A DNA stretch of 64,000 bases, taken from assembly GCA_036768485.1 (NCBI GenBank), contig JAVLUZ010000260.1, positions 101,004 to 165,003 on the forward strand. The letters are read 5' to 3'. Source of the stretch: Mermis nigrescens. Taxonomy: Eukaryota; Nematoda; Enoplea; Mermithida; Mermithidae. Every line of letters starts with the position of its first letter. The first letter of the stretch is position 1. The notes below the pieces were generated by a model. It worked only from the letters and a program-made list of their open reading frames with translations. It was not told the DNA's origin and did no database searches. A program made the translations under genes and the position numbers. Shown piece after piece: positions 1-64,000 of this stretch.

Positions 1-225
1 TTGCCATCTTTAAAGTGCCAAATTTTCGGCGCTCCGCGACATGTACTCATTTTTTGACTATATTTTGTCCAATTTATTCGAATTTTTTCATTGTTTTTTT
101 CGGAAGTTTTTAAGTTTTTACGTTCTAGAAAAATTGATCATCGTCCGAAACGTCAGAAAGTTATGTTTTTGACGCGTATACACCATTTTTGAGCCGAAAA
201 ATAACAATGTAGAGAATTTTTCTTG
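1..225. repeat. Dispersed repeat family E, partial copy
   Basis: AT-rich stretch sharing ordered phrases with copies near 4530-4725, 8700-9140, 11765-12195 (inverted), 12985-13345 and 32250-32410 (inverted, partial). The phrases are a 'tttttgactatattttg' block, an 'aaacg(c/t)c(g/a)' block followed by 'ttgacgcgta', and 'ccaccattttt'. The full unit is about 400 bases and is bounded by C-rich or G-rich tracts. No coding capacity is seen. Its class is unknown; it is probably a non-autonomous element. Confidence 0.5.
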
Positions 226-254
226 GTTTCACGTCTCCTTGCGATCCCCAATAT

Positions 255-327
255 CAAGCACGTAGCAGAGGCGGAATAGCGGGGGACTAGTCCCCACACC
301 CACCCATCCCCCACAGCTACGTGCCTG
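255..327. mobile_element. Short AC-MITE copy (CAGGCACGTAGCT family)
   Basis: A 73-base piece whose ends (caagcacgtagc and the inverse of caggcacgtagct) match the terminal inverted repeats (TIRs) of the family seen complete at 4072-4233, 10630-10802 and 14677-14856. The interior is mostly deleted. No TSD is visible, so this is a deletion derivative or relic. Confidence 0.5.
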
Positions 328-1060
328 AGCACTTATAAACCAATAAGCCCTAAATTTCCCATGCGCTTTGCAGCCGTAATTTCTTGTTGTCATATCTTTG
401 TCTTCTGAGCAATTCAAATTTGAGTAAGACAACTTACGGTGTAAACTTACTGCTTTACACTCACAGTTTACACCGTACTAACGGCATCGCTTTGCGCAGA
501 ATTATTTTCTTTCCGTAAGTATTGCTATTCTTTAAAATGTACACGAAGTGACTAAAAAGTGAGCTTAAAAATTTTTTAGCAGGGCTAAATGTTTAGAAAT
601 CATTTGTATGGTCATGTTATACCACATAATTTCGAGATGATTAGAATTAAATTGAATTTTTTTGAATTTTTGAAAATTATTTCATCTCTAATAAGTAAAG
701 CTTACAGAGAAACGCTCAAAAACACTATTGCACTGGTCAACAAAACAAATTTAATCTTTTTGTTTGCGTCAGAAACGGAATTAACTGATTCTACATACAT
801 CAGATTTTTACGCTTATTCCAAATCTAGCTTTAGAATTTTCGTAGCGCATCGAGTTTTTAGATGTTTGCATATTAAAATTATATGCAAATAATGATTTCT
901 TTGTGAGTAAATATCACTTTGGGGAAGGCAAAGTGATCACAGTGGGACAAAATCTGAAAACATTGTTCTTACATGATTACCTCCTAAATTTAAAACTGAT
1001 TCCGTAGCTTATTTTACTCACTTGTGTAAAATAAAATACATAATTTGCATATTTCACACA
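328..1060. other. AT-rich stretch, nothing recognised
   Basis: No gene or known element is seen. A short inverted pair (acggtgtaaact near 435 and agtttacaccgt near 464) contains the GTGTAAA word that is abundant at 38.9-42.2 kb. Confidence 0.4.
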
Positions 1061-1068
1061 GTGTAAAG

Positions 1069-1117
1069 TAGAAATGTGCCGGGGCCGCCATTTCCGCCGG
1101 GGCCTGGCACATCTCTA
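1069..1117. mobile_element. 49-bp hAT-like micro-element
   Basis: It starts tagaaatgtgccggggcc and ends ggggcctggcacatctcta, so the whole element is little more than two inverted ends. It is flanked by a perfect 8-base duplication (gtgtaaag, 1061-1068 and 1118-1125). The same terminus with GGGGCC subterminal words recurs at 32643-32690. An 8-bp TSD and a TAG(A/G)-type end fit the hAT superfamily. Confidence 0.75.
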
Positions 1118-1405
1118 GTGTAAAGTATAAATCCTTGTCTGCCTAGTATGTCTGCCTCTAGATAATTTTCAACACTTTCTTAATTAATTTTGTTGCGCCG
1201 GTTTCGAATGTTTTTTTTTGTTTTGTGCTAGCCCATTTACTTCTTACAAATAATTCAGAATTTATAAAATGTTTAGAAACTCTATCAAACAATTAGAATA
1301 TACTTTGTCAGTATAAGAAGACGCGAATAAGGCAATGATTATGATTTTTTTATTTACATTGCAAACATTTTTCAAAAGTTCTAACGGTATGAAACCTTTC
1401 GAACC

Positions 1406-2649
<1,244 letters not shown>

Positions 2650-2657
2650 CGCGCTAG

Positions 2658-2848
2658 CAGTGGCGGATCCAGGATCTTCCTAAGGGAGGGGCGGTACCTC
2701 TAAGGGGGGCGGAACCCTGACTCGGGCGGAAAAATTAGCCGTTTTAACCAGAAAATCGCTAAAAATCGCTCAAAAATCTTTAATTTTGCGCACTATTTTG
2801 GGCCAATGGAGGGGGCGGCCGCACCCCCCAACCCTAAATCCGCCCCTG
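2658..2848 (+). mobile_element. GGCGG-MITE copy 1 (hAT-like)
   Basis: 191 bases beginning cagtggcggatccaggat and ending aaatccgcccctg, which is an imperfect TIR pair (CAGKGGCGGAT). It is flanked by cgcgctag (2650-2657) and cgcgctaa (2849-2856), an 8-base TSD with one change. The interior has the AT-rich core shared with the copies at 3060 and 3523. No coding capacity. Confidence 0.85.
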
Positions 2849-3059
2849 CGCGCTAAAGTAATTCAAAGGCAAGATTCGGAATTAGCGCAAATATCTGATT
2901 AAGACATAATTGATTTTGTTTCCGATGCAAAATTGTTGTTGACCAGTGCAATTATTTTTGCCTTTCTACAAGTATGTAGTTGTTAAGATATGTGACTTCA
3001 AATTTCTAGTTACCCCGAATTTCGAAAGGCCAGCCGCGTGCCTGCCCATAATGTGCATG

Positions 3060-3250
3060 CAGGGGCGGATTTAGGGGGGGCGGGGGGCGACCGCCCCCCA
3101 TTGGCCCAAGATAATGCGCAAAATTAAGGATTTTTGAGCGATTTTTAGCGATTTTCGGGTTAAAACGGCTAATTTTTCCGCCCAAGTCAGGGTTCCGCCC
3201 CCCTTAGGGGTACCGCCCCCCCCCTTAGGAAAATCCTGGATCCGCCACTG
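3060..3250 (-). mobile_element. GGCGG-MITE copy 2, inverted
   Basis: Same family as 2658-2848 in the opposite orientation: caggggcggattt at the left and ggatccgccactg at the right. It is flanked by tgtgcatg (3052-3059) and tgcgcatg (3251-3258), an 8-base TSD with one change. Confidence 0.85.
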
Positions 3251-3522
3251 TGCGCATGTCCCAATAAATAGTTGAATTTTTATAAATCTAAGTCACGCAT
3301 GAATTGAGCAGGTCACAATTGAAAGTTTATTATACATTTTTAAAACATAAAAAAGTAGGATTAAGGAGGGGGCCTAAGACGATGTGAAAATTTAACAATA
3401 TTTTGACATTTTTAAGACGTTTTCTGTACGTACATACGATTTTTTATACATTTTCAAACAGGGATAGAACGGTCAGTCGCTGCCCAAATCCTCACAGAAT
3501 TTTAAAAAAACCAGGGTTTGAT

Positions 3523-3725
3523 CAGTGGCGGATCCAGGATTTTCCTAAGGGGGGGAAGGGGGAAGGGGACCCCTAATGAGGGGGGGACCCTGACTTGGGT
3601 GGAAAAATTAGCCGTTTTAACCCGAAAATCGCTAAAAACCGCTCAAAAATCCTAAATTTTGCGCACTATTTTGGGCCAATAGGGGGCGGCCGCCCCCCCT
3701 TCCGCCCTCCCTAAATCCGCCCCTG
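3523..3725 (+). mobile_element. GGCGG-MITE copy 3
   Basis: Same orientation as copy 1, with an expanded G-rich left end. It is flanked by ggtttgat (3515-3522) and ggtttaat (3726-3733), an 8-base TSD with one change. Confidence 0.85.
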
Positions 3726-4071
3726 GGTTTAATACTTATTTAAAGTGAATTTTTATGACGGAACAACAGAGTTTTATGAAAATTTTATATTTGATGATGG
3801 AATCAAAATTTTCCATATAAATAACTATGATAAACTCAAAATGATGAAACCAAGACGACAATCTGAATGGAAATTTAAAATATTGATCACTCAATACTGT
3901 TCATAAGTGAAATTCTTCACTTCACCATACCTTTGATAAAATGATGTTAAATAATACAAATTATTTTTTCTAATTATGAAATTATTTTAGGAAATAACTG
4001 ATCCTACGAGATTTCTCTCTCGGGCGTTCGAGATTAACGGATTTTCCTCTCAATAAGCACCTGAGAATAAT

Positions 4072-4233
4072 CAGGCACGTAGCTCCGGGAGGGGGTTGGG
4101 GGGTTGGGGTTGGTCCGACCCCCCCCCCCAAATTCCGGAGAAATTGGAAAAATGGGACTTTTAAACGTTATTTTGTGCTACCCCCAAAATTAGTGATGGT
4201 CCCCTCAAAATAGGACGGCCAGCTACGTGCCTG
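4072..4233 (+). mobile_element. AC-MITE, complete copy
   Basis: Perfect 13-base TIRs (caggcacgtagct). The flanks are agaataat (4064-4071) and agaattat (4234-4241), an 8-base TSD with one change. G-rich and C-rich subterminal tracts surround an AT-rich core. It is hAT-like by TSD length and has no ORF. Confidence 0.85.
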
Positions 4234-4479
4234 AGAATTATAAGAAAATTATTAATATAAAACGAGAGTCATCGCACTTTCTATCATATAAAATTCGCCA
4301 AAAGATGGTATTTTTCGACATTCCAAACTTTTTGCGGGAAAACTTCTTTTTTTGGGAATCTCACGCGTTCGTTTTAGCATTGAGAGCATTAAACCGGAAA
4401 AAAACGGCCGAATATGCACAGCCTCGAAATTTCGAGCCACTACGAGTACACCCTGATTGGAAGCGTATATAATCTTGGA

Positions 4480-4740
4480 GGGGGTTAAGGGAGTTTAAAT
4501 CCCCCACCCTTTAAAAACTTTCACCCCCAGCAAAAATTTCTTCACCCCCCCCCCCCCGAATTGGCGATTTTTTGCAAGTTCGCAAAAATTCTCTGAAAAT
4601 TTGTAGAAAAGATGTTTTTTAACCGTTTTTAGCTATCCATTTGACGCGTACCCACCATTTTTGGACCCGGAAAGGCACTTTCTGATTTCACCCCCCCCCG
4701 GGATTCCCATGCTGTGCATGTACGATCGAAAGATGCATAT
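4480..4740 (+). repeat. Dispersed repeat family E
   Basis: Starts in C-rich sequence (caccccc), continues with gaaaatttgtagaaaag and ttgacgcgtacccaccattttt, and ends in a second C-rich tract followed by gggattcccatgctgtgcatg. It aligns by eye with 8700-9140 and 12985-13345. It lies immediately downstream of exon 2 of the Fsn-like gene. Confidence 0.5.
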
Positions 4741-4816
4741 TTTAAAACCAAAAAACGGCAAAACTTAATCATTTATTTCCATTTTTTTTCTTAGTTTTTG
4801 AGTACGAAACAACAAC

Positions 4817-4980
4817 CTTGCCACCAAACGTCCCAAGAATGGCGACCCGACCGGAATCCGCGTTTGGCCCGCACTCCGTCCGTGCTCTGAGCCACAGGAT
4901 TTCGATGGAATGTAAAGCCATTGGCCTTTATGTACCCGTTGCGGGAACAATCGCTCGGATTCCATGCGAAAAAGTACGAC
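4817..4980 (-). CDS. Fsn: Fsn/FBXO45-like F-box/SPRY protein, exon 2 (start of SPRY domain)
   Basis: This 164-base exon encodes the start of a SPRY domain, including the stretches NDCSRN-like (here [10 protein letters not shown]), [11 protein letters not shown] and [11 protein letters not shown], typical of Fsn/FBXO45. That family is the substrate-binding subunit of a Highwire/PHR-type ubiquitin ligase that acts at synapses. It is preceded by a tgtag acceptor and followed by a G|GTTGTT donor. Phase is consistent: exon 1 ends with two bases of a codon that the first base here completes as Arg, and this exon leaves one base for the next. Some usually invariant positions differ (Gly for Val before YIK, Phe for Leu in the FTLHR-like stretch, Arg for Ile before GF), so a diverged paralogue or an early-decaying copy is possible. 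The rest of the SPRY domain is not in this window and should lie to the left. Confidence 0.85.
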
Positions 4981-6240
4981 CTACAATCATGCACAAGGTC
5001 ATACATGGGCACGCTCAGGTTTTTCGGGGTTACACGACTTCCCTGGAACCATACCTGGGCTGGACGTGGGGTGAGGGGGGTTTGGGGTATGCACCGAAAT
5101 CCAATGCAACATCAGGATAAATTAGTCAATTTTATCTTTGATCGGCAAAAAAGTGCAAAGTTATTAAATAGTAATTTATTTTGCATAAAACTTTTAAAAA
5201 CAGTATAAATCGATACAAAAGATATTCAAATCTGTATAAAGATGCCTAGATACACAAAAATTGATTTTTGAGTGTTTAATGCCCCTGCTTCAATCTAAAT
5301 ACAATATATTAGCGATATTTTGCGCGAAGCGCCGAAAATTTTTTGAAATTTCCTAGAAAAATACTGAAAACGATATAATTAATATCACTTTGTCCAAGAA
5401 AGTATTTCAACATTGTATGAAAATGGCTCCGAAAAATGCATGAGCCGAAATTGATTTTTGCAAAACCTGCTTTTATTGGCCATTTTTAGGTGCGTTTTTG
5501 CAATTTTCGGCCGAAAATTCGTGAAAATACCCTCTCCCATAAAAATGGCCGAAAAGCATATCGTGTAACAGGGGCTTTGGGGAATTCCTCACCCACCCAG
5601 GGTTGAACGTCCTCCCCTCACCCTTTCCTCCATCGTCAGAAAATTTGACCCACCCTCCCCATTTTTGGCGAAAATTTGCGCTTGTTGGCTATTTTTAGGT
5701 GCTTTTGCCATTTTTGACATAGAATTATAGTCGCTAATCCCCCTCCTTCTAAAATGGCCAGGGACCCCTACCCGAAATTTCTAGCTGTTACATGTATGCC
5801 GAGGAGCCCCTTCCGAAAATTTTGAGCTGTTACATGCATGTTTTATAGTGATAGTTTGTCTATTTACTCTTGCTTACATTCAAAAATACTATATCACTTC
5901 GGGAAATTCTAAGAGTTAGCTGCACCTTGCCATAGTAAAAATTAAGTTCAAAATATTCAAAAAGTTTTCACCAAAAATCGTCTGACAGTGACTTGAGTCT
6001 TGTACCCTGAGAGAGGCGGTATATAACCTCCCTCACCCCCCTTTGAGAATGCGTATTTCCGATCCATGTAGCGAGCATGAATAATAAATTGGCACTTTGC
6101 TGTATATAACTTGGTGTAACTGGGTACGCGACTAAAACCACAAGAAGAGTCTATAGGTAAAAAATAGCCCGTGTGCTGCAGATGCATTCTAATTATTTAA
6201 TATTCAACGGATATATTAAACTTATTCAAATTTGATTTAT

Positions 6241-6352
6241 TCTCGGCGCCTCGGCACTTTTCAGCTTCGCCCTCGGCGCCGAGGCCGAGGCTCCAAAAAC
6301 GCCGAGGCTTGCCGAGGCCGAGGCCGAGGCCGAGGCCTCGGTCCGATCACTG
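6241..6352. mobile_element. hAT-like terminus with GGCCTCGG array
   Basis: Dense GCCGAGGC/CCGAGG words run up to an end reading (inverted) cagtgatcggaccgaggcc. The layout, a CAGTGATC-type terminus plus an array of one short GC-rich palindromic word, is the same as the complete hAT elements at 7350 and 20989. Only one end is seen, so this is a fragment. Confidence 0.55.
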
Positions 6353-6353
6353 G

Positions 6354-6567
6354 TATGCACCCCCCCCAGAAATTAAAATACCCCCCAGAATTTATTTTTG
6401 AAATTTGTTAAAGTTTTTTTCGCAATTTTTTGATGCCAATGGATAGTGCTCGATGAGAATCGTTGAAAAATGATGTTTTTTTCGCCATACCACCATTTTT
6501 AAGGGCATTTTCTAACCTTTGAAAAATATTAAAAAGCCTTCAGAACTTCGGTGCCGCCCACCTGTGC
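6354..6567 (+). mobile_element. CT-MITE copy (CAYA..TGGGC family)
   Basis: Shares the ordered core of the family (gtatgcacccccc, caatggatagtgctcgatgag, cgccataccaccattttt, ggtgccgcccacct) with complete copies at 13480, 32779, 35655 and 38597. The left end is truncated next to the hAT fragment. No TSD found. Confidence 0.6.
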
Positions 6568-7209
6568 CTGGAACCCGCGGGGTTGATCATGATGTCCATA
6601 GATGTGGAGCAGGGTCTATCTAGGAGCGGGGATGGAAAATGGAGCTTTTTTGGACACGAATGACCTCAGAAACTGTATAGATGCCAAAAAGAGCGTTAAA
6701 ACTATGTTATTCCACAGTTTCTGGTCAATTTCACGCACTTTTGAAGAAAATTTCCAATTTTCATTCATTTTCGGCCTTGATTCTGCCTCATTTTCTCCGG
6801 AAAATTATCAAAATTCTTGCTGGGTTGGTCCGCTTTTCCCTGAGTGGTTGCGGGGTTGCTCAGCCGCCAGGGTCAAGTCACTTGACCCTGTATTGACCCT
6901 GTGCGCACAACGTCAAAAGTTCTGGGAGGGGTAAACCGAATTCAACTTAGGGTGGGGGTATATGAATGAGCAATTTTTTTACCTATTTAATGCCAATCCT
7001 GACAAATTTTGATACTGAATTCATTTCATTTTATTCTTCTTGAATATTTATGGCTAAAGTTGCATGAAAACAATAACGACAAGGGCGATTGAATGGCCTA
7101 TAACATCAAAAATATAGGGAATAATGGAAGAAAGTTGTCTGGATGAATGAATCGAACAGTTTAATGCTCGAAAAATAAGTATATCTACCTAAAACTATAC
7201 TGTACGACG
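6568..7209. other. Intronic sequence, nothing recognised
   Basis: ORFs here (for example 6602-6934) have no recognisable domain and look fortuitous. Confidence 0.4.
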
Positions 7210-8544
7210 CAGGCCCGTAACCAGGATCCGGCCAAGGGGAGGGGGGGGCTTACCCAAGATAAATTGGTCTATATCTCGGAAAATTCGTTGGGCTAGCTAA
7301 AAAAACCGCATTTTTTGACGTTTTCCAACGTGCTCTAATCCATTAAGATTAGTGATGTCCTGGGCACCGGCACCGGGCCGAGTGCCCTAGCACCGGCACC
7401 GGGCCGGTGCCTAAGCACCGGCACCGGGCCGGTGCCTAAGCACCGGGCCGGTGCTAGGCTGGTACCGGCGCCGGTGCCGGTGCTAGATAAAAGAGAAAAA
7501 ATTAGTGTTAAAAGAATAATTGAAGCTCATTTATCACCAATTTAATGAATAAAGGCGCAAAAAGGTAGCATTTTGTTAATAAAATCTTCTGATTAGCACA
7601 GTGAAGCATTTTGACTGAACTTCAGAACAAGTCTTCGAGCTTTAAAAATGAATTATTCATTTAACGGAACACATCTTATTGGAAACATCAATTAACAGCA
7701 AGAAGCGTGGACACTAATAAATAAAGTAAATTAAAATTAAAAACATCGACATATAGAGTGGAAAGTTCTTCTAATTCTACCGTCTGTAGGCAAGAAGGAT
7801 GAGTACTACAGAGTAGTTTTCAACTAAATTTCATCAAATCCATTTTTATTTCTCCATTTCGTGAGCAGAAGACCGTAAAACGCAAGCTAGAATTTTAAAA
7901 TAGTTTTTATGCAAAACTTTTTCCTGCAAATTATTCAGAAAAAGCTTGTTAAAACATTGTAAATGAACTTCTATGTAAGTCTTTTGCATTACTAATATAT
8001 CACATGTTTGTTTTCAGAGGCTTTTGAAAATGTGAAATGATAAACTCAAATAATTTAACCTCAAAAAGTTTTTGTGGCTATTTTCATGTTTCTTTCTTAC
8101 TAGTTGAAGAAACGGTGCATTAGTTAATTTTATTACAATTTTTTGTTTGTTTAATGCTCAAGTGAGAAAAATAATATGTATTCATAAATTAAAAATAATG
8201 AAGTCGTTACTAGCCTAATGAAATTTTGCCCTTAATATGTATATCCGGTGAAAAATAGGAACAAATTTAACCCTCTTTGAAGAAGCATAGTACACTAGAT
8301 AATATGCTAATGTAGCACCGGCACCGGCACCGGCAGCGGTAAAAAAAGGGGCACCGGGACATCACTAATTAAGATCATAAAATCTGAGCTCATCGGAAAA
8401 CATTTTTTTACTACTAAAAAGGCTATAAAAAGTGACGTTTTTTGATCGCGTTTTAGCCTGAATTATGGAAAATACATTCGTAAAATTTGAATTTTTCGAC
8501 CAGGAGGGGGCGGCCGCTACACGCTCCCTTTAAATACGGCCCTG
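7210..8544 (+). mobile_element. Decayed DNA element split by a hAT insertion
   Basis: The left end caggcccgtaaccaggat and the right end (inverted) cagggccgtattt form a short imperfect TIR. The two halves, 7210-7341 and 8376-8544, become a ~300-base MITE-like unit once the inner hAT element is removed. Outer flanks (gtacgacg and gttagaag) match at only five of eight positions, so the TSD is doubtful. Confidence 0.5.
7350..8367. mobile_element. Non-autonomous hAT element with CACCGG arrays
   Basis: 1018 bases with perfect 11-base TIRs (tagtgatgtcc) and a perfect 8-base TSD (attaagat, 7342-7349 and 8368-8375). The left ~130 bases and the right ~50 bases are arrays of CACCGG/GCCGGTGC words; the middle is AT-rich with no transposase remnant. 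In known hAT elements such subterminal motifs are transposase binding sites; that role here is inferred. It sits inside an older MITE, which itself sits in the Fsn intron. Confidence 0.85.
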
Positions 8545-8699
8545 GTTAGAAGGTATTTGACGCTCTTGCATGCATCGTGGTAGGGGGATACCTCCATAAC
8601 CCCAGTACGCATGTGCACCTGAAATCAAATGTACACGTAAGAAGGGGTGGAGTGGGCAAGAGATCCCATCAACACATCATTTTAAAGGAGTTTTAGACG

Positions 8700-9140
8700 G
8701 GTGCCCCGAACGATACCCCGAAAAATTTTTCTTCCTCGCCCGAAAAATCTTCCACCTCTCCCCCCAGATATTTTTTCACTTACCCCCCCCCTCCTCCCGC
8801 TAAGAATTTGAGGTTTCCCAGAACTTTCCGAAAAAAATCATAGATAAGGTACTGACTGTGGGAAGCATTTTCAATTATCTATTTGCTCAAAAAAGTCAAA
8901 ATTTCGGCGCATCGCCCCATATACTCCTTTTTTGACTATATTTTGTTCAATTTATTGAATTTTTTGAATTTTTTTCGATATTACTTCTGAGACTTTATGC
9001 TCTGGAAAGATCGAGCTTTGTCCGAAACGCCGAAAAACTATGTTTCTTGACCATATCCACTATTTTGAGCCTAAAAAGGCACTTAAAAATTTATAACCTC
9101 CCTCCCCAGAATTCCCATACTGTGAATGTCTGATCACTCC
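8700..9140 (+). repeat. Dispersed repeat family E, near full length
   Basis: C-rich left end (8755-8810), the tttttgactatattttg block near 8930, the gaaacgccgaaaaacta block near 9025, and a cccagaattcccatactgtg right end near 9110. The best-preserved direct copy in the window, with 12985-13345. Confidence 0.5.
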
Positions 9141-9483
9141 AAAAGAGAGCCGTCTAGGCAAAGAATGAAAATTCGACGGGGGGAGACGAAACAAAAAATT
9201 TTCTAATGTGCCTTAAGCGTCCAAACATCATTTTTGTGTTTCCGTCCATGCTCTGTCTTACTAGAACGCGAATGCAATAGAAAATTTTGAAAAATTCAAA
9301 TAAATTTTCAGCGAGCAAAAAGCAACGAAAAATTTGGAAAAAAAGTTGAAAAATTCTCTTGCTTGATTTCCGACCTGGATATCAAAAATCTTTCCTTTAA
9401 CCTATTTGTATGACTAAATTACTTAATATCAAGTTAAAGCTTGACTGAAAAGCATACATGGACAAATCGTGCAACTTCATTCA

Positions 9484-10480
9484 ACCCGGTATCAATGGGA
9501 ACCGGGTCGGTATCAATGGGAAGAGCTGCCGGTATCAATGGAAAATTTACAAAATTCTGAACAAATAGAAGAAAAATGATGAATTTTCACAAAAATGACT
9601 CTTAAAATCAGTCAATCAACTAGAAAATGGAATATGAATCCAGTAAAATGCGTGAAAGCCATTTGAAATCAGCTAATCAATTGATCAATCAATGACTAAC
9701 CAACCAATGATCAGTCAATCAATCAATAATTAACCAATTAATCACTAAGCAACCAATCAACCAACCAAGCAACCATTTAGTACAACGACAACCAACCGAA
9801 TAATTTGGCAGCCGGTATCAATGGAAAGACCAGCCTTTGTCCATGGATGCTGCAAAGCATTTCGAAATTCTTGTCTTTACATTCAATTTTGCGGTTTTGC
9901 AAAGAAAACCAATGCAGAAAAATAAATCAGCACGAAGCGCCGAAAATTTTTGACAAATTCGCTATTTTCAAGTCAAATCTGGGCTTGTAAGGTAAGAAAT
10001 GAGATAGAAAATGGGAAATGCGGCGCGAAGTGCCGGAAGATTTTGAGTTTATGGGCTCAAAAGTGTGCTAAAAACGCATGTTGGCTGTCCTTTTAGTAGA
10101 CTTCGAGAATTTTTAATCTTTTCCTTTGGGGGACCCTTGTGAAAATAAAAATATTTTTTCATTTAGGGGGAAACCGGCCCCCCCACCCCCGGCTGCTAAC
10201 GCCCCTGTCTGCCAGTATCAATGGAAAATTTTGAAATGCCATACAAATCGAAGAAAAGTAATGAAGATACACAAGAGTGACTCTAAAATTAGTCAACCAA
10301 CTAGAAAAATAAATATGAATCAAGGAAAATACGTGAAACTATTCTAAAATCAAATAATCAACTAACCAGTGAACCGATGACTAACTAATTAATAATAAAG
10401 GAATCAATAAATAAGCGACAATTAGGCAATCAACTACTGAGCAACCAATCAACCAAACAAACAAACAAGCATTTTGTAAA
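9484..10480 (+). repeat. Pair of ~270-base direct repeats rich in (A)CAATCAACC
   Basis: Two units (about 9530-9800 and 10205-10480) share the order ggtatcaatggaaaatttt, aagtaatga(a/g), agtcaaccaactagaaaa, followed by runs of caatcaa/ccaaccaa words. Between them lie a GCGAAGCGCCGAAAATTTT motif (near 9935) and a variant (near 10022). No gene seen. It may be part of a longer tandem satellite. Confidence 0.55.
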
Positions 10481-10566
10481 AGAACAACAAACCAAATAAT
10501 CCAATTCTTTGCCAAAAACGGTCAAAAACACTTAAAACGGAATAAAAAAGGCTTTAGGGTTGATAA

Positions 10567-10596
10567 AAGGACGAACAACTTTTGTTGTTCGTCCTT
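10567..10596. repeat. Perfect short hairpin
   Basis: A 13-base stem (aaggacgaacaac) with a tttt loop and exact inverse copy. It stands alone in the intron; no function is evident. Confidence 0.7.
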
Positions 10597-10629
10597 ATTC
10601 CGAACAGATAATACATATGTACATACGAT

Positions 10630-10802
10630 CAGGCACGTAGCTGTGGGAGGGGGTGGGGGTCCCGGAGCCCCCTACACTCACAAATTCAGAAAATACCGGA
10701 AAAATAGGACTTTTTACACGTTATCTCGTGCTATTCTTGGCTCAGACCCCCCCAAATTGGTATTGGTCCCCCCCCAAAAATAAGAGGGCAGCTACGAGCC
10801 TG
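10630..10802 (+). mobile_element. AC-MITE, complete copy
   Basis: Ends caggcacgtagct and (inverted) caggctcgtagct, flanked by a perfect 8-base TSD catacgat (10622-10629 and 10803-10810). Same core as 4072-4233. Confidence 0.88.
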
Positions 10803-11460
10803 CATACGATGAGGTAGAAAACGGCTTACATACATTTTTCCTTTCAGGATCAGCTGTTTGCCCCAACCCCAACCATAAACGTCGAATTTTAATAAAAGAG
10901 GTCGAACAATTATGCGGGTTTGAAGCTTAATTAACAGTTTTAAAATACGAAATTCTTATTTTTCTATTTATGTTTCAGAACGTTGCGCGGTTTAAAAATT
11001 TGTACTTCAAAATACGCATTTTCTGCATAATGAGCAGGATAGTGATAATATTTAATCGATGATAAAATATGCTACTCGTATTTATCGAGTTATGATACGT
11101 GCACGTACTATGTAATGTATACACTGTACAAGACAAATATACGGGGCGGGTTTCCAGTTACATAAAATAAAACCTAATTTGAATATGATATGTCGATTTA
11201 TATATATATATTGGAAATATTCATGTTTAATTAATTACCTATTCAATTATTTTGACGTCTGATTTATGTACATTCATATTTAAAACATCCTCGTGTTGTG
11301 AATTGCGACATCATTTTTGACGACGATTCCATATTTTTCGGGTTGACTTTCATTTTTATATTTTCTTTTATTTTACATTCTTTATATATAAGTCATTTTT
11401 TATATTATATTCTTTTATTTTGTTTCCAATTTATTGAAATTGTACTTATATTTCTGCTAC

Positions 11461-11729
11461 CTGAGTTTCGACTTGCACGTGGTCAAGTCGGAAAATAAGC
11501 AAGAATCGGCCAAAGCCGACTGAGGTACGAGTTTATGGCACAAACGGGCCCAAAGATTGTTATTTTCGTGCGACAAAAAAGTATGCCAGTGTCGGCAGAC
11601 CAAAGAACAAGCCGATAGGTCCTTCAGTGGTAAATAGGACAAAATTTTGCCCAGCGCAACGAATGGTAATTTGCTGACCAAATAAGCGGCGTAATCGTCG
11701 GTCACATCGTCGGAGGACAAATCCGGCAT
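11461..11729 (-). CDS. Fsn: Fsn/FBXO45-like F-box/SPRY protein, exon 1 (start codon and F-box)
   Basis: This is the first coding exon. An ATG at 11729 is preceded in frame by a TAG seven codons upstream, which supports this start. Residues ~20-60 form an F-box (LPFVALGKILSYLPLKDLS, then CSLVCRHW), the part that binds Skp1-type adaptors in SCF-like ubiquitin ligases. The exon ends ..TCKSKLR with a CAG|GTAGCA donor in phase 2, the position expected where the family continues into the SPRY domain. Exon 2 at 4817-4980 completes the codon. The coding sequence here is open and uninterrupted. A short repeat of family E begins only ~35 bases upstream, so the promoter and 5' leader may be repeat-derived. 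Confidence 0.88.
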
Positions 11730-11764
11730 AATAGCATAGTAGTGCGACTAAAGGCAGCATTGAG

Positions 11765-12195
11765 ATCAGACATGCACGTGGGGCCAGACGTGCACAGTAT
11801 GGAAATTCTCAAAGGAGTGAAATTTTAAAGTGCATTCTTTGGGCCCAAAAATGGTGGATAAGTGCCAAAAAACATCATTTTCGACGTTTCTGACGATTCC
11901 TTATCATTCAAGAGCATAAAAACGTAAAAAATTTAAAAAAACATCTAAAAATTCGGCACTGAACTGTGGTCAAAAAAATGAGTAGGTATAAGGCGCGAAG
12001 CGCCGAAAATGTGGCTCTTTGAATAGATAGATAGCTAAAAACGCCTAAAATGGCACCTTTTCTACGAATTTTTTCGAAAACTTTCCGAGAATCGTGAATT
12101 CGTGGGAGCGGGGAGAGATTTCGTCGGGTGAAAACTTTCTGGGCGGCGAATATGGAGTGAAACGCCCGCCCCTAATCCCCATCACCAGATCATGC
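11765..12195 (-). repeat. Dispersed repeat family E, inverted copy
   Basis: Inverse order of the family-E landmarks (cacagtatggaaattc, ccaaaaatggtgg, cgacgtttctgacgat, ggcgcgaagcgccgaaaa, then G-rich sequence). It lies directly upstream of exon 1 of the Fsn-like gene. Confidence 0.5.
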
Positions 12196-12984
12196 ATGGT
12201 CTACATTACATAATGAAAAAATGGGATATTTTGCTCAGGAAACGAGGCGAAATGGAGGCGGAAAATGGATAAAAATTGAAAAATTTTATTCCAACTGATT
12301 AAAATTAGTCAAAAACTGGTGAAATAAAGTGGTTTTAACTCCATTATAGCATTTATTCTAGTTTTTGAGGTTATTTCGGCCCAAAAAAGCTAATTTCCCA
12401 GATCAGCCATGTTATGCATCTAAGATTGGCGATTAGTCAAACGAATGCATGTGCAGCGTCATAATTTGGTGAGCGTCGTTCGGGTGAGATCGAAAATTTT
12501 CTAACGTCAAAACAGGGTCGATAAATCAATGATTGAAGCAGAAAAATATTGAGAATTATCAGTGAGTATATACGGCCGACTCACCGATTTTAAACAAATC
12601 GCCCTTTCTGATAGGACCGAGCGTGCTAAGTTCAAAAGAGGAAAAAATATGAGTTGACCACAAACATTGACGAGGTTTTAAATTGTTATTTTTCAAAGCG
12701 AGACCACAGGAAAAGCTGAAATTGGCGAAAATCGGATACTCTTTTTCTAACTCAGTGCTTTCAATTCTATCAGAAATAAATGCCTCTGTGAAAATCGTAT
12801 GAGCTGACCGTATTCGCCAATTTGTCCAAATATTTCTCCTAACGATTCCCGTCTAAGTCTTCCATTGATTTCAAAAATCGACAGAAAATCCAAAAAAAGA
12901 CAATTCTTAAAAAAAGCTATGAAGATTTGACTTATATAGAGGTCTGCTGGACTTTTGGACCCATTAGCAGGAACGCCATGAAAA
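12196..12984. other. AT-rich stretch upstream of the Fsn-like gene
   Basis: No gene, RNA gene or repeat end recognised. Confidence 0.4.
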
Positions 12985-13345
12985 TTCTAGGGGTCGAAAC
13001 CATACGTGATGTTGCGGGGGAGTAAGAGTTTCACCTCCCCCTACCCGAATTCGCAATTTTTCAAAAGTTTCCAAAAATTTCCGATAAATTCGTAGAAAAG
13101 GTGATTTTTTAAGCGTTTTTAGCCATCTATATTTGCTCAAAACTGTTAAATTTTGGGCGCGTCGCAAAATATACTTATATTTTGACTACTATTTTCTTCA
13201 ATTTTTTCATGTTTTTACGCTTTAGAAACGCAGAGCATCGTCAGAAACGCCGAAAAACGATATCTTTGACGCGTACCCACCATTTTCAGACCTAAAAAGA
13301 GGCACCTCAAGATCTCAACCTCCTCCATCCGAATTCCCGTCAAAG
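12985..13345 (+). repeat. Dispersed repeat family E
   Basis: Landmarks in direct order: acctccccctacccgaattcg, aaattcgtagaaaaggtg, ttgactactattttcttc, cgtcagaaacgccgaaaaac, ttgacgcgtacccaccatttt, ccgaattccc. It is followed by a relic end ccactggctacgccagtg (13442-13459) of the family complete at 28901-29280. Confidence 0.5.
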
Positions 13346-13479
13346 TCAAAGTCAAAGTTCATTGCAAAGTTAATGAAAACAAGAAAAATACAGGTAAGCA
13401 CGACACAATAAGGAAGAAGATAATTTCCTCTTCTTATCCCTCCACTGGCTACGCCAGTGAACCCAATGCACAGCACACC

Positions 13480-13722
13480 GACACGTGGGCGTGGAAATGG
13501 GGGGTTGGGAGGTATGCATCCCCAGATACCAAAATATCCCCTAGAATTCCATTTTTAAAATTTGTTCTTGATCTTTTTCTCAATTTTTTAGCATGCCAAT
13601 GGATAGTGCTCGATGAGAAACAATGAAAAATTGTGTTTTTTCGCCATACCACTATTTCTAAGGCCATTTTTGACCTTTGAAAAATCCTGCACCCCCCAGA
13701 ATTTTGGTGTTGCCCACCTATG
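13480..13722 (+). mobile_element. CT-MITE, complete copy
   Basis: Ends gacacgtgggc and (inverted) cataggtgggc, with a perfect 8-base TSD agcacacc (13472-13479 and 13723-13730). The core contains caatggatagtgctcgatga and cgccataccac. Confidence 0.85.
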
Positions 13723-13730
13723 AGCACACC

Positions 13731-14295
13731 CTCTTGAACAAATCTCATTGTCTGCTTAAAACTGTGAAAAACAGTAGACAGAGATGCAAAATGCGCTTTA
13801 GATTGTATAACGACTAAAAATGGAGCATTTAATTCGCGTGCTTGGGTCTAAATAGACTTGATTATAATTATGAAATTCGGCGCGAAGCGCCAAAATTTTT
13901 CGCGATTTTTGGGTCAAAAAGCAAAGAAGAGAATAAAGGAAAAAATCATTCTCATATTTTGTTTCAGAGGAAGGCGGGCGCGTGCCCCCTTCTATCCCTT
14001 CCTGGATACGAGCCTAAGTGCATGGCCCCTATTTAGGATTTTGTTTCGAAGAAGGGGAAGGCACGAACCAAAATTTTTCAAAAACGTAAGGAAGGACCAA
14101 AGAATGAAGTAAAAATGACGTTTTACGATCACTAGATCTGTACATCTTGTAAATTTTGCTACCCATATGCCTTAAATATCGTGAGAATCCAATGGACAAA
14201 CTGAACTGAACTGAACTAAAATAATTTTTTGCTGAAACGCTAAAATTACGAAGGATAAAAGGCCTCGAGCGAGTCAAAAAAATAACGATTTTAGC
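13731..14295. other. AT-rich stretch including the probable LINE 3' end
   Basis: Contains one GGCGCGAAGCGCC motif (near 13878). On the minus strand the last part is the 3' untranslated end of the LINE, including four short AGTTC-like repeats near 14201-14220, as often seen at CR1/Jockey-type 3' ends. The exact LINE terminus is not clear. Confidence 0.4.
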
Positions 14296-14646
14296 TCAAC
14301 CTCTAACAAATTCGGATAAGTCGACATCAATTAATCTAGATTTGAATATATTTAAGTTAGGGGAAGAAAATACAAAATCAGGTAGGTGATTCCAAGCAGA
14401 GATATACTTATTAAAAACGAATTTTTGTAAATTAGAGCGATTAAAAAGAACAATTAGCTTATCGCGAGTTGTGCAGCGAGTAGTGTTTGTATTAGGCACA
14501 AAAAAAGCAGTCATGGAAAGACAAGATCTTTGATTAATAATTTGATACATCATACATAAGCAAATATGCAGGCGACGTAATTCTAATCGACACAAGTTAA
14601 GTTGGTTAAGGCGTTTGTCGTAAGAAAGAGGGGCTATGATATCCAA
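14296..14646 (-). pseudogene. LINE ORF2 C-terminal region
   Basis: A 116-residue open stretch resembles the tail of CR1/Jockey ORF2 proteins: LSYDKRLNQLNLCRLELRRL, a middle with TTRCTTRDKL, and a tail WNHLPDFVFSSPNLNIFKSR. In this family it follows the RT domain and the YVRPVFEY stretch; here those are found upstream on the minus strand at 15066-14860, separated by an AC-MITE. It ends with its own stop codon. No independent function is known for this part. Confidence 0.8.
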
Positions 14647-14676
14647 CTATGTATTCAGTGAATTAACGCTGAAGAG

Positions 14677-14856
14677 CAGGCACGTATATCTGGGGGACTG
14701 GGTGGGGGTTCGGACCTCCCCCCCCAAATAAACTCAGAAAAATCGGAAAAGTAGGACTTTTTAAGCGTTGTTTTGTGCTATTTTCGGCCTTTTGGGCTTG
14801 GTCCCTCCCAAAATTATTGTTAGTCTCTCAAAATAGGACGAACAGCTACGTGCCTG
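14677..14856 (+). mobile_element. AC-MITE in the LINE, duplication breakpoint
   Basis: Left end caggcacgtatatc, right end agctacgtgcctg, perfect 8-base TSD ctgaagag (14669-14676 and 14857-14864). It interrupts the LINE. The right end (from 14835) is the start of the 2-kb tandem duplication, so it inserted before the duplication. Confidence 0.88.
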
Positions 14857-15487
14857 CTGAAGAGCCTCAAGCCTGTTTATATCACTAATATAAGAGGGGT
14901 TCCATAAAGCACAAGAATATTCAAAGACCGGTCTGACGTAAACAATGAATGCCTTAATGAGATTATTTTTAGTGCGCGAAAAGAAGGATTTTCTAATTAA
15001 GATAGATCGCAAGAAAGCTTTTTTGATTCTACTGCTGTAATGCTCCTTAAATTTTAGGTTTTGCAAACTCGATACACATAAATCGCGAACAAAGACAGAA
15101 TCGCCAGTAATAACTTGTGTATTGAGTAGAAAATGACAATTCTGGATTATTTTTGCCCGAATATCGGGCTGTGCATTAAGAATACGATATAAGTAAACAA
15201 TTTTCGGTGGCCAAAATAGAAATTCTATCTAAATCAGTCTGAAGTATTTGATGATTACAGGAAAGATTAAATATTTTAAGGTCATCCGTAGACATAAAAG
15301 TCAAACTTGACAAGTTATCAAAAATATTATTTATAAAAATCAAAAACAACGAGGGTCCAAGGATGGACCCTCGAATAACTCCCTTGCAACAGCAGCATAA
15401 TCTGAAAAAGCACTGATTGATGCGAACACACTGAATACGATTAGATAGAAAAGCCTCCAACCAATTAAACATGTGTTGTTTAATAAG
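14857..15487 (-). pseudogene. LINE reverse transcriptase, palm region, copy A
   Basis: On the minus strand, 15472-15176 reads NWLEAFLSNRIQCVRI, then GVIRGSILGPSLFLIFINNI and a catalytic site FMSTDDLKIF in which the usual Ala-Asp-Asp box has become Thr-Asp-Asp. 15066-14860 continues with KKAFLRSIL and YVRPVFEYSCALWNP, typical of the region after the RT palm in CR1/Jockey elements. Stops and frameshifts separate the pieces. Its twin is at 16900-17546. Confidence 0.82.
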
Positions 15488-15690
15488 ACTATAGTCTGTT
15501 TCGAAATTGGTGAGACTTTTTTACAGTAAGGTAATTTGAAAGTATTAACAATTCAGCCAATGGACAAAGAGCAGCTTCTTAGTACCCGCCTCTCGAATCA
15601 ACCGATTCGCTATTGTACGATAAGCTACGTAATATTTTAAACTTCGCCACGGTTTCCCCAATGGTCTAGTGATATTACCACTCATTTCAC

Positions 15691-16322
15691 CAAGCACGTA
15701 GCTGGCGTCCTATTCTGGGGGAACCAACACGAATTTTCTGGGGTACTAAGCCCAAAAAAGCCAAAAATAGCACAAAATAACCTTAAAAAGTCCTATTTTT
15801 CCGATTTTTCTGAATTTTGGGGGTCCGAACCAGTGTTTTTTTTTGTATTCGGCAAAGATTTTTCCCGATGAACAAAGACTTTTGGATACCGTCTTTATAT
15901 ATGTACAAAGGTTTTTGGGAAGACAAAAAAATGCAAAAAAGGCTAGAAATTCGCAAAAATTTTAGCGCTTTGCGCCGAAATGAGTAGGTAATTGTTTGTC
16001 CTATATATGTTTAGAATGGCAGAATTTGCATTAAGAATGAAACAATGTCAAACTTTTCGGCGTTTCACACCATTCTGAGACGATTGTTAGTGATTTTTGC
16101 CCTAAGACACCCAGAAATTAGCTAAAATACACTACCGAAGATCGAAAAACTGTTTTGCCACACTAAAATCGCTACTGTAGTCTGTGCCATATTATAGTAC
16201 CCAAAAATTTGTGTGTACAAAATGTACAAATACTTTTAGGGAGCATCTTTGTATGTGTACAGACGGACCTTGTACAAAAAAAACACTGTCCGAACCCCCT
16301 TCTTCCCAGAGATACTTGCCTG
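15691..16322 (-). mobile_element. AC-MITE nested in 15496-16571
   Basis: Left end caagcacgtagct, right end ending cttgcctg, perfect 8-base TSD catttcac (15683-15690 and 16323-16330). It is itself split by the element at 15832-16287. Confidence 0.88.
15832..16287. mobile_element. Element with 9-bp TSD nested in the AC-MITE
   Basis: Termini agtgttttttt and (inverted) agtgtttttttt, flanked by the 9-base repeat gtccgaacc (15823-15831 and 16288-16296). A longer relative at 21673-22411 also has a 9-base TSD, which suggests a Mutator-like (MULE) rather than hAT origin. It contains words such as ttgtacaaa/tgtacaaa and the GCGCTTTGCGCCGAAAT motif. No ORF recognised. Confidence 0.75.
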
Positions 16323-16579
16323 CATTTCACAGCGCTAAATACGGGGTTGATTCCGCGCGTGATGGGTATTTTTCTTGCGCGACGCTGCTGGTCAAGCTCT
16401 CGCAGCTCCTATGAGCCAGACTGATTCAGAGTGTCAAAGCTCGAGGTTTAGAGCCAAATAACGTGCAATAGGCTACAGCTAATCCGATGAAGGGCCCTAC
16501 ACCGATTGGCTGAATTTTAACTGCCTCTCAATCACCTTACTCTGAAAAACGTTTCAAGGATTTGGAAACAGACTATAGT

Positions 16580-16893
16580 TAATTTAACAAAAAGTCGAGA
16601 TATATCGACTTTATCAAAAGCTTTGGCAAAGTCTACATAAATAATATCAACGCTTTCTTTACATTCCAGTGACTGAATCCAGGAATATTTACAATTTTAA
16701 TAATTGCGATTCGCAAGATTTATTTTTTGGAAACCATATTGAAAAGGTGATATTGAATCATTAGTAGACAAATAAATTGATAATTGAAAAATTAATAATA
16801 CTTTCCATTACCTTACAAGTTGAGCAACATAAAGAAAGAGGACGATAATTTTCAGGTAATGAGAGGTCACCCTTCTCGATTATAGATACAATG
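16580..16893 (-). pseudogene. LINE reverse transcriptase, motif with catalytic Asp, copy A
   Basis: On the minus strand this encodes the RT stretch ending YVDFAKAFDKVD, which carries the first catalytic aspartate, preceded by residues matching the NYRPLSLCCSTCKVMES region. Frames are broken. It is joined directly to copy B at 16892-16894 by the tandem duplication. Confidence 0.75.
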
Positions 16894-16899
16894 AGGACG

Positions 16900-17546
16900 A
16901 ACAGCTACGTGCCTGCTGAAGAGCCTCAAGCCTGTTTATATCACTAATATAAGAGGGGTTCCATAAAGCACAAGAATATTCAAAGACCGGTCTGACGTAA
17001 ACAATGAATGCCTTAATGAGATTATTTTTAGTGCGCGAAAAGAAGGATTTTCTAAGTAAGATAGATCTCAAGAAAGCTTTTTTGATTCTACTGCTGTAAT
17101 GCTCCTTAAATTTTAGGTTTTGCAAACTCGATACACATAAATCGCGAACAAAGACAGAATCGCCAGTAATAACTTGTGTATTGAGTAGAAAATGACAATT
17201 CTGGATTATTTTTGCCCGAATATCGGGCTGTGCATTAAGAATACGATATAAGTAAACAATTTTCGGTGGCCAAAATAGAAATTCTATCTAAATCAGTCTG
17301 AAGTATTTGATGATTACAGGAAAGATTAAATATTTTAAGGTCATCCGTAGACATAAAAGTCAAACTTGACAAGTTATCAAAAATATTATTTATAAAAATC
17401 AAAAACAACGAGGGTCCAAGGATGGACCCTCGAATAACTCCCTTGCAACAGCAGCATAATCTGAAAAAGCACTGACTGATGCGAACACACTGAATACGAT
17501 TAGATAGAAAAGCCTCCAACCAATTAAACATGTGTTGTTTAATAAG
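16900..17546 (-). pseudogene. LINE reverse transcriptase, palm region, copy B
   Basis: Near-identical twin of 14857-15487: NWLEAFLSNRIQCVRI, GVIRGSILGPSLFLIFINNI, FMSTDDLKIF, then KKAFLRSIL and YVRPVFEYSCALWNP. The same Thr for Ala change before the catalytic Asp-Asp is in both copies, so it predates the duplication. Non-functional. Confidence 0.82.
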
Positions 17547-17554
17547 ACTATAGT

Positions 17555-18627
17555 CTGTTTCGAAATTGGTGAGACTTTTTTACAGTAAGGTAATTTGAAA
17601 GTATTAACAATTCAGCCAATGGACAAAGAGCAGCTTCTTAGTACCCGCCTCTCGAATCAACCGATTCGCTATTGTACGATAAGCTACGTAATATTTTAAA
17701 CTTCGCCGCGGTTTCCCTAATGGTCTAGTGATATTACCACTCATTTCACCAAGCACATAGCTGGCGTCCTATTCTGGGGGGACCAACACGAATTTTCTGG
17801 GGTACTAAGCCCAAAAAAGCCAAAAATAGCACAAAATAACCTTAAAAGTCCTATTTTTCCGATTTTTCTGAATTTTGGGGGTCCGAACCAGTGTTTTTTT
17901 TTGTATTCGGCAAAGATTTTTCCCGATGAACAAAGACTTTTGGATACCGTCTTTATATATGTACAAAGGTTTTTGGGAAGACAAAAAAATGCAAAAAAGG
18001 CTAGAAATTCGCAAAAATTTTAGCGCTTTGCGCCGAAATAGTAGGTAATTGTTTGTCCTATATATGTTTAGAATGGCAGAATTTGCATTAAGAATGAAAC
18101 AATGTCAAACTTTTCGGCGTTTCACACCATTCTGAGACGATTGTTAGTGATTTTTGCCCTAAGACACCCAGAAATTAGCTAAAATACACTACCGAAGATC
18201 GAAAAACTGTTTTGCCACACTAAAATCGCTACTGTAGTCTGTGCCATATTATAGTACCCGAAAATTTGTGTGTACAAAATGTACAAATACTTTTAGGGAC
18301 CATCTTTGTATGTGTACAGACGGACCTTGTACAAAAAAACACTGTCCGAACCCCCTTCTTCCCAGAGATACTTGCCTGCATTTCACAGCGCTAAATACAG
18401 GGTTGATTCCGTGCGTGATGGGTATTTTTCTTGCGCGACGCTGCTGGTCAAGCTCTCGCAGCTCCTATGAGCCAGACTGATTCAGAGTGTCAAAGCTCGA
18501 GGTTTAGAGCCAAATAACGTGCAATAGGCTACAGCTAATCCGATGAAGGGCCCTACACCGATTGGCTGAATTTTAACCGCCTCTCAATCACCTTACTCTG
18601 AAAAACGTTTCAAGGATTTGGAAACAG
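17555..18627. mobile_element. Duplicate of the nested three-element stack
   Basis: Long-TIR element containing an AC-MITE (17750-18378) containing the 9-bp-TSD element (17890-18343). Boundaries and TSDs mirror copy A exactly. Small differences from copy A (for example loss of one A in homopolymers) accumulated after duplication. Confidence 0.85.
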
Positions 18628-18635
18628 ACTATAGT

Positions 18636-19290
18636 CAATTTAACAAAAAGTCGAGATATATCGACTTTATCAAAAGCTTTGGCAAAGTCTACATAAATAA
18701 TATCAACGCTTTCTTTACATTCCAGTGACTGAATCCAGGAATATTTACAATTTTACTAATTGCGATTCGCAAGATTTATTTTTTGGAAACCATATTGAAA
18801 AGGTGATATTGAATCATTAGTAGACAAATAAATTGATAATTGAAAAATTAATAATACTCTCCATTACCTTACAAGTTGAGCAACATAAAGAAAGAGGACG
18901 ATAATTTTCAGGTAATGAGAGGTCACCCTTCTCGATTATAGATACAACGTAAGTTTCCCTCCAAATGTCTGGAATATCACCTGATAAAAAGAAAACGGTA
19001 AAAATACTGATGAGGGGTTTAGGAAGATAAACTATTTTTTGACAAAAAAAGTTACTTAATCCATCAGGCGCAATCGAAGTCAAGTTTTTCATATTACCAA
19101 TAGCCAGAGAGACGTTATTTTCGACAAAAACGATGTTCGAAATAGAAAAATCGCACTGTTTCTGAAAAACAAAAGAATGTTTATATCGTCATTGGAGAAG
19201 ACACGAAAAAATTTTCTTTATATTTCCGAGAAAAAATATATAAGAGAAAAAATACTCTTCAGCAAAATGTTCAAACATCTCTGAGACACG
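18636..19290 (-). pseudogene. LINE reverse transcriptase, N-terminal part
   Basis: On the minus strand: VSEMFEHFAEEYFFS (linker before RT), APDGLSNFF, GDIPDIWRETYVVSIIEKGD, LPENYRPLSLCCSTCKVMES and, further on, YVDFAKAFDKVD. These are RT motifs 0-3 of CR1/Jockey elements. The open stretch 19092-18817 (91 residues) is the best-preserved part. The left part (below 18947) is duplicated at 16580-16891. Confidence 0.85.
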
Positions 19291-20392
19291 CAAGAGCATG
19301 GGGTGAGAGTAGGGTATTACTCTTCCCTGAGCTTTGAAGAAATGATAGCTATATAGCGATTTTGGCCGAGAAACCATTGCTATATAGCCTTTTTTGGGCT
19401 CAGAAAATTAGCTTTTTAGATTTTTGGACTCAGAAAACTAGCTATATAGTCTTTTTTGAGCTGGGAAATGCTAAATAATTGTCTTCCCTGAGCTTTTAAA
19501 GGATATATAGCTATTTTGTCGACTTCAAATGACCTAAATAGATATTGTTAGTCAAAAAAAGATATATTCTTATGCTTTTGAGTCCAAAAAGGCTATATAG
19601 ATATGTTCGTGAGTTCAAAAAGGCTATTTATTTACCGAAAATGCTCAAAAACAATTGTTTTGAAGCGATATTATCATTTTTTCTATAGAACAATTTTTTA
19701 CAAAGCACATAGCTATATACTGATGTTCGATTTTCACCCCCACCTGGAAGTTTAACCTTGTGCACCTATGCTTCGAGAATTATTTAAACGATTATTTACA
19801 AATCTAGAAAAGCATTTCAGGTCGCTATGTTGCAATAAATTACTTTCCTGTAAACCAAAATGATTGTGAATTTCTTTGCGTAAAAATTTTACAATGATTA
19901 CAATACCTTTGTTTACGATATAAAAGCCATAGGTGCGCAAAGTAAAAGTTTTAGAGATGAGTGAAAGCCAGAAATTGGTTGATAGCTAAGTACTTCGTAA
20001 AATAGTCATAAAGCAGTTTCGAACTCATTGGCTATATAGCCCTTCGAGCTCAAAACAACTAGCTATACAGCCTTTTTGGACTCATGCACACAGCTTAATA
20101 TAGCCTTTTTGAACTATATATAGCTATTTAGCCCTTTTTAGATCCGAAAAATAGCTTTGTGGCCTTTTGAAACTCGTAAAAAGACAATTATATAGCATTT
20201 ATGCGCTCACACGGTGTTTCCGAGTCCAAAAAAGCCTATATACCTGGTTTTCTGAGGAGGCTATATAGCTAATTTTCTGGGCCCAAAAAAGGATATATAG
20301 AAATGCTTTTTCACCCAAAATGACAGTATATACAGCTATCAGTTTTTCAGAGCTGAGAGGGTAATACCCCCTCTCACCCCCGCATGCTCTTG
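19291..20392. mobile_element. Inverted-repeat element packed with AGCTATATAGCC words
   Basis: The left end caagagcatggggtgagag and the inverse of the right end (caagagcatgcgggggtgag) form an imperfect TIR of ~50 bases that also contains ggtattac. The interior holds dozens of gctatatagcctttttt(g)agct-like words in both orientations. No TSD is visible, and LINE sequence between endonuclease and RT is missing at this site, so insertion came with a target deletion or later loss. No ORF. Confidence 0.65.
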
Positions 20393-20954
<562 letters not shown>

Positions 20955-21559
20955 AAGGCCCAATCAATTTTTGGTAAGTTGAAATCACTAGGGATGCAAC
21001 GGATATCCGGATCCGGATCCGTTATTATCCGGTATTATTTTGGATCCGGATCCGGATCCGGTATTTTGAAAAATTGAGATCCGGATCCGGATCCGCTATT
21101 TTTAAAAAATAAGATCCGGATCCGTTATTTTTACAGTTTAAAACGGATCCCAAACGGATCCAAGAGATCATGATAAAAGATCATTCAACCTTGAATTGTA
21201 TTGAAGAAACAACATCATTATGAGACAAAAGCTTTACTTTGATTGACTTAATAATCAAATTCAATGACAGGCAAATTGTATTTAAGAAACAGCAGCTTTT
21301 CTGATTGCTCAGTCATAAGCTCAACTAACCGCTCATTTATATCAATTGATCTTGTTATTCATTTTTTACCCTTAAATCGTACATAAGTTAATTAGGAATC
21401 CTCTCATAAAAATAAAATATTTCATACAGCAAGTAAGCATGCTTCCATTGTCATTTGTAATTTTTGCTTTTCATGTTTCAAAGCAGTCTTTTCGCAATCT
21501 GCGCGTTTTTCTGCAAAGGAAAGTAGACATGCCAGACGCGAATCTTCTACAATCTGTGC

Positions 21560-22480
21560 TTAACAAGAATACCTCTTTCCTTTCCTTCGATTTGCTGGGA
21601 CTCCTCTGCTTTGAACTTTTTATAGTCCGCCGCATGCTTAGTTTGCAGACGCTTTTTCATACAGGTGGTACCAGTGTCTTTTGTACTCGGAAAAGATTTT
21701 CCCGATGTACAAAAACTTTTCGGGACCGTCTTTGTACATGTACAAAGATTTTTGGGAAGACAAAAATTGCAAAAAAGGTCTGAAATTCGCAAAAATTTTC
21801 GGTGCTTTGCGCCGAAATGAGTAACTGTGTGCTGCATATATCTTTAAATTGGCAGGAATTGGATTCCAAAATGAAAAATGTCAAATTTTTCGGCGCTTAG
21901 CGCCCTTAAGATGATGGTGATTGTTACTCTTGGAGACGCAGAAATTTGCTAGAATACACTACCAAAAGTCGAGCAACTCTTTTTTTAATACTAAAATCGC
22001 TACTGTACGATATTATAGTACCCAAAAATTTGTGTGTACAAAATGTACAAAGATTTTTAAGAAGACAAAAACTGTGAAAAGGTGTAAAATTCCCAAAAAT
22101 TTCGGACGCTTCACGCCGAAATGAGTAATTGTTTGTCCTATATATCTTTAAAATAGCAGAATTTACATTTCGAATGGAAAGATGTCAAATTATTCGGCGC
22201 TTAGCGCCGTTTTCAGACAAGTTTTAATAATTTTTGGCGTTAGAAATCTAGATATTAGATAGAATACGCTACCAAAGATCGAAAACCCTGTTTTACCACA
22301 CTAAAATCGCTATTGTACTATAATACACAAAAATATGCATGTACTAAATGTACAAAGACTTTTGAGGACCATCTTTGTACATGTACAAACGGACCTTGTA
22401 CAAAAAAATTGGGTGGTACCCCTCCACTGCTTCTGGAAAGCTTTTGCTGCGCAAAGATTACATTGCGATTTAGTTTCGTT
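21560..22480 (-). pseudogene. hAT transposase N-terminal BED zinc finger, interrupted
   Basis: Minus-strand 22480-22412 gives the first half (CNLCAAKAFQKQW), and 21672-21560 gives the second half (TTCMKKRLQTKHAADYKKF). Together they show the Cys-x2-Cys and Leu-x-x-Lys-His pattern of a BED finger, the DNA-binding domain at the start of many hAT transposases. The element at 21673-22411 sits between the halves, and its 9-base TSD lies in the finger itself. Little of the rest of a transposase is visible. Confidence 0.7.
21673..22411. mobile_element. Longer 9-bp-TSD element with internal tandem units
   Basis: Starts agtgtcttttgtactcgg and ends ..ccttgtacaaaaaaattg, with a perfect 9-base TSD ggtggtacc (21664-21672 and 22412-22420). 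Two to three ~290-base internal units repeat the words tgtacaaagatttttgggaag, ttcgcaaaaattttcgg and gcgccgaaatgagtaa. Related to 15832-16287. Confidence 0.78.
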
Positions 22481-22862
22481 ATCAGCTAGCGTAAAATAGT
22501 TTCAGATAGGACTAGACATGCTTTTTGGCATTTCTGATTAATGAGAGGAAGACGCCCATGCAGCTTTGCTTATTTCATCATCTTACTGTAATTCTGCTTC
22601 TGAAACTAATGAGCATGTACTTGCGAACAAAAATTTAAGTATTAAAAAAATTAAGCATTCATAATGCATATTCATGGATCCGGATCCGGATCCGTTATTA
22701 TCCGTTATTTTGATAATTAAAGATCCGGATCCGGATCCGGATCCGTTATTTTAAATTTTATGGATCCGTATCCGGATCCGGATCCGTTATTTTGAATTGT
22801 ACGGATCCGGATCCGGATCCGGATCCGATATTATTGGAAAACCCGGATCCGTTGCATCCCTA

Positions 22863-23230
22863 GAAATCACCTAAAATAATTACGGTATAAAAACTATTAT
22901 TTACCCATCCAATCAAAATGCAAATTCAAGGCATGATTTAAATGGTAGTTAAGAGGCTTGTAAATAAGAAGAAATCTAATTCTATCCTAAACATGAAAAA
23001 ACTGAATACATTAAGAGTCAGATATACTCATTTCGTTAGGAACTAAAACAAAACAAGCATTGAAATGCGATTTTACAAAGACAAGGACCCTACTGCCTCA
23101 TTTATTTACTCGATCAGAGCGGAAAATTTGATAATTTTTTTGATGACATAAAATGCTATTTTGAATTACTTCGTTAAACCATGTTTCACAATGAAAAATT
23201 AAGTCAAAATTGTTACTATTTAACAATTAA
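22863..23230 (-). pseudogene. LINE AP-endonuclease, N-terminal part
   Basis: Minus-strand reading, with shifts, gives FHCETWFNEVIQ, NYQIFRSDRVNK, VLVFVKSHFNACF, RIRFLLIYKPLN and VIIL running into [11 protein letters not shown] across the hAT insertion. ETW and GDFN are the conserved blocks of the endonuclease that nicks target DNA in these elements. A stop codon interrupts the stretch after VNK. Confidence 0.75.
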
Positions 23231-23299
23231 TATAACACCCCTAACTCGTTTACTAAACGTTGTCCATTAAATAAAAAACACCTAATACCTACTAGTCAA

Positions 23300-24088
23300 T
23301 TTGGAGGGCGACTCATCCTATAAAGAACCAAAATGAATGCGAGCGAAAGATGGAGGAAGGAACGGTTTAGACAGATTGGAATGATGCATGACGCAAAAGT
23401 TTGCTTCTTTTTGACACAGTCGGCAGCTAAGTATATGAAGAAATCCGTTTTGCCCGAGTTTTGCCAGTCGTTCAATTCTGCAAACAGCTCGCCCTGTTGC
23501 TTGCGCTGCATGTATGAAAGATCTGATTGAGTGCGCAATTTAGACCGGCCGTAAGAAGGATTAGACGGGCGAATCACTTCATTAGCTAGTCCGATAAAAC
23601 GATGATGAACATGTAGTGAAGTGAGGCAATCCTTCAGTGATTGAGGTTTACCCTGATGTTTAGGACATTCTTGGAAACCTTGCATTATATCAGTGGATGA
23701 TAAGTCGGGCTCCTTGTTGGATTGAGAAAGACTTTACGGAGTTCAAGTCGTCATCTAAATTGTGTAAGCCAAATAATACAGCATTTGACTTTTTGGATTC
23801 TTGCCCCAAACAGTCCTTGATTAACAAGCTGATATCTGATGCATGATGACTAGATGCATTAACCTTTGATTTGCAGTGTTCTTCCAATAAATTTATTTGA
23901 GATTCTAATATGGAAAATTTGGCTGGTAAGGGAGCAATTTTTTCGAATACAGGTTTGCAACTGCTGCGGGTATCATTCGGCATAACTGAGTTTCGGAACC
24001 AGCGAACAATGATAGGAGAAGCATAGAGGTGTGAGAACAAACGGAGACCAGCCAAGTGGCAGCCGCAAAAGAAAACCAAAATGATCAA
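23300..24088 (-). pseudogene. LINE ORF1 remnant
   Basis: Two overlapping open stretches (24088-23690 and 23685-23296). The first has a heptad-like ILESQINLLEEHCKSK segment and then KSNAVLFGLHNLDDDLNSV, the start of the RNA-binding fold of LINE ORF1 proteins. The second has RTQSDLSYMQRKQQGEL and GKTDFFIYL, the usual C-terminal part. ORF1 proteins bind the element RNA. A frameshift separates the two parts. It lies upstream of the endonuclease, as expected. Confidence 0.7.
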
Positions 24089-24199
24089 GCTGCAAAGCTG
24101 ATGGAAATATGACAGAGGAAAGGGGAAGCAGAACTAGTGAAAGAGTGAAGCGATCCTGAACCAATTAGTCATGTGATAAGTTTATTTGGAATAATAAAG

Positions 24200-24960
24200 A
24201 GACATGCGGATGTGTTTGACTCCACGTAACTCATTATACTGTAACATATCACATTTACTGCATTAGTGTAAAGGACATTCACATAGAATCAGGAAGTAGG
24301 TAATTTTTACCCCATTAGGTGTGTTCGGGTCATTGTGGGACATTTAAAGTACAATGAAACAGACTATATAGAAATAAAAAACAGACATGCAGATGTGTTT
24401 GACTGCTTGTAACTCATTATACTGTAGAATATCACAATAATTCCATGAGTTTAAAGGACATTGGCATATAATCATGAAGTAGGTAATTGATAACACCATT
24501 AGGCGTATGTGTTTGATTCCTCGTAACTCATTATACTGTAACATATCACATTTACCGCATTAGTGTAAAGGACATTTACATAGAATCAGAAAGTAGGTAA
24601 TTTTTAACTCCATGAGGTGGGTGCGGGTAAATGTGGGACGTTCAAAGTACAATGAAACAGACTATATGGAATAAAAAACAGACATGCGAATGTGTTTGAT
24701 TATACTGTAGAATATAAAGTAAATAGCATAAGTTTAAAGGACATTTACATATAAACATGAAGTAGGTTATTGATAACACCATTAGGCAGATGTGTTTGAC
24801 TCCTTGTAACTCATTATACTGTAGAATATCACGTTTACCGCATTAGTTTAAAGGACATTTACATAAAATTATGAGGGAGGTAATTTTCAACCCCAATAGG
24901 TTTGTCCGGATAAATAAGGGACATTCAAAGTTCAATGAAACAGACGATTACATGATCCGA
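24200..24960 (+). repeat. Satellite-like array, two-level ~300-base unit
   Basis: Five subunits of ~120-180 bases share atgtgtttgactcc, gtaactcattatactgtaraatatcac, agtttaaaggacatt and gaagtaggtaatt. Alternate subunits end in ..acaatgaaacagactatat, giving a higher-order period of about 300 bases. The gaaacagactata word equals the inverse of the terminus of the element at 15496. It lies just upstream of the LINE 5' end. Confidence 0.75.
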
Positions 24961-25320
24961 AATGGTTGGTACGGATGTAGGAGGGACATAAACATTAGTG
25001 AGGAACGTACTTATAGAAACAATAGAATATGGTATTAGTGAAAATCTCTAGAACACAAGTTTGGTCTTTTTACTCATCTTAGTAAAGCCTTAACGCATTT
25101 GATCAAGTACCTTCCTTTATGAAAATTATCTAATCACAAATATTACTGTATCACAGAAATCGATCTACTTTCTATATTCACTACAGGCGAGGATCGGATT
25201 GGACAACATTTAAGAGGCTGACATGCGATTGGTAGGACAAAGCGCAAAACTTTGTTTTTTTAGACTTCTGTGAAATCCGTCAACAGCGAATCAAATTGAT
25301 TCTGCGCTAAATTTTCTAGC

Positions 25321-25623
25321 ATGAGTGGAAAAATTACCTATAAAAGGGGATGCAATGCTCCCGTGCGCATTGTTAACTTTTATTCAATGTATGTACTGAT
25401 GGGTGAATATGTAAGGAATCGCTATGTGGTGGGCACAGGTATCAGTGAAGAAGCGGAAGGCACCAATGGCCAGGACGAGTTTGAATGTGCTTTTGCCAGC
25501 ATGCATTCTTTGAGAATTCGAAAATTCGAGTATACCCATATAGAAAGTCCTTGGATTCGTCAATTTTGGCTGATACCACTAATTCTGCTGCCCCTTAACT
25601 ATATCATATTTTCAACAGATTAG
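25321..25623 (+). CDS. Hypothetical 100-residue ORF
   Basis: Opens with ATG in an acceptable start context and runs uninterrupted for 100 codons. The composition is unlike the repeat-derived ORFs around it: a mixed soluble N-terminal part, then a hydrophobic segment near residues 81-97 (FWLIPLILLPLNYIIF) that could span a membrane. No family is recognised, and neither splice sites nor homologous neighbours are evident. It may be a chance ORF or one exon of a larger gene. Low confidence. Confidence 0.25.
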   Translation: MSGKITYKRGCNAPVRIVNFYSMYVLMGEYVRNRYVVGTGISEEAEGTNGQDEFECAFASMHSLRIRKFEYTHIESPWIRQFWLIPLILLPLNYIIFSTD

Positions 25624-25828
25624 CAGCTAGAACGTTCCGGTTCTTTTATCCGCGCCCAAAAATCTATACTACTACTGATTTTCACTCATCTTGATGCTCC
25701 AATCGCACTTTGCTAATTGATTATTGTGACAAAGGCCCGACGAACTGGAGGATTAGAATAGTGAGTGGTGTAAACAACATGTTTTCTAATCATTAAGTTT
25801 AGCTTAGCACTGGCTTAGGCTTAGTTAT

Positions 25829-25983
25829 GTGCCTTCAAATTGATGCCAGGGGATGATGTAAGCCTGAGTCAGATGGGGCAAAAATTGTGGAGCGAGCGAA
25901 GCGAGCAAAGCAATTTTTGCCCCATCTTTGGCTTAGGCTTAGATCATCCCCTGACACCAATCTGAAGCCTCAAACGGCACTTT
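25829..25983. mobile_element. Fold-back element around a perfect 17-bp stem
   Basis: The left arm (gtgccttcaaattgatg.., aggggatgatgtaagcc, agatggggcaaaaattg) returns inverted on the right (caatttttgccccatct, ggcttagatcatcccct, ..gcctcaaacggcac). The centre, gagcgagcgaagcgagca, is short. The whole is a ~60-base-arm palindrome. No TSD seen. Confidence 0.65.
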
Positions 25984-25984
25984 T

Positions 25985-26165
25985 TGGGCTTCTAATCATC
26001 ATGAGCAGCGCGATGAACCCAAGACTAGCCATTGAGCAAGTTTGCAATATGCTAATTAGCCTAATTTGCATACTATGCTAATTAGGCTAATTTGCATATG
26101 AAAAACTGGCTTACGCGGCCAGTTTTGGGTTTTTAGCAATGCTCGTGATGATTAGAAACCCGAAA
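25985..26165. mobile_element. Small inverted-repeat element
   Basis: gggcttctaatcatcatgag at the left returns inverted as ctcgtgatgattagaaaccc at the right. The centre carries a second palindrome built of gctaattagcctaatttgcat words. It is directly adjacent to the preceding fold-back. No ORF or clear TSD. Confidence 0.55.
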
Positions 26166-26419
26166 AACAGCTGTTTTGTAAGAAATTGAAAAATCAGTAA
26201 TAACGAATATATTCCTAGAGCGCCTGTGTTGAAAAATCCGTGTTTTTAAGTGGAAAATTTTATGTACACATGCAATAGCGGTGTTTGATGCACTTTTTTG
26301 TATAAAAATTTCGCGCTCTACAAGAATATCACGATCAGTAACGTTATTTATGTTGAAACTTGAATTTCCTTCCTTCAGTAAAGCATTTTAGCCAATTCTA
26401 AAGTCGTTTTTGACAATCA

Positions 26420-27270
26420 AAACTATAATTTATCAAATGGCGTGAAGCGCTAGGAAATTTCGAAATTTTAGCTCTCTAGATCATTTTTGCATTTCAAAAA
26501 CTGTGCAGAAGGTAAGTATTTTCAATCGTAGTGGACTTCTAGGACCAGATTATCGATAAAATATGCTGCACTTGAGCTGCGCCGGCTTAAACATCAATAA
26601 CAAGTAAGAATTAAATCAATTCTGCGCGAAGCGCCTAAAATTTTTTGTAGTTTCACCTCTCTGAAACGTATTTTTGCATTACAAAAACTAACCGAATCCA
26701 TGCAGAAGATAAGGATTTTCAATCGTAGTAAAGTTCTAGATCAAATTTTTGATAAAAATGTTGCAGTTGATGCAAGCGCGGCTCAAATATTAATAACAAA
26801 GAAAATTAAATCAATTTGGCGCAAAGCGCTGAAAAATTTTTGTTTCACTTCTCTAAAACGCATTTTTGCATTAAAAAACTAACTGAATCCGTGCAGAAAA
26901 TAAGGATTTTCAATCGTAGTAAAGTTCTAGATCAAATTGTCGATAAAAATGCTGCAGTTGACGCTGGCGCGACTCGAATATTAATAACAAAAAAGAATTA
27001 AATCAATTTGGCGCGAAGCGCCGAAAAATTTTTGTAGTTTCACTTCTCTAAAACGCATTTTTGCATTACAAAAACTAACTGAATCCGAGCAGAAGATAAG
27101 GATTTTCAATTGTAGTGAAGTTCTAGACCAGATTGTCGATAAAAATGTTGCAATTGACGCAGGCGCGGCTTAAGGATTACTAATAAATAAGAATTTAATC
27201 AACTCGGCGCGAAGCGCCGAAAAATTTTTGAAGTTTTAACTCTCTAAAACGCATTTTTAACATTACAAGA
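26420..27270 (+). repeat. Satellite array, ~194-base period
   Basis: More than four units, each with GGCGCGAAGCGCCGAAAAATTT (motif starts near 26437, 26620, 26813, 27008 and 27203), then ttcacttctctaaaacgc, atttttgcattacaaaaact, ggattttcaatcgtagt, gttctagatcaaatt and gataaaaatgttgca. Units differ by scattered substitutions and small indels. Confidence 0.85.
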
Positions 27271-27359
27271 AGTTTCCACAAATGCCAACCAAGCCCAAAA
27301 ATTTTTTCCATTTCCCAAAATTTCGGTTGACAAATAGACCAAAAAGTGGAAAAAACGGT

Positions 27360-27837
27360 GTTTGCAAACGTCTATGAGACTGATAAAAACAATTAGAAAG
27401 CTATGTATTTCTGCACTTCGTGATATTAAGTGAATAAATAAATGAATGAATGAATGATTTACTGCGGAAGCACGAAACTTATTTGGATATAGTTATAACT
27501 TAACACTTAGGTCTTAACTATGAACGAAATAAATTCCTAATGTGAAAGATCTCTAAGTATAAAATTATATACAACTAACTGACTACAGTAAGTACAGTAA
27601 GAAGCTTAATGTATGATAATCATTATAACTTGCTGTTTAAGTTTTGAAAATTCTCCTGAATTCTTCTAGATTTTCAGGATTCCACTGAATTCTCCTGACA
27701 TTCTAAAATTCTCCTGCATTCTCCTGCATGTTTACAACTTCTGCTGAAATTTCTCCTGAAAAGCCCATTCTCCTGCTCCTGCTCCTGAAAATTTTAGATT
27801 CTCCTGAATTCAGGTTCTCCTGCACCTGGCAACCCTG
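27360..27837 (-). mobile_element. Partial second copy of the TTCTCCTG hAT family
   Basis: Matches 28746-29608 (without the MITE at 28901-29280): tgcaaacgtctatg, a (aatg)n stretch, aacttatttggatatag, then an array of ttctcctg words and the terminus tgcacctggcaaccctg. Only this end is present; no TSD partner was found. Confidence 0.7.
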
Positions 27838-28289
27838 CACAACGCAACGTTTTACGACGACGAGCTGAGCAGCAATGTTGCCAGGTCCCAAAATTCAGAT
27901 TCTCCTGCACAGAGGTAAAATTGGGGAAAAATTCTCCTGCAATTCTCCTGAAAATATTTTGATTCTCATGAAAATTCTCCTGGCTCATATTTTGCAGGAA
28001 AGGTTGTACAGCAGATCTACAATTGTATGTACACATGCATATCAAGCATGCTCAGGCCAATTTACCTTGGTTCACCCAACTATTTTATTCTGATCTCTTG
28101 CCTGTTAATCCTAAGAACACTCAAGGCTAAATAATGAACATTAATTCTCTCACAAAAAGCTCTTGGAGCACATCTGCTTTATACAGGCAGATGCAAAAAT
28201 AATGGAAGACTAATGCAGCACCACAAAGTATAACATTTTATTCAACATCAACAGCTGACAAACATTCAATAACAGATTCCTGATCTTCA

Positions 28290-28529
28290 TCAGGAGCTAC
28301 ATTTTTGGTCAATGTTAATAGAATCCGTAAAGCGCAGCAACATCTGTTTTGATGCCTTAAAGCTAGAAAGAGATATATTCCATAAGATAAAGGCATAACG
28401 AACAGTGATCACAACATCAACTGAATGGCACAATAAGCGATTTCTTAACTTATTTTTAACGATATTCATGATTGAAAATACGCGCTCAGCTGAAGCATTC
28501 GATATAGGTAAGCAAAGCAGAGGTCGCAT
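28290..28529 (-). pseudogene. hAT transposase C-terminal dimerisation domain
   Basis: The open stretch reads MRPLLCLPISNASAERVFSI, then NIVKNKLRNRL and VDVVITVRYAF. The NA(S/A)(A/V)ERVFS...NKLRNRL pattern is the signature of the hATC domain that hAT transposases use to dimerise. The start Met is arbitrary; the N-terminal BED finger and catalytic DDE residues are not seen in this element, so this is a remnant of a larger gene. Confidence 0.85.
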
Positions 28530-28900
28530 TGTTTACAATACACATTATTCGAAAAAACAGTTTCTGTGCTTAAAACAGTGACCGCCAATTTTCAGTTGCA
28601 CTTACATCATCAAAAATTTCTGAAAAGAGCCCTCTTTGCAATGTCTTTTGAAAAAATAAATAATACTTTATAACTAATTGTATGTACTTCAGTAGCAATC
28701 AAATTCTTACGTTTTGAAATATATCAAAAAAATGTTTATAGGCGCTTTGCAAACGTCTATGGAACTGATAAAAACAATTAGACGGTGTGTAAAGCTATGT
28801 ATTTCTGCACTTCGTGATATTAAGTGAATAAATAAATGAATAAATGAATGATTCACTACGGAAGCACGAAACTTATTTGGATATAGTTATAACTTAACAC

Positions 28901-29280
28901 CATAGGCGTAGCCAGGATTTTCGTCAGGGGGGGAATTCCGAAAAAAATTTTTCGTCTAAGAAAACGCGTAAAAACGCGCGGGGCCGTTAAATAACGTGTT
29001 TTTTGGGCTTTTCACATCATTCTGCACGATTTAAACCATCAAAAAATTAAATTTTCTCAAAAAATTTTCATGTTTTTGATGGAAAAAATGCTTCTTATGC
29101 GCGCGAAGCGCTAATTTTTTGATTTTCCACCAATAAAACGGTAGAAACTGCCAAATAATAGAATAAACTGGCGCGAAGCACCGAATTTTTCGATTTTTCA
29201 TCGCAAAACAGCATCACGCAACATGTAAAAATTTTCCCAGGGGGAATTCCCCCTCCCCTCCTCCACTGGCTACGCCAGTG
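28901..29280. mobile_element. MITE with CACTGGCGTAGCCAG ends
   Basis: 380 bases, left cataggcgtagccag, right (inverted) cactggcgtagccag, perfect 8-base TSD cttaacac (28893-28900 and 29281-29288). The interior contains two GCGCGAAGC(G/A)C motifs and G-rich or C-rich subterminal tracts (gggggaattcc and its inverse). The same terminus survives as a relic at 13442-13459. Confidence 0.88.
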
Positions 29281-30090
29281 CTTAACACTTAGGTCTTAAC
29301 TATGAACGAAATAAATTCTTAATGTGAATGATCTAACTATAAAATTATATACAACTAACTAACTACAGTAAGTACGGTAAGAAGGTTAATGTATGATATC
29401 ATTACAACTTGCTGTTTAAGTTTTGTAAATTCTCCTGAATTCTCCTAGATTTTCAGGATTCCACTGAATTCTCCTGACATTTTGAAATTCTCCTGCATTC
29501 TCCTGCATGTTTACAACTTCTCCTGAAAAGCCCATTCTCCTGCTCCTGAAAATTTTAGATCCTCCTGAATTTAGGAGAATTCTCCTGCACCTGGCAGTGG
29601 CAACCCTGCTGAGCAGCCTTGCTTTTTTCGATTTAATCACAGTAATTGACTCTTTAATTTCCTTTATACAGCCATATCCACTTTAGAAAGTAGAAGGACA
29701 AGAAGGAAAAGAAGAAGCAGAACAAAAAGAAGAATAAGAACAGGAGGGAAGAATTCATTATCTGAGAAAAGTATATGAAAATCGATAAAATGCGTAGGTT
29801 TTTGCTTTAGATACCGTTCCACTTAATTTGAAAGACCAATATTTTTGACAAGCGCCTTCTGAATAAATTACTATAGTCTGTTTCATTTATTCGGTAGCTT
29901 TTTAGTATATTTTTTAAACGGCTAAATCAAGCTAAACAAGACGAATTACTGTAATTCGGCAGATCAGTTTAGTACGGGCGAGTGGCTGGAATTCTTCCAT
30001 GTTCAATGCATTAGTTCGCCCATATAAATTTAATTTAGCATTTAATCAGTGCTGGGACATACTATCGTAAGTGTGCTAAATATAAAGCTA

Positions 30091-30158
30091 CACCACCTGC
30101 GATCAAACCTGAGTTGCTTTGACGACAAGCAGACATTTTACCACTGAGCTATGCGGGG
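30091..30158 (-). tRNA. tRNA-like sequence (possible tRNA-Thr or tRNA-derived SINE)
   Basis: On the minus strand: an A-box-like TAGCTCAGTGG, an anticodon stem TGCTT/AAGCA enclosing the 7-base loop GTCGTCA (anticodon CGT if folded canonically), and a B-box-like GGTTTGATCGC. The T stem and acceptor stem pair poorly, so a pseudogene or a SINE head is more likely than a working tRNA. Confidence 0.4.
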
Positions 30159-30169
30159 GTTCGCGGCTT

Positions 30170-31030
30170 TTCTTAGCATCTTAGCCTATTGTGTTTAAAG
30201 TGTCAACTTAGGATAAGCTGAATGCGCCATTTTTATCTGTAAGTTAATTAATCTGCTGAAAGACAAGAATAAATTATGCCGCGAAAATGATATTGAAAAA
30301 CTCTTCTTTGCAACGTAGTTACAATGAGATCTAGCGACCTAGACTAAATAAGAAAAAATGTAAACGTAGCGGGGAACTACGTTTACGAGCTTGCTTAGCC
30401 TCGAAAACTTGAGCTTATGCGCTCACACGGGGGGTAATCGCCCTTTTTAGGGGTCGATCACCAGCCGGCGACTCGGGGGTAAGTGGCCCGACCAGTTCAA
30501 CGTAGCCTGGCCCTCTACGCGCGCAGATTAAGAACCTAATTAAAGTACATTCCCCGGAAACCTGATGAGGGCATAGAAAGATTATTATTTAACTTGTTTT
30601 GGGACCGAATTCCGGAGCTTGAAAATATAGAGGGTTCCTAATGTAGTGTAGCACAAGGACAGAATTCAACAGCACTGAAATTCGAAGCGAGTCCAATCAT
30701 TCTTAATTAGATAATTAATTTTTGCAATATTTTTGGGCAGAAAATTGTGAAGCAATAAAAAATGCGACAGCATGAAGGATGCATGCTGCCGACTGTTGTG
30801 TTACGCTAATCGGTTAAAACAAACTATGTGATTAACAAAGGGCACATAGCCCTGCCAAATGCATACAAATAATGCCAAATTGGCGCACACAAATAATATA
30901 ATCAAATGCGCAAGAGCGAAAGAAACGTGCCCACTACGCGACGACAATACGACGAATTTCTGCAGCCACGTAGAAAACTATGTCGGAACGACATTTGTGG
31001 AGCGGAGGCATCTAAAATATAAGGTAATGT
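30170..31030. other. Stretch with nothing recognised
   Basis: Moderately GC-rich near 30360-30540, including a hairpin cgtagcggggaactacg (30365-30381). No gene, repeat end or convincing RNA gene seen. Confidence 0.35.
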
Positions 31031-31035
31031 AGGTA

Positions 31036-31203
31036 CTAGTCGGCTATACCCCCACCCATCAGATATAGCGTTTTTGCGTAATATTGTTTCAAGTGACTAG
31101 ATACCAGGTTCGAGCCTTAGTGACTCTAAAACGAATTTGAGCAGAAAAAGCAATGCTCGAGCAGAAAAATGGTGAAATCCAGATGAGGGGTATAACCGAC
31201 TAG
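31036..31203. mobile_element. TA-flanked MITE (mariner-like)
   Basis: Ends ctagtcggctataccccc and (inverted) ctagtcggttatacccctc, each bordered by TA (31034-31035 and 31204-31205), as for Tc1/mariner derivatives. 168 bases, no ORF. Confidence 0.72.
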
Positions 31204-31611
31204 TATCCGTAAGGTATAATATTAAGACTATGTAGCGAAGCGACATTAAAACCAGGATGAAAAAAATCAAATAAGATTTTATTCCATTTTTCTACCCCTT
31301 ACTCAACCAAAAACTTTGAGCCATCCCATGTATGCTGGAAGTTATAAATTACTCTAGCCTAAAACAGCATTGTTTCGGTTGGCGAAATTAATGCTTACTG
31401 TCCGTGTACCCTGCGGCCAATCTAATTTCATCCCCCAAACAAGTGCGTGAACAACAAGATTTCAAGCTTTTTCTGCATGTTTTGTTCTATTTCATCTTCA
31501 CAGAAACGATTTGAAATCATTACATCGTTTTTTGATGAAATGCTTTTCAACGAGGCAACGCTCGCTTTACTGTGCACATACTGTAAGTGGAACACTACAC
31601 TTTCGTAATCA

Positions 31612-31683
31612 TCTGCGATAGCTCAGTTGGCAAGAGCAGCGGTCCGGTCAACCGTGGTTCCGGGTTCGAGTTCCGGTCGCAGC
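31612..31683 (+). tRNA. tRNA-like gene or tRNA-derived repeat
   Basis: TCTGCGA / TCGCAG acceptor (one end mismatch), A box TAGCTCAGTTGG, anticodon arm GCGGT/ACCGT with loop CCGGTCA (anticodon would be GGT), and T arm CCGGGTTCGAGTTCCGG. Position 33 of the loop is C instead of the invariant T, which argues against function. A truncated second copy (31798-31836) with the same flanks (gtaagtggaacactacactttcg) follows, so this may be a SINE or a duplicated tRNA pseudogene. Confidence 0.45.
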
Positions 31684-31879
31684 TACTATTTTTAAACTGA
31701 AAGTCTTCAAGTTGAAACGGCTCGGTTGCTATAATTGATTCAAAGTCCAATTCTTCAAAAGGGGGAGGAGTGTAAGTGGAACACTACACTTTCGAAATCG
31801 TCTGCGATACCTCAGTCGGCAAGAACAGGCAGCTACTATTTTTACAATACTTTTAATCGTCCTATGTACGATGATGTTC

Positions 31880-32125
31880 AGTGCTTACAAAAGTTGCGTC
31901 TTTCTTTGTTTTGTTATTTTGTTAAATGAAAAACAACGCGTAAGAATTTAAATCTTTTGCACCATTTGTCATTTTACTGAAAGAAAAAAGACGCATGAGC
32001 ACTCGAATCTTTTGCGTCGTTCTTTATTTTGTTATTTTGTTAAATGAAAAACGACGCGCGGGCACTTAAAATACCTTGCGTTGTTCTTCGTTTTTCGTTT
32101 TTCATTTCAAAAACGATGCAGTGAT
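31880..32125 (+). repeat. Short degenerate tandem repeats
   Basis: About three units of 75-90 bases with gttattttgttaaatgaaaaac, gacgcg(c/t) and aatcttttgcg. No gene. Confidence 0.55.
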
Positions 32126-32249
32126 CGTGTCAATATGTTGATCTCATTAATCAGCATCGTATCTCATTAATCTGTAACTTACTCATTTATGGCATCTCAT
32201 GCAGACATGTTCTTGGAGGGGTTGACCATACATGTATATCGTAGGAATG

Positions 32250-32410
32250 CAGGAGGGTCAGGCCCGAAAAATTTTTAAAAAGTGCCTTTTTTGGGCTAAA
32301 AATCGAAGGGTACTCATCAAAAACACTGTTTTTTGACGTTTCTAACTATGCTGGTTCTTTCTAGGACATAAAAATGTACGAAAATTTTCAAAAAAAATAT
32401 GAAAAATTGA
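32250..32410 (-). repeat. Dispersed repeat family E, inverted partial copy
   Basis: Contains aggcccgaaaaatttttaaaaagtgcc, ttttttgacgtttctaactatg and a cataaaaatgtacg block in inverted family-E order. Confidence 0.45.
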
Positions 32411-32642
32411 GTAAAACGAACACAATATATTTATGTTTAGGAAAATTCCGTTCTCACTCATGACAAAAATGAAAATTGAGTAAAAGCTAATCATCATAAA
32501 ATGATCAAGAAACTTCTGAAATTGTATTAAATCCAGCCAAGTTTGCTTAGATTTCTTTCTGGCAAACAGTCTAAGCCCCTTGACTGAGATTTTATGAATA
32601 AATGGCAGTAAGTTTATCACGTCAAAGTGATATGCTTTAAAC

Positions 32643-32690
32643 TAGAGATGTGCCGGGGCCGCCTTTCTATGTGGGGCCAGGGCCAGGGCC
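32643..32690. mobile_element. hAT-like terminus with GGGGCC words
   Basis: tagagatgtgccggggcc followed by ggggccagggccagggcc. Same terminus as the 49-base micro-element at 1069-1117. The CT-MITE that starts at 32699 lies immediately to the right, so it may have been inserted into a larger GGGGCC element. Confidence 0.55.
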
Positions 32691-32698
32691 TCTACAAT

Positions 32699-33210
32699 CA
32701 TTGGTGGGCAGCACCGAAATTCTGGGGGAGGGTGAAAAAATTTTTAGAGGTCAAAAAATGGTCTTAAAAGTGGTCGTATACACACCTGGGCGTGGGAGGT
32801 TTGGGGGGTATGCAACCCCCAGAAACCAGAATACCCCCAGAAATCAAAATACCCCCCAGAATTCAATTTTTGAAAATTTTTTTTCGTTTTTTTCGCAATT
32901 TTTTGATGCTAATGGATAGTGCTCGATGAGAAACGTCGAAAAATGGTGTTTTTTATCGCCATACCACCATTTTTAAGGCCATTTTTTGACTTTCAAAAAT
33001 CTTGCATCCCCCCAGAATTTTCTTGCTGTCCACGTATGGTCGTATAGCGAAAAAAACACCATTTTTCGACGTTTCTCATCGAGCACTATTCAATGGCATC
33101 AAAAAATTGCTAAAAAAGCAGAATAATTTTTCCTGGGGGTATTTTGATTTCTGGGGGTATTTCAACTTCTGGGGGTGTATACCCCCCAAACCCCTCCACG
33201 CCCATGTGTG
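32699..33210 (-). mobile_element. CT-MITE, outer copy of a self-nested pair
   Basis: Ends cattggtgggc and (inverted) cacacatgggc, perfect 8-base TSD tctacaat (32691-32698 and 33211-33218). It is interrupted by an opposite-orientation copy of the same family at 32779-33036. Confidence 0.85.
32779..33036 (+). mobile_element. CT-MITE nested inside a CT-MITE
   Basis: Perfect 8-base TSD tggtcgta (32771-32778 and 33037-33044). Landmarks in direct order: acacctgggcgtgggaggt, gtatgcaacccccagaaacc, atggatagtgctcgatgag, cgccataccaccattttt, cttgctgtccacgta. Confidence 0.85.
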
Positions 33211-33218
33211 TCTACAAT

Positions 33219-34390
33219 ACATGTACATAAATCATGCATCCATATTATACCTGTACAGACATAACATTTCAGTGTCATTATTGTGGGCAATAACATATTG
33301 CTTTAACGAATAAAATACATGAAAATAAACAGGACTAAAAGACAAATATGCAAAAGAATAAAATAAATAATGACTGGATATTAGCTTTAGGCATCAAAAA
33401 CAATAAACTATGCAAAAATAGGAATTTTTCCAAGAGTTTTGCTAATGCAATGGAAGGAAGAAACGAATTAAAAAGTACAATGCAAAACGTTACAAGTATA
33501 TACATATATTGCAAGGGAAATAAGTAATCCAGGCTTTTCCGAACAGGAAAAAAATCGAAGGCACGTTCTTGTCTAAATTAATTTATCTACACGCACAATA
33601 TACTTCTCTTTACAATATAAAGGGAGCAAAAATTATTCGCCTATAGAGGCGGAAAACTGTTTATCTGGACCAAAAATTATTCGCCTAGAGCAGGGAATGA
33701 GCATTATCGATATTTAAATGTTAGGTATAAAAGCTATACACGAAATTAAACAATACATGACATAAGTGAACCACTCCTAAATGAAGACAAACCCTGCAGT
33801 GACTGATCTAGGATTTTCTGACAGTGGTGGCGGAGCCCAAAATTTTCCTTAAAGAGCCAAAAATTGTCCAAAAATTCGTATATTATGCTCAAAGTGCCGG
33901 GTTTTTGTTGTCTTTTAATAGGCAGAATTATTTCTGATGCAAAAAGTAAAAAAATTCCGAAATAAGACAATGTTTTTTTGAATGAAAAAATCGCAAAATT
34001 AATGCAGAAATAGACACAAATCGCAGAGGTAAAATTCGAGAAATCATTGTAGGAGCTATAAAATCTTTGTTCTGTACAACATTTACTCTTCTGGCGTGAA
34101 TTTAAGATTTGTAGAGCGTCAAGAGAGTCAGTAAATGATCATTAATGAGTACTATTTCGACGCGAAACGTCGGAAAAAATCTAAATATCATGATAAAAAT
34201 GGCTAAAAGCATTAAAAATACCTTGAATTGCGCGATCTCACTACCGGCAAAGAAAACTTGTCCAATCTATGAATAAGTTTGAAATTGATAGCGACTTACA
34301 TAAGGCGCATTATCATTATACACAACGATGAGTGAACCAAGTGGAAATATTTCTGTTTAGTATTCTCCATATTAATTAACCTTTAGATTG
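33219..34390. other. AT-rich stretch, nothing recognised
   Basis: One short duplication (gcaaaaattattcgcctatag and ccaaaaattattcgcctagag near 33625-33690). No gene seen. Confidence 0.35.
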
Positions 34391-34397
34391 AATGAAA

Positions 34398-34450
34398 CAG
34401 GAGCGGATTTGAGGGGGCGATGGGAACGGCGCCCCCCCCCATTGGCCAAA
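34398..34450. mobile_element. GGCGG-MITE left-end fragment
   Basis: caggagcggatttgagggggc.. followed by gcgcccccccccattggccaaaa, matching the end of the family at 3060-3250. The rest is missing. Confidence 0.5.
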
Positions 34451-34825
34451 AATATTTGACGAGATAAAGAATGGATATGCAATGTGCAATGATTTTTGAC
34501 CGACAGTGACCATAATTTCTCAAATTTTTTCGGCACTACGCGTCGAATGATACCTATTAATGACATTTATCAACTTTCTTGACAACCTGGAAGCAAGTTA
34601 CCCGAGTAGGGCCCATCAAGGTCAACACCCGTAACATCAACACACTTATTCAGTACAAACCTACCGTTATTAAATGATTCACTTCGGCAATCCCGCTGCA
34701 CTGGATTGCATTTGACTTTGAATAATTTTGAATTGATTTCAGTCTGTTGCGTAGGAAACATTGAAAAGTACATGTATGTACATACCTATTACTTAGTACA
34801 TAACTATGTAGTTGAATACACGTTC

Positions 34826-35046
34826 CGTCCCGATTCTCCGACCGTCTTGATTCTCCGACCATCCCGATACTCCGACTTTCCCGATTCCCCGACCATCCCG
34901 ATTCTCCGCCTAATGCTAAGAGAGGTTATTTTAAGATTTGCGAAAATCTCGTTTCTTCGACCGTCCCGATTCTCCGTCCGTTCCGATTCTCCAACCATCC
35001 CGATTCTACGACCGTCCCGATTCTCCGCTTTTCTCGATCCTCCGAC
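34826..35046 (+). repeat. Minisatellite of a ~15-base CCGATTCTCCGACCATC unit
   Basis: About six units (34826-34907), a ~60-base spacer, then about seven more (34958-35046). Units vary at two or three positions (cgtcttg, catcccg, tttcccg). The word resembles a subterminal array of the hAT elements here, but no TIR was found at either side. Confidence 0.75.
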
Positions 35047-35654
35047 TACAGATTCAAATATGACAGGTAGTATAAACCACATGTCAATCAACTGCTAAAT
35101 AGCGGTTGTACACACATGTAATAAGTGATTTACTATAGAGATTGAATTATTATGTAATTTTACGGATTTTTTCATAACGTATTATTTTGTCATCCAGTAA
35201 AATTGAGAGTGATATCTATAAGCGATTGCATGCGACACGGTATCAACTCGGGATTGTCTCCTTGCCTAGCTCAGACGTTTAGTATTAATTAGTGATGTAA
35301 AAGATCATCTGGATCTGATCTTTTTATCCAGATTCAGATCCAGATCCAGATAATCTGAATCTGGATCTGGTTATTTTCTGATCTGGCTATCTGATCTGGA
35401 TCTGTCAGAAAATCAGAATCCGATCTTTATCTGGATCTGGATCTGTTTAGTCAAGTTATATCTGGTAAAACAGATCAGAAAGTTATTTTTGCGCAATGGT
35501 ATTCTTTCTGTTTTACGATTTACTGTAGGTAAGTTATCTAAGTAAGTAGTTGTAGCCTTGCATGCACGTTGGGCTGGGGGTGGTCTGATGGGGGTTTTGA
35601 CTCCACCCCCAGATCCGTGCTGATCTCCTAGAAGGGCCAAAAAGTGCCGCTGAC

Positions 35655-35908
35655 CATACGTGGACAGCAAGAAAATTCTGGGGTGCAAGATTTTTCAAAG
35701 GTCAAAAAATTGCCTTGAAACTGGTGGTATGGCAAAAAACACCATTTTTCGACGTTTCTCATCGAGCACTATCCATTGGCATCAAAAAATTGCGAAAAAA
35801 ACCAAAGAAATTTCCAAAAATTGAATTCTGGGGGTATTTTGATTTCTGAGGGGTATTTTGGTTTCTCGCGGGGGCTGCATACCCCCCAAACCCCCACGCC
35901 CAGGTGTG
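35655..35908 (-). mobile_element. CT-MITE inside the CTGGATC hAT element
   Basis: Ends catacgtgg and (inverted) cacacctgggcg, perfect 8-base TSD ccgctgac (35647-35654 and 35909-35916). Confidence 0.88.
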
Positions 35909-36188
35909 CCGCTGACCTCCCAAAATTTTTTGGTTTTAGAAAAATTTGTATAGCTCTGCAGAAAAGTAACTCAAGTCATAAAAATGCATTGAAGGTTGTT
36001 TTTTTACATAAATAATCATCAGAATTGACTTCTTAGAGACTTTTTCGCCTAAAAATGGAAAAATTTTGGATTCGTTCGAAAAGTTTTCTGTTGAAAAAGT
36101 TGTTTCAACGGATGCGCGACATCGAGAAACGTTTAAAAACAAAAAACAGCTATTATCTATGTGAATCAGACGTTGCATGACGTCATCG

Positions 36189-36295
36189 ACGCCAGAACAT
36201 GAATATGTTGAAAGGGCCTTTTTGGCCGCAGGATTGTCGTGTTTGGGACGTCGTAACAGATTGAAATATACCAATTTAAAAAATATTATTTTATG
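36189..36295 (+). pseudogene. hAT transposase C-terminal dimerisation remnant
   Basis: Reads EHEYVERAFLAAGLSCLGRR then NRLKYTNLKNIIL and a stop. VERAF.AAGL...RRNRL..NL is the hATC signature. Upstream frames are broken and no catalytic residues are identified. It lies in the right half of the hAT element, in the expected orientation relative to the element end. Confidence 0.75.
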
Positions 36296-36924
36296 AAAAT
36301 GAACCAACATTTGATTGAAATTTGAATTATTCGTTGTTTAAAATTGTTGTTGATGTCTGTGAGACAGAAAGAAATTTTCAAACAGTACAATAAGTATTCA
36401 TGAGTGATTATAATTTTAGCAGCAGTGTTTAAAAAATCGCATTCGTAATTTGGATTAATGTCGTGTTTGTGAGAAGCAGACTACACTATCTTTTGGTTGA
36501 CTCATGCTCATTTGTAAAAGTCTAAACTTGTGAGCTTTTACCCTTTTAGACAATTTTTACTGATATCATTTCTATGTAAAAGCTCTAAAATGCAAATTTT
36601 CCTCGGCTATGCCCCAGACTCCTCTGGGGGCTCTTATATCAGTCCCACCACCCGAGACCCCCAATCCATGTGGGCTCGGGCGCTTTACTGCCCTCCTTTT
36701 TAGCAATACAAATTGCTGCACAAAAAATATGTGTATCTGGATCTGATCTGTATCTGGATCTTTTTAAATTTTGATCTGGCAAAACGATCTGGATCTGGAT
36801 CTGGTTATTTTCTGTTCTGGTTATCTGATCTGGATCTGGATCTGCCAAGAATTCTGAAGCCTATCTTTATCTGATCTGGGTAAAAATCTGGATCTTTTAC
36901 ATCACTAGTATTAATGCAGTTATA

Positions 36925-37864
36925 ACAGGTGTCCCCTAAAAATCCGGAATTTTTTCAAACGTTTACAATGTCTTCAGTTTACCAAAATGTGTAAAAAGCA
37001 ATATATTATTACAAAGCTTATTCAATCTTCTATCCATTGAACTAAACTTTGGAATTCGTCGTGTAACTTGAGTTCTGAAAAATGCGTACAAATGAGGACA
37101 TTCTCCGATCACGTGTGTACAAGTTTTATTCCATCAACATTAGCAAAGGGAGGAAATTTACGATCAGGCATTTTGAGAACGGGGGTGTTCCAAAAAGTAC
37201 TATTTATGACATTATACGGAGATACTCCGATGGACACGAGTGCACTCGACGCACTGGATCTGGTCGGAACGCTAAAATTATTACAGAAAAAGAAACTGGA
37301 ACATTTGGAATCAGCATTTAATGACAGTTGCTCTATTTCTGTGCGTCGGGCGGCTGAAAAATATGGTGTTAGCAAGTCTTACATTCATAGAATCGTTAAA
37401 AACAAATTAAAATTGCAATTTAGAAAAAAACAAACCATTCCGTCACGATCGGATAAACAAATTGCATTAGCCAAGACAAAAGTGTGGACGCCTGTTTCGT
37501 CGTTTTGGTAACAAACATTTTGTATTGGACGATGAATCGTATTTTACCCTTTCACATTCTTCACTTAATGGTAACAGTGGATTTTACACGAAAAACGCAT
37601 CTAATGCTCCTTCTAGTGTTAAATTCAACAAGAAAAGCCAAATTCGAACAAAAAGTAAAAGTATTGTTTAAAGAAAGTTGATCGAAATGTTGTACAAAAG
37701 CTAACTTTTAGTACTAGGAAAAGACTTGACACAGTGCGACGCAATGGAGTTATTGAAGCTCGCGATTGAGTGTGATCTATTAGGCTTTTAATGCTCTTTT
37801 TGTTGATATATTACTTGTTGAGTTTAGCCTTTGAAAAAATTCCGGATTTTTAGGGGACACCTGT
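36925..37864 (+). mobile_element. Tc1/mariner-type element, internally deleted
   Basis: 940 bases with perfect ~35-base TIRs (start acaggtgtcccctaaaaatc, then cggaattttttcaaa) and TA on both sides (36923-36924 and 37865-37866). It encodes a broken transposase on the plus strand. Confidence 0.92.
37082..37775 (+). pseudogene. Tc1/mariner transposase, internally deleted
   Basis: The N-terminal HTH pair is recognisable: VPKSTIYDIIRRYSDG (first HTH) and AAEKYGVSKSYIHRIVKN (second). Then FVLDDESYFTLSH carries the first catalytic Asp. After SVKFNKKSQI the frame jumps to RNVVQKLTFSTRKRLDTVRR, the family's usual C-terminal end. The segment between, which should carry the second and third catalytic residues, is absent, and frameshifts occur before and after the second HTH. 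Transposase of this class cuts and pastes the element at TA. The DDE/DDD subtype cannot be decided because the third residue is lost. Confidence 0.85.
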
Positions 37865-38007
37865 TATACTCTTTGTATGTCAGACGTCTTGAAAACGACG
37901 CTACTTATTTTGGTCTAGTTTGCATTTTCCATTTTTTGTTTCTATTTTTATAAGTTAGAGCAGAGTTTCATCGTATTTGTTACGCTGGTTAATCGAATAA
38001 ATAGGTA

Positions 38008-38282
38008 TCCATGGAAATTCGGGGGGGGGTTTAAAAGATTTCTGGGGGGATAAAAAAATTTCCAAAGGTCAAAAAATGGTCTCGAAAGTAATTGTATGGT
38101 GAAAAAAACACCATTTTTCGAAGTTTCTCATCAAGCACTCACTATCCAATAGCATCAAAATATCGCTAGAAAAGCAAAAAAATTCCAGAAATTGTATTCT
38201 GGTGGGTATTTTGATTTCTGGGGGAGGGGTATTCCAACTTCTGGGGGTGCATACCCCAAACTTCCCCCTTCGCCCACATGTG
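38008..38282 (-). mobile_element. CT-MITE copy
   Basis: Landmarks inverted: aaaaacaccatttttcga, gtttctcatcaagcact, gtgcatacccc, cgcccacatgtg. TSD not clear. Confidence 0.65.
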
Positions 38283-38289
38283 ATGATGA

Positions 38290-41200
38290 CTAGTTGGCCT
38301 AGAGCTCTTTATTGTGGAACTCAAAGCTCATTTTACATTTGCTATTAGGAGTCAGAAACATTTCGGGTTATATGCTTAACCCTGAAAACAATTGATTCAT
38401 CAACTTGAGATTTTCCGCAGTTTTGGGAAGAGACCAACTGATCTTGCGTGCATTTACCGGGGTTATGTAAGTGACTAAGAGTTAGGGAACTAGGGAATGA
38501 CTGCATAAATCTCTGACCAGAAGCGGTCCGCAATTTAGGACCTACATAGGAGATTGAAGCCGTAGGTTTTGAGGGTCATCCAGGCTGGTTCGTGACCACA
38601 CATGTGCGTGGGGGGTTTGGGGGTATGCAGCCCCCAGAAGTTGAAACACCCCCCAGAAATCGAAATACCCCCCCCAGAATTCAAATTTTGAAATTTTTTT
38701 ACCCCCCAGAATTTCGGTGCTGCCCACCTATGTTCGTGACCTTACCTAGCGTCTCTAGCAACCGGACCAGTGCTAAGGTTTGCCTAGGTACATAGGTAAA
38801 CCCTGTAGATACGTTTATTTATCGTCTTCCTGTTTGCTACATAGGTACAGAAGGCGGTGCACATAAATTACATACTTAAATTGTTCGGAAAATTAGTAGG
38901 AACCACTCGACTAATTACATAAAGCGTATTGTACAATCTTAGGTAGCGCGTTAGCGCGTACCCATAATATACTTGGGTACCCCTAATACCTGTGCGCCCC
39001 CTTACAGCTATAACGGGACACTTCTGGAAGGTGCGGTTTGTTTTTAAAAGAAAGGTAATAGAAAAATTCGCTGCCCGTGTTTTCTTGTTTTGCTTGAAAC
39101 TCATAACTGACTGTGTAAAGAAGGTGTAAAGTTTTTGTGTAACGTTATAACATAGGACAAATTTTGGGACCTTTTTACTGCGGCAAGTGGACAACTGAGT
39201 ATTGATGAGTCGAAGAGTTGAACGGCATAGGATAATAGAGGGGTGAATTCTACAGATGGCACTTTTTTGTTTTTTGAAATTCGCATTAGTCATCGAATGG
39301 CAGTGTAAAGAGTGCGAAAATCTGGGGGTGAAAAAGCACTTTTTGGTCGAGTTTTCAACCTGCTTATGTCTGATACTAACTCCGGTTTTTAGTTTTTTGA
39401 AATGTCTCTTGACAGACATGTAGAGCGGATCAAAGGATACATTCTGCATATAAGCAAAGTCTTCTATGCTCTATGGTGAGTTAGATCATGGGGTTTAAAG
39501 TTTACACTCTAGTGGATGGTGTAAAAAACGGATTTAAATAAGATATCTCTGCTAAATTTTCCCGTTTATGAGACAGGGTGAATTGAAGACAACAGTAATA
39601 AAGTGCCTCTCAGGGGCTACACATCGCAGCAAACCGCATTTAAAAAAACGAAATATTGAATTATTTATGGGGGTGTAAAGTTCGAAATCAGAGATAAAAA
39701 ATAGGCGAAAAAACACGTTTTTTCCGAATTCTGATTAATAAATCATACCAAATAATTTTTGCAAGAAAATTTTGGCACACAGGAATGTACGACGATTTAA
39801 AAGCTACAAATTTCATTAAACCGAATTCCTTCAAACTCAATGGGGAGTTCGGTACGGAATTTTTAAGTTGTTCTAAATGATGGAAAAAACGTTTTTGTTG
39901 CGTTTTTTGTTCGCCACTTTCTCCGTCCAGAAGTCGGGATAAGTCTCATAGAATAAAAATAAAGTGCTTAATATCGGGTGCATGTCAAAGGAAATTGTCT
40001 ATACATTAATATTTAGCGAGTGTAAAGTCTAAAATTTGGTGTTTAAAATGCGTTTCTGTCTTGTTTTTTCTGCCTGCTTCTCCGGTTATGAGTCAGGGAC
40101 ACGATTATCAAGTCTAGAAATGGACCAGGAACCAAATTTGATATGCCAGTCTAGTGCTTATGTTTACACTCTACGGTGTTGTAAAGTGGTTTACACCAAT
40201 TGTTAGTTTGCCCAATTAGTTTGTTTATTTAGTTTGTTTACATTAGTTTGTTTACCCAATTTGAGACTTAATTTTTTTCATAAATATTATTCGTAATATC
40301 GGAACAATATCAAAATTACGAATCTTACTAAAATTTTATTTACACTAGGTGCTTACATGAAGTTTACACTACATATGTATTTATCTTCGTTTTTGAGCAT
40401 TCCAGAAACCTAATTTTTTCCTCGAGTCTAAAAATTTTCAAAGGATCAAATGTGAGACGTCACTTAGGCGCGTTTGTTTACATCCAACAGTGATGTAAAG
40501 TAGTTTGCACTCATTGTTTATTTGTCCTCAGACCATTGTAGAGACATAATTTTTTCATGAATGTTGATCATAATATCCGAGTAATTTTTTGCACTGCACG
40601 TTAGCCTTTGTTCTAGAGCATTGCAAAAACCGAAATTTTTCCTGAGATCTAAAAATTTACAGGGAATGAAATATATATGTACGTCAGTTGGGCGCGCTTG
40701 CTTACACTCAGCAGTATTGCAGAGTGGTTTAAACCTAATGCTTATTTGTCTTTAAAACATTATGGAGACTCATTTTTCCATAAATGTTGAAAGTAATATC
40801 GGAGCAATATCAAAATTACGAATCCGACTAAAATATTCTTTACGCTATGTGTTTGTGTAAAGTTTACATTACGTGTTAACCTTAATTCGATAGACTTGCA
40901 GAGACTTTGTAATTGAAGTCAATAAATTTTCAAGGATTCAAATGTGAGACATCAATTATGTGAGTTTGTTTACCCTCAAAAGTAATCTAAAGTGATTTAA
41001 AAATTATGTTCGAGTGTCCTTAGATCATTGAAGAGATGTAATTTTGTCTTAAATGGGTTGCATTAAAGTTAAATCCTTCTTAGCCGTGTTTATAATATGT
41101 TTCACAAAATCTTGCACATGGAGAGCAATCGTTTAATTGATGTAAATTGCCTGCAAAAGTGGTTTAAAATGAACCAGCAATCACACTACTGTGCACAGAA

Positions 41201-42241
41201 GTCGACAAAGATATGCAGCTTTATTGTAATCATGTACATTAATAAGCCGTTAATCGGAAATACACCATTTGGAATGGAAAAGACTGCAGTTAATGAATAC
41301 ATATGTTAAACTTATTATCATAGGTAGCGCGATAGCGCTACCTATAATATACTTGGCCATCCTTTTTGCTCATATGTTTATCACAGCGAGTGCGAAATCT
41401 GTGTCCCCCATCACAGCAACAACGGCACACACCTGGGAGGTGCGGTTTATTTTAATCGATGGATAATTAAAAAGTTCGATGCCCGTGTTTTTTTCTTTTG
41501 TTTACACTCAATACTGAGTTAGCAATGAGCGTGTAAAGTGTAATGCAAAAGAACAAATAATTTGCGGAGATCCATTGTTTTTTTTAAATGTTGCCTCCTA
41601 GCTGTAGATTACGAATCTGACCTTAAAATTACTTTACACCCAACGGTTGTTGCACAAAAGTGTAAAGTATACGTGTTTTACTTTTGCGTGTCCTTCAGCG
41701 TATCTAACTCAGTTTTGGTTTCTGTGCAGTCCAATCGGTTCTATAATGTAGAGGGTTGCAAAATCTCAAATCGATTTTTTTCTTCTTATAACGCAACATT
41801 TTTCGGATCTGTGATCGTTTTAGTGTAAAGGGTTCGATACGAAAAACGATATCTCTTCAACTACTCCGCTAAGTAGGCGGAACATGCCATAATTATGCTT
41901 AAAGCAGCCTCGACCTTAGCGTTACAGTGCTTATTTTGTTTTATACACCCAATATTGCGATATTAGCACAAGTGTAAAGTTTACACCGAGAAGCATTTTG
42001 CGCCCAGTGCGTCGTGGATGATGAATTTTTTAAAATGTTCTCCGCAAGGTCAGAATAACGAATCTGACATTTTAAACTTTTCTACAGCCAGTGTTTGTTG
42101 AGGTATAAAGAGGTGAACTTTGAATTATACCTGCATCTATTTTCTAATGCTTGAGTAGATAACTCCGTATTGCATGCTTTTGATCAGATTTTTCGCGTAT
42201 TTGTGAGGTTTTTGACTCGGGGTTCTTTAATTGCACAGAGT
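38290..42241. repeat. Dispersed/tandem repeat rich in GTGTAAAG, left flank of the LTR element
   Basis: Long region with many (g)tgtaaagt and gtttacac words. Internal copies: aggtagcgcg(t/a)tagcgc..ataatatacttgg at 38938 and 41321; tcggagcaatat / gtttacac..gtttgttta blocks at ~40190, 40480, 40690 and 40970. Sections 38.3-38.9 kb and 39.24-39.96 kb match 61.6-62.0 kb and 60.36-61.03 kb, but in swapped order, as expected if the unit is tandem or circularly permuted. ORFs here, including a 193-residue one at 39449-38868, have no recognisable domain. The class is unknown. Confidence 0.55.
38597..38732 (+). mobile_element. CT-MITE, internally deleted
   Basis: 136 bases; ends cacacatgtgcg and (inverted) cataggtgggc; perfect 8-base TSD ttcgtgac (38589-38596 and 38733-38740). 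The central core is deleted. Confidence 0.85.
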
Positions 42242-42764
42242 TGTTAAAAATGGCCTTGAATCCAACTCCTTGCCCCGTGCCTAACTTTGCTTCGAAGTGT
42301 AATCACTATTTCACAACATAAAATATGCTATGTATTAATTAAAGTCAAACAACTATAAACAATAATAATGATTCAAAATAAGCCAATAATATAGACACCA
42401 AATAACAACGTCGCTACATAATGTTGATTCCACAAAACCCAACTCCACACTACGCTCTTCAATCCTTAAAAACTAAAGACTGAATGTTTCGATAAATTAC
42501 GAATCGAATGCAATTTTAAACATAAATAAATTTACATAGAGATTCAAAGGACGTGCCTGCTCAAACGGCGTCTCAAACCTTTTAACCTACGTAATATCCC
42601 TACAAGTTAAAACTAAATTACGCTACACAGAAAGAGAGACATGCTAAATAAGAAATCAAGGATCGCAAAATACGTGCCTAGAAACTTTAAACATAAATAA
42701 ACCTACAGTGTATAATTTTTCACGATTAACAGTTTACAAAGTAATAATTTGCATCCACGCTACA
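42242..42764 (-). repeat. 3' LTR (relative to the minus-strand element)
   Basis: 523 bases, nearly identical to 59573-60096. Read on the minus strand it starts TGTAGCGTGGATGC and ends ..CCATTTTTAACA, the TG..CA ends expected of LTRs. Confidence 0.9.
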
Positions 42765-42800
42765 CCCTCCGGCCTTAAGAGAAACCCTCTCGTCCCCTAA
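42765..42800 (-). promoter_or_regulatory. Polypurine tract next to the 3' LTR
   Basis: On the minus strand a purine-rich run (aaggccggaggg, preceded by gacgagaggg) directly abuts the LTR start, the position of the plus-strand primer in LTR retrotransposons. Confidence 0.6.
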
Positions 42801-42819
42801 GGAACTACATCAAAAATTA

Positions 42820-44057
42820 CGTACGTTCATTAATCAAACGATCAAAACGTCTAGAAACGTTTGGGGCTCTCAGACGCTCCCGACGATGATCCGGCAAAAC
42901 GGCCCTCATAGCTTCCTTCAAAGTACGAACACTCCTACCCAGCTTAACACGCGCTTTCAAAAATTTGGCTCTCCTGGCGACCGTGTGCGTATTTACTTGC
43001 ATATCCATACGATCCCACGCAAGGTTTCCTTCATAGCAGTAGCATGACCACCACACGATCTTGAATAAGAATCGGAACGCTGCCCCAAATAGTCGTCACA
43101 AAATTGATTCCATGACGTACCGTAGCGATAACCTTTACGCCACGCTTTTTTAAAATCGTACGAATCACGTTTCACTCGTCGATCCAATAGCCATGGCAAC
43201 GCTTTGATAATGACATTTAACCATCACCACCACGCCGTTTTGAGGTCCATTTGGAGGAGAAGTCTCCCTGTCCAAGCCAACGCCCAATAACGTACCAATT
43301 GTTGCTTCCATGGTTCCAATCGACCAAATTCTATTCCAACTCCACAAAATACCAACGTCCAACGCCGCCAACGCATCCTTAGCACTGTACAACAACATCC
43401 GATGCGAAAAATCTCGCACATTTACATTCCAATGGAAGCCGCACCGCCTCCTCCTTCGGCAGCTCCAATCCAAATCCGTATTCAACGAATGACGCCAAAC
43501 TCCCCTCGTCTCGCTCCACATGTTTGGATAATTCCGTAAACGCTCCTGTTGCTGCAATGGACGATAACGTTTGAATAAATCGACCATTTTCGTCCGTCCA
43601 CACGCCAATATCGCCGCCAAAGTTCGACAAATCGCGCCAGGATCTTGGTCGAAATCCCGGCCGAATTTTACGATGCTCACGTCCTCCAATAGCTGAACCA
43701 GACAACCTGGTAGCTTTGCTAACTGATGAAATCAAAAATATAAGCCGTCCCATCCACCTTCGCGATTTGCAAAATTCGGGCAAAACCACCCTTCGATTCA
43801 ATATCGATTTCAACCGACGCGAATTTCTTTTGATCGCTGGGCCAATATTCATACGACCGTCTCCAATTAACAAATTCTGCATCTAGTCCCAAAATCACAG
43901 GTATGTTAGGCGCAAACCTCTGACGCAACTCGACCACTGCAAGTTTGCACTCCTCTACCGTACGCACGACATGAATATTTTTCACCTCCAAAGGCTCACG
44001 TAGCAACGCCCTACGCCAAGCAACACGAATTCGCTCAAACGATTCCGACATGACCAA
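42820..44057 (-). pseudogene. DEDDy 3'-5' exonuclease-like ORF in the env position of the LTR element
   Basis: An ORF of ~410 residues, now split over at least three frames (44057-43719, 43882-43379, 43689-43165, then 43199-42817). It shows the exonuclease pattern: motif I VILGLDAEFVNW (Asp and Glu), then ARILQIAKVDGTAYIFDF; motif II DVSIVKFGRDFDQD; a LASFVEYGFGLELPKEE block; and motif III YSAKDALAAL (Tyr and Asp of DEDDy). This order is that of WRN/EXD2/RNase D exonucleases, which trim 3' ends of nucleic acid. A basic tail follows (ARRAKFLKARVKLGRSVRTL). It lies between integrase and the 3' LTR, where other elements have env or accessory genes. What it did for the element is unknown. A host gene fragment caught by chance is possible, but the exact fit between integrase and the purine tract argues for element ownership. 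Confidence 0.68.
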
Positions 44058-44239
44058 ATATAATAATTATTTCTAGAAAATTTCTAAGTTAGTTGCAAAC
44101 GACAATCGTATTATTCAAACAAACTTCTTAAATAATACTAACTATGTACACAAATATAATTAAACTTTAATTACAACCAGATATTTCTGGAGCCTTCCCT
44201 TCAGGGCAGTCCTGACAAGCTAATTTAAAAGCTTCTTCA

Positions 44240-45510
44240 AATCCTTTCATTCTATTATTTCCGAACAAGTGAGTACTGTTAAAAATGGAATTACGTTTTC
44301 CGTATTACAAAGTCCAAAACATTTTTTCAAAATGTAAAAACGTACTGGGATTTTATCATAATCACGTAAATTCAATTTTTCGATGTCCTCGGAAAGTAAT
44401 GACTTTTGCAGGCCAATAAGGATATCCCTTAATTTTTTGCGAAAAAAAACTATTTCTCCAACTTTCGAATTTAGTCGCAATTCCGAATTTTCAAAATTCT
44501 CAACCTTTTTTAAGCGATTCACATGCACTAACTTTGAAAAACGATTATCCGTAATCAAAGTTATTTTAACATTTAAATCCGAAATTTTCTCACTAATTTT
44601 GAATGGCCCGTCCCATTTTAGGGCAAGTTTTGGAGAAATCCCCTCGCCAATATTAGCTTTACGTAGATAGACAACATCTCCTACGTTAAAATTAACGAGA
44701 GTAGCCTTTTTGTCGTACTCATTTTTTTGATGTTTTTGCGCCTTTTCAATCGACTTTTTTTTGCTTGTTCATGCATTTCAGACAATGTGCTTTTCAGGAA
44801 ATCTAGAAAATTTTCCTCCGAGCAAATAGAACGTTGTTCTGGTGAAATTTGCGCTTCTAATGGGTATTTAGGTTCTCTGCCATACATCAACATGAATGGC
44901 GAGATTCCCGTTGACTCTTGCTGACAAGCACGATATGAAAAATAATATGACACGGCATGAATTATCCCATAGCATAGGTTGACGAGATACTAACGCTAAG
45001 CAAGCATTAGCTAATGTACGATTAAATCTCTCAACAAGCCCGTCCGTCTGGGGATGGTAGGCAGAAGTGAAAATTTTTTGTACTTCTAAAATTTCGCAAA
45101 TTTCTTTCATCAAATTTGACGTGAAATTTCCACCCTTGTCGGACAAAGTTGTCTCGTGTACCATGACGACAAACAATTTCACGTATAAAGATTTTTGCAA
45201 TTGCTGTAGCCTTCAGATCAGGGATAGGGAAAAGCCTTTCCGCCCATTTAGTTAAATAGTCTAAGAAAACTACGACATAGCGATTACCACTGAAGCAATG
45301 GAAAAATTCCATACAATCTACCGCTACTTTATCCCATGGCCCTTCTACTTCTATATTTTGTAATGGTGCACGTACATTACAATCGCGACTTACGTTTGAT
45401 ACAGATCTCACAACTTTACACCACTCAACAACGTTTTCCGTTATTGTAGGCCACCAAAATCTTTGCAAAATTCGACCCATTGTTCTCGCGATCCCGAAAA
45501 TGGGCACCTA
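44240..45510 (-). pseudogene. Integrase (gypsy pol)
   Basis: Catalytic-core pieces on the minus strand: VAVDCMEFFHCFSGNRYVVV (first Asp), TLSDKGGNFTSNL (second Asp, with Lys replacing the more usual Gln/Arg), and YHPQTDGLVERFNRTL (Glu). These fit the D,D-35-E pattern. A C-terminal part follows: STGISPFMLMYGREPKYPLE, then a Lys/Arg-rich stretch. Integrase inserts the reverse-transcribed DNA. Several frameshifts break it. Part upstream of the core, including the HHCC finger, is poorly preserved. Confidence 0.85.
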
Positions 45511-45879
45511 ATTCGGAATCGTGAAATTCTTTTAGCATCGCAGAAATCCACGCCAGCGGCACCACGGTTTGCCAAATCATCGGCGCTGCTCCGTTTTCGG
45601 TCTATACCGACGAACTAGTATATTATTTAGCACATCAAATTCATTTTTAATATCCAATGGGCAAGCACACGATTTAAGCTTTTCTTTAATACTACTATAT
45701 ATTCTATCTTTGTTTGTTTTTTTCCAATTTGAAATTCATTTTCCGGCTCATTCAAGATAACAGGCGAAACATTAGAATTTCTGGATAGCCAATCAGTTCA
45801 TTTTCTTTCCCAGGTGTGAAAGAAATTTCTGAAATCAAAAGCTTTAAAGCCCAACGCATTAATTTACCACTAGGATCTT

Positions 45880-46210
45880 TTAAATTAACAGCCATTTTAA
45901 TGGTTTATGATCCGTTTTTATTATAAATTTATTACCATATAAATATTGTCTAAAGTACTTAGTACTCCATACTATTCCAAGTGCTTCTTTTTCAATTACT
46001 GCGTAATTACGTTCATGTACGTTAAGGACGCGGGAGGCATAGGCAATTACCCATTCCTCATCCCCGTTTTTTTGACTCAAAACAGCGCCAAGCGCGTCAT
46101 TACTTGCGTCAGTACTCAGCACAAAAGTAGCACTTGAATCGAATACTGGAAATTTCAAAATTGGTGGACTAAACAAAAATCGCTTTTGAGTTCTTCAAAA
46201 CTTTTGTATG
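45880..46210 (-). pseudogene. RNase H-like domain (gypsy pol)
   Basis: Reads FVLSTDASNDALGAVLSQKN, WVIAYASRVLNVHERNYAVI, EKEALGIVWSTKYFRQYLYG, IKTDHKPLKWLL. These are the Asp, Glu and Asp blocks of the Ty3/gypsy RNase H that removes RNA from the hybrid during reverse transcription. It follows the RT as usual; the linker to the RT is frame-broken. Confidence 0.9.
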
Positions 46211-46487
46211 TTTTTCAGTCCACACGAATTTTTCGTTTTACTTGTTAATTCTATATAACGGACTAACTTTTCTAGCTAAATTAGCACAAAACGTTTAAAC
46301 CATTGAACACTTCCCAAAAAAGCTCTGCAATTTTTTTTACACTTCTTGGAGGTTCTGCATTTAATATCGAAGAAACCTTCGTGGATCAGGGCGAATCCCA
46401 TCCTTAGAAACTACGTGACCCAAGTAGGTGACCTCAGGTTGTAAAAAACTGCATTTTTTTCTGGCTTCACTTTCAAACTGACTTTCC

Positions 46488-47012
46488 TTAAAGCCGAAAA
46501 ATATGTCGTTCAAATCTTAGGTGTTTTTCGAACGTTGACGAAAATACTAAAATATCGTCTATGTAGACTAGACAAGAACGCCATTGTAAACCAGAAAGTG
46601 TTATTTCCATGATTCTTTGAAAATCTGCAGGGGCATTTTTTATTCCAAAAGGCATGACAGTGAATTCAAAATGACCAAAAGGTGTTGTGAATGCCGTTTT
46701 TTTACGAGAATTTGGGTCCATTTCTATCTGCCAGTAACCTGACCGAAGATCTAAGGTAGAGAAAAATTTCGCACCCGATAAACTATCAAGACACTCCTCC
46801 ATGCGAGGTAGCGGATAAACATCCGTTTTAGTAACCAAATTTAACCCTCGATAATCGACCACAGGGCGCATAGAACCATCCTTTTTTCTAACAAGAAAAA
46901 TATTTGCCGACCACGGACTTTTTGACGGAATGACAATGCCATCTTTTTGCATTTCTTTAACAATTCTTTCAAGCTCGAATTTTTGACGAAATGGAATTCG
47001 AAATTGTTTCAA
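46488..47012 (-). pseudogene. Reverse transcriptase (gypsy pol)
   Basis: 174 open residues with WSANIFLVRKKDGSMRPVVD, YPLPRMEECLDSLSGAKFFS, TLDLRSGYWQI (first Asp), TTPFGHFEFTVMPFGIKNAP and YIDDILVFS (the catalytic Asp pair). This is the best-preserved domain of the element and is typical of Ty3/gypsy. It is preceded by protease and followed by RNase H. Frameshifts on both sides make it non-functional. Confidence 0.95.
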
Positions 47013-47123
47013 TTTCTACAGGTTGATGATCTCCTGTCTCAATTTTATGCTTAACTAACGTCGTTCTGCCTAGAGAGTCGTTCCCAAAGCTTAAAATATC
47101 AGAATTTTTAATCAACAAATCCC

Positions 47124-47447
47124 TTAATTTCGCTTTTGCTGATCATCGACGGATGATTCGACTTTTTCAAGGCATTTATCGACAAATTTTTCGTTATTTT
47201 CAGCACTTTTACCCGTTGAAAATGAGAATTTTTCTAAAGAGGTGAAATCCTCAAGCCGACCCACCTGAGTTCCGCCGATAACAACAGGCTTATTATGCAC
47301 ATTAAGCAAACGCACAGGCATAAATTCTGTTTGAGCAGATACTAAAGCTTGTGCTGCAAATACAGACAGTTCGATACACAAATATTCGTCAGGTACGAAT
47401 AATGCGTTTTCTTTAGCAAAATTACAATTTAATTGCGCATTTATCAC
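47124..47447 (-). pseudogene. Linker region between protease and RT
   Basis: 107 open residues (LNCNFAKENALFVPDEYLCI, then VRLLNVHNKPVVIGGTQVGR) between the protease and RT. This hydrophobic-polar segment is common in gypsy polyproteins after the protease and has no separate function assigned. Frame-broken at both ends. Confidence 0.55.
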
Positions 47448-47559
47448 TGCTTCACATCTAGTAGGATAAATATTTCATCGTGTACAAACGTACGCAAGAT
47501 TAGCATTAGAATTAGCACTGCTATAAACAGGTTGATATAAAGAAATCTTTTCGCCATTA

Positions 47560-47850
47560 ATTATTGTGTACCCTTCGGCTATATGCGGTATCATAATTTT
47601 TATCGATGAAATCGCATCCGAAAATGATACGTCTTGGTGCTTTTTCGACTAACGAAAACATTTCGTTAAAGTTGATTTTATCGTAACCTAAAGCTAATTT
47701 ACCAAAAATATCAAGCGTCGAACAACTTGCAGTCCCACATGAACTAATTGGTTTTCCTTTTTTATGGTCATTTTAAGCTTTAATTTTACAAATTCTAGAG
47801 ACATTAAAGTTACGTCGCTTCCTATATCAATTAATGCATTTGTTTCGTTA
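47560..47850 (-). pseudogene. Aspartic protease (gypsy pol)
   Basis: ALIDIGSDVTLMSLEFVKLK carries the active-site Asp in an Asp-Ile-Gly-Ser context (variant of the common Asp-Thr-Gly), followed downstream by RRIIFGCDFIDKN, matching the usual ILG.DF block. It would process the Gag-Pol polyprotein. At least one frameshift lies between the two blocks. Confidence 0.7.
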
Positions 47851-49093
47851 CCATCACGTGACACTTTCCTAATAGGTAACTTACGTTGTCGTATAACGCT
47901 CCTACCATACTGGAATTAGACCCTTCTAGCTGCACTAGCCTTTTTACTAGCTCTGCATTCTGCTGTATTAGCTGCTCCTGAAGCTTGGAATCTACCATTG
48001 TGCTCGTCGCCAGATCCGCTCGGCGAATTAGCATTATTACCATTTTCGATCGAAGGCCTTCTCCAAACAGTATTCCGCTGATTTTCAAATGTGCGCGGCC
48101 AACTTCCTCGAAATTTACCGACAGCGCCGTCGGACATTGAGCTGTCGAATGTCCTCTTCCGCCACATCTATAACAGTTCAATGGCGGTTTAGGCCTACTG
48201 TAATGATTTTGCATCATATTTCTAGGAGCATACGAGTTAAGTTGTCGATTATTGAAATTCGAATTAAAATTTGACGTATTTTTTGCATTAGAGCAAAAGG
48301 CTTATGCTGCAATTTTTCTTGTCTTTGAATTTCTAAAATTCATCTTGTTTTTGTTGTATTTCAAGCTTTTTTGTTGTCGACAAATTCGTTTTAATTTCTT
48401 TTAACTGTTGCGAAAGTTTGCTAATAGCTAGCCACAATTTTTCATCGCCCCTTTCCCCATTCTTTACAGCCATAATTGACTCGATTTGGGGAGGGCTAGT
48501 TCCAAGCACAGGTATGCCAGTCCACAAGTCAGGTTTAAACGGACTTTCTATACGTTTAGCTATTTCTAAAGCTTTTTCCAATGTTTCAGGTGTACCAGAA
48601 ATCGTCAAAATATTGTAATATTTAGGCAAAAGACCGGTTATAAATTGAACTTTAACAAGTGTTTCTATCTCTTCCTTATTATTAATCAAATCTGATATGC
48701 ACGTTTGCACATCGTTAAGAGTCTATGACAGAAAAAAATCTAAAGACTCGTTTTCTCTTCTTGCTTCCTCGCGTGAAATTCTAAAAATAGCTTTTTCACG
48801 TACAGCGGTGGTTGAAAGTGATCAATTAAGTTACTTTTTACGGTTGCATAATTATTACGTTCATTTTCATTTATACCGAAAATACGGAACGCGGATATGA
48901 TTGTAAACAAAGCGGTAACGCCGCAAGTTTCACTTCCTCACTTAAACCGCCTGCTGCTGCTAAACTTTCGAAATCCTCAAAACTGGAAAATAGCTTTTCC
49001 TGTTTCACCATTAAATTTTTTCACACTCGTTTGCACGATTTGCAAAAATCGCATACGCTAGTAACGCATTTACAACCTCAGCATTTTCAGCCA
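47831..49093 (-). pseudogene. Gag with CCHC zinc knuckle
   Basis: It probably begins at an ATG near 49093 (MAENAEVVNALLAYAIFANR). 48710-48333 gives VQFITGLLPKYYNILTISGT and ETLEKALEIAKRIE, the capsid-like region of retrotransposon Gag. 48217-47831 carries CYRCGGRGHSTAQC (Cys-x2-Cys-x4-His-x4-Cys), which binds the element RNA. Several frameshifts interrupt it. The Polinton lies just upstream, between gag and the 5' LTR. Confidence 0.8.
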
Positions 49094-49548
49094 TTTTCTT
49101 CTCTTTCCAGTCTCAAATTCAATTAAATCGAAAATTCGCCCGAGTCTACAAAACTTTTTTAAAACGTTACCGGTCCGGGCTACCTTCGTTACTTTCTTCT
49201 TCGACGACAGCTAGTTGACGCTCTTTTTCAATTCTTATCCTTCTAGTTTCGACTGTCAAAGGTGGCAACAGTAGTAAAGCCGGACCTTCTGGCTATACAA
49301 TGGTTAAGCATAGCATGTATAAGATATAGCAGTGCTTGCTGCCATAGCACACGCTTAAACATAGACTTCGTCTAGAAGAAGCTGAGCTTTCATAGGCCCA
49401 TACTACGCATAACCCTAAAACATATAGCCCCATAGAGCCGAACGAGAAGGCCAACCCGTGAATCATAAGCACAAAACGCCAAATAGAGGACAACCCTAAA
49501 CCTTACTTCAAAGCGCCCAGAGATGGTCATCCCATGTACTGACAACAA

Positions 49549-49660
49549 ATTATATTTTATCCTATTTTTATTTCAAAATGCAGATGAAAGTTATTATTAG
49601 TTGTTGTCTACAAATTTTATTTTATCCTATTTTTAGTTCAAATGCAGACAATTGTTATTT
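49549..49660 (+). repeat. 64-base tandem duplication in the Polinton arm
   Basis: Two units sharing aattttattttatcctatttt and aaatgcagacaa-like words. The inverse pair occurs at about 59045-59165, so it predates the palindrome. Confidence 0.6.
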
Positions 49661-49849
49661 TATAAAAAAGTTTTTCTTTTTGTAAAGTCCAAAGTCCACA
49701 ATTTCCGGTTTTTTCTGGTTTGGTTCGATTCTAAGAATAGTCTCATCTCAGAAAGAAAAGGAGGGCGCAGGGAGTGAAAATCATTCTCCGATATCTCCAA
49801 CCCTTTTTGAGCTCTCAATTTCGCTCTTGAAATCGCTGTGATTCAAATG

Positions 49850-52800
49850 GATTCCGACATCGAAATGGTCGATGACTTGCAAACGCAGGACGAGTGGTAC
49901 GAAACGGATAAAGAAATGCTGGAGGAAGACTCGAAGTGGTGGACGAGTGGTACCCGCCAGAGGAATTTTACGAGTTGGGGGAGCCGGAAACTCAAAAAAT
50001 AAAAACGGTTCAACACGGAAGGGCGCGCACACGCTGAACTTTAAGAATTTGATCGCCTCGAAAAAAAATTTGGCCGAAATCTTTGACAGCGCCGTCACAC
50101 AGATTTTGGACGGTTCTAACACACGGACATGGTGGGTCTGCAAATAACCCACCCGACCCTCAAGAAGCCGGCCATCATTCCTTTCGCAAAGGAGCTGAAA
50201 TAAACAGTGAACAAATTGTACATACTATCGAGCGGATTTTACAGTCAAAAACGAGGAAGTGCAACTTGAACAGCCGGAAACGCGGATAAAAATAGTACAG
50301 GTTAGTCAGCCAAGTGGGTCTGGACAGCATAAACGTAGATTTGTAAATTTGGAAAAAGAATGAAATCTAAAAAATGTTTTGTAAAAATTAAAAACAATGA
50401 TGATTTATGGTTTAGCTAGGCTTTAGTAAAGTAAAAGCACGAGCGTTGCACATGGAAAAGCCTTGACGATAAAACTCTTAAATCGAAATACAAGGCAATA
50501 TGTATGGGTGACGCATATCGGTACACAAATGCAGCGAACTAATGCAAAGGAGCTGATGGATCTCGCAGGCCTCGAGACCATGTAGGCTCCTTGCGTATAC
50601 CGGAGCTGCAAGCATTGCAGGCTGTACGCCAAACTTTCAAATTAAAGTCTTTAGCGCCGATTTCTGTAACGCCATAGCTTTTGAGGGGCCGCCTGTTGTA
50701 AATTTGCAATTACAATACACCATTTTGACGTTATTGGAAGTATGGCCAGTTTCATGAATCGTGGGTATTTTTGTGAACCATGTAACAAGGGATACACAAC
50801 AAAAACGAGTAATCGCTGCTCCCAGAGCTTGCCCCTGCTGTCACGGACCTGTATGCCCAAACATTGCTCTGACAGAATGCAGGGATTGTGGCCGACTCTT
50901 TAGAGGCCAACAATGTTTTGACCATCATAAAAATGTTGGGAAAAACAATTTATCAATATGCCAACAGATGAAACGATGCGATAAATGCAATCGGCACATT
51001 AATAGAGCTGATAAAATAAGAAACATAAATGTAGTCAGTTTTATTGCAAGATTTGTAAAACAGATGTACCTAAAAACGATCATAAATGTTACATGAAACC
51101 GATAGAAATTGAAAAGGATGAAAAGAAAAACAAAAAATACGTGTTTTTCGATTTCGAAACATGCCAAGAAAAGATCTGTGGCAATACAAACGCAGGACTC
51201 CAATTAGAACACGAACCTAACTTATGCATAGCGCATATAATATGCATGAAGTGCAAGGATAAAACTACTCGGAGGAACATTGCGGCGAAAATCGCCGAAT
51301 ATTTTTTGAAAAAAACTGTGAAAATGAATTTTGCGATTTTTTATTTGGCCCGAAAATGCTATAGCAATTGCACATAAATGCAAAAGGTTTTGATGCTTAT
51401 TTTATCCTAAAATACCTTTTTCAAGCAAGCTATAGTACCCACAATAGTCACCCGCGGGCTTGAAATTATGAGCTTAACAGCAGGCTCTGTAAAATTAATC
51501 GATTCCTTCAATTTCTTGCCAATGGCTTTATCGGCTTTACCAAAAACTTTCGATGAACCTGAATTGAAAAAGCCCCACATCTTTTCAACACGGCCGAAAA
51601 CGAAAATTATGAGGGTGAGTGGCCGGATGCCCGTACTACTCCCCAGCTACAATGAACCCCAGAGCCGAGGAAACTTTTATACTGGTATCAAGAGCAGAAA
51701 GGCAAAATGTTCAATTTTAGGACTGAACTTTGGCCTTACTGCGAGTCGGATGTTGATATACTCCGACGGTGCTGCCTCAAATTTCAAAATTATTTTTGGC
51801 TGAAACTGGCTTAACTTTTGAAACATCTTTAACAATCGCGAGCGCGTGTAATAAAGTTTTCCGGTCAACCTACTTAAAACCAAACACAATAGGCATTGTA
51901 CCACACGGTGGGTATAGGCGGATGGAAAAACAATCAATTACCGCAATCAAATGGTTAAAGTGGGTAAGCGAAACAAATAAAATCAACATCAGGCATGCGC
52001 GCAACATGGGGGAGCAAAAGGTAGGAAACTATCGAGTTGACGGCATACACGAAAAGACTGTATATGAATTTAATGGATGCTTTTGGCACGGGTGCCCGAA
52101 ATGCATGAAAAAACGAACGAAAGCTTACAGCCGATCAATTAACAACGGCTGAAGAGGCATACCAAAACACGATAAGACGACGCAAAACAATAGAGGCTCA
52201 AGGGTACACTGTGACTGAAATGGGAGTGCGAACTAAATCAAGAGCTAAAATCAAATTTTGAAATGAAAAATTTTTTCAGTTCAATCAAAATTGTAGACCC
52301 ATTAGACTTGCGGGAAGCATTTTATGGTGGAAGAACAAATGCCATAAAATTGCTCGAAAAGATCAAAAAGGATCAAAATGGGGCTCCCTCTGGAAAAAAT
52401 CAGTTACACAGACATATGCAGTTTGTACCTGACCGTAAATAAGTATGGGTTGTATCCCATAGGTCATCCACAAATTTTCACGAAAACTTTTAGAAATTTC
52501 GGCTGAAAAACGACCATATGAGGACTAATTAAGGCCAAAATTTTACCACCCAAAGGCCTGTACCATCCAGCATTGCCATATGATTCGGGGATAAATCTAT
52601 ATTTCCTATGCCGAACATGCACTGAAACGCATCAGGTAACAAGATGCGAGCACAGTGATGAAGTAACGGGCGATAGTGGCATGGGTGACGCTCGAAGTGT
52701 ACAAAGTACTAGAGTTGGGCTACAAAATTCTCGAAATTTTCGGAAGTATGGCATTGCGAAAATCCGGAAAAGTATGACCTCGTTACCAACTTGATGTAGC

Positions 52801-53690
52801 CTATTTACGGAGTACATCAACAAATTATGAAATTAAAGCAGGAATCGGACGGATACTTGGGTGAAAACGATGATGACAAAACAAAATATATACTTCTCGG
52901 AATACAAAATAAATATGAGGGAATAGAACTTGGATCCAGCCAAAATTCAAAATCCGGGGATGCGCGCACTTCTCGCAACTAATGCTTAATTTTTGTGGTA
53001 TCAAAGGAACAAATACGACCAAAGTTTCATTTTTCACTGATCCGCCCTTATATTTGATTCAGTTTTTGACCCAACAAACGTTATTTACTTGATAAACGCC
53101 ATCAATGAGAACATGATAGCAGATAATACGCAAAAGAGGATGATTTCGCTGAAGTTATGGGAAATACCAACGTTATGTCAGGCCTACACAAATACGCCTG
53201 AAGTGCGCTTATGACTTTAGAACATCTGAAAATTAGGCGACGAGTACTTTACTTCGATACAGACAGCGCGGATTTCTTTTAAATCGACGCTGAATAAAGA
53301 TGAGCGTTTAGCGCCTATTGGATCATACTTGGGCAATAATGACTGACGAACTGAAGGATTACGGCTCTGGCGCTTACATAGAAATATTCGTGAGCGGAGG
53401 GCCTAAAAATTATGCTTACAAAGTCTACTCGGCTCGAAAACAAATTTTACTATCATATAAAGCAGAGGCTTCACCTTGAACTCGGCTGGTGTCAAAAATC
53501 AATTTTTATTACTAAAAATGGTCAAAATTTTTGTACAGGAAAACAATATCATTGAAAAAACTGTATATTTTCCACAAATTCGGCGATTCGATCATACTAT
53601 AGTGACAGAAGATGCGTCTAAAAAGTATAAAATTGTTTATAATAAACGGGTTGTAAAGCCCGATTTTTCAACAGTGCCCTATGGTTTTTA
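49850..53690 (+). pseudogene. Protein-primed DNA polymerase B, left-arm copy
   Basis: Broken family-B polymerase of the Polinton type, which replicates linear DNA from a protein primer. In order: an acidic N-terminus (from ~49850); a zinc-ribbon region with CPCCHGPVCPNIALTECRDC (50761-51000); exonuclease motif I FFDFET (~51143); an IDSFNFLPMALSALPKTF block (51490-51560); CESDVDILRRC-like sequence in shifted frame (~51725-51780); EFNGCFWHGCPKC (52066-52110); a palm motif with SLY (~52410); the catalytic YFDTDS (~53250-53267); and GPKNYAYKV (~53400-53430). Many frameshifts separate the blocks. It is the inverted twin of 55030-58870 and retains the catalytic Asp-Thr-Asp-Ser that the twin has lost. 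Confidence 0.85.
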
Positions 53691-53739
53691 ATATGTCCAT
53701 AACTCGATTGTATGTTTGTTTTTTCTGGGTGCACTTCAT

Positions 53740-53930
53740 ACCCTGTGAGGAGCAGGTACATGGTGCAGTGTACCCAGTGCCTGTATTATTTTTGCTGCTG
53801 CCGCCTGTACCTTGTGGAAGCAAGTTCGTGGCAGGAGGTAGCAGCGTTCTGTGTGATTGCTTCTTTTTCCACTGCCGCCTGTACCTTGTGGAAGCAAGTT
53901 CGTAAGGTGGTAGCGGATTTGTATGTGCAT
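53740..53930 (+). repeat. Short duplicated segment in the left arm
   Basis: Two copies of gccgcctgtaccttgtgga followed by agcaagttcgt. It has an inverse counterpart at about 54760-54860, where the same duplication is visible. The small ORFs read here have no recognisable domain. Confidence 0.6.
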
Positions 53931-54210
53931 ATGGACGAAAAAGGGACTGTTTTAATAAATTTTGTGAATATTATATGCATCTTCTGCTTCACTATTCCAT
54001 CTTTTTTGTGTATTGTTTCATAGAATTTTTCATTTTGTTTAAAGAATAGAAAAGTGCATAAAAATCGAAAAAACCTAAAAATCACCCAAAAATTTTATGC
54101 TCTCACGTGCATCCGGCTCCCGCAAAAGCCGAGAGTGGAAACGCTGTTTTACAGCGGCTAAGTGATGCACACATCCCCCTTTTTTTCTATATAAGATTTT
54201 CTTGTTCAAA

Positions 54211-54483
54211 AAATAATAAAAAAATGTTAAATAGTACTTGCATAAATACGAAATCATTTGCAACCTATTTATAACGAAATTTTAGGTTGTATTGTTCTCA
54301 TAATTGTCTTATCAATTTTAGTTTTGTGCAAACTTTTTTGAAGAAACAAATTAAAACATTTTATAGCGGTTGGCGTAGCTTTTTAAGATCTAGTAGAAAT
54401 GGATCTCGCCAATTGTCTACAGTGTTCCATGAAACCCAGATCGAAATACCATTACGAAATTTGCAATTTTCTGCATAAGTAAA
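54211..54483. other. Non-palindromic spacer at the centre of the Polinton
   Basis: About 270 bases between the arms. The left arm ends near ctatataagatttt and the right starts near aaatcttatatag. An ORF of 63 codons (54287-54478) spans most of it but is not recognised; it may be a fragment of another Polinton gene. Confidence 0.6.
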
Positions 54484-55029
54484 TCTTATATAGAAAAAGG
54501 GGGGCGCATCACGAAGCCAAACAGCGCTTCCACTCTCGGCACGGGAGCCGGATGCACGAGAGCATAAAAATTCTTGGCAGATTTTTAGGTTTTTTTTTCA
54601 ATTTTTATGCACTTTTCATTCTTTTAAACAAATGAAAAATTTCATGAAACAATACACAAAAAGATGGAATAGTGAAGCAGAAGATGCATATAATATTCAC
54701 AAATTTATTAAAAACAGTCCCTTTTTCGTCCATATGCACGTACAAATCATACCACCTGCCACGAACTTGCTTCCACAAGGTAATGGCGGCAGGAAAAGCA
54801 CCATGAACGCCGCTACCTCCTGCCACGAACTTGCTTCCACAGCGTACAGGCGGCAGCAGCAAAAAAAATAATACAGACCGGGCACACTGCACCACGCACT
54901 ACTCCTCACAGGGTATGAAGTGCACTCCAGAAAAAACAAACATACAATCGAGTTATGGACATATTAAAACACAGAAAATTGTTGAAAAATCGGGCTTTAC
55001 AACCCGTTTATTATAAACAATTTTATACT

Positions 55030-58000
55030 TTTTAGACGCATCTTCTGTCACTATAGTATGATCGGGTAATCGCCGAATTTGTGAAAATATACAGCTTTTT
55101 TTTCAATGACATGTTTTCCTGCACAAAAATTTTGACCATTTTTAGTAATGAACAAAAATTGATTTTTGACGCCGCGAGCGAGTTCACAGAAGCCTCTCAC
55201 TTTATATGATAGTAAAATTTGTTTTCCGAGCCGAGGTAGACTTTGTAAGTATACTTTAGGCCTCCGCTCACGAATGCTTCTATGTAAGCGCCAGGCCGTA
55301 ATCCTTCGTTCGTCAGTCATATTGCCCAAGTATGATCCAATAGGCACTTCATACTATCTTTATTCAGCGTCGATTTAAAAATCACGCCAGTTCGTATCGA
55401 AGTAAAGTACCTGATCGCCTAATTTTTCCAGATGTTCATAAAGTCTTGGTTATTGCTTGAGCTGTTGTGTAGGCCGCGAGCACCGCGTTGGTATTTCCCA
55501 TAACTTCAGCGAAATCATCCCTTTTTTTGCGTGTCACTGCTATCATGTTCTCATTGATGGCGTTTATCGAGTAAAGAATGCTTGTTGGGTCAAAACTAGA
55601 TCAAAATATGGGGCCGGATCAGTGAAAATGAAACTTTGGTCAGCGTTGTTCCTTTGACCGAATTTTCCCCAAAAAGAATTAAGCATTAGTTTAGAGAGTG
55701 CGCGCATCCCCATGATTTTTTGAGATTTTGGCTGGATCAAGTTCTATTCCTCATGTTGTTTGTATTCCGATATATTTTGTTTTGTCATCCGTTTTCACCC
55801 AAGAAGGCCATCCGTCCGATTCCTGCTTTAATTTCATGAATTTGTTGATGTACTCCGTAAATAGACCCCCATCAGGGTTGGTAACAGGGTCATACTTTTC
55901 GGATTTTTCATAATGCCATACTTCGAAAATTTCGAGAATTTTGTAGCCCAACTCTATGCTTTGTACACTTCGAGCGTCACCTATGCACCCACTATCGCCC
56001 GTTCTTCATCACTGTGCTCGCATCTTGTTACCTGATGCGTTTCAGCATGCTCGGCATAAGGGGAAATATAGTTTATCCCTGAATCTGTATGGCAATGCTG
56101 GATGGTACAGGCCTTTGGGTGGTAAAATTTTCGGGCCTTAATTAGTCCCTACATGGTCGTTTTTCAGCCGAAATTTCTAAAAGTTTTCCGTGAAAATTTG
56201 TGGATGACCTATGGGATACAACCCATACTTATTTACGGTCGGGTACAACTGCATAAATTCTCGTGTAACTGATTTTTTCCAGGGGAGCCCCATTTTTGAT
56301 CCTTTTTGATCTTTTCGAGCAATTTTATGGCATTTGTTCTTCCAAATTATAAAATGCTTCCCTGGGATCTAAATGGGTCTACAATTTTGATTGAACTGAA
56401 AAATTTTTCATTTCAAAATTTGATTTTAGCTCTTGATTTAGTTCGCACTCCCACATTTCAGTCACAGTGTACCCCTTTGAGCCTCTATTGCTTTGCGTCG
56501 TCTTATCGTGTTTTTAGGCGCTTCTTCAGCCGTTGTTAATTGATCGGCTGTAAGTTTTGTTCGTTTTTTCATGCATTTCGCACCCGTGCCAAAGCATCCA
56601 TTAAATTCATATGCTGTCTTTTCGTATGCCGCCAACTCGATAGTTTCCTACCTTTTGCTCCCCCATGTTGCGCGCATGCCTGATGTTGATTTTATTTGTT
56701 TCGCTTACCCACTTTAACCATTTGATTGCGTAATTGATTGTTTTTCCATCCGCCTATACCCACCGTGTGGTACAATGCCTATTGTGTTTGGTTTTGGGCA
56801 GGTTGACCGAAAACTTTATTACACGCGCTCAAGCGATTGTTAAAGATGTTTCAAAAGTGTCTAAGCCAGTTTCAGCCAAAAATAATTTTTGAAATTTGAG
56901 GCAGCACCGTCGGAGTATATCAACATCCGACTCGCAGTAGGCCAAAAGTTCAGTCCTAAAATTGAACATTTTGCCTTTCTGCTCTTGATGCCAATTGTAA
57001 AAGTTTTCTCGGCTCTTGGGGTTCATTGTAGCTGGGGAGTAGTACCAGGCATCCGGCCACTCACCCTCATAATTTTCGTTTTCGGCCGTGTTGAAAAGAT
57101 GTGGGAAAAAAACCCTTTTTCAATTCAGGTTCATCGAAAGTTTTTGGTAAAGCCGATAAAGCCATTGGCAAGAAATTGAAGGAATCGATTAATTTTACAG
57201 AGCCTGCTGTTAAGCTCATAATTTCAAGCCCGCGGGTGACTATTGTGGGTACTATAGCTTGCTTGAAAAGGTATTTTAGGATAAAATGGCCATCAAAACC
57301 TTTGCATTATGTGCAATTGCTATAGCATTTTCGAGGTACAAATAAAAATCGCAAAAATTCATTTTCACAGTTTTTCCAAAAATATTCGGCGATTTTCGCC
57401 GCAATGTTCGCAGAATCCGAGTGGTTTATCCTTGCACTTCATGCATATTATATGCGCTATGCATAAGTTAGGTTCGTGTTCTAATTGGAGTCCTGCGTTT
57501 GTATTGCCACAGATCTTTTCTGGCATGTTTCTAAATCGAAAACAATACGAGTTTTTTGTTTTTCTTTTTCATCCTTTTCACTTTTGTCGGTTTCCATGTA
57601 ACATTTATGATCGTTTTTAGGTACATCTGTTTTACAAATCTTGCAATAAAACTGACCACATTTTATGTTTCTTTATTTTATCAGCTCTATTAATGTGCCG
57701 ATTGCATTTATCGCATCAAGCTTCATCTGTTGGCATATTGATAAATTGTTTTTCCCAACATTTTTATGATGGCCAAAACATTGTTGGCCTCTAAAGAGTC
57801 GGCCACAATCCCTGCATTCTGTCAGAGCAATGTTTGGGCATACAGGTCCGTGACAGCAGGGGCAAACTCTGGAGCAGCGGTGCTCGTTTTTGTTATTGTA
57901 TCCCTTGTTACATGGTTCACAAAAATACCCACGATTCATGAAACTGGCCATACTTCCAATAACGTCAAAATGATTATTATTATGATAAGAAATTTACAAT

Positions 58001-58870
58001 TTTTTCTGGGCGGCCCCTCAAAAAACTATGGCGTTACAGAAATCGGCGCCAAAGACTTTAATTTGAAAGTTTGGCATTGCAGCCTGCAATGCTTGGTGTA
58101 CCCGGTATACCGCAAGGGCCTACATGGTCTCGAAGGCTCATGCAGATCCATCAGCTCCTTTGCATTAGTTCGCATTGTGTACCGATATGCGTCACCCATA
58201 CATATTGCCTTGTATTTCGATTTAAGAGTTTTATCGTCAGGCTTTTCCATGGCAACGCTCGTGCTTTTGCTACCACTAAAGCCCTAGCTAAACATAAATC
58301 ATCATTGCTTTTAATTTTTACAAAACATTTTTTAGATTTCATTTTTTTCCAAATTTACAAAATCTACGTTTATGCTGTCCAGACCCACTTGGCTGACTAA
58401 CCCGTACTATTTTTATCCGCGTTTCCGGCTGTCTAAGCGTAACTTCCCGTTTGACTGTAAAATCCGCTCGATAGTATGTACAATTTGTTCACTGTTTATT
58501 TCAGCTCCTTTGCTAAAAGGAATGATGGGTCGCTTGAGGGTCGGGTGGGTTATTTGCAGACCCACCATGTCCGTTGTGCTAGAACCGTCCAAAATCTGTG
58601 TGACGGCGCTGTCAAAGATTTTGGCCAAATTTTTTTCCAAGTCGAGGCGATCCAAATTCTTAAAGTTCAGCATGTATGCTGCCCTTCCGTGTTGAACCGC
58701 TTTATTTTTTGAGTTTCCGGCTCCCCCAACTCGCAAAATTCCTCTGGCGGGTACCACTCGTCCACCACTTCGAGGTCTTCCTCCAGCATTTCTTCATCCG
58801 TTTCGTACCACTCGTCCTGCGCTTGCAAGTCATCGACCATTTCGATGTCGGAATCCATTTGAATCACAGC
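55030..58870 (-). pseudogene. Protein-primed DNA polymerase B, right-arm copy
   Basis: Inverted twin of the left-arm gene. In order on the minus strand: an acidic N-terminus (58867-58667); NSEQIVHTIERILQSNG (~58500); CLARALVVAKA (~58290); the zinc-ribbon region starting GYFCEPCNKGYNNKNEHRC and CPCCHGPVCPNI (57951-57673); CESDVDILRRCCLKFQKLFL (57026-56829); and near 55400 a catalytic site altered from Asp-Thr-Asp-Ser to Asp-Thr-Asn-Trp. The N-terminal third is better preserved than in the left arm, while the catalytic site is worse. Neither copy can be functional. Confidence 0.85.
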
Positions 58871-59449
58871 GATTTCAAGAGCGAAATTGAGAAGCTCAAA
58901 AGGGTTGAGATATCGGAGAATGATTTTTTCCTCCCTGCGCCCTCCTTTTTATACTTTCTGAGATGAGACTATTCTTAGAATCAGACAAACCGGAAAAAAC
59001 CGGAAATTATTGGACCTTGGACTTTACAAAAAAGAAAAACTTTTATAAAATAACAATTGTCTGCATTTTGAACTAAAAATAGGATAAAATAAAATTTGTA
59101 GACAACAGCTAATAATAACTGTCTGCATTTTGAAATAAAATAGGATAAAATATAATTTGTTGTCAGTACATAGGATGACCATCTCTGGGCGCTTAGTAAA
59201 AGTTTAGAGGGTTGTCCCTCTATTTGGCGTTTTGTGCTTATGATTCACGGGTTGGCCTTCTCGCTCGGCTCTATGGGGCTATATGTTTTAGGTTATGCGT
59301 AGTATGGGCCTATGAAAGGCTCGAAGCGCCTTCTAGACAGAGTCTCTATGTTTAAGCGTGTGCTATATGCTTAAGCACTGCTATATGCTTAACCATGTGC
59401 TATGCTTAACCATTGTATAGCCAGAAGGTCCGGCTTTATTACTGGCAAC

Positions 59450-59572
59450 CATTTCACTTTCGGGCAACATTCACTTTACCTCAATTTTTCTTCGAATTTA
59501 GCGGAAATCCACTCGGTCTATAAATAAAACGAAGTTCGTCAATTGGGACCTCCAAGTTATGTAACAGAGAGC
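59450..59572 (-). promoter_or_regulatory. LTR-element leader with possible primer-binding site
   Basis: Minus-strand sequence between the 5' LTR and the Polinton. tggaggtcccaattgac, ~18 bases after the LTR end, starts with the TGG complementary to a tRNA CCA end and could be the primer-binding site. The tRNA is not identified, and the distance from the LTR is larger than usual. Confidence 0.4.
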
Positions 59573-60096
59573 TGTTAAAAATGGCCTTTGAATCCAACCC
59601 TTGCCCCGTGCCTAATCCTTTGCTTCGAAGTGTAATCACTATTTCACAGCATAAATATGCTATGTATTAATTAAAGTCAAACAACTATAAACAATATTAA
59701 TGATTCACAAAATAAGCCAATAATATAGACACCAAATAACAACGTCGCTACATAATGTTGATTCCACAAAACCCAACTCCACACTACGCTCTTCAATCCC
59801 CAAAAACTAAAGACTGAACGTTTCGATAAATTACGAATCGAATGCAATTCTTAAACATAAATAAATTTACATAGAGATTCAAAGGACGCTCGCTCAAACG
59901 GCGTCTCAAACCTTTTAACCTACGTAATATCCCTACAAGGTAAACTAAATTACGCTACACAGAAAGAGAGACATGCTAAATAAGAAATCAAGGATCGCAA
60001 AATACGTGCCTAGAAACTTTAAACATAAATAAACCTACAGTGTATAATTTTTCACGATTAACAGTTTACAAAGTAATAATTTGCATCCACGCTACA
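59573..60096 (-). repeat. 5' LTR (relative to the minus-strand element)
   Basis: 524 bases, differing from 42242-42764 by scattered 1-3 base changes. Minus-strand ends TGTAGCG..TTAACA. Confidence 0.9.
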
Positions 60097-60200
60097 TAAT
60101 AAATGATTATTTTTATCATCATAAGTGCACTATCATTAAACTTCAGTAGAATGATGAATATCTTTCAAAATAGGATAATCAAGCTGAAATCTGCTGATAT

Positions 60201-60288
60201 GTCGAGTTGGCGCAGTGGTTGACAACTCCGTTCTCGGATGCGGTATTAAACAAAGAATGATGGGTTCGAATCTTCTGAATGCTGACTT
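60201..60288 (+). tRNA. tRNA-like sequence (Leu/Ser-like or SINE head)
   Basis: A-box-like TTGGCGCAGTGG and B-box-like GGGTTCGAATC 60 bases apart, preceded by gtcgag and ending gctgac. Acceptor pairing is incomplete. The A-to-B-box spacing would suit a tRNA with a long variable arm. A pseudogene or a tRNA-derived SINE is as likely. Confidence 0.4.
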
Positions 60289-60299
60289 TTTTCATTTTT

Positions 60300-62100
60300 T
60301 TTAATTCTTTTGGCAAAACCATGTACTTCATTTGACTCATATATCTATTTAGGTTCTGCAGATAACACTTTTTTGTTTTCTGAATTTCGCCTCAGTTCTC
60401 TAATAGGAATGTAAAGAGTGCGAAAATCTGGGGGCGAAAAGACACATTTTGGCCGAGTTTTCGACATGTTTATGTCTGCCAACAACTCCAGTTATAGTTT
60501 TAGGAAATTTTTTCTGACAGAAATGTACTTCGTATCAAGGGCTACCTTGTGCTTACCAGCAAACTTTTCTACAATCGATACGCAGTTATACCAGGGTTTT
60601 AAACTTTACTCTCTAGTGGATGAGTAAAAAAACAGATTTTGTCCAAGATTTCTCTGCCAAAAGTTGGGGTTAATTAAATAAAATAGAAATAAAGTAACTT
60701 CCAATGGCTACACGTCGAAGCGAGCCGCGTTCAAAAAAACGTTATATTGAGTTGTTTATGGGGTGTAAAGTTCGAAATCTGAGGTGTAAAGTGGGCGAAA
60801 AAATAGGTTTTTTCGTATTTTGATTGATAAATCATATCAAATATCTTGTGGAACATAAGTTTGGCACATACAAACCTACTACAATCAAAGGGCAACAAAC
60901 TGGCCCGAACCGAATTTATTTACATTCAATGGGCGTTAGGTTCAGATTTTTAAAGTTTACAATGTGGTGGACAGTGAAAAATGCGTTTTTGTACATTTTT
61001 TGTTCGCCATTTTCTCTGTTCAGAAGTCGGGCGAGGTCGAATAGGATAAAAATAAAGTAAAATTCTAGGTTTTTTTCTACGTAAAATCAGAATTGGGAAT
61101 CTGACTGTTAGTATTCTCTACACTTAGTAGTTTTGTAAAGTTTGCACAATTCATTTGTTGTTAATATGTAGTTTAGACTACAAATTTATTTTACTACCGA
61201 ATCTGAGCGTTAGTGTTCCTTACACTTGATATTTGCGTGAAATTTCGGAATTTTTACCGAGAAACTTTGTTTTTTAATTTACCATTATCCCACCTTTTCA
61301 ATTTTCTTAAAGTTTAAAATCTTTTACAATTCTCTTCATAATTTAATGGTAGGTTTAAACTTTAAGTTTCTCTTGGTTTACAACTCTCGCTTAGCAAGCT
61401 CATTTTTCAAAACTTTTTCATTGTGATCAATCGCGTTTAGTTCGGAATTGGTGGACGGCCCTTATTTTATTACTCGGCTTAAATAATTCAAGTGACTGTC
61501 TTTTGATTATTTTCTTTATCGCAAATTCAAACACCCAAATTTCAATTTAAAAATCATAAAAAATATCTCATAATTTTTATGTAAGATGACTGGCTGGTTG
61601 AGAGCTCTTTTTGTTGTTTTCATTGTTCATTGTGTTCGTAGGAACCAGAAAAGAAATAGTTTTTCGCCATAGGTATTCTCTGGCGAAAGCAAGTGAACAA
61701 AGCTTTTTGCGTTAATTATTATTCTGGTCCAAAATAGGTCAACTGACCTAGGGCGAAATTCCGGGGTTAATTAATTACTACTGCGTTAGGTTTTTAGGGC
61801 ATAGCTGCCAATAGCTCCTCAGGTACGGACGAATTTAGGTCCGAGGAGTTTGAGACCGTAGTTATTGAGGGTCGTGTGGTTGAGTCCGGCGTTTCGCCCT
61901 AGCAACCTGACCAGCGCTAAATGTAGCCAGGTACTTAAGTAAGTCCCGTAGGTACGTTATATGTCGTTTCCAAGTTAATTTAAATGTTGAACGACCTCTA
62001 TAACTTACAGGACTGTTTAGAATGTAACATATATTTACTATAGCTAATAAAACATAGTAAACTGTATACTTCCGACAATCAAGAGCATATCTAACTCAGT
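60300..62100. repeat. Dispersed repeat rich in GTGTAAAG, right flank of the LTR element
   Basis: Matches parts of 38.3-42.2 kb: aatgtaaagagtgcgaaaatctggggg.. (60411), a ggtgtaaag..gggcgaaaaa block (60765-60810), and a section with gaccgtagttattgagggtc..caacctgaccagcgctaaa (61850-61920) that matches 38.56-38.8 kb. No ORF with a recognised domain. Confidence 0.55.
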
Positions 62101-62307
62101 TTTAAATTCTACGCAGTCTGATTGATAGACGGTTATAAAATCTAGGGAGTCTTTTTTAAAAACAATATTTTTAAATTTAGAGGCAATTAATTTATGTTAA
62201 GAACAATATTGTTTTCCGCGTTCTTGGACTGCTGTCATTATTGTGGTATGTTACTCTATGTGTTTGCTGACTGATGCACTGAAATCATGCTAATTATAAG
62301 TAGGGTA

Positions 62308-63065
62308 CTAGCAAAGGAAAATGCTCCGATAGAACAAAAAAGATGAATATACTTGGAATTGTGAATTATTAAGGATGTAAAAGGAGGGGACTAGGAAGAA
62401 TCTACCTAAAGTCGCAAAATCTGCCAAAAATCAAACTTTCTATAAGCAACGCAAAAAATCGAAGTATATTCTGCGGTCAACACATTAGAATAAATATTTA
62501 ACCATAAAAATGATTGAAAAAGCAGCACGTTAGCTATGCAGCAGCTATGGGAAATGATATCGTGTAACAGTCTTTCTAAGCCAATTGAATGAAATAGCAA
62601 ACATCGATGCATCCAAAACAATTGCAAGAATTGTTGGTTCAAAACAATAGGAAACGCGTGAGTTTACTTGATATAGACTAAATGTAGGTACACTAGCATG
62701 CTCGTAACGATTGTGTGCACTAATCAATCGGACCCTGCTTTGCTTGCTATAATGCTCATAGCAAAATAAAACAACTTTAAATACAATAATACTAAGTTTT
62801 CTTTCAATCAGGATACGAAGCTAGTCAGTGTTGCTTCTTGCCAGCAATTTAAAAAAAGGAAACGTTATAGATTTCGTTTATTATCTGAAATTTTGAAAAT
62901 TATTCAAAAAAGACACTTTTTAGAGGCCGCAGAATATACTTCGATTTTTGCGTTGCTAAGAGAAAGTTTGATTTTTAGCAGATTTTGTGTTTTCAGGTCC
63001 TAAATAATCCACAATTCCAAGTATATTCATCTTTTTTGTTCCATCGTAGCATTTTTCTTTGCTAG
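62308..63065. mobile_element. TA-flanked element with long TIRs
   Basis: The left arm (62308-~62481) starts ctagcaaaggaaaatgct and contains agatgaatatacttggaatt and gaagtatattctgcgg. The right arm (~62925-63065) is its inverse. Each end is bordered by TA (62306-62307 and 63066-63067), as in Tc1/mariner derivatives. The ~440-base centre has no transposase. Confidence 0.72.
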
Positions 63066-63235
63066 TATACAATATCTATGGCTCCAGTCCAAGATTTTTA
63101 TCAGCATCGGATTGTGCAGATACGTTGCCGGTTTCTGAATGAGAAGCTTCCGGACACGCTGCAAAATATAGAATCTTCGAAAAACGGGCCATCTGACACA
63201 CTTGCGCTGGGCAAGGGGGAGGTTCGGATTCGGAC

Positions 63236-63458
63236 CACACCTGGGCGTGGGAGGGTTTGGGGTATGCACCCCCCAGAAACCAAAATAACCCCCAGAATTC
63301 AATTTTTAGAAATTTTTTTCGTTTTTTCGCAATTTTTGATGCCAATGGATAGTGCTTAATGAGAAACGTCGAAAAATGGTGTTTTTATCGCCATGCCACC
63401 ATTTTTTGACCTTCAAAAAATCTTGCACCCCCAAGAATTTTCTTGGTTCCAACGTATG
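63236..63458 (+). mobile_element. CT-MITE copy
   Basis: Ends cacacctgggcg and (inverted) catacgttgg; flanks attcggac (63228-63235) and gttgggac (63459-63466) match at six of eight positions. Confidence 0.7.
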
Positions 63459-63479
63459 GTTGGGACCGTCATGCGACTA

Positions 63480-63865
63480 CAGATCCTTCACTAAATCTAC
63501 TATATATTTGTGAAAGTTTGTTTGTATGTCCGGGGTTGGCTCCGGCCCCATAATACTTGGTGGGCTGACGTTTTGGCCCCAGCTCGACCTGCCGGCTGGG
63601 GGTGTAGTAGCGATCTTAGAAATTTTGACAAACGCACCCATTGGCCCTGGGCAGTGAGGGAGCGGGGCTTGGCCCGTGCTATAAGCCTCCATGATTTCGG
63701 GAGATGGCCGATTTTTTGCTATTTTTCAAAACTTAGTTTATACTGTTTGTATAGGGATACCCCGGCCAAGAGGAGCATGCTTGGCGACACTATGTACATT
63801 GTTATATGTCATAGCATTGGTCGGCACTGTGAAATATCAAAATACGGGTTTAACCAAATAATGCT
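63480..63865. other. Moderately GC-rich stretch, nothing recognised
   Basis: A 119-codon ORF (63510-63869, plus strand) runs through it without a recognisable domain. It may be part of a repeat that continues beyond the window. Confidence 0.3.
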
Positions 63866-64000
63866 ATAACATAGGCAATTTTATAAAATAGGCATGGTAT
63901 GAGATACTATGTGCAACAAGATAGGCAATGCTATAAGATAGGACGTGATATAAGATACCCTGTGCTACAGGATAGGCAGTACTATAAAATAGGACGTGAC
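63866..64000 (+). repeat. Start of a degenerate tandem array
   Basis: About three units of ~45 bases built of ataggcaatgctataagatagg, acgtgatataagatac and tgtgctac-like words, continuing past the window edge. Confidence 0.65.

Follow-up and report, generated by a model that had tools for sequence, protein, structure and literature searches.

The locus

The window, a 64,000-nucleotide stretch of DNA from the nematode Mermis nigrescens, contains a Gypsy LTR retroelement that is split by a Polinton derivative made of two inverted arms around a central spacer. The Gypsy domains are RVT_1, Integrase_H2C2 and a zinc knuckle, the last below cut-off. The features are the following.

42234-60096, minus strand: host Gypsy LTR retroelement, split by the palindrome (LTR alignment, domains, empty-site copies)
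42234-42764 and 59565-60096: Gypsy LTRs (LTR alignment)
49264-49269: left target site duplication (TSD), GGCAAC (sequence)
49270-54214, plus strand: left arm, an inward-reading Polinton PolB end (blastn self-inversion)
49270-49515, plus strand: terminal inverted repeat (TIR) proper, about 246 bp in common with the non-PolB end of ordinary elements (left-arm positions 1-246 match the far end of C74, L015 299-557)
49703-53688, plus strand: left-arm polB remnant, many frameshifts and stops (tblastn, two L016 ORFs)
54215-54465: spacer, the fold-back loop, which extends the left arm in the order of the parental sequence (from about 4352 down to 4081 on L016)
54466-59443, minus strand: right arm, the PolB end copied inverted (blastn self-inversion)
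54472-54481: turn-back junction, an overlap of about 10 nt between two parental sites, with one mismatch
54977-59006, minus strand: right-arm polB remnant (tblastn with L016 ORFs; Pfam DNA_pol_B_2 at 57067-57306 and 56829-57119)
59444-59449: right TSD, GGCAAC (sequence)

A blastn comparison of the region with the window returned a single inverted pair this large (49269-54214 versus 59444-54466), with arms of about 4.95 kb each and 89.86% identity over 5117 columns, and so confirms the original prediction of a Polinton palindrome at 49270-59443. The predicted borders are read directly from the sequence, with GGCAAC on both sides and AGT...ACT ends (AGTAGT and ATTACT); the spacer measures 251 bp, close to the earlier figure of about 270. 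The claim that ordinary Polinton TIRs are far shorter agrees with PMC8097293, which gives 46-1,447 bp (mean 402) for vertebrate Mavericks; arms of about 5 kb lie far beyond that range. The spacer is parental sequence from one side only, as the left arm reaches position 4081 of a relative (L016) and the turn-back lies at 4352. The element carries the hallmark of a snapback genome, an inverted duplication of one terminus with a one-sided loop. We ruled out that the loop sequence represents an independent dispersed repeat: two of 18 spacer-only loci were examined (L054 and L055), and both belong to another Polinton subfamily, with ordinary gene order and a divergent intergenic stretch adjoining the loop sequence.

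polB remnants and gene content

As predicted, a decayed, inward-reading polB was found by tblastn in each arm. DNA_pol_B_2 (PF03175) was matched by two of the ten fragments submitted to Pfam, both from the right arm, with E values of 3e-7 and 1.8e-5, the latter slightly below the Pfam cut-off; the other eight window fragments gave no Pfam domain at E 0.1. The polB ORFs of the relative belong to the protein-primed type of family B polymerases (Pfam E 2.8e-21 and 3.9e-20), and the PolB ORF of C74 matches many animal PolBs, for example that of a Rhodactis coral adintovirus, at 47% identity.

The substitutions common to both arms fall at codon position 3 in 122 of 163 cases (75%), versus 68 of 255 for those specific to one arm (25-29%; Fisher 1.6e-22). 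Since the third-position bias is seen in the shared and not in the arm-specific changes, one working polB was duplicated and both copies then died: the gene was constrained before the duplication and has been decaying afterwards.

The retroviral-type (rve) integrase gene is absent from the element, the parental integrase lying at L016 2914-3744 and the element ending at L016 4081. Packaging ATPase, protease and capsid genes are absent by position, being located past L016 4081 in the relative. In C74 the C5 protease is matched at E 1.4e-6, the ATPase match is weak and under the Pfam cut-offs, and two ORFs at the capsid position gave no Pfam match. With the integrase, ATPase, protease and capsid genes missing, the element is a defective Polinton derivative and not a full member.

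Relationship of the arms

A 2-kb probe from the middle of the left arm found the right arm as its best match (92%, 2818 bits), with C180 next (85%, 2182 bits; 40 scored of 333 candidates), and the reciprocal probe found the left arm (92%, 2782 bits), again followed by C180 (84%, 2124 bits; 40 scored of 330). In segment trees the two arms form a cherry in all three segments (0.909, 1.000 and 0.952). By raw identity, the outer segments of the arms are closer to C68 (95.4% and 95.9%) than to each other (94.6%), and the inner segments are closer to C180 (93.1% and 89.9%) than to each other (88.4%); likewise, a probe of the outermost 600 bp of the left arm scored higher against C68 (810 bits) than against the right arm (787 bits). 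That both arms were copied from a single template is well supported by these sequence comparisons, with raw identities favouring another element in two of the three segments.

In all, 420 substitutions and 110 gap events separate the arms. Although long palindromes are prone to misassembly, we consider an assembly or hairpin-read artefact very improbable; we reject an assembly fold-over on the grounds of these many independent substitutions and indels, the differing flanks, the TSD, the empty Gypsy sites described below and the several separate fold-back cases.

Insertion into the Gypsy element

Other Gypsy copies run unbroken across the target site of the palindrome and represent empty sites. 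The palindrome lying within Gypsy, it entered this site as a unit; a single TSD encloses both arms, and the predicted integration of the whole structure in one step is well supported. These observations weigh against separate head-to-head insertions of two Polinton copies and a deletion that joined them, which would also predict inverted arms. For the window this is very improbable, being largely refuted by the codon-position contrast, with its shared prior history of the arms, by the empty Gypsy sites and single TSD, and by the mid-arm best matches; it may fit the fold-back at C61:48.16M, one of whose arms has decayed much further than the other.

The LTRs of the host Gypsy diverge by 1.9% (10/526), versus 6.6% arm substitutions in the polB core (Fisher 3.6e-6), while the contrast in gap events is not significant (p 0.35). 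The higher divergence of the arms means that they were probably non-identical at insertion, or that rates were unequal, or that the LTRs underwent conversion; the arms appear to have diverged before insertion into Gypsy.

Fold-backs elsewhere in the genome

Fold-backs recur in this genome. We found six further centres, four with perfect TSDs. Such TSDs flank the asymmetric fold-back C180 (CACAGC), C93 (AATGTT), whose arms are 99.4% identical, C61:4.36M (TCGGCT) and six copies of a small palindromic family of 3-4 kb. No TSD was found at the fold-backs C61:48.16M and C422 or at the palindrome C48. Fold-backs of the PolB end are the window element, C93 and C180; those of the opposite end are C422 and the small family, the latter recognised by about 465 bp in common with the left end of C74 in L014 and L029. 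Overlaps at the junctions measure 2, 7, 9 and about 10 nt.

In the small family, 34 inward pairs were counted at 40 loci scored, and 35 of 36 doubletons are common to both arms of one element. Its zinc-finger ORF carries 15, 13 and 6 changes at codon positions 3, 1 and 2, a third-position bias too weak for selection to be claimed. This multi-copy family shows that palindromes can spread as units. The original prediction had proposed a search for other copies with the centre of the window element; it met that centre once, with no further copy sharing the junction (40 scored of 162 candidates), and the C93 centre was likewise found only in C93 (40 scored of 487).

In palindromes whose arms could be read to both ends, the inversion extends at most 5 bp beyond the termini; L014 is the exception (about 22 bp), and its target appears on visual inspection to be partly self-complementary. 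The arms of C61:48.16M derive in part from different parents, forming a mosaic of subfamilies with unequal decay, so that a single-template origin fails there; palindromic in outline, it is not counted toward unit insertion because it has mixed-parent arms and no TSD. An apparent inverted pair in C775 shows no palindrome at its centre over about 950 bp, and its right end yielded no terminus.

Natural hairpins occur at L026 1527-1740 and L027 1609-1862, and it is possible that such hairpins seeded two of the palindromes, although L027 may itself be a palindrome remnant; no comparable hairpin was found in L016, L017, L054, L009 or L025, save one 40-bp match in L025.

Origin of the palindrome

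The palindrome probably arose when a replication intermediate, a free linear molecule with TIR ends, snapped back or underwent a template switch and then integrated. The opposite end of a Polinton would have been replaced by its PolB end, giving a defective element. A free linear copy bounded by its TIRs would have been replicating from the PolB end when, between polB and the integrase gene, the growing strand or template folded back or switched strand. The switch would have used a short microhomology in inverted orientation (TGC[A/T]TAAGAA, sites 271 bp apart), followed by copying back to the terminus, and the resulting hairpin, once replicated, would yield a palindrome with a TIR at both ends. 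Lacking an integrase, this palindrome would have been inserted into Gypsy with a 6-bp TSD, presumably by integrase acting in trans.

Arms that end at the TIR terminus inside the TSD, together with the unbroken Gypsy copies, are as predicted for run-off on a linear molecule, and further fold-backs within this element group are expected if free linear DNA sometimes snaps back. Inverted 8-mers within 600 nt are frequent (52 pairs in 2 kb), so microhomology alone cannot single out replication. The original prediction invoked a snap-back in protein-primed replication. The codon-position contrast, mid-arm probes and trees support one template from which one end was copied, and a snap-back or strand switch fits the geometry. 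Nascent-strand fold-back, displaced-strand switch and sister-molecule switch give an identical product, and we infer protein priming, the identity of the polymerase, the free linear intermediate and integration in trans.

A possible but less favoured reading is that the palindrome was an older mobile unit that arose a single time, decayed, and was afterwards mobilised in trans into Gypsy. It overlaps with the snap-back reading, as snap-back may still be how the unit formed. The excess of arm over LTR divergence and the small family, which moves as units, agree with it; the single occurrence of the window centre among the candidates scored does not.

An origin in the chromosome, in which an inverted duplication or TIR expansion through gap repair or ectopic recombination precedes transposition of the TIR-bounded piece, seems unlikely. 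Fold-back elements such as Galileo are an example of such an origin, and it would accommodate the missing TSDs of C61:48.16M and C422, the mosaic arms of the former, and one C93 arm whose inner 211 bp are closer to another subfamily. Additional TIR copies in tandem (L006, L019 and L030) also point this way. Against it stand the mutual best matches and consistent cherries of the window arms, inversions that overshoot the termini by at most 5 bp in the palindromes read to both ends (L014 excepted), and the fact that either element end yields fold-backs.

To our knowledge, the case for free, TIR-ended linear intermediates and protein-primed replication in Polintons rests mainly on gene content. 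Fold-back arms that reach the termini and are integrated with TSDs would be a genomic trace of this intermediate, left by several separate events in one genome, and fold-backs would also explain simply how non-autonomous satellites can derive from a complete virus-like element. More tentatively, and with slightly less than even confidence, we suggest that Polintons normally yield snap-back genomes as a heritable class of by-product: palindromes of both ends would recur in protein-primed replication and integrate by their TIRs with 6-bp TSDs, the 3-4-kb zinc-finger palindrome being a multi-copy satellite whose arms are re-equalised via a hairpin stage. If true, Polinton snap-backs would parallel, in endogenised form, the defective snapback genomes of viruses.

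Comparison with known systems

Long-TIR non-autonomous elements, including the fold-back transposons FB and Galileo, share very long inverted arms, TSDs and non-autonomous spread; they differ in belonging to other superfamilies with other transposases and in having no PolB. Among protein-primed linear DNAs, one end is duplicated in inverted orientation in palindromic adenovirus recombinants (SYREC) and in palindromic deletion derivatives of the yeast killer plasmid pGKL1, but these are not genomic insertion families with TSDs. A search of titles and abstract openings, in which subscription journals were thinly covered, found no palindromic Polintons.

As described in PMC8235507, symmetric and asymmetric snapback subgenomes of AAV are self-complementary for the left or right moiety, include 5' and 3' kinds, and carry a single-strand loop when asymmetric. 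The window element resembles them as a self-complementary, one-terminus structure with a loop; those are packaged molecules of a parvovirus, whereas the window holds a PolB element fixed in chromosomes. With Polintons/Mavericks, including adintoviruses, it shares the PolB gene, AGT...ACT TIRs and the 6-bp TSD. The ordinary 15.7-kb relative also has integrase, C5-type protease and ATPase-like ORFs, whereas the window element carries the PolB end twice, in place of the part of the relative with integrase, protease, ATPase and capsid.

Structure and insertion of the palindromic element

Comparison of the window with itself returned a single large inverted pair, 49269-54214 against 59444-54466 (89.86% identity over 5117 columns), recovering the two arms of about 5 kb that the original prediction had described. 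The predicted Polinton borders, AGT...ACT ends and a perfect 6-bp target-site duplication (TSD), GGCAAC, are both read in the sequence, the full termini being AGTAGT...ATTACT. Each arm does carry an inward-reading polB remnant with many frameshifts and stops, and Pfam recognised DNA_pol_B_2 in two of the ten fragments submitted. In a MAFFT alignment (first 5000 columns) the arms differ by 420 substitutions at 4779 sites and by 110 gap events. The palindrome is surrounded by a Gypsy LTR retroelement with RVT_1 and integrase zinc-binding domains, and the window holds further repeats.

Features of the window
42234-42764 and 59565-60096, LTRs of the host Gypsy element
14832-18947, direct tandem duplication, 2.06 kb, 99.1% identical
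32776-38266, 6360-6530, 13520-13722 and 63236-63460, dispersed repeat of about 200 bp, several copies in both orientations

As an empty-site query we joined the two flanks without the element, keeping one GGCAAC, and scored 40 loci of 59 candidates. Three match contiguously.

Contiguous matches to the empty site
C61:48573528, query 1-600, 95%
C61:47520279, query 1-600, 95%
C47:5777689, query 1-599, 88%

The two C61 loci may be one duplicated copy, as their scores and LTR spacing are equal. Among the scored loci, 15 more distant ones also span the site (1-417 or 2-417, 69-71%). These unbroken Gypsy copies, together with the TSD, indicate that the palindrome inserted as one piece, as had been proposed.

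Ordinary relatives and the centre of the palindrome

The assembly (524 Mb, 860 contigs) contains an ordinary relative, C74:65598-81338 (pieces L015 and L016), with PolB, an rve integrase and a C5-type protease, plus ATPase-like and F-box-like ORFs that are both below Pfam cut-offs.

Gene coordinates in the C74 Polinton
L015:1172-1621, plus strand, F-box-like ORF adjoining the left terminal inverted repeat (TIR), E 6.4e-4, below the Pfam cut-off
L015:3106-3663, minus strand, TATA-binding-protein gene, Pfam TBP, E 9.3e-44

The non-PolB end of C74 has just about 246 bp in common with the PolB end, and the element shows no matching TSD. C142 has the same order, C614 and C791 are collinear with the PolB side of C74, and C68 is non-palindromic. 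Stretches related to the TATA-binding-protein gene also occur in the C68, C58 and C61:48.44M elements. C74 and C422 have in common an 8.6-kb interior that is 99.7-99.8% identical, yet neither has a matching TSD.

The left arm and spacer of the window form an unbroken counterpart of L016 5540 to 4081, and the right arm begins at L016 4352, which makes the spacer a one-sided loop. Both parental turn-back sites contain TGC[A/T]TAAGAA (10 nt, one mismatch); with 52 inverted 8-mer pairs less than 600 nt apart in 2 kb of parent, microhomology of this size is common there. The search of the same genome supplied a parent-like relative, C74, and no second locus across the junction, which among 40 loci scored of 162 candidates is crossed by the window alone. 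In that set, 21 other loci align in ordinary order to the arm-plus-spacer part (about 1-540; in one case starting at 47), and these include the two arms of C61:48.16M and the two of C93; a further 18 align to the spacer part alone.

A probable single template, and decay of both arms

The window arms form a cherry in three arm-segment trees (support 0.909, 1.000 and 0.952; 12, 9 and 7 sequences). By raw identity they are closest to each other in the middle segment (94.7%); in the outer segment each is nearer C68 (95.4%, 95.9%) than the opposite arm (94.6%), and in the inner segment nearer C180 (93.1%, 89.9%; opposite arm 88.4%). Likewise, for a probe of the outer 600 bp, C68 outscored the right arm. 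When 2 kb from mid-arm served as probe, either arm had the other as its best match at 92%, left to right with 2818 bits (C180 next, 2182; 40 scored of 333) and right to left with 2782 (C180 next, 2124; 40 of 330).

Codon positions were counted with C180 and C142 as references, using gap-free sites at which these two agree, a filter that depletes third positions equally in shared and arm-specific classes. Of 163 changes common to both arms, 122 (75%) fall at position 3, against 25% and 29% of the 133 and 122 arm-specific ones (Fisher 1.6e-22). The left arm has 43 deletion-type gaps and the right arm 34, with 5 shared; of the insertion-type gaps 20 are confined to the left arm, 20 to the right, and 5 occur in both. 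This pattern of substitutions indicates that the template polB was under constraint and that both copies decayed once duplicated.

Other fold-backs

Seven fold-back centres are present, counting those of the window and of a small palindromic family; for five of them at least one copy has a perfect TSD.

Fold-backs outside the window
C180, 5.9 kb, arm positions 1-4763 then directly 903-1 inverted, 2-nt overlap, TSD CACAGC
C93:127982-141456, arms 99.4% over 6523 columns including polB and integrase regions, TSD AATGTT
C61:4355640-4368513, ends and centre examined, palindromic through the centre with 91.6% identity across 1.85 kb, TSD TCGGCT
C61:48.16M, PolB end, 9-nt overlap, arms partly of different parents and decayed unequally, no TSD
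C422, 9.5 kb, non-PolB end, first 1 kb or so repeated inverted, 7-nt overlap, no TSD

The innermost 200 bp or so of the C93 arms are alike at just 82-88%: one side is nearer to other subfamilies (95% identical to C205 and C452 over 158 bp) than to C332 (89%), the other 98% identical to C332. C48:9.38M has its centre in common with C61:4355640-4368513 (92%) and lacks a TSD. C422 and C61:48.16M turn at one short site inside the integrase gene (L016 about 3077-3085), by chance or at a pause or break site. At C814:116593-121240 and C839:268948-273363 there are further PolB-arm matches in opposed orientation, facing inward or outward, that could be fold-backs or rearrangements.

Numerous 3-4-kb palindromes with Polinton TIRs form a small family (672 candidates, 40 loci scored), in which 74 long matches gave at least 34 inward-facing pairs and 6 singles; several are of identical size, so duplication of contigs or segments may account for some of them. 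Both terminal motifs were found at 6 of 11 loci checked, all six with perfect, mutually different TSDs (CATATT, TACCCC, ATCCGG, TATGGC, GCCAAT, GACCTT); at the other five one or both were not found within the stretch examined. A comparison of 19 arms longer than 1 kb, which include 8 complete pairs and leave out shorter pieces, gave 36 doubleton variants, 35 of them common to the two arms of one element (chance expectation 4.7%), three elements supplying 34 of them. Six of the eight pairs are cherries in the tree (not L030 and L034), and the first three elements have 53 sites shared within an element against 3 across elements. Such sharing implies that the arms were alike at insertion, or were equalised as palindromes. 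The arms contain an outward-reading 210-aa ORF with a C2H2-like motif by eye and no Pfam match; 11 of the 19 arms keep open an ORF that starts with ATG and spans 200 aa or more. Imperfect hairpins at L026:1527-1740 and L027:1609-1862, in two non-palindromic elements, lie at the positions that form the centres of the C93 and small-family palindromes.

Age and mechanism

Divergence of the polB-core arms (179/2705, 6.6%) exceeds that of the host LTRs (10 substitutions in 526 aligned bases, 1.9%; Fisher 3.6e-6); for gap events the rates show no significant difference (p 0.35). Either the palindrome had diverged beforehand and the window copy is a later move, or conversion has acted on the Gypsy LTRs, or mutation is faster in inverted arms. 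Also counted against the snap-back reading are the lack of TSDs at C48, C422 and C61:48.16M and the frequency of junction-sized microhomology in the parent.

Both defective genomes of the snapback type and fold-back transposons have been described before; in the literature searched, no title or abstract opening concerned palindromic Polintons. On a free linear molecule copying would run back to the very terminus, the template simply ending there, and integration would then give a TSD; arms reaching the terminus with a TSD are the product expected of such a molecule. The predicted snap-back during protein-primed replication agrees with this geometry, its protein priming being taken from published work on Mavericks/Polintons (PMC8097293, PMC6431247). 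The Polinton fold-backs, symmetric or asymmetric and formed from either end, resemble the snapback genomes of AAV, which are described in 5' and 3' forms of both the symmetric and the asymmetric kind (PMC8235507).
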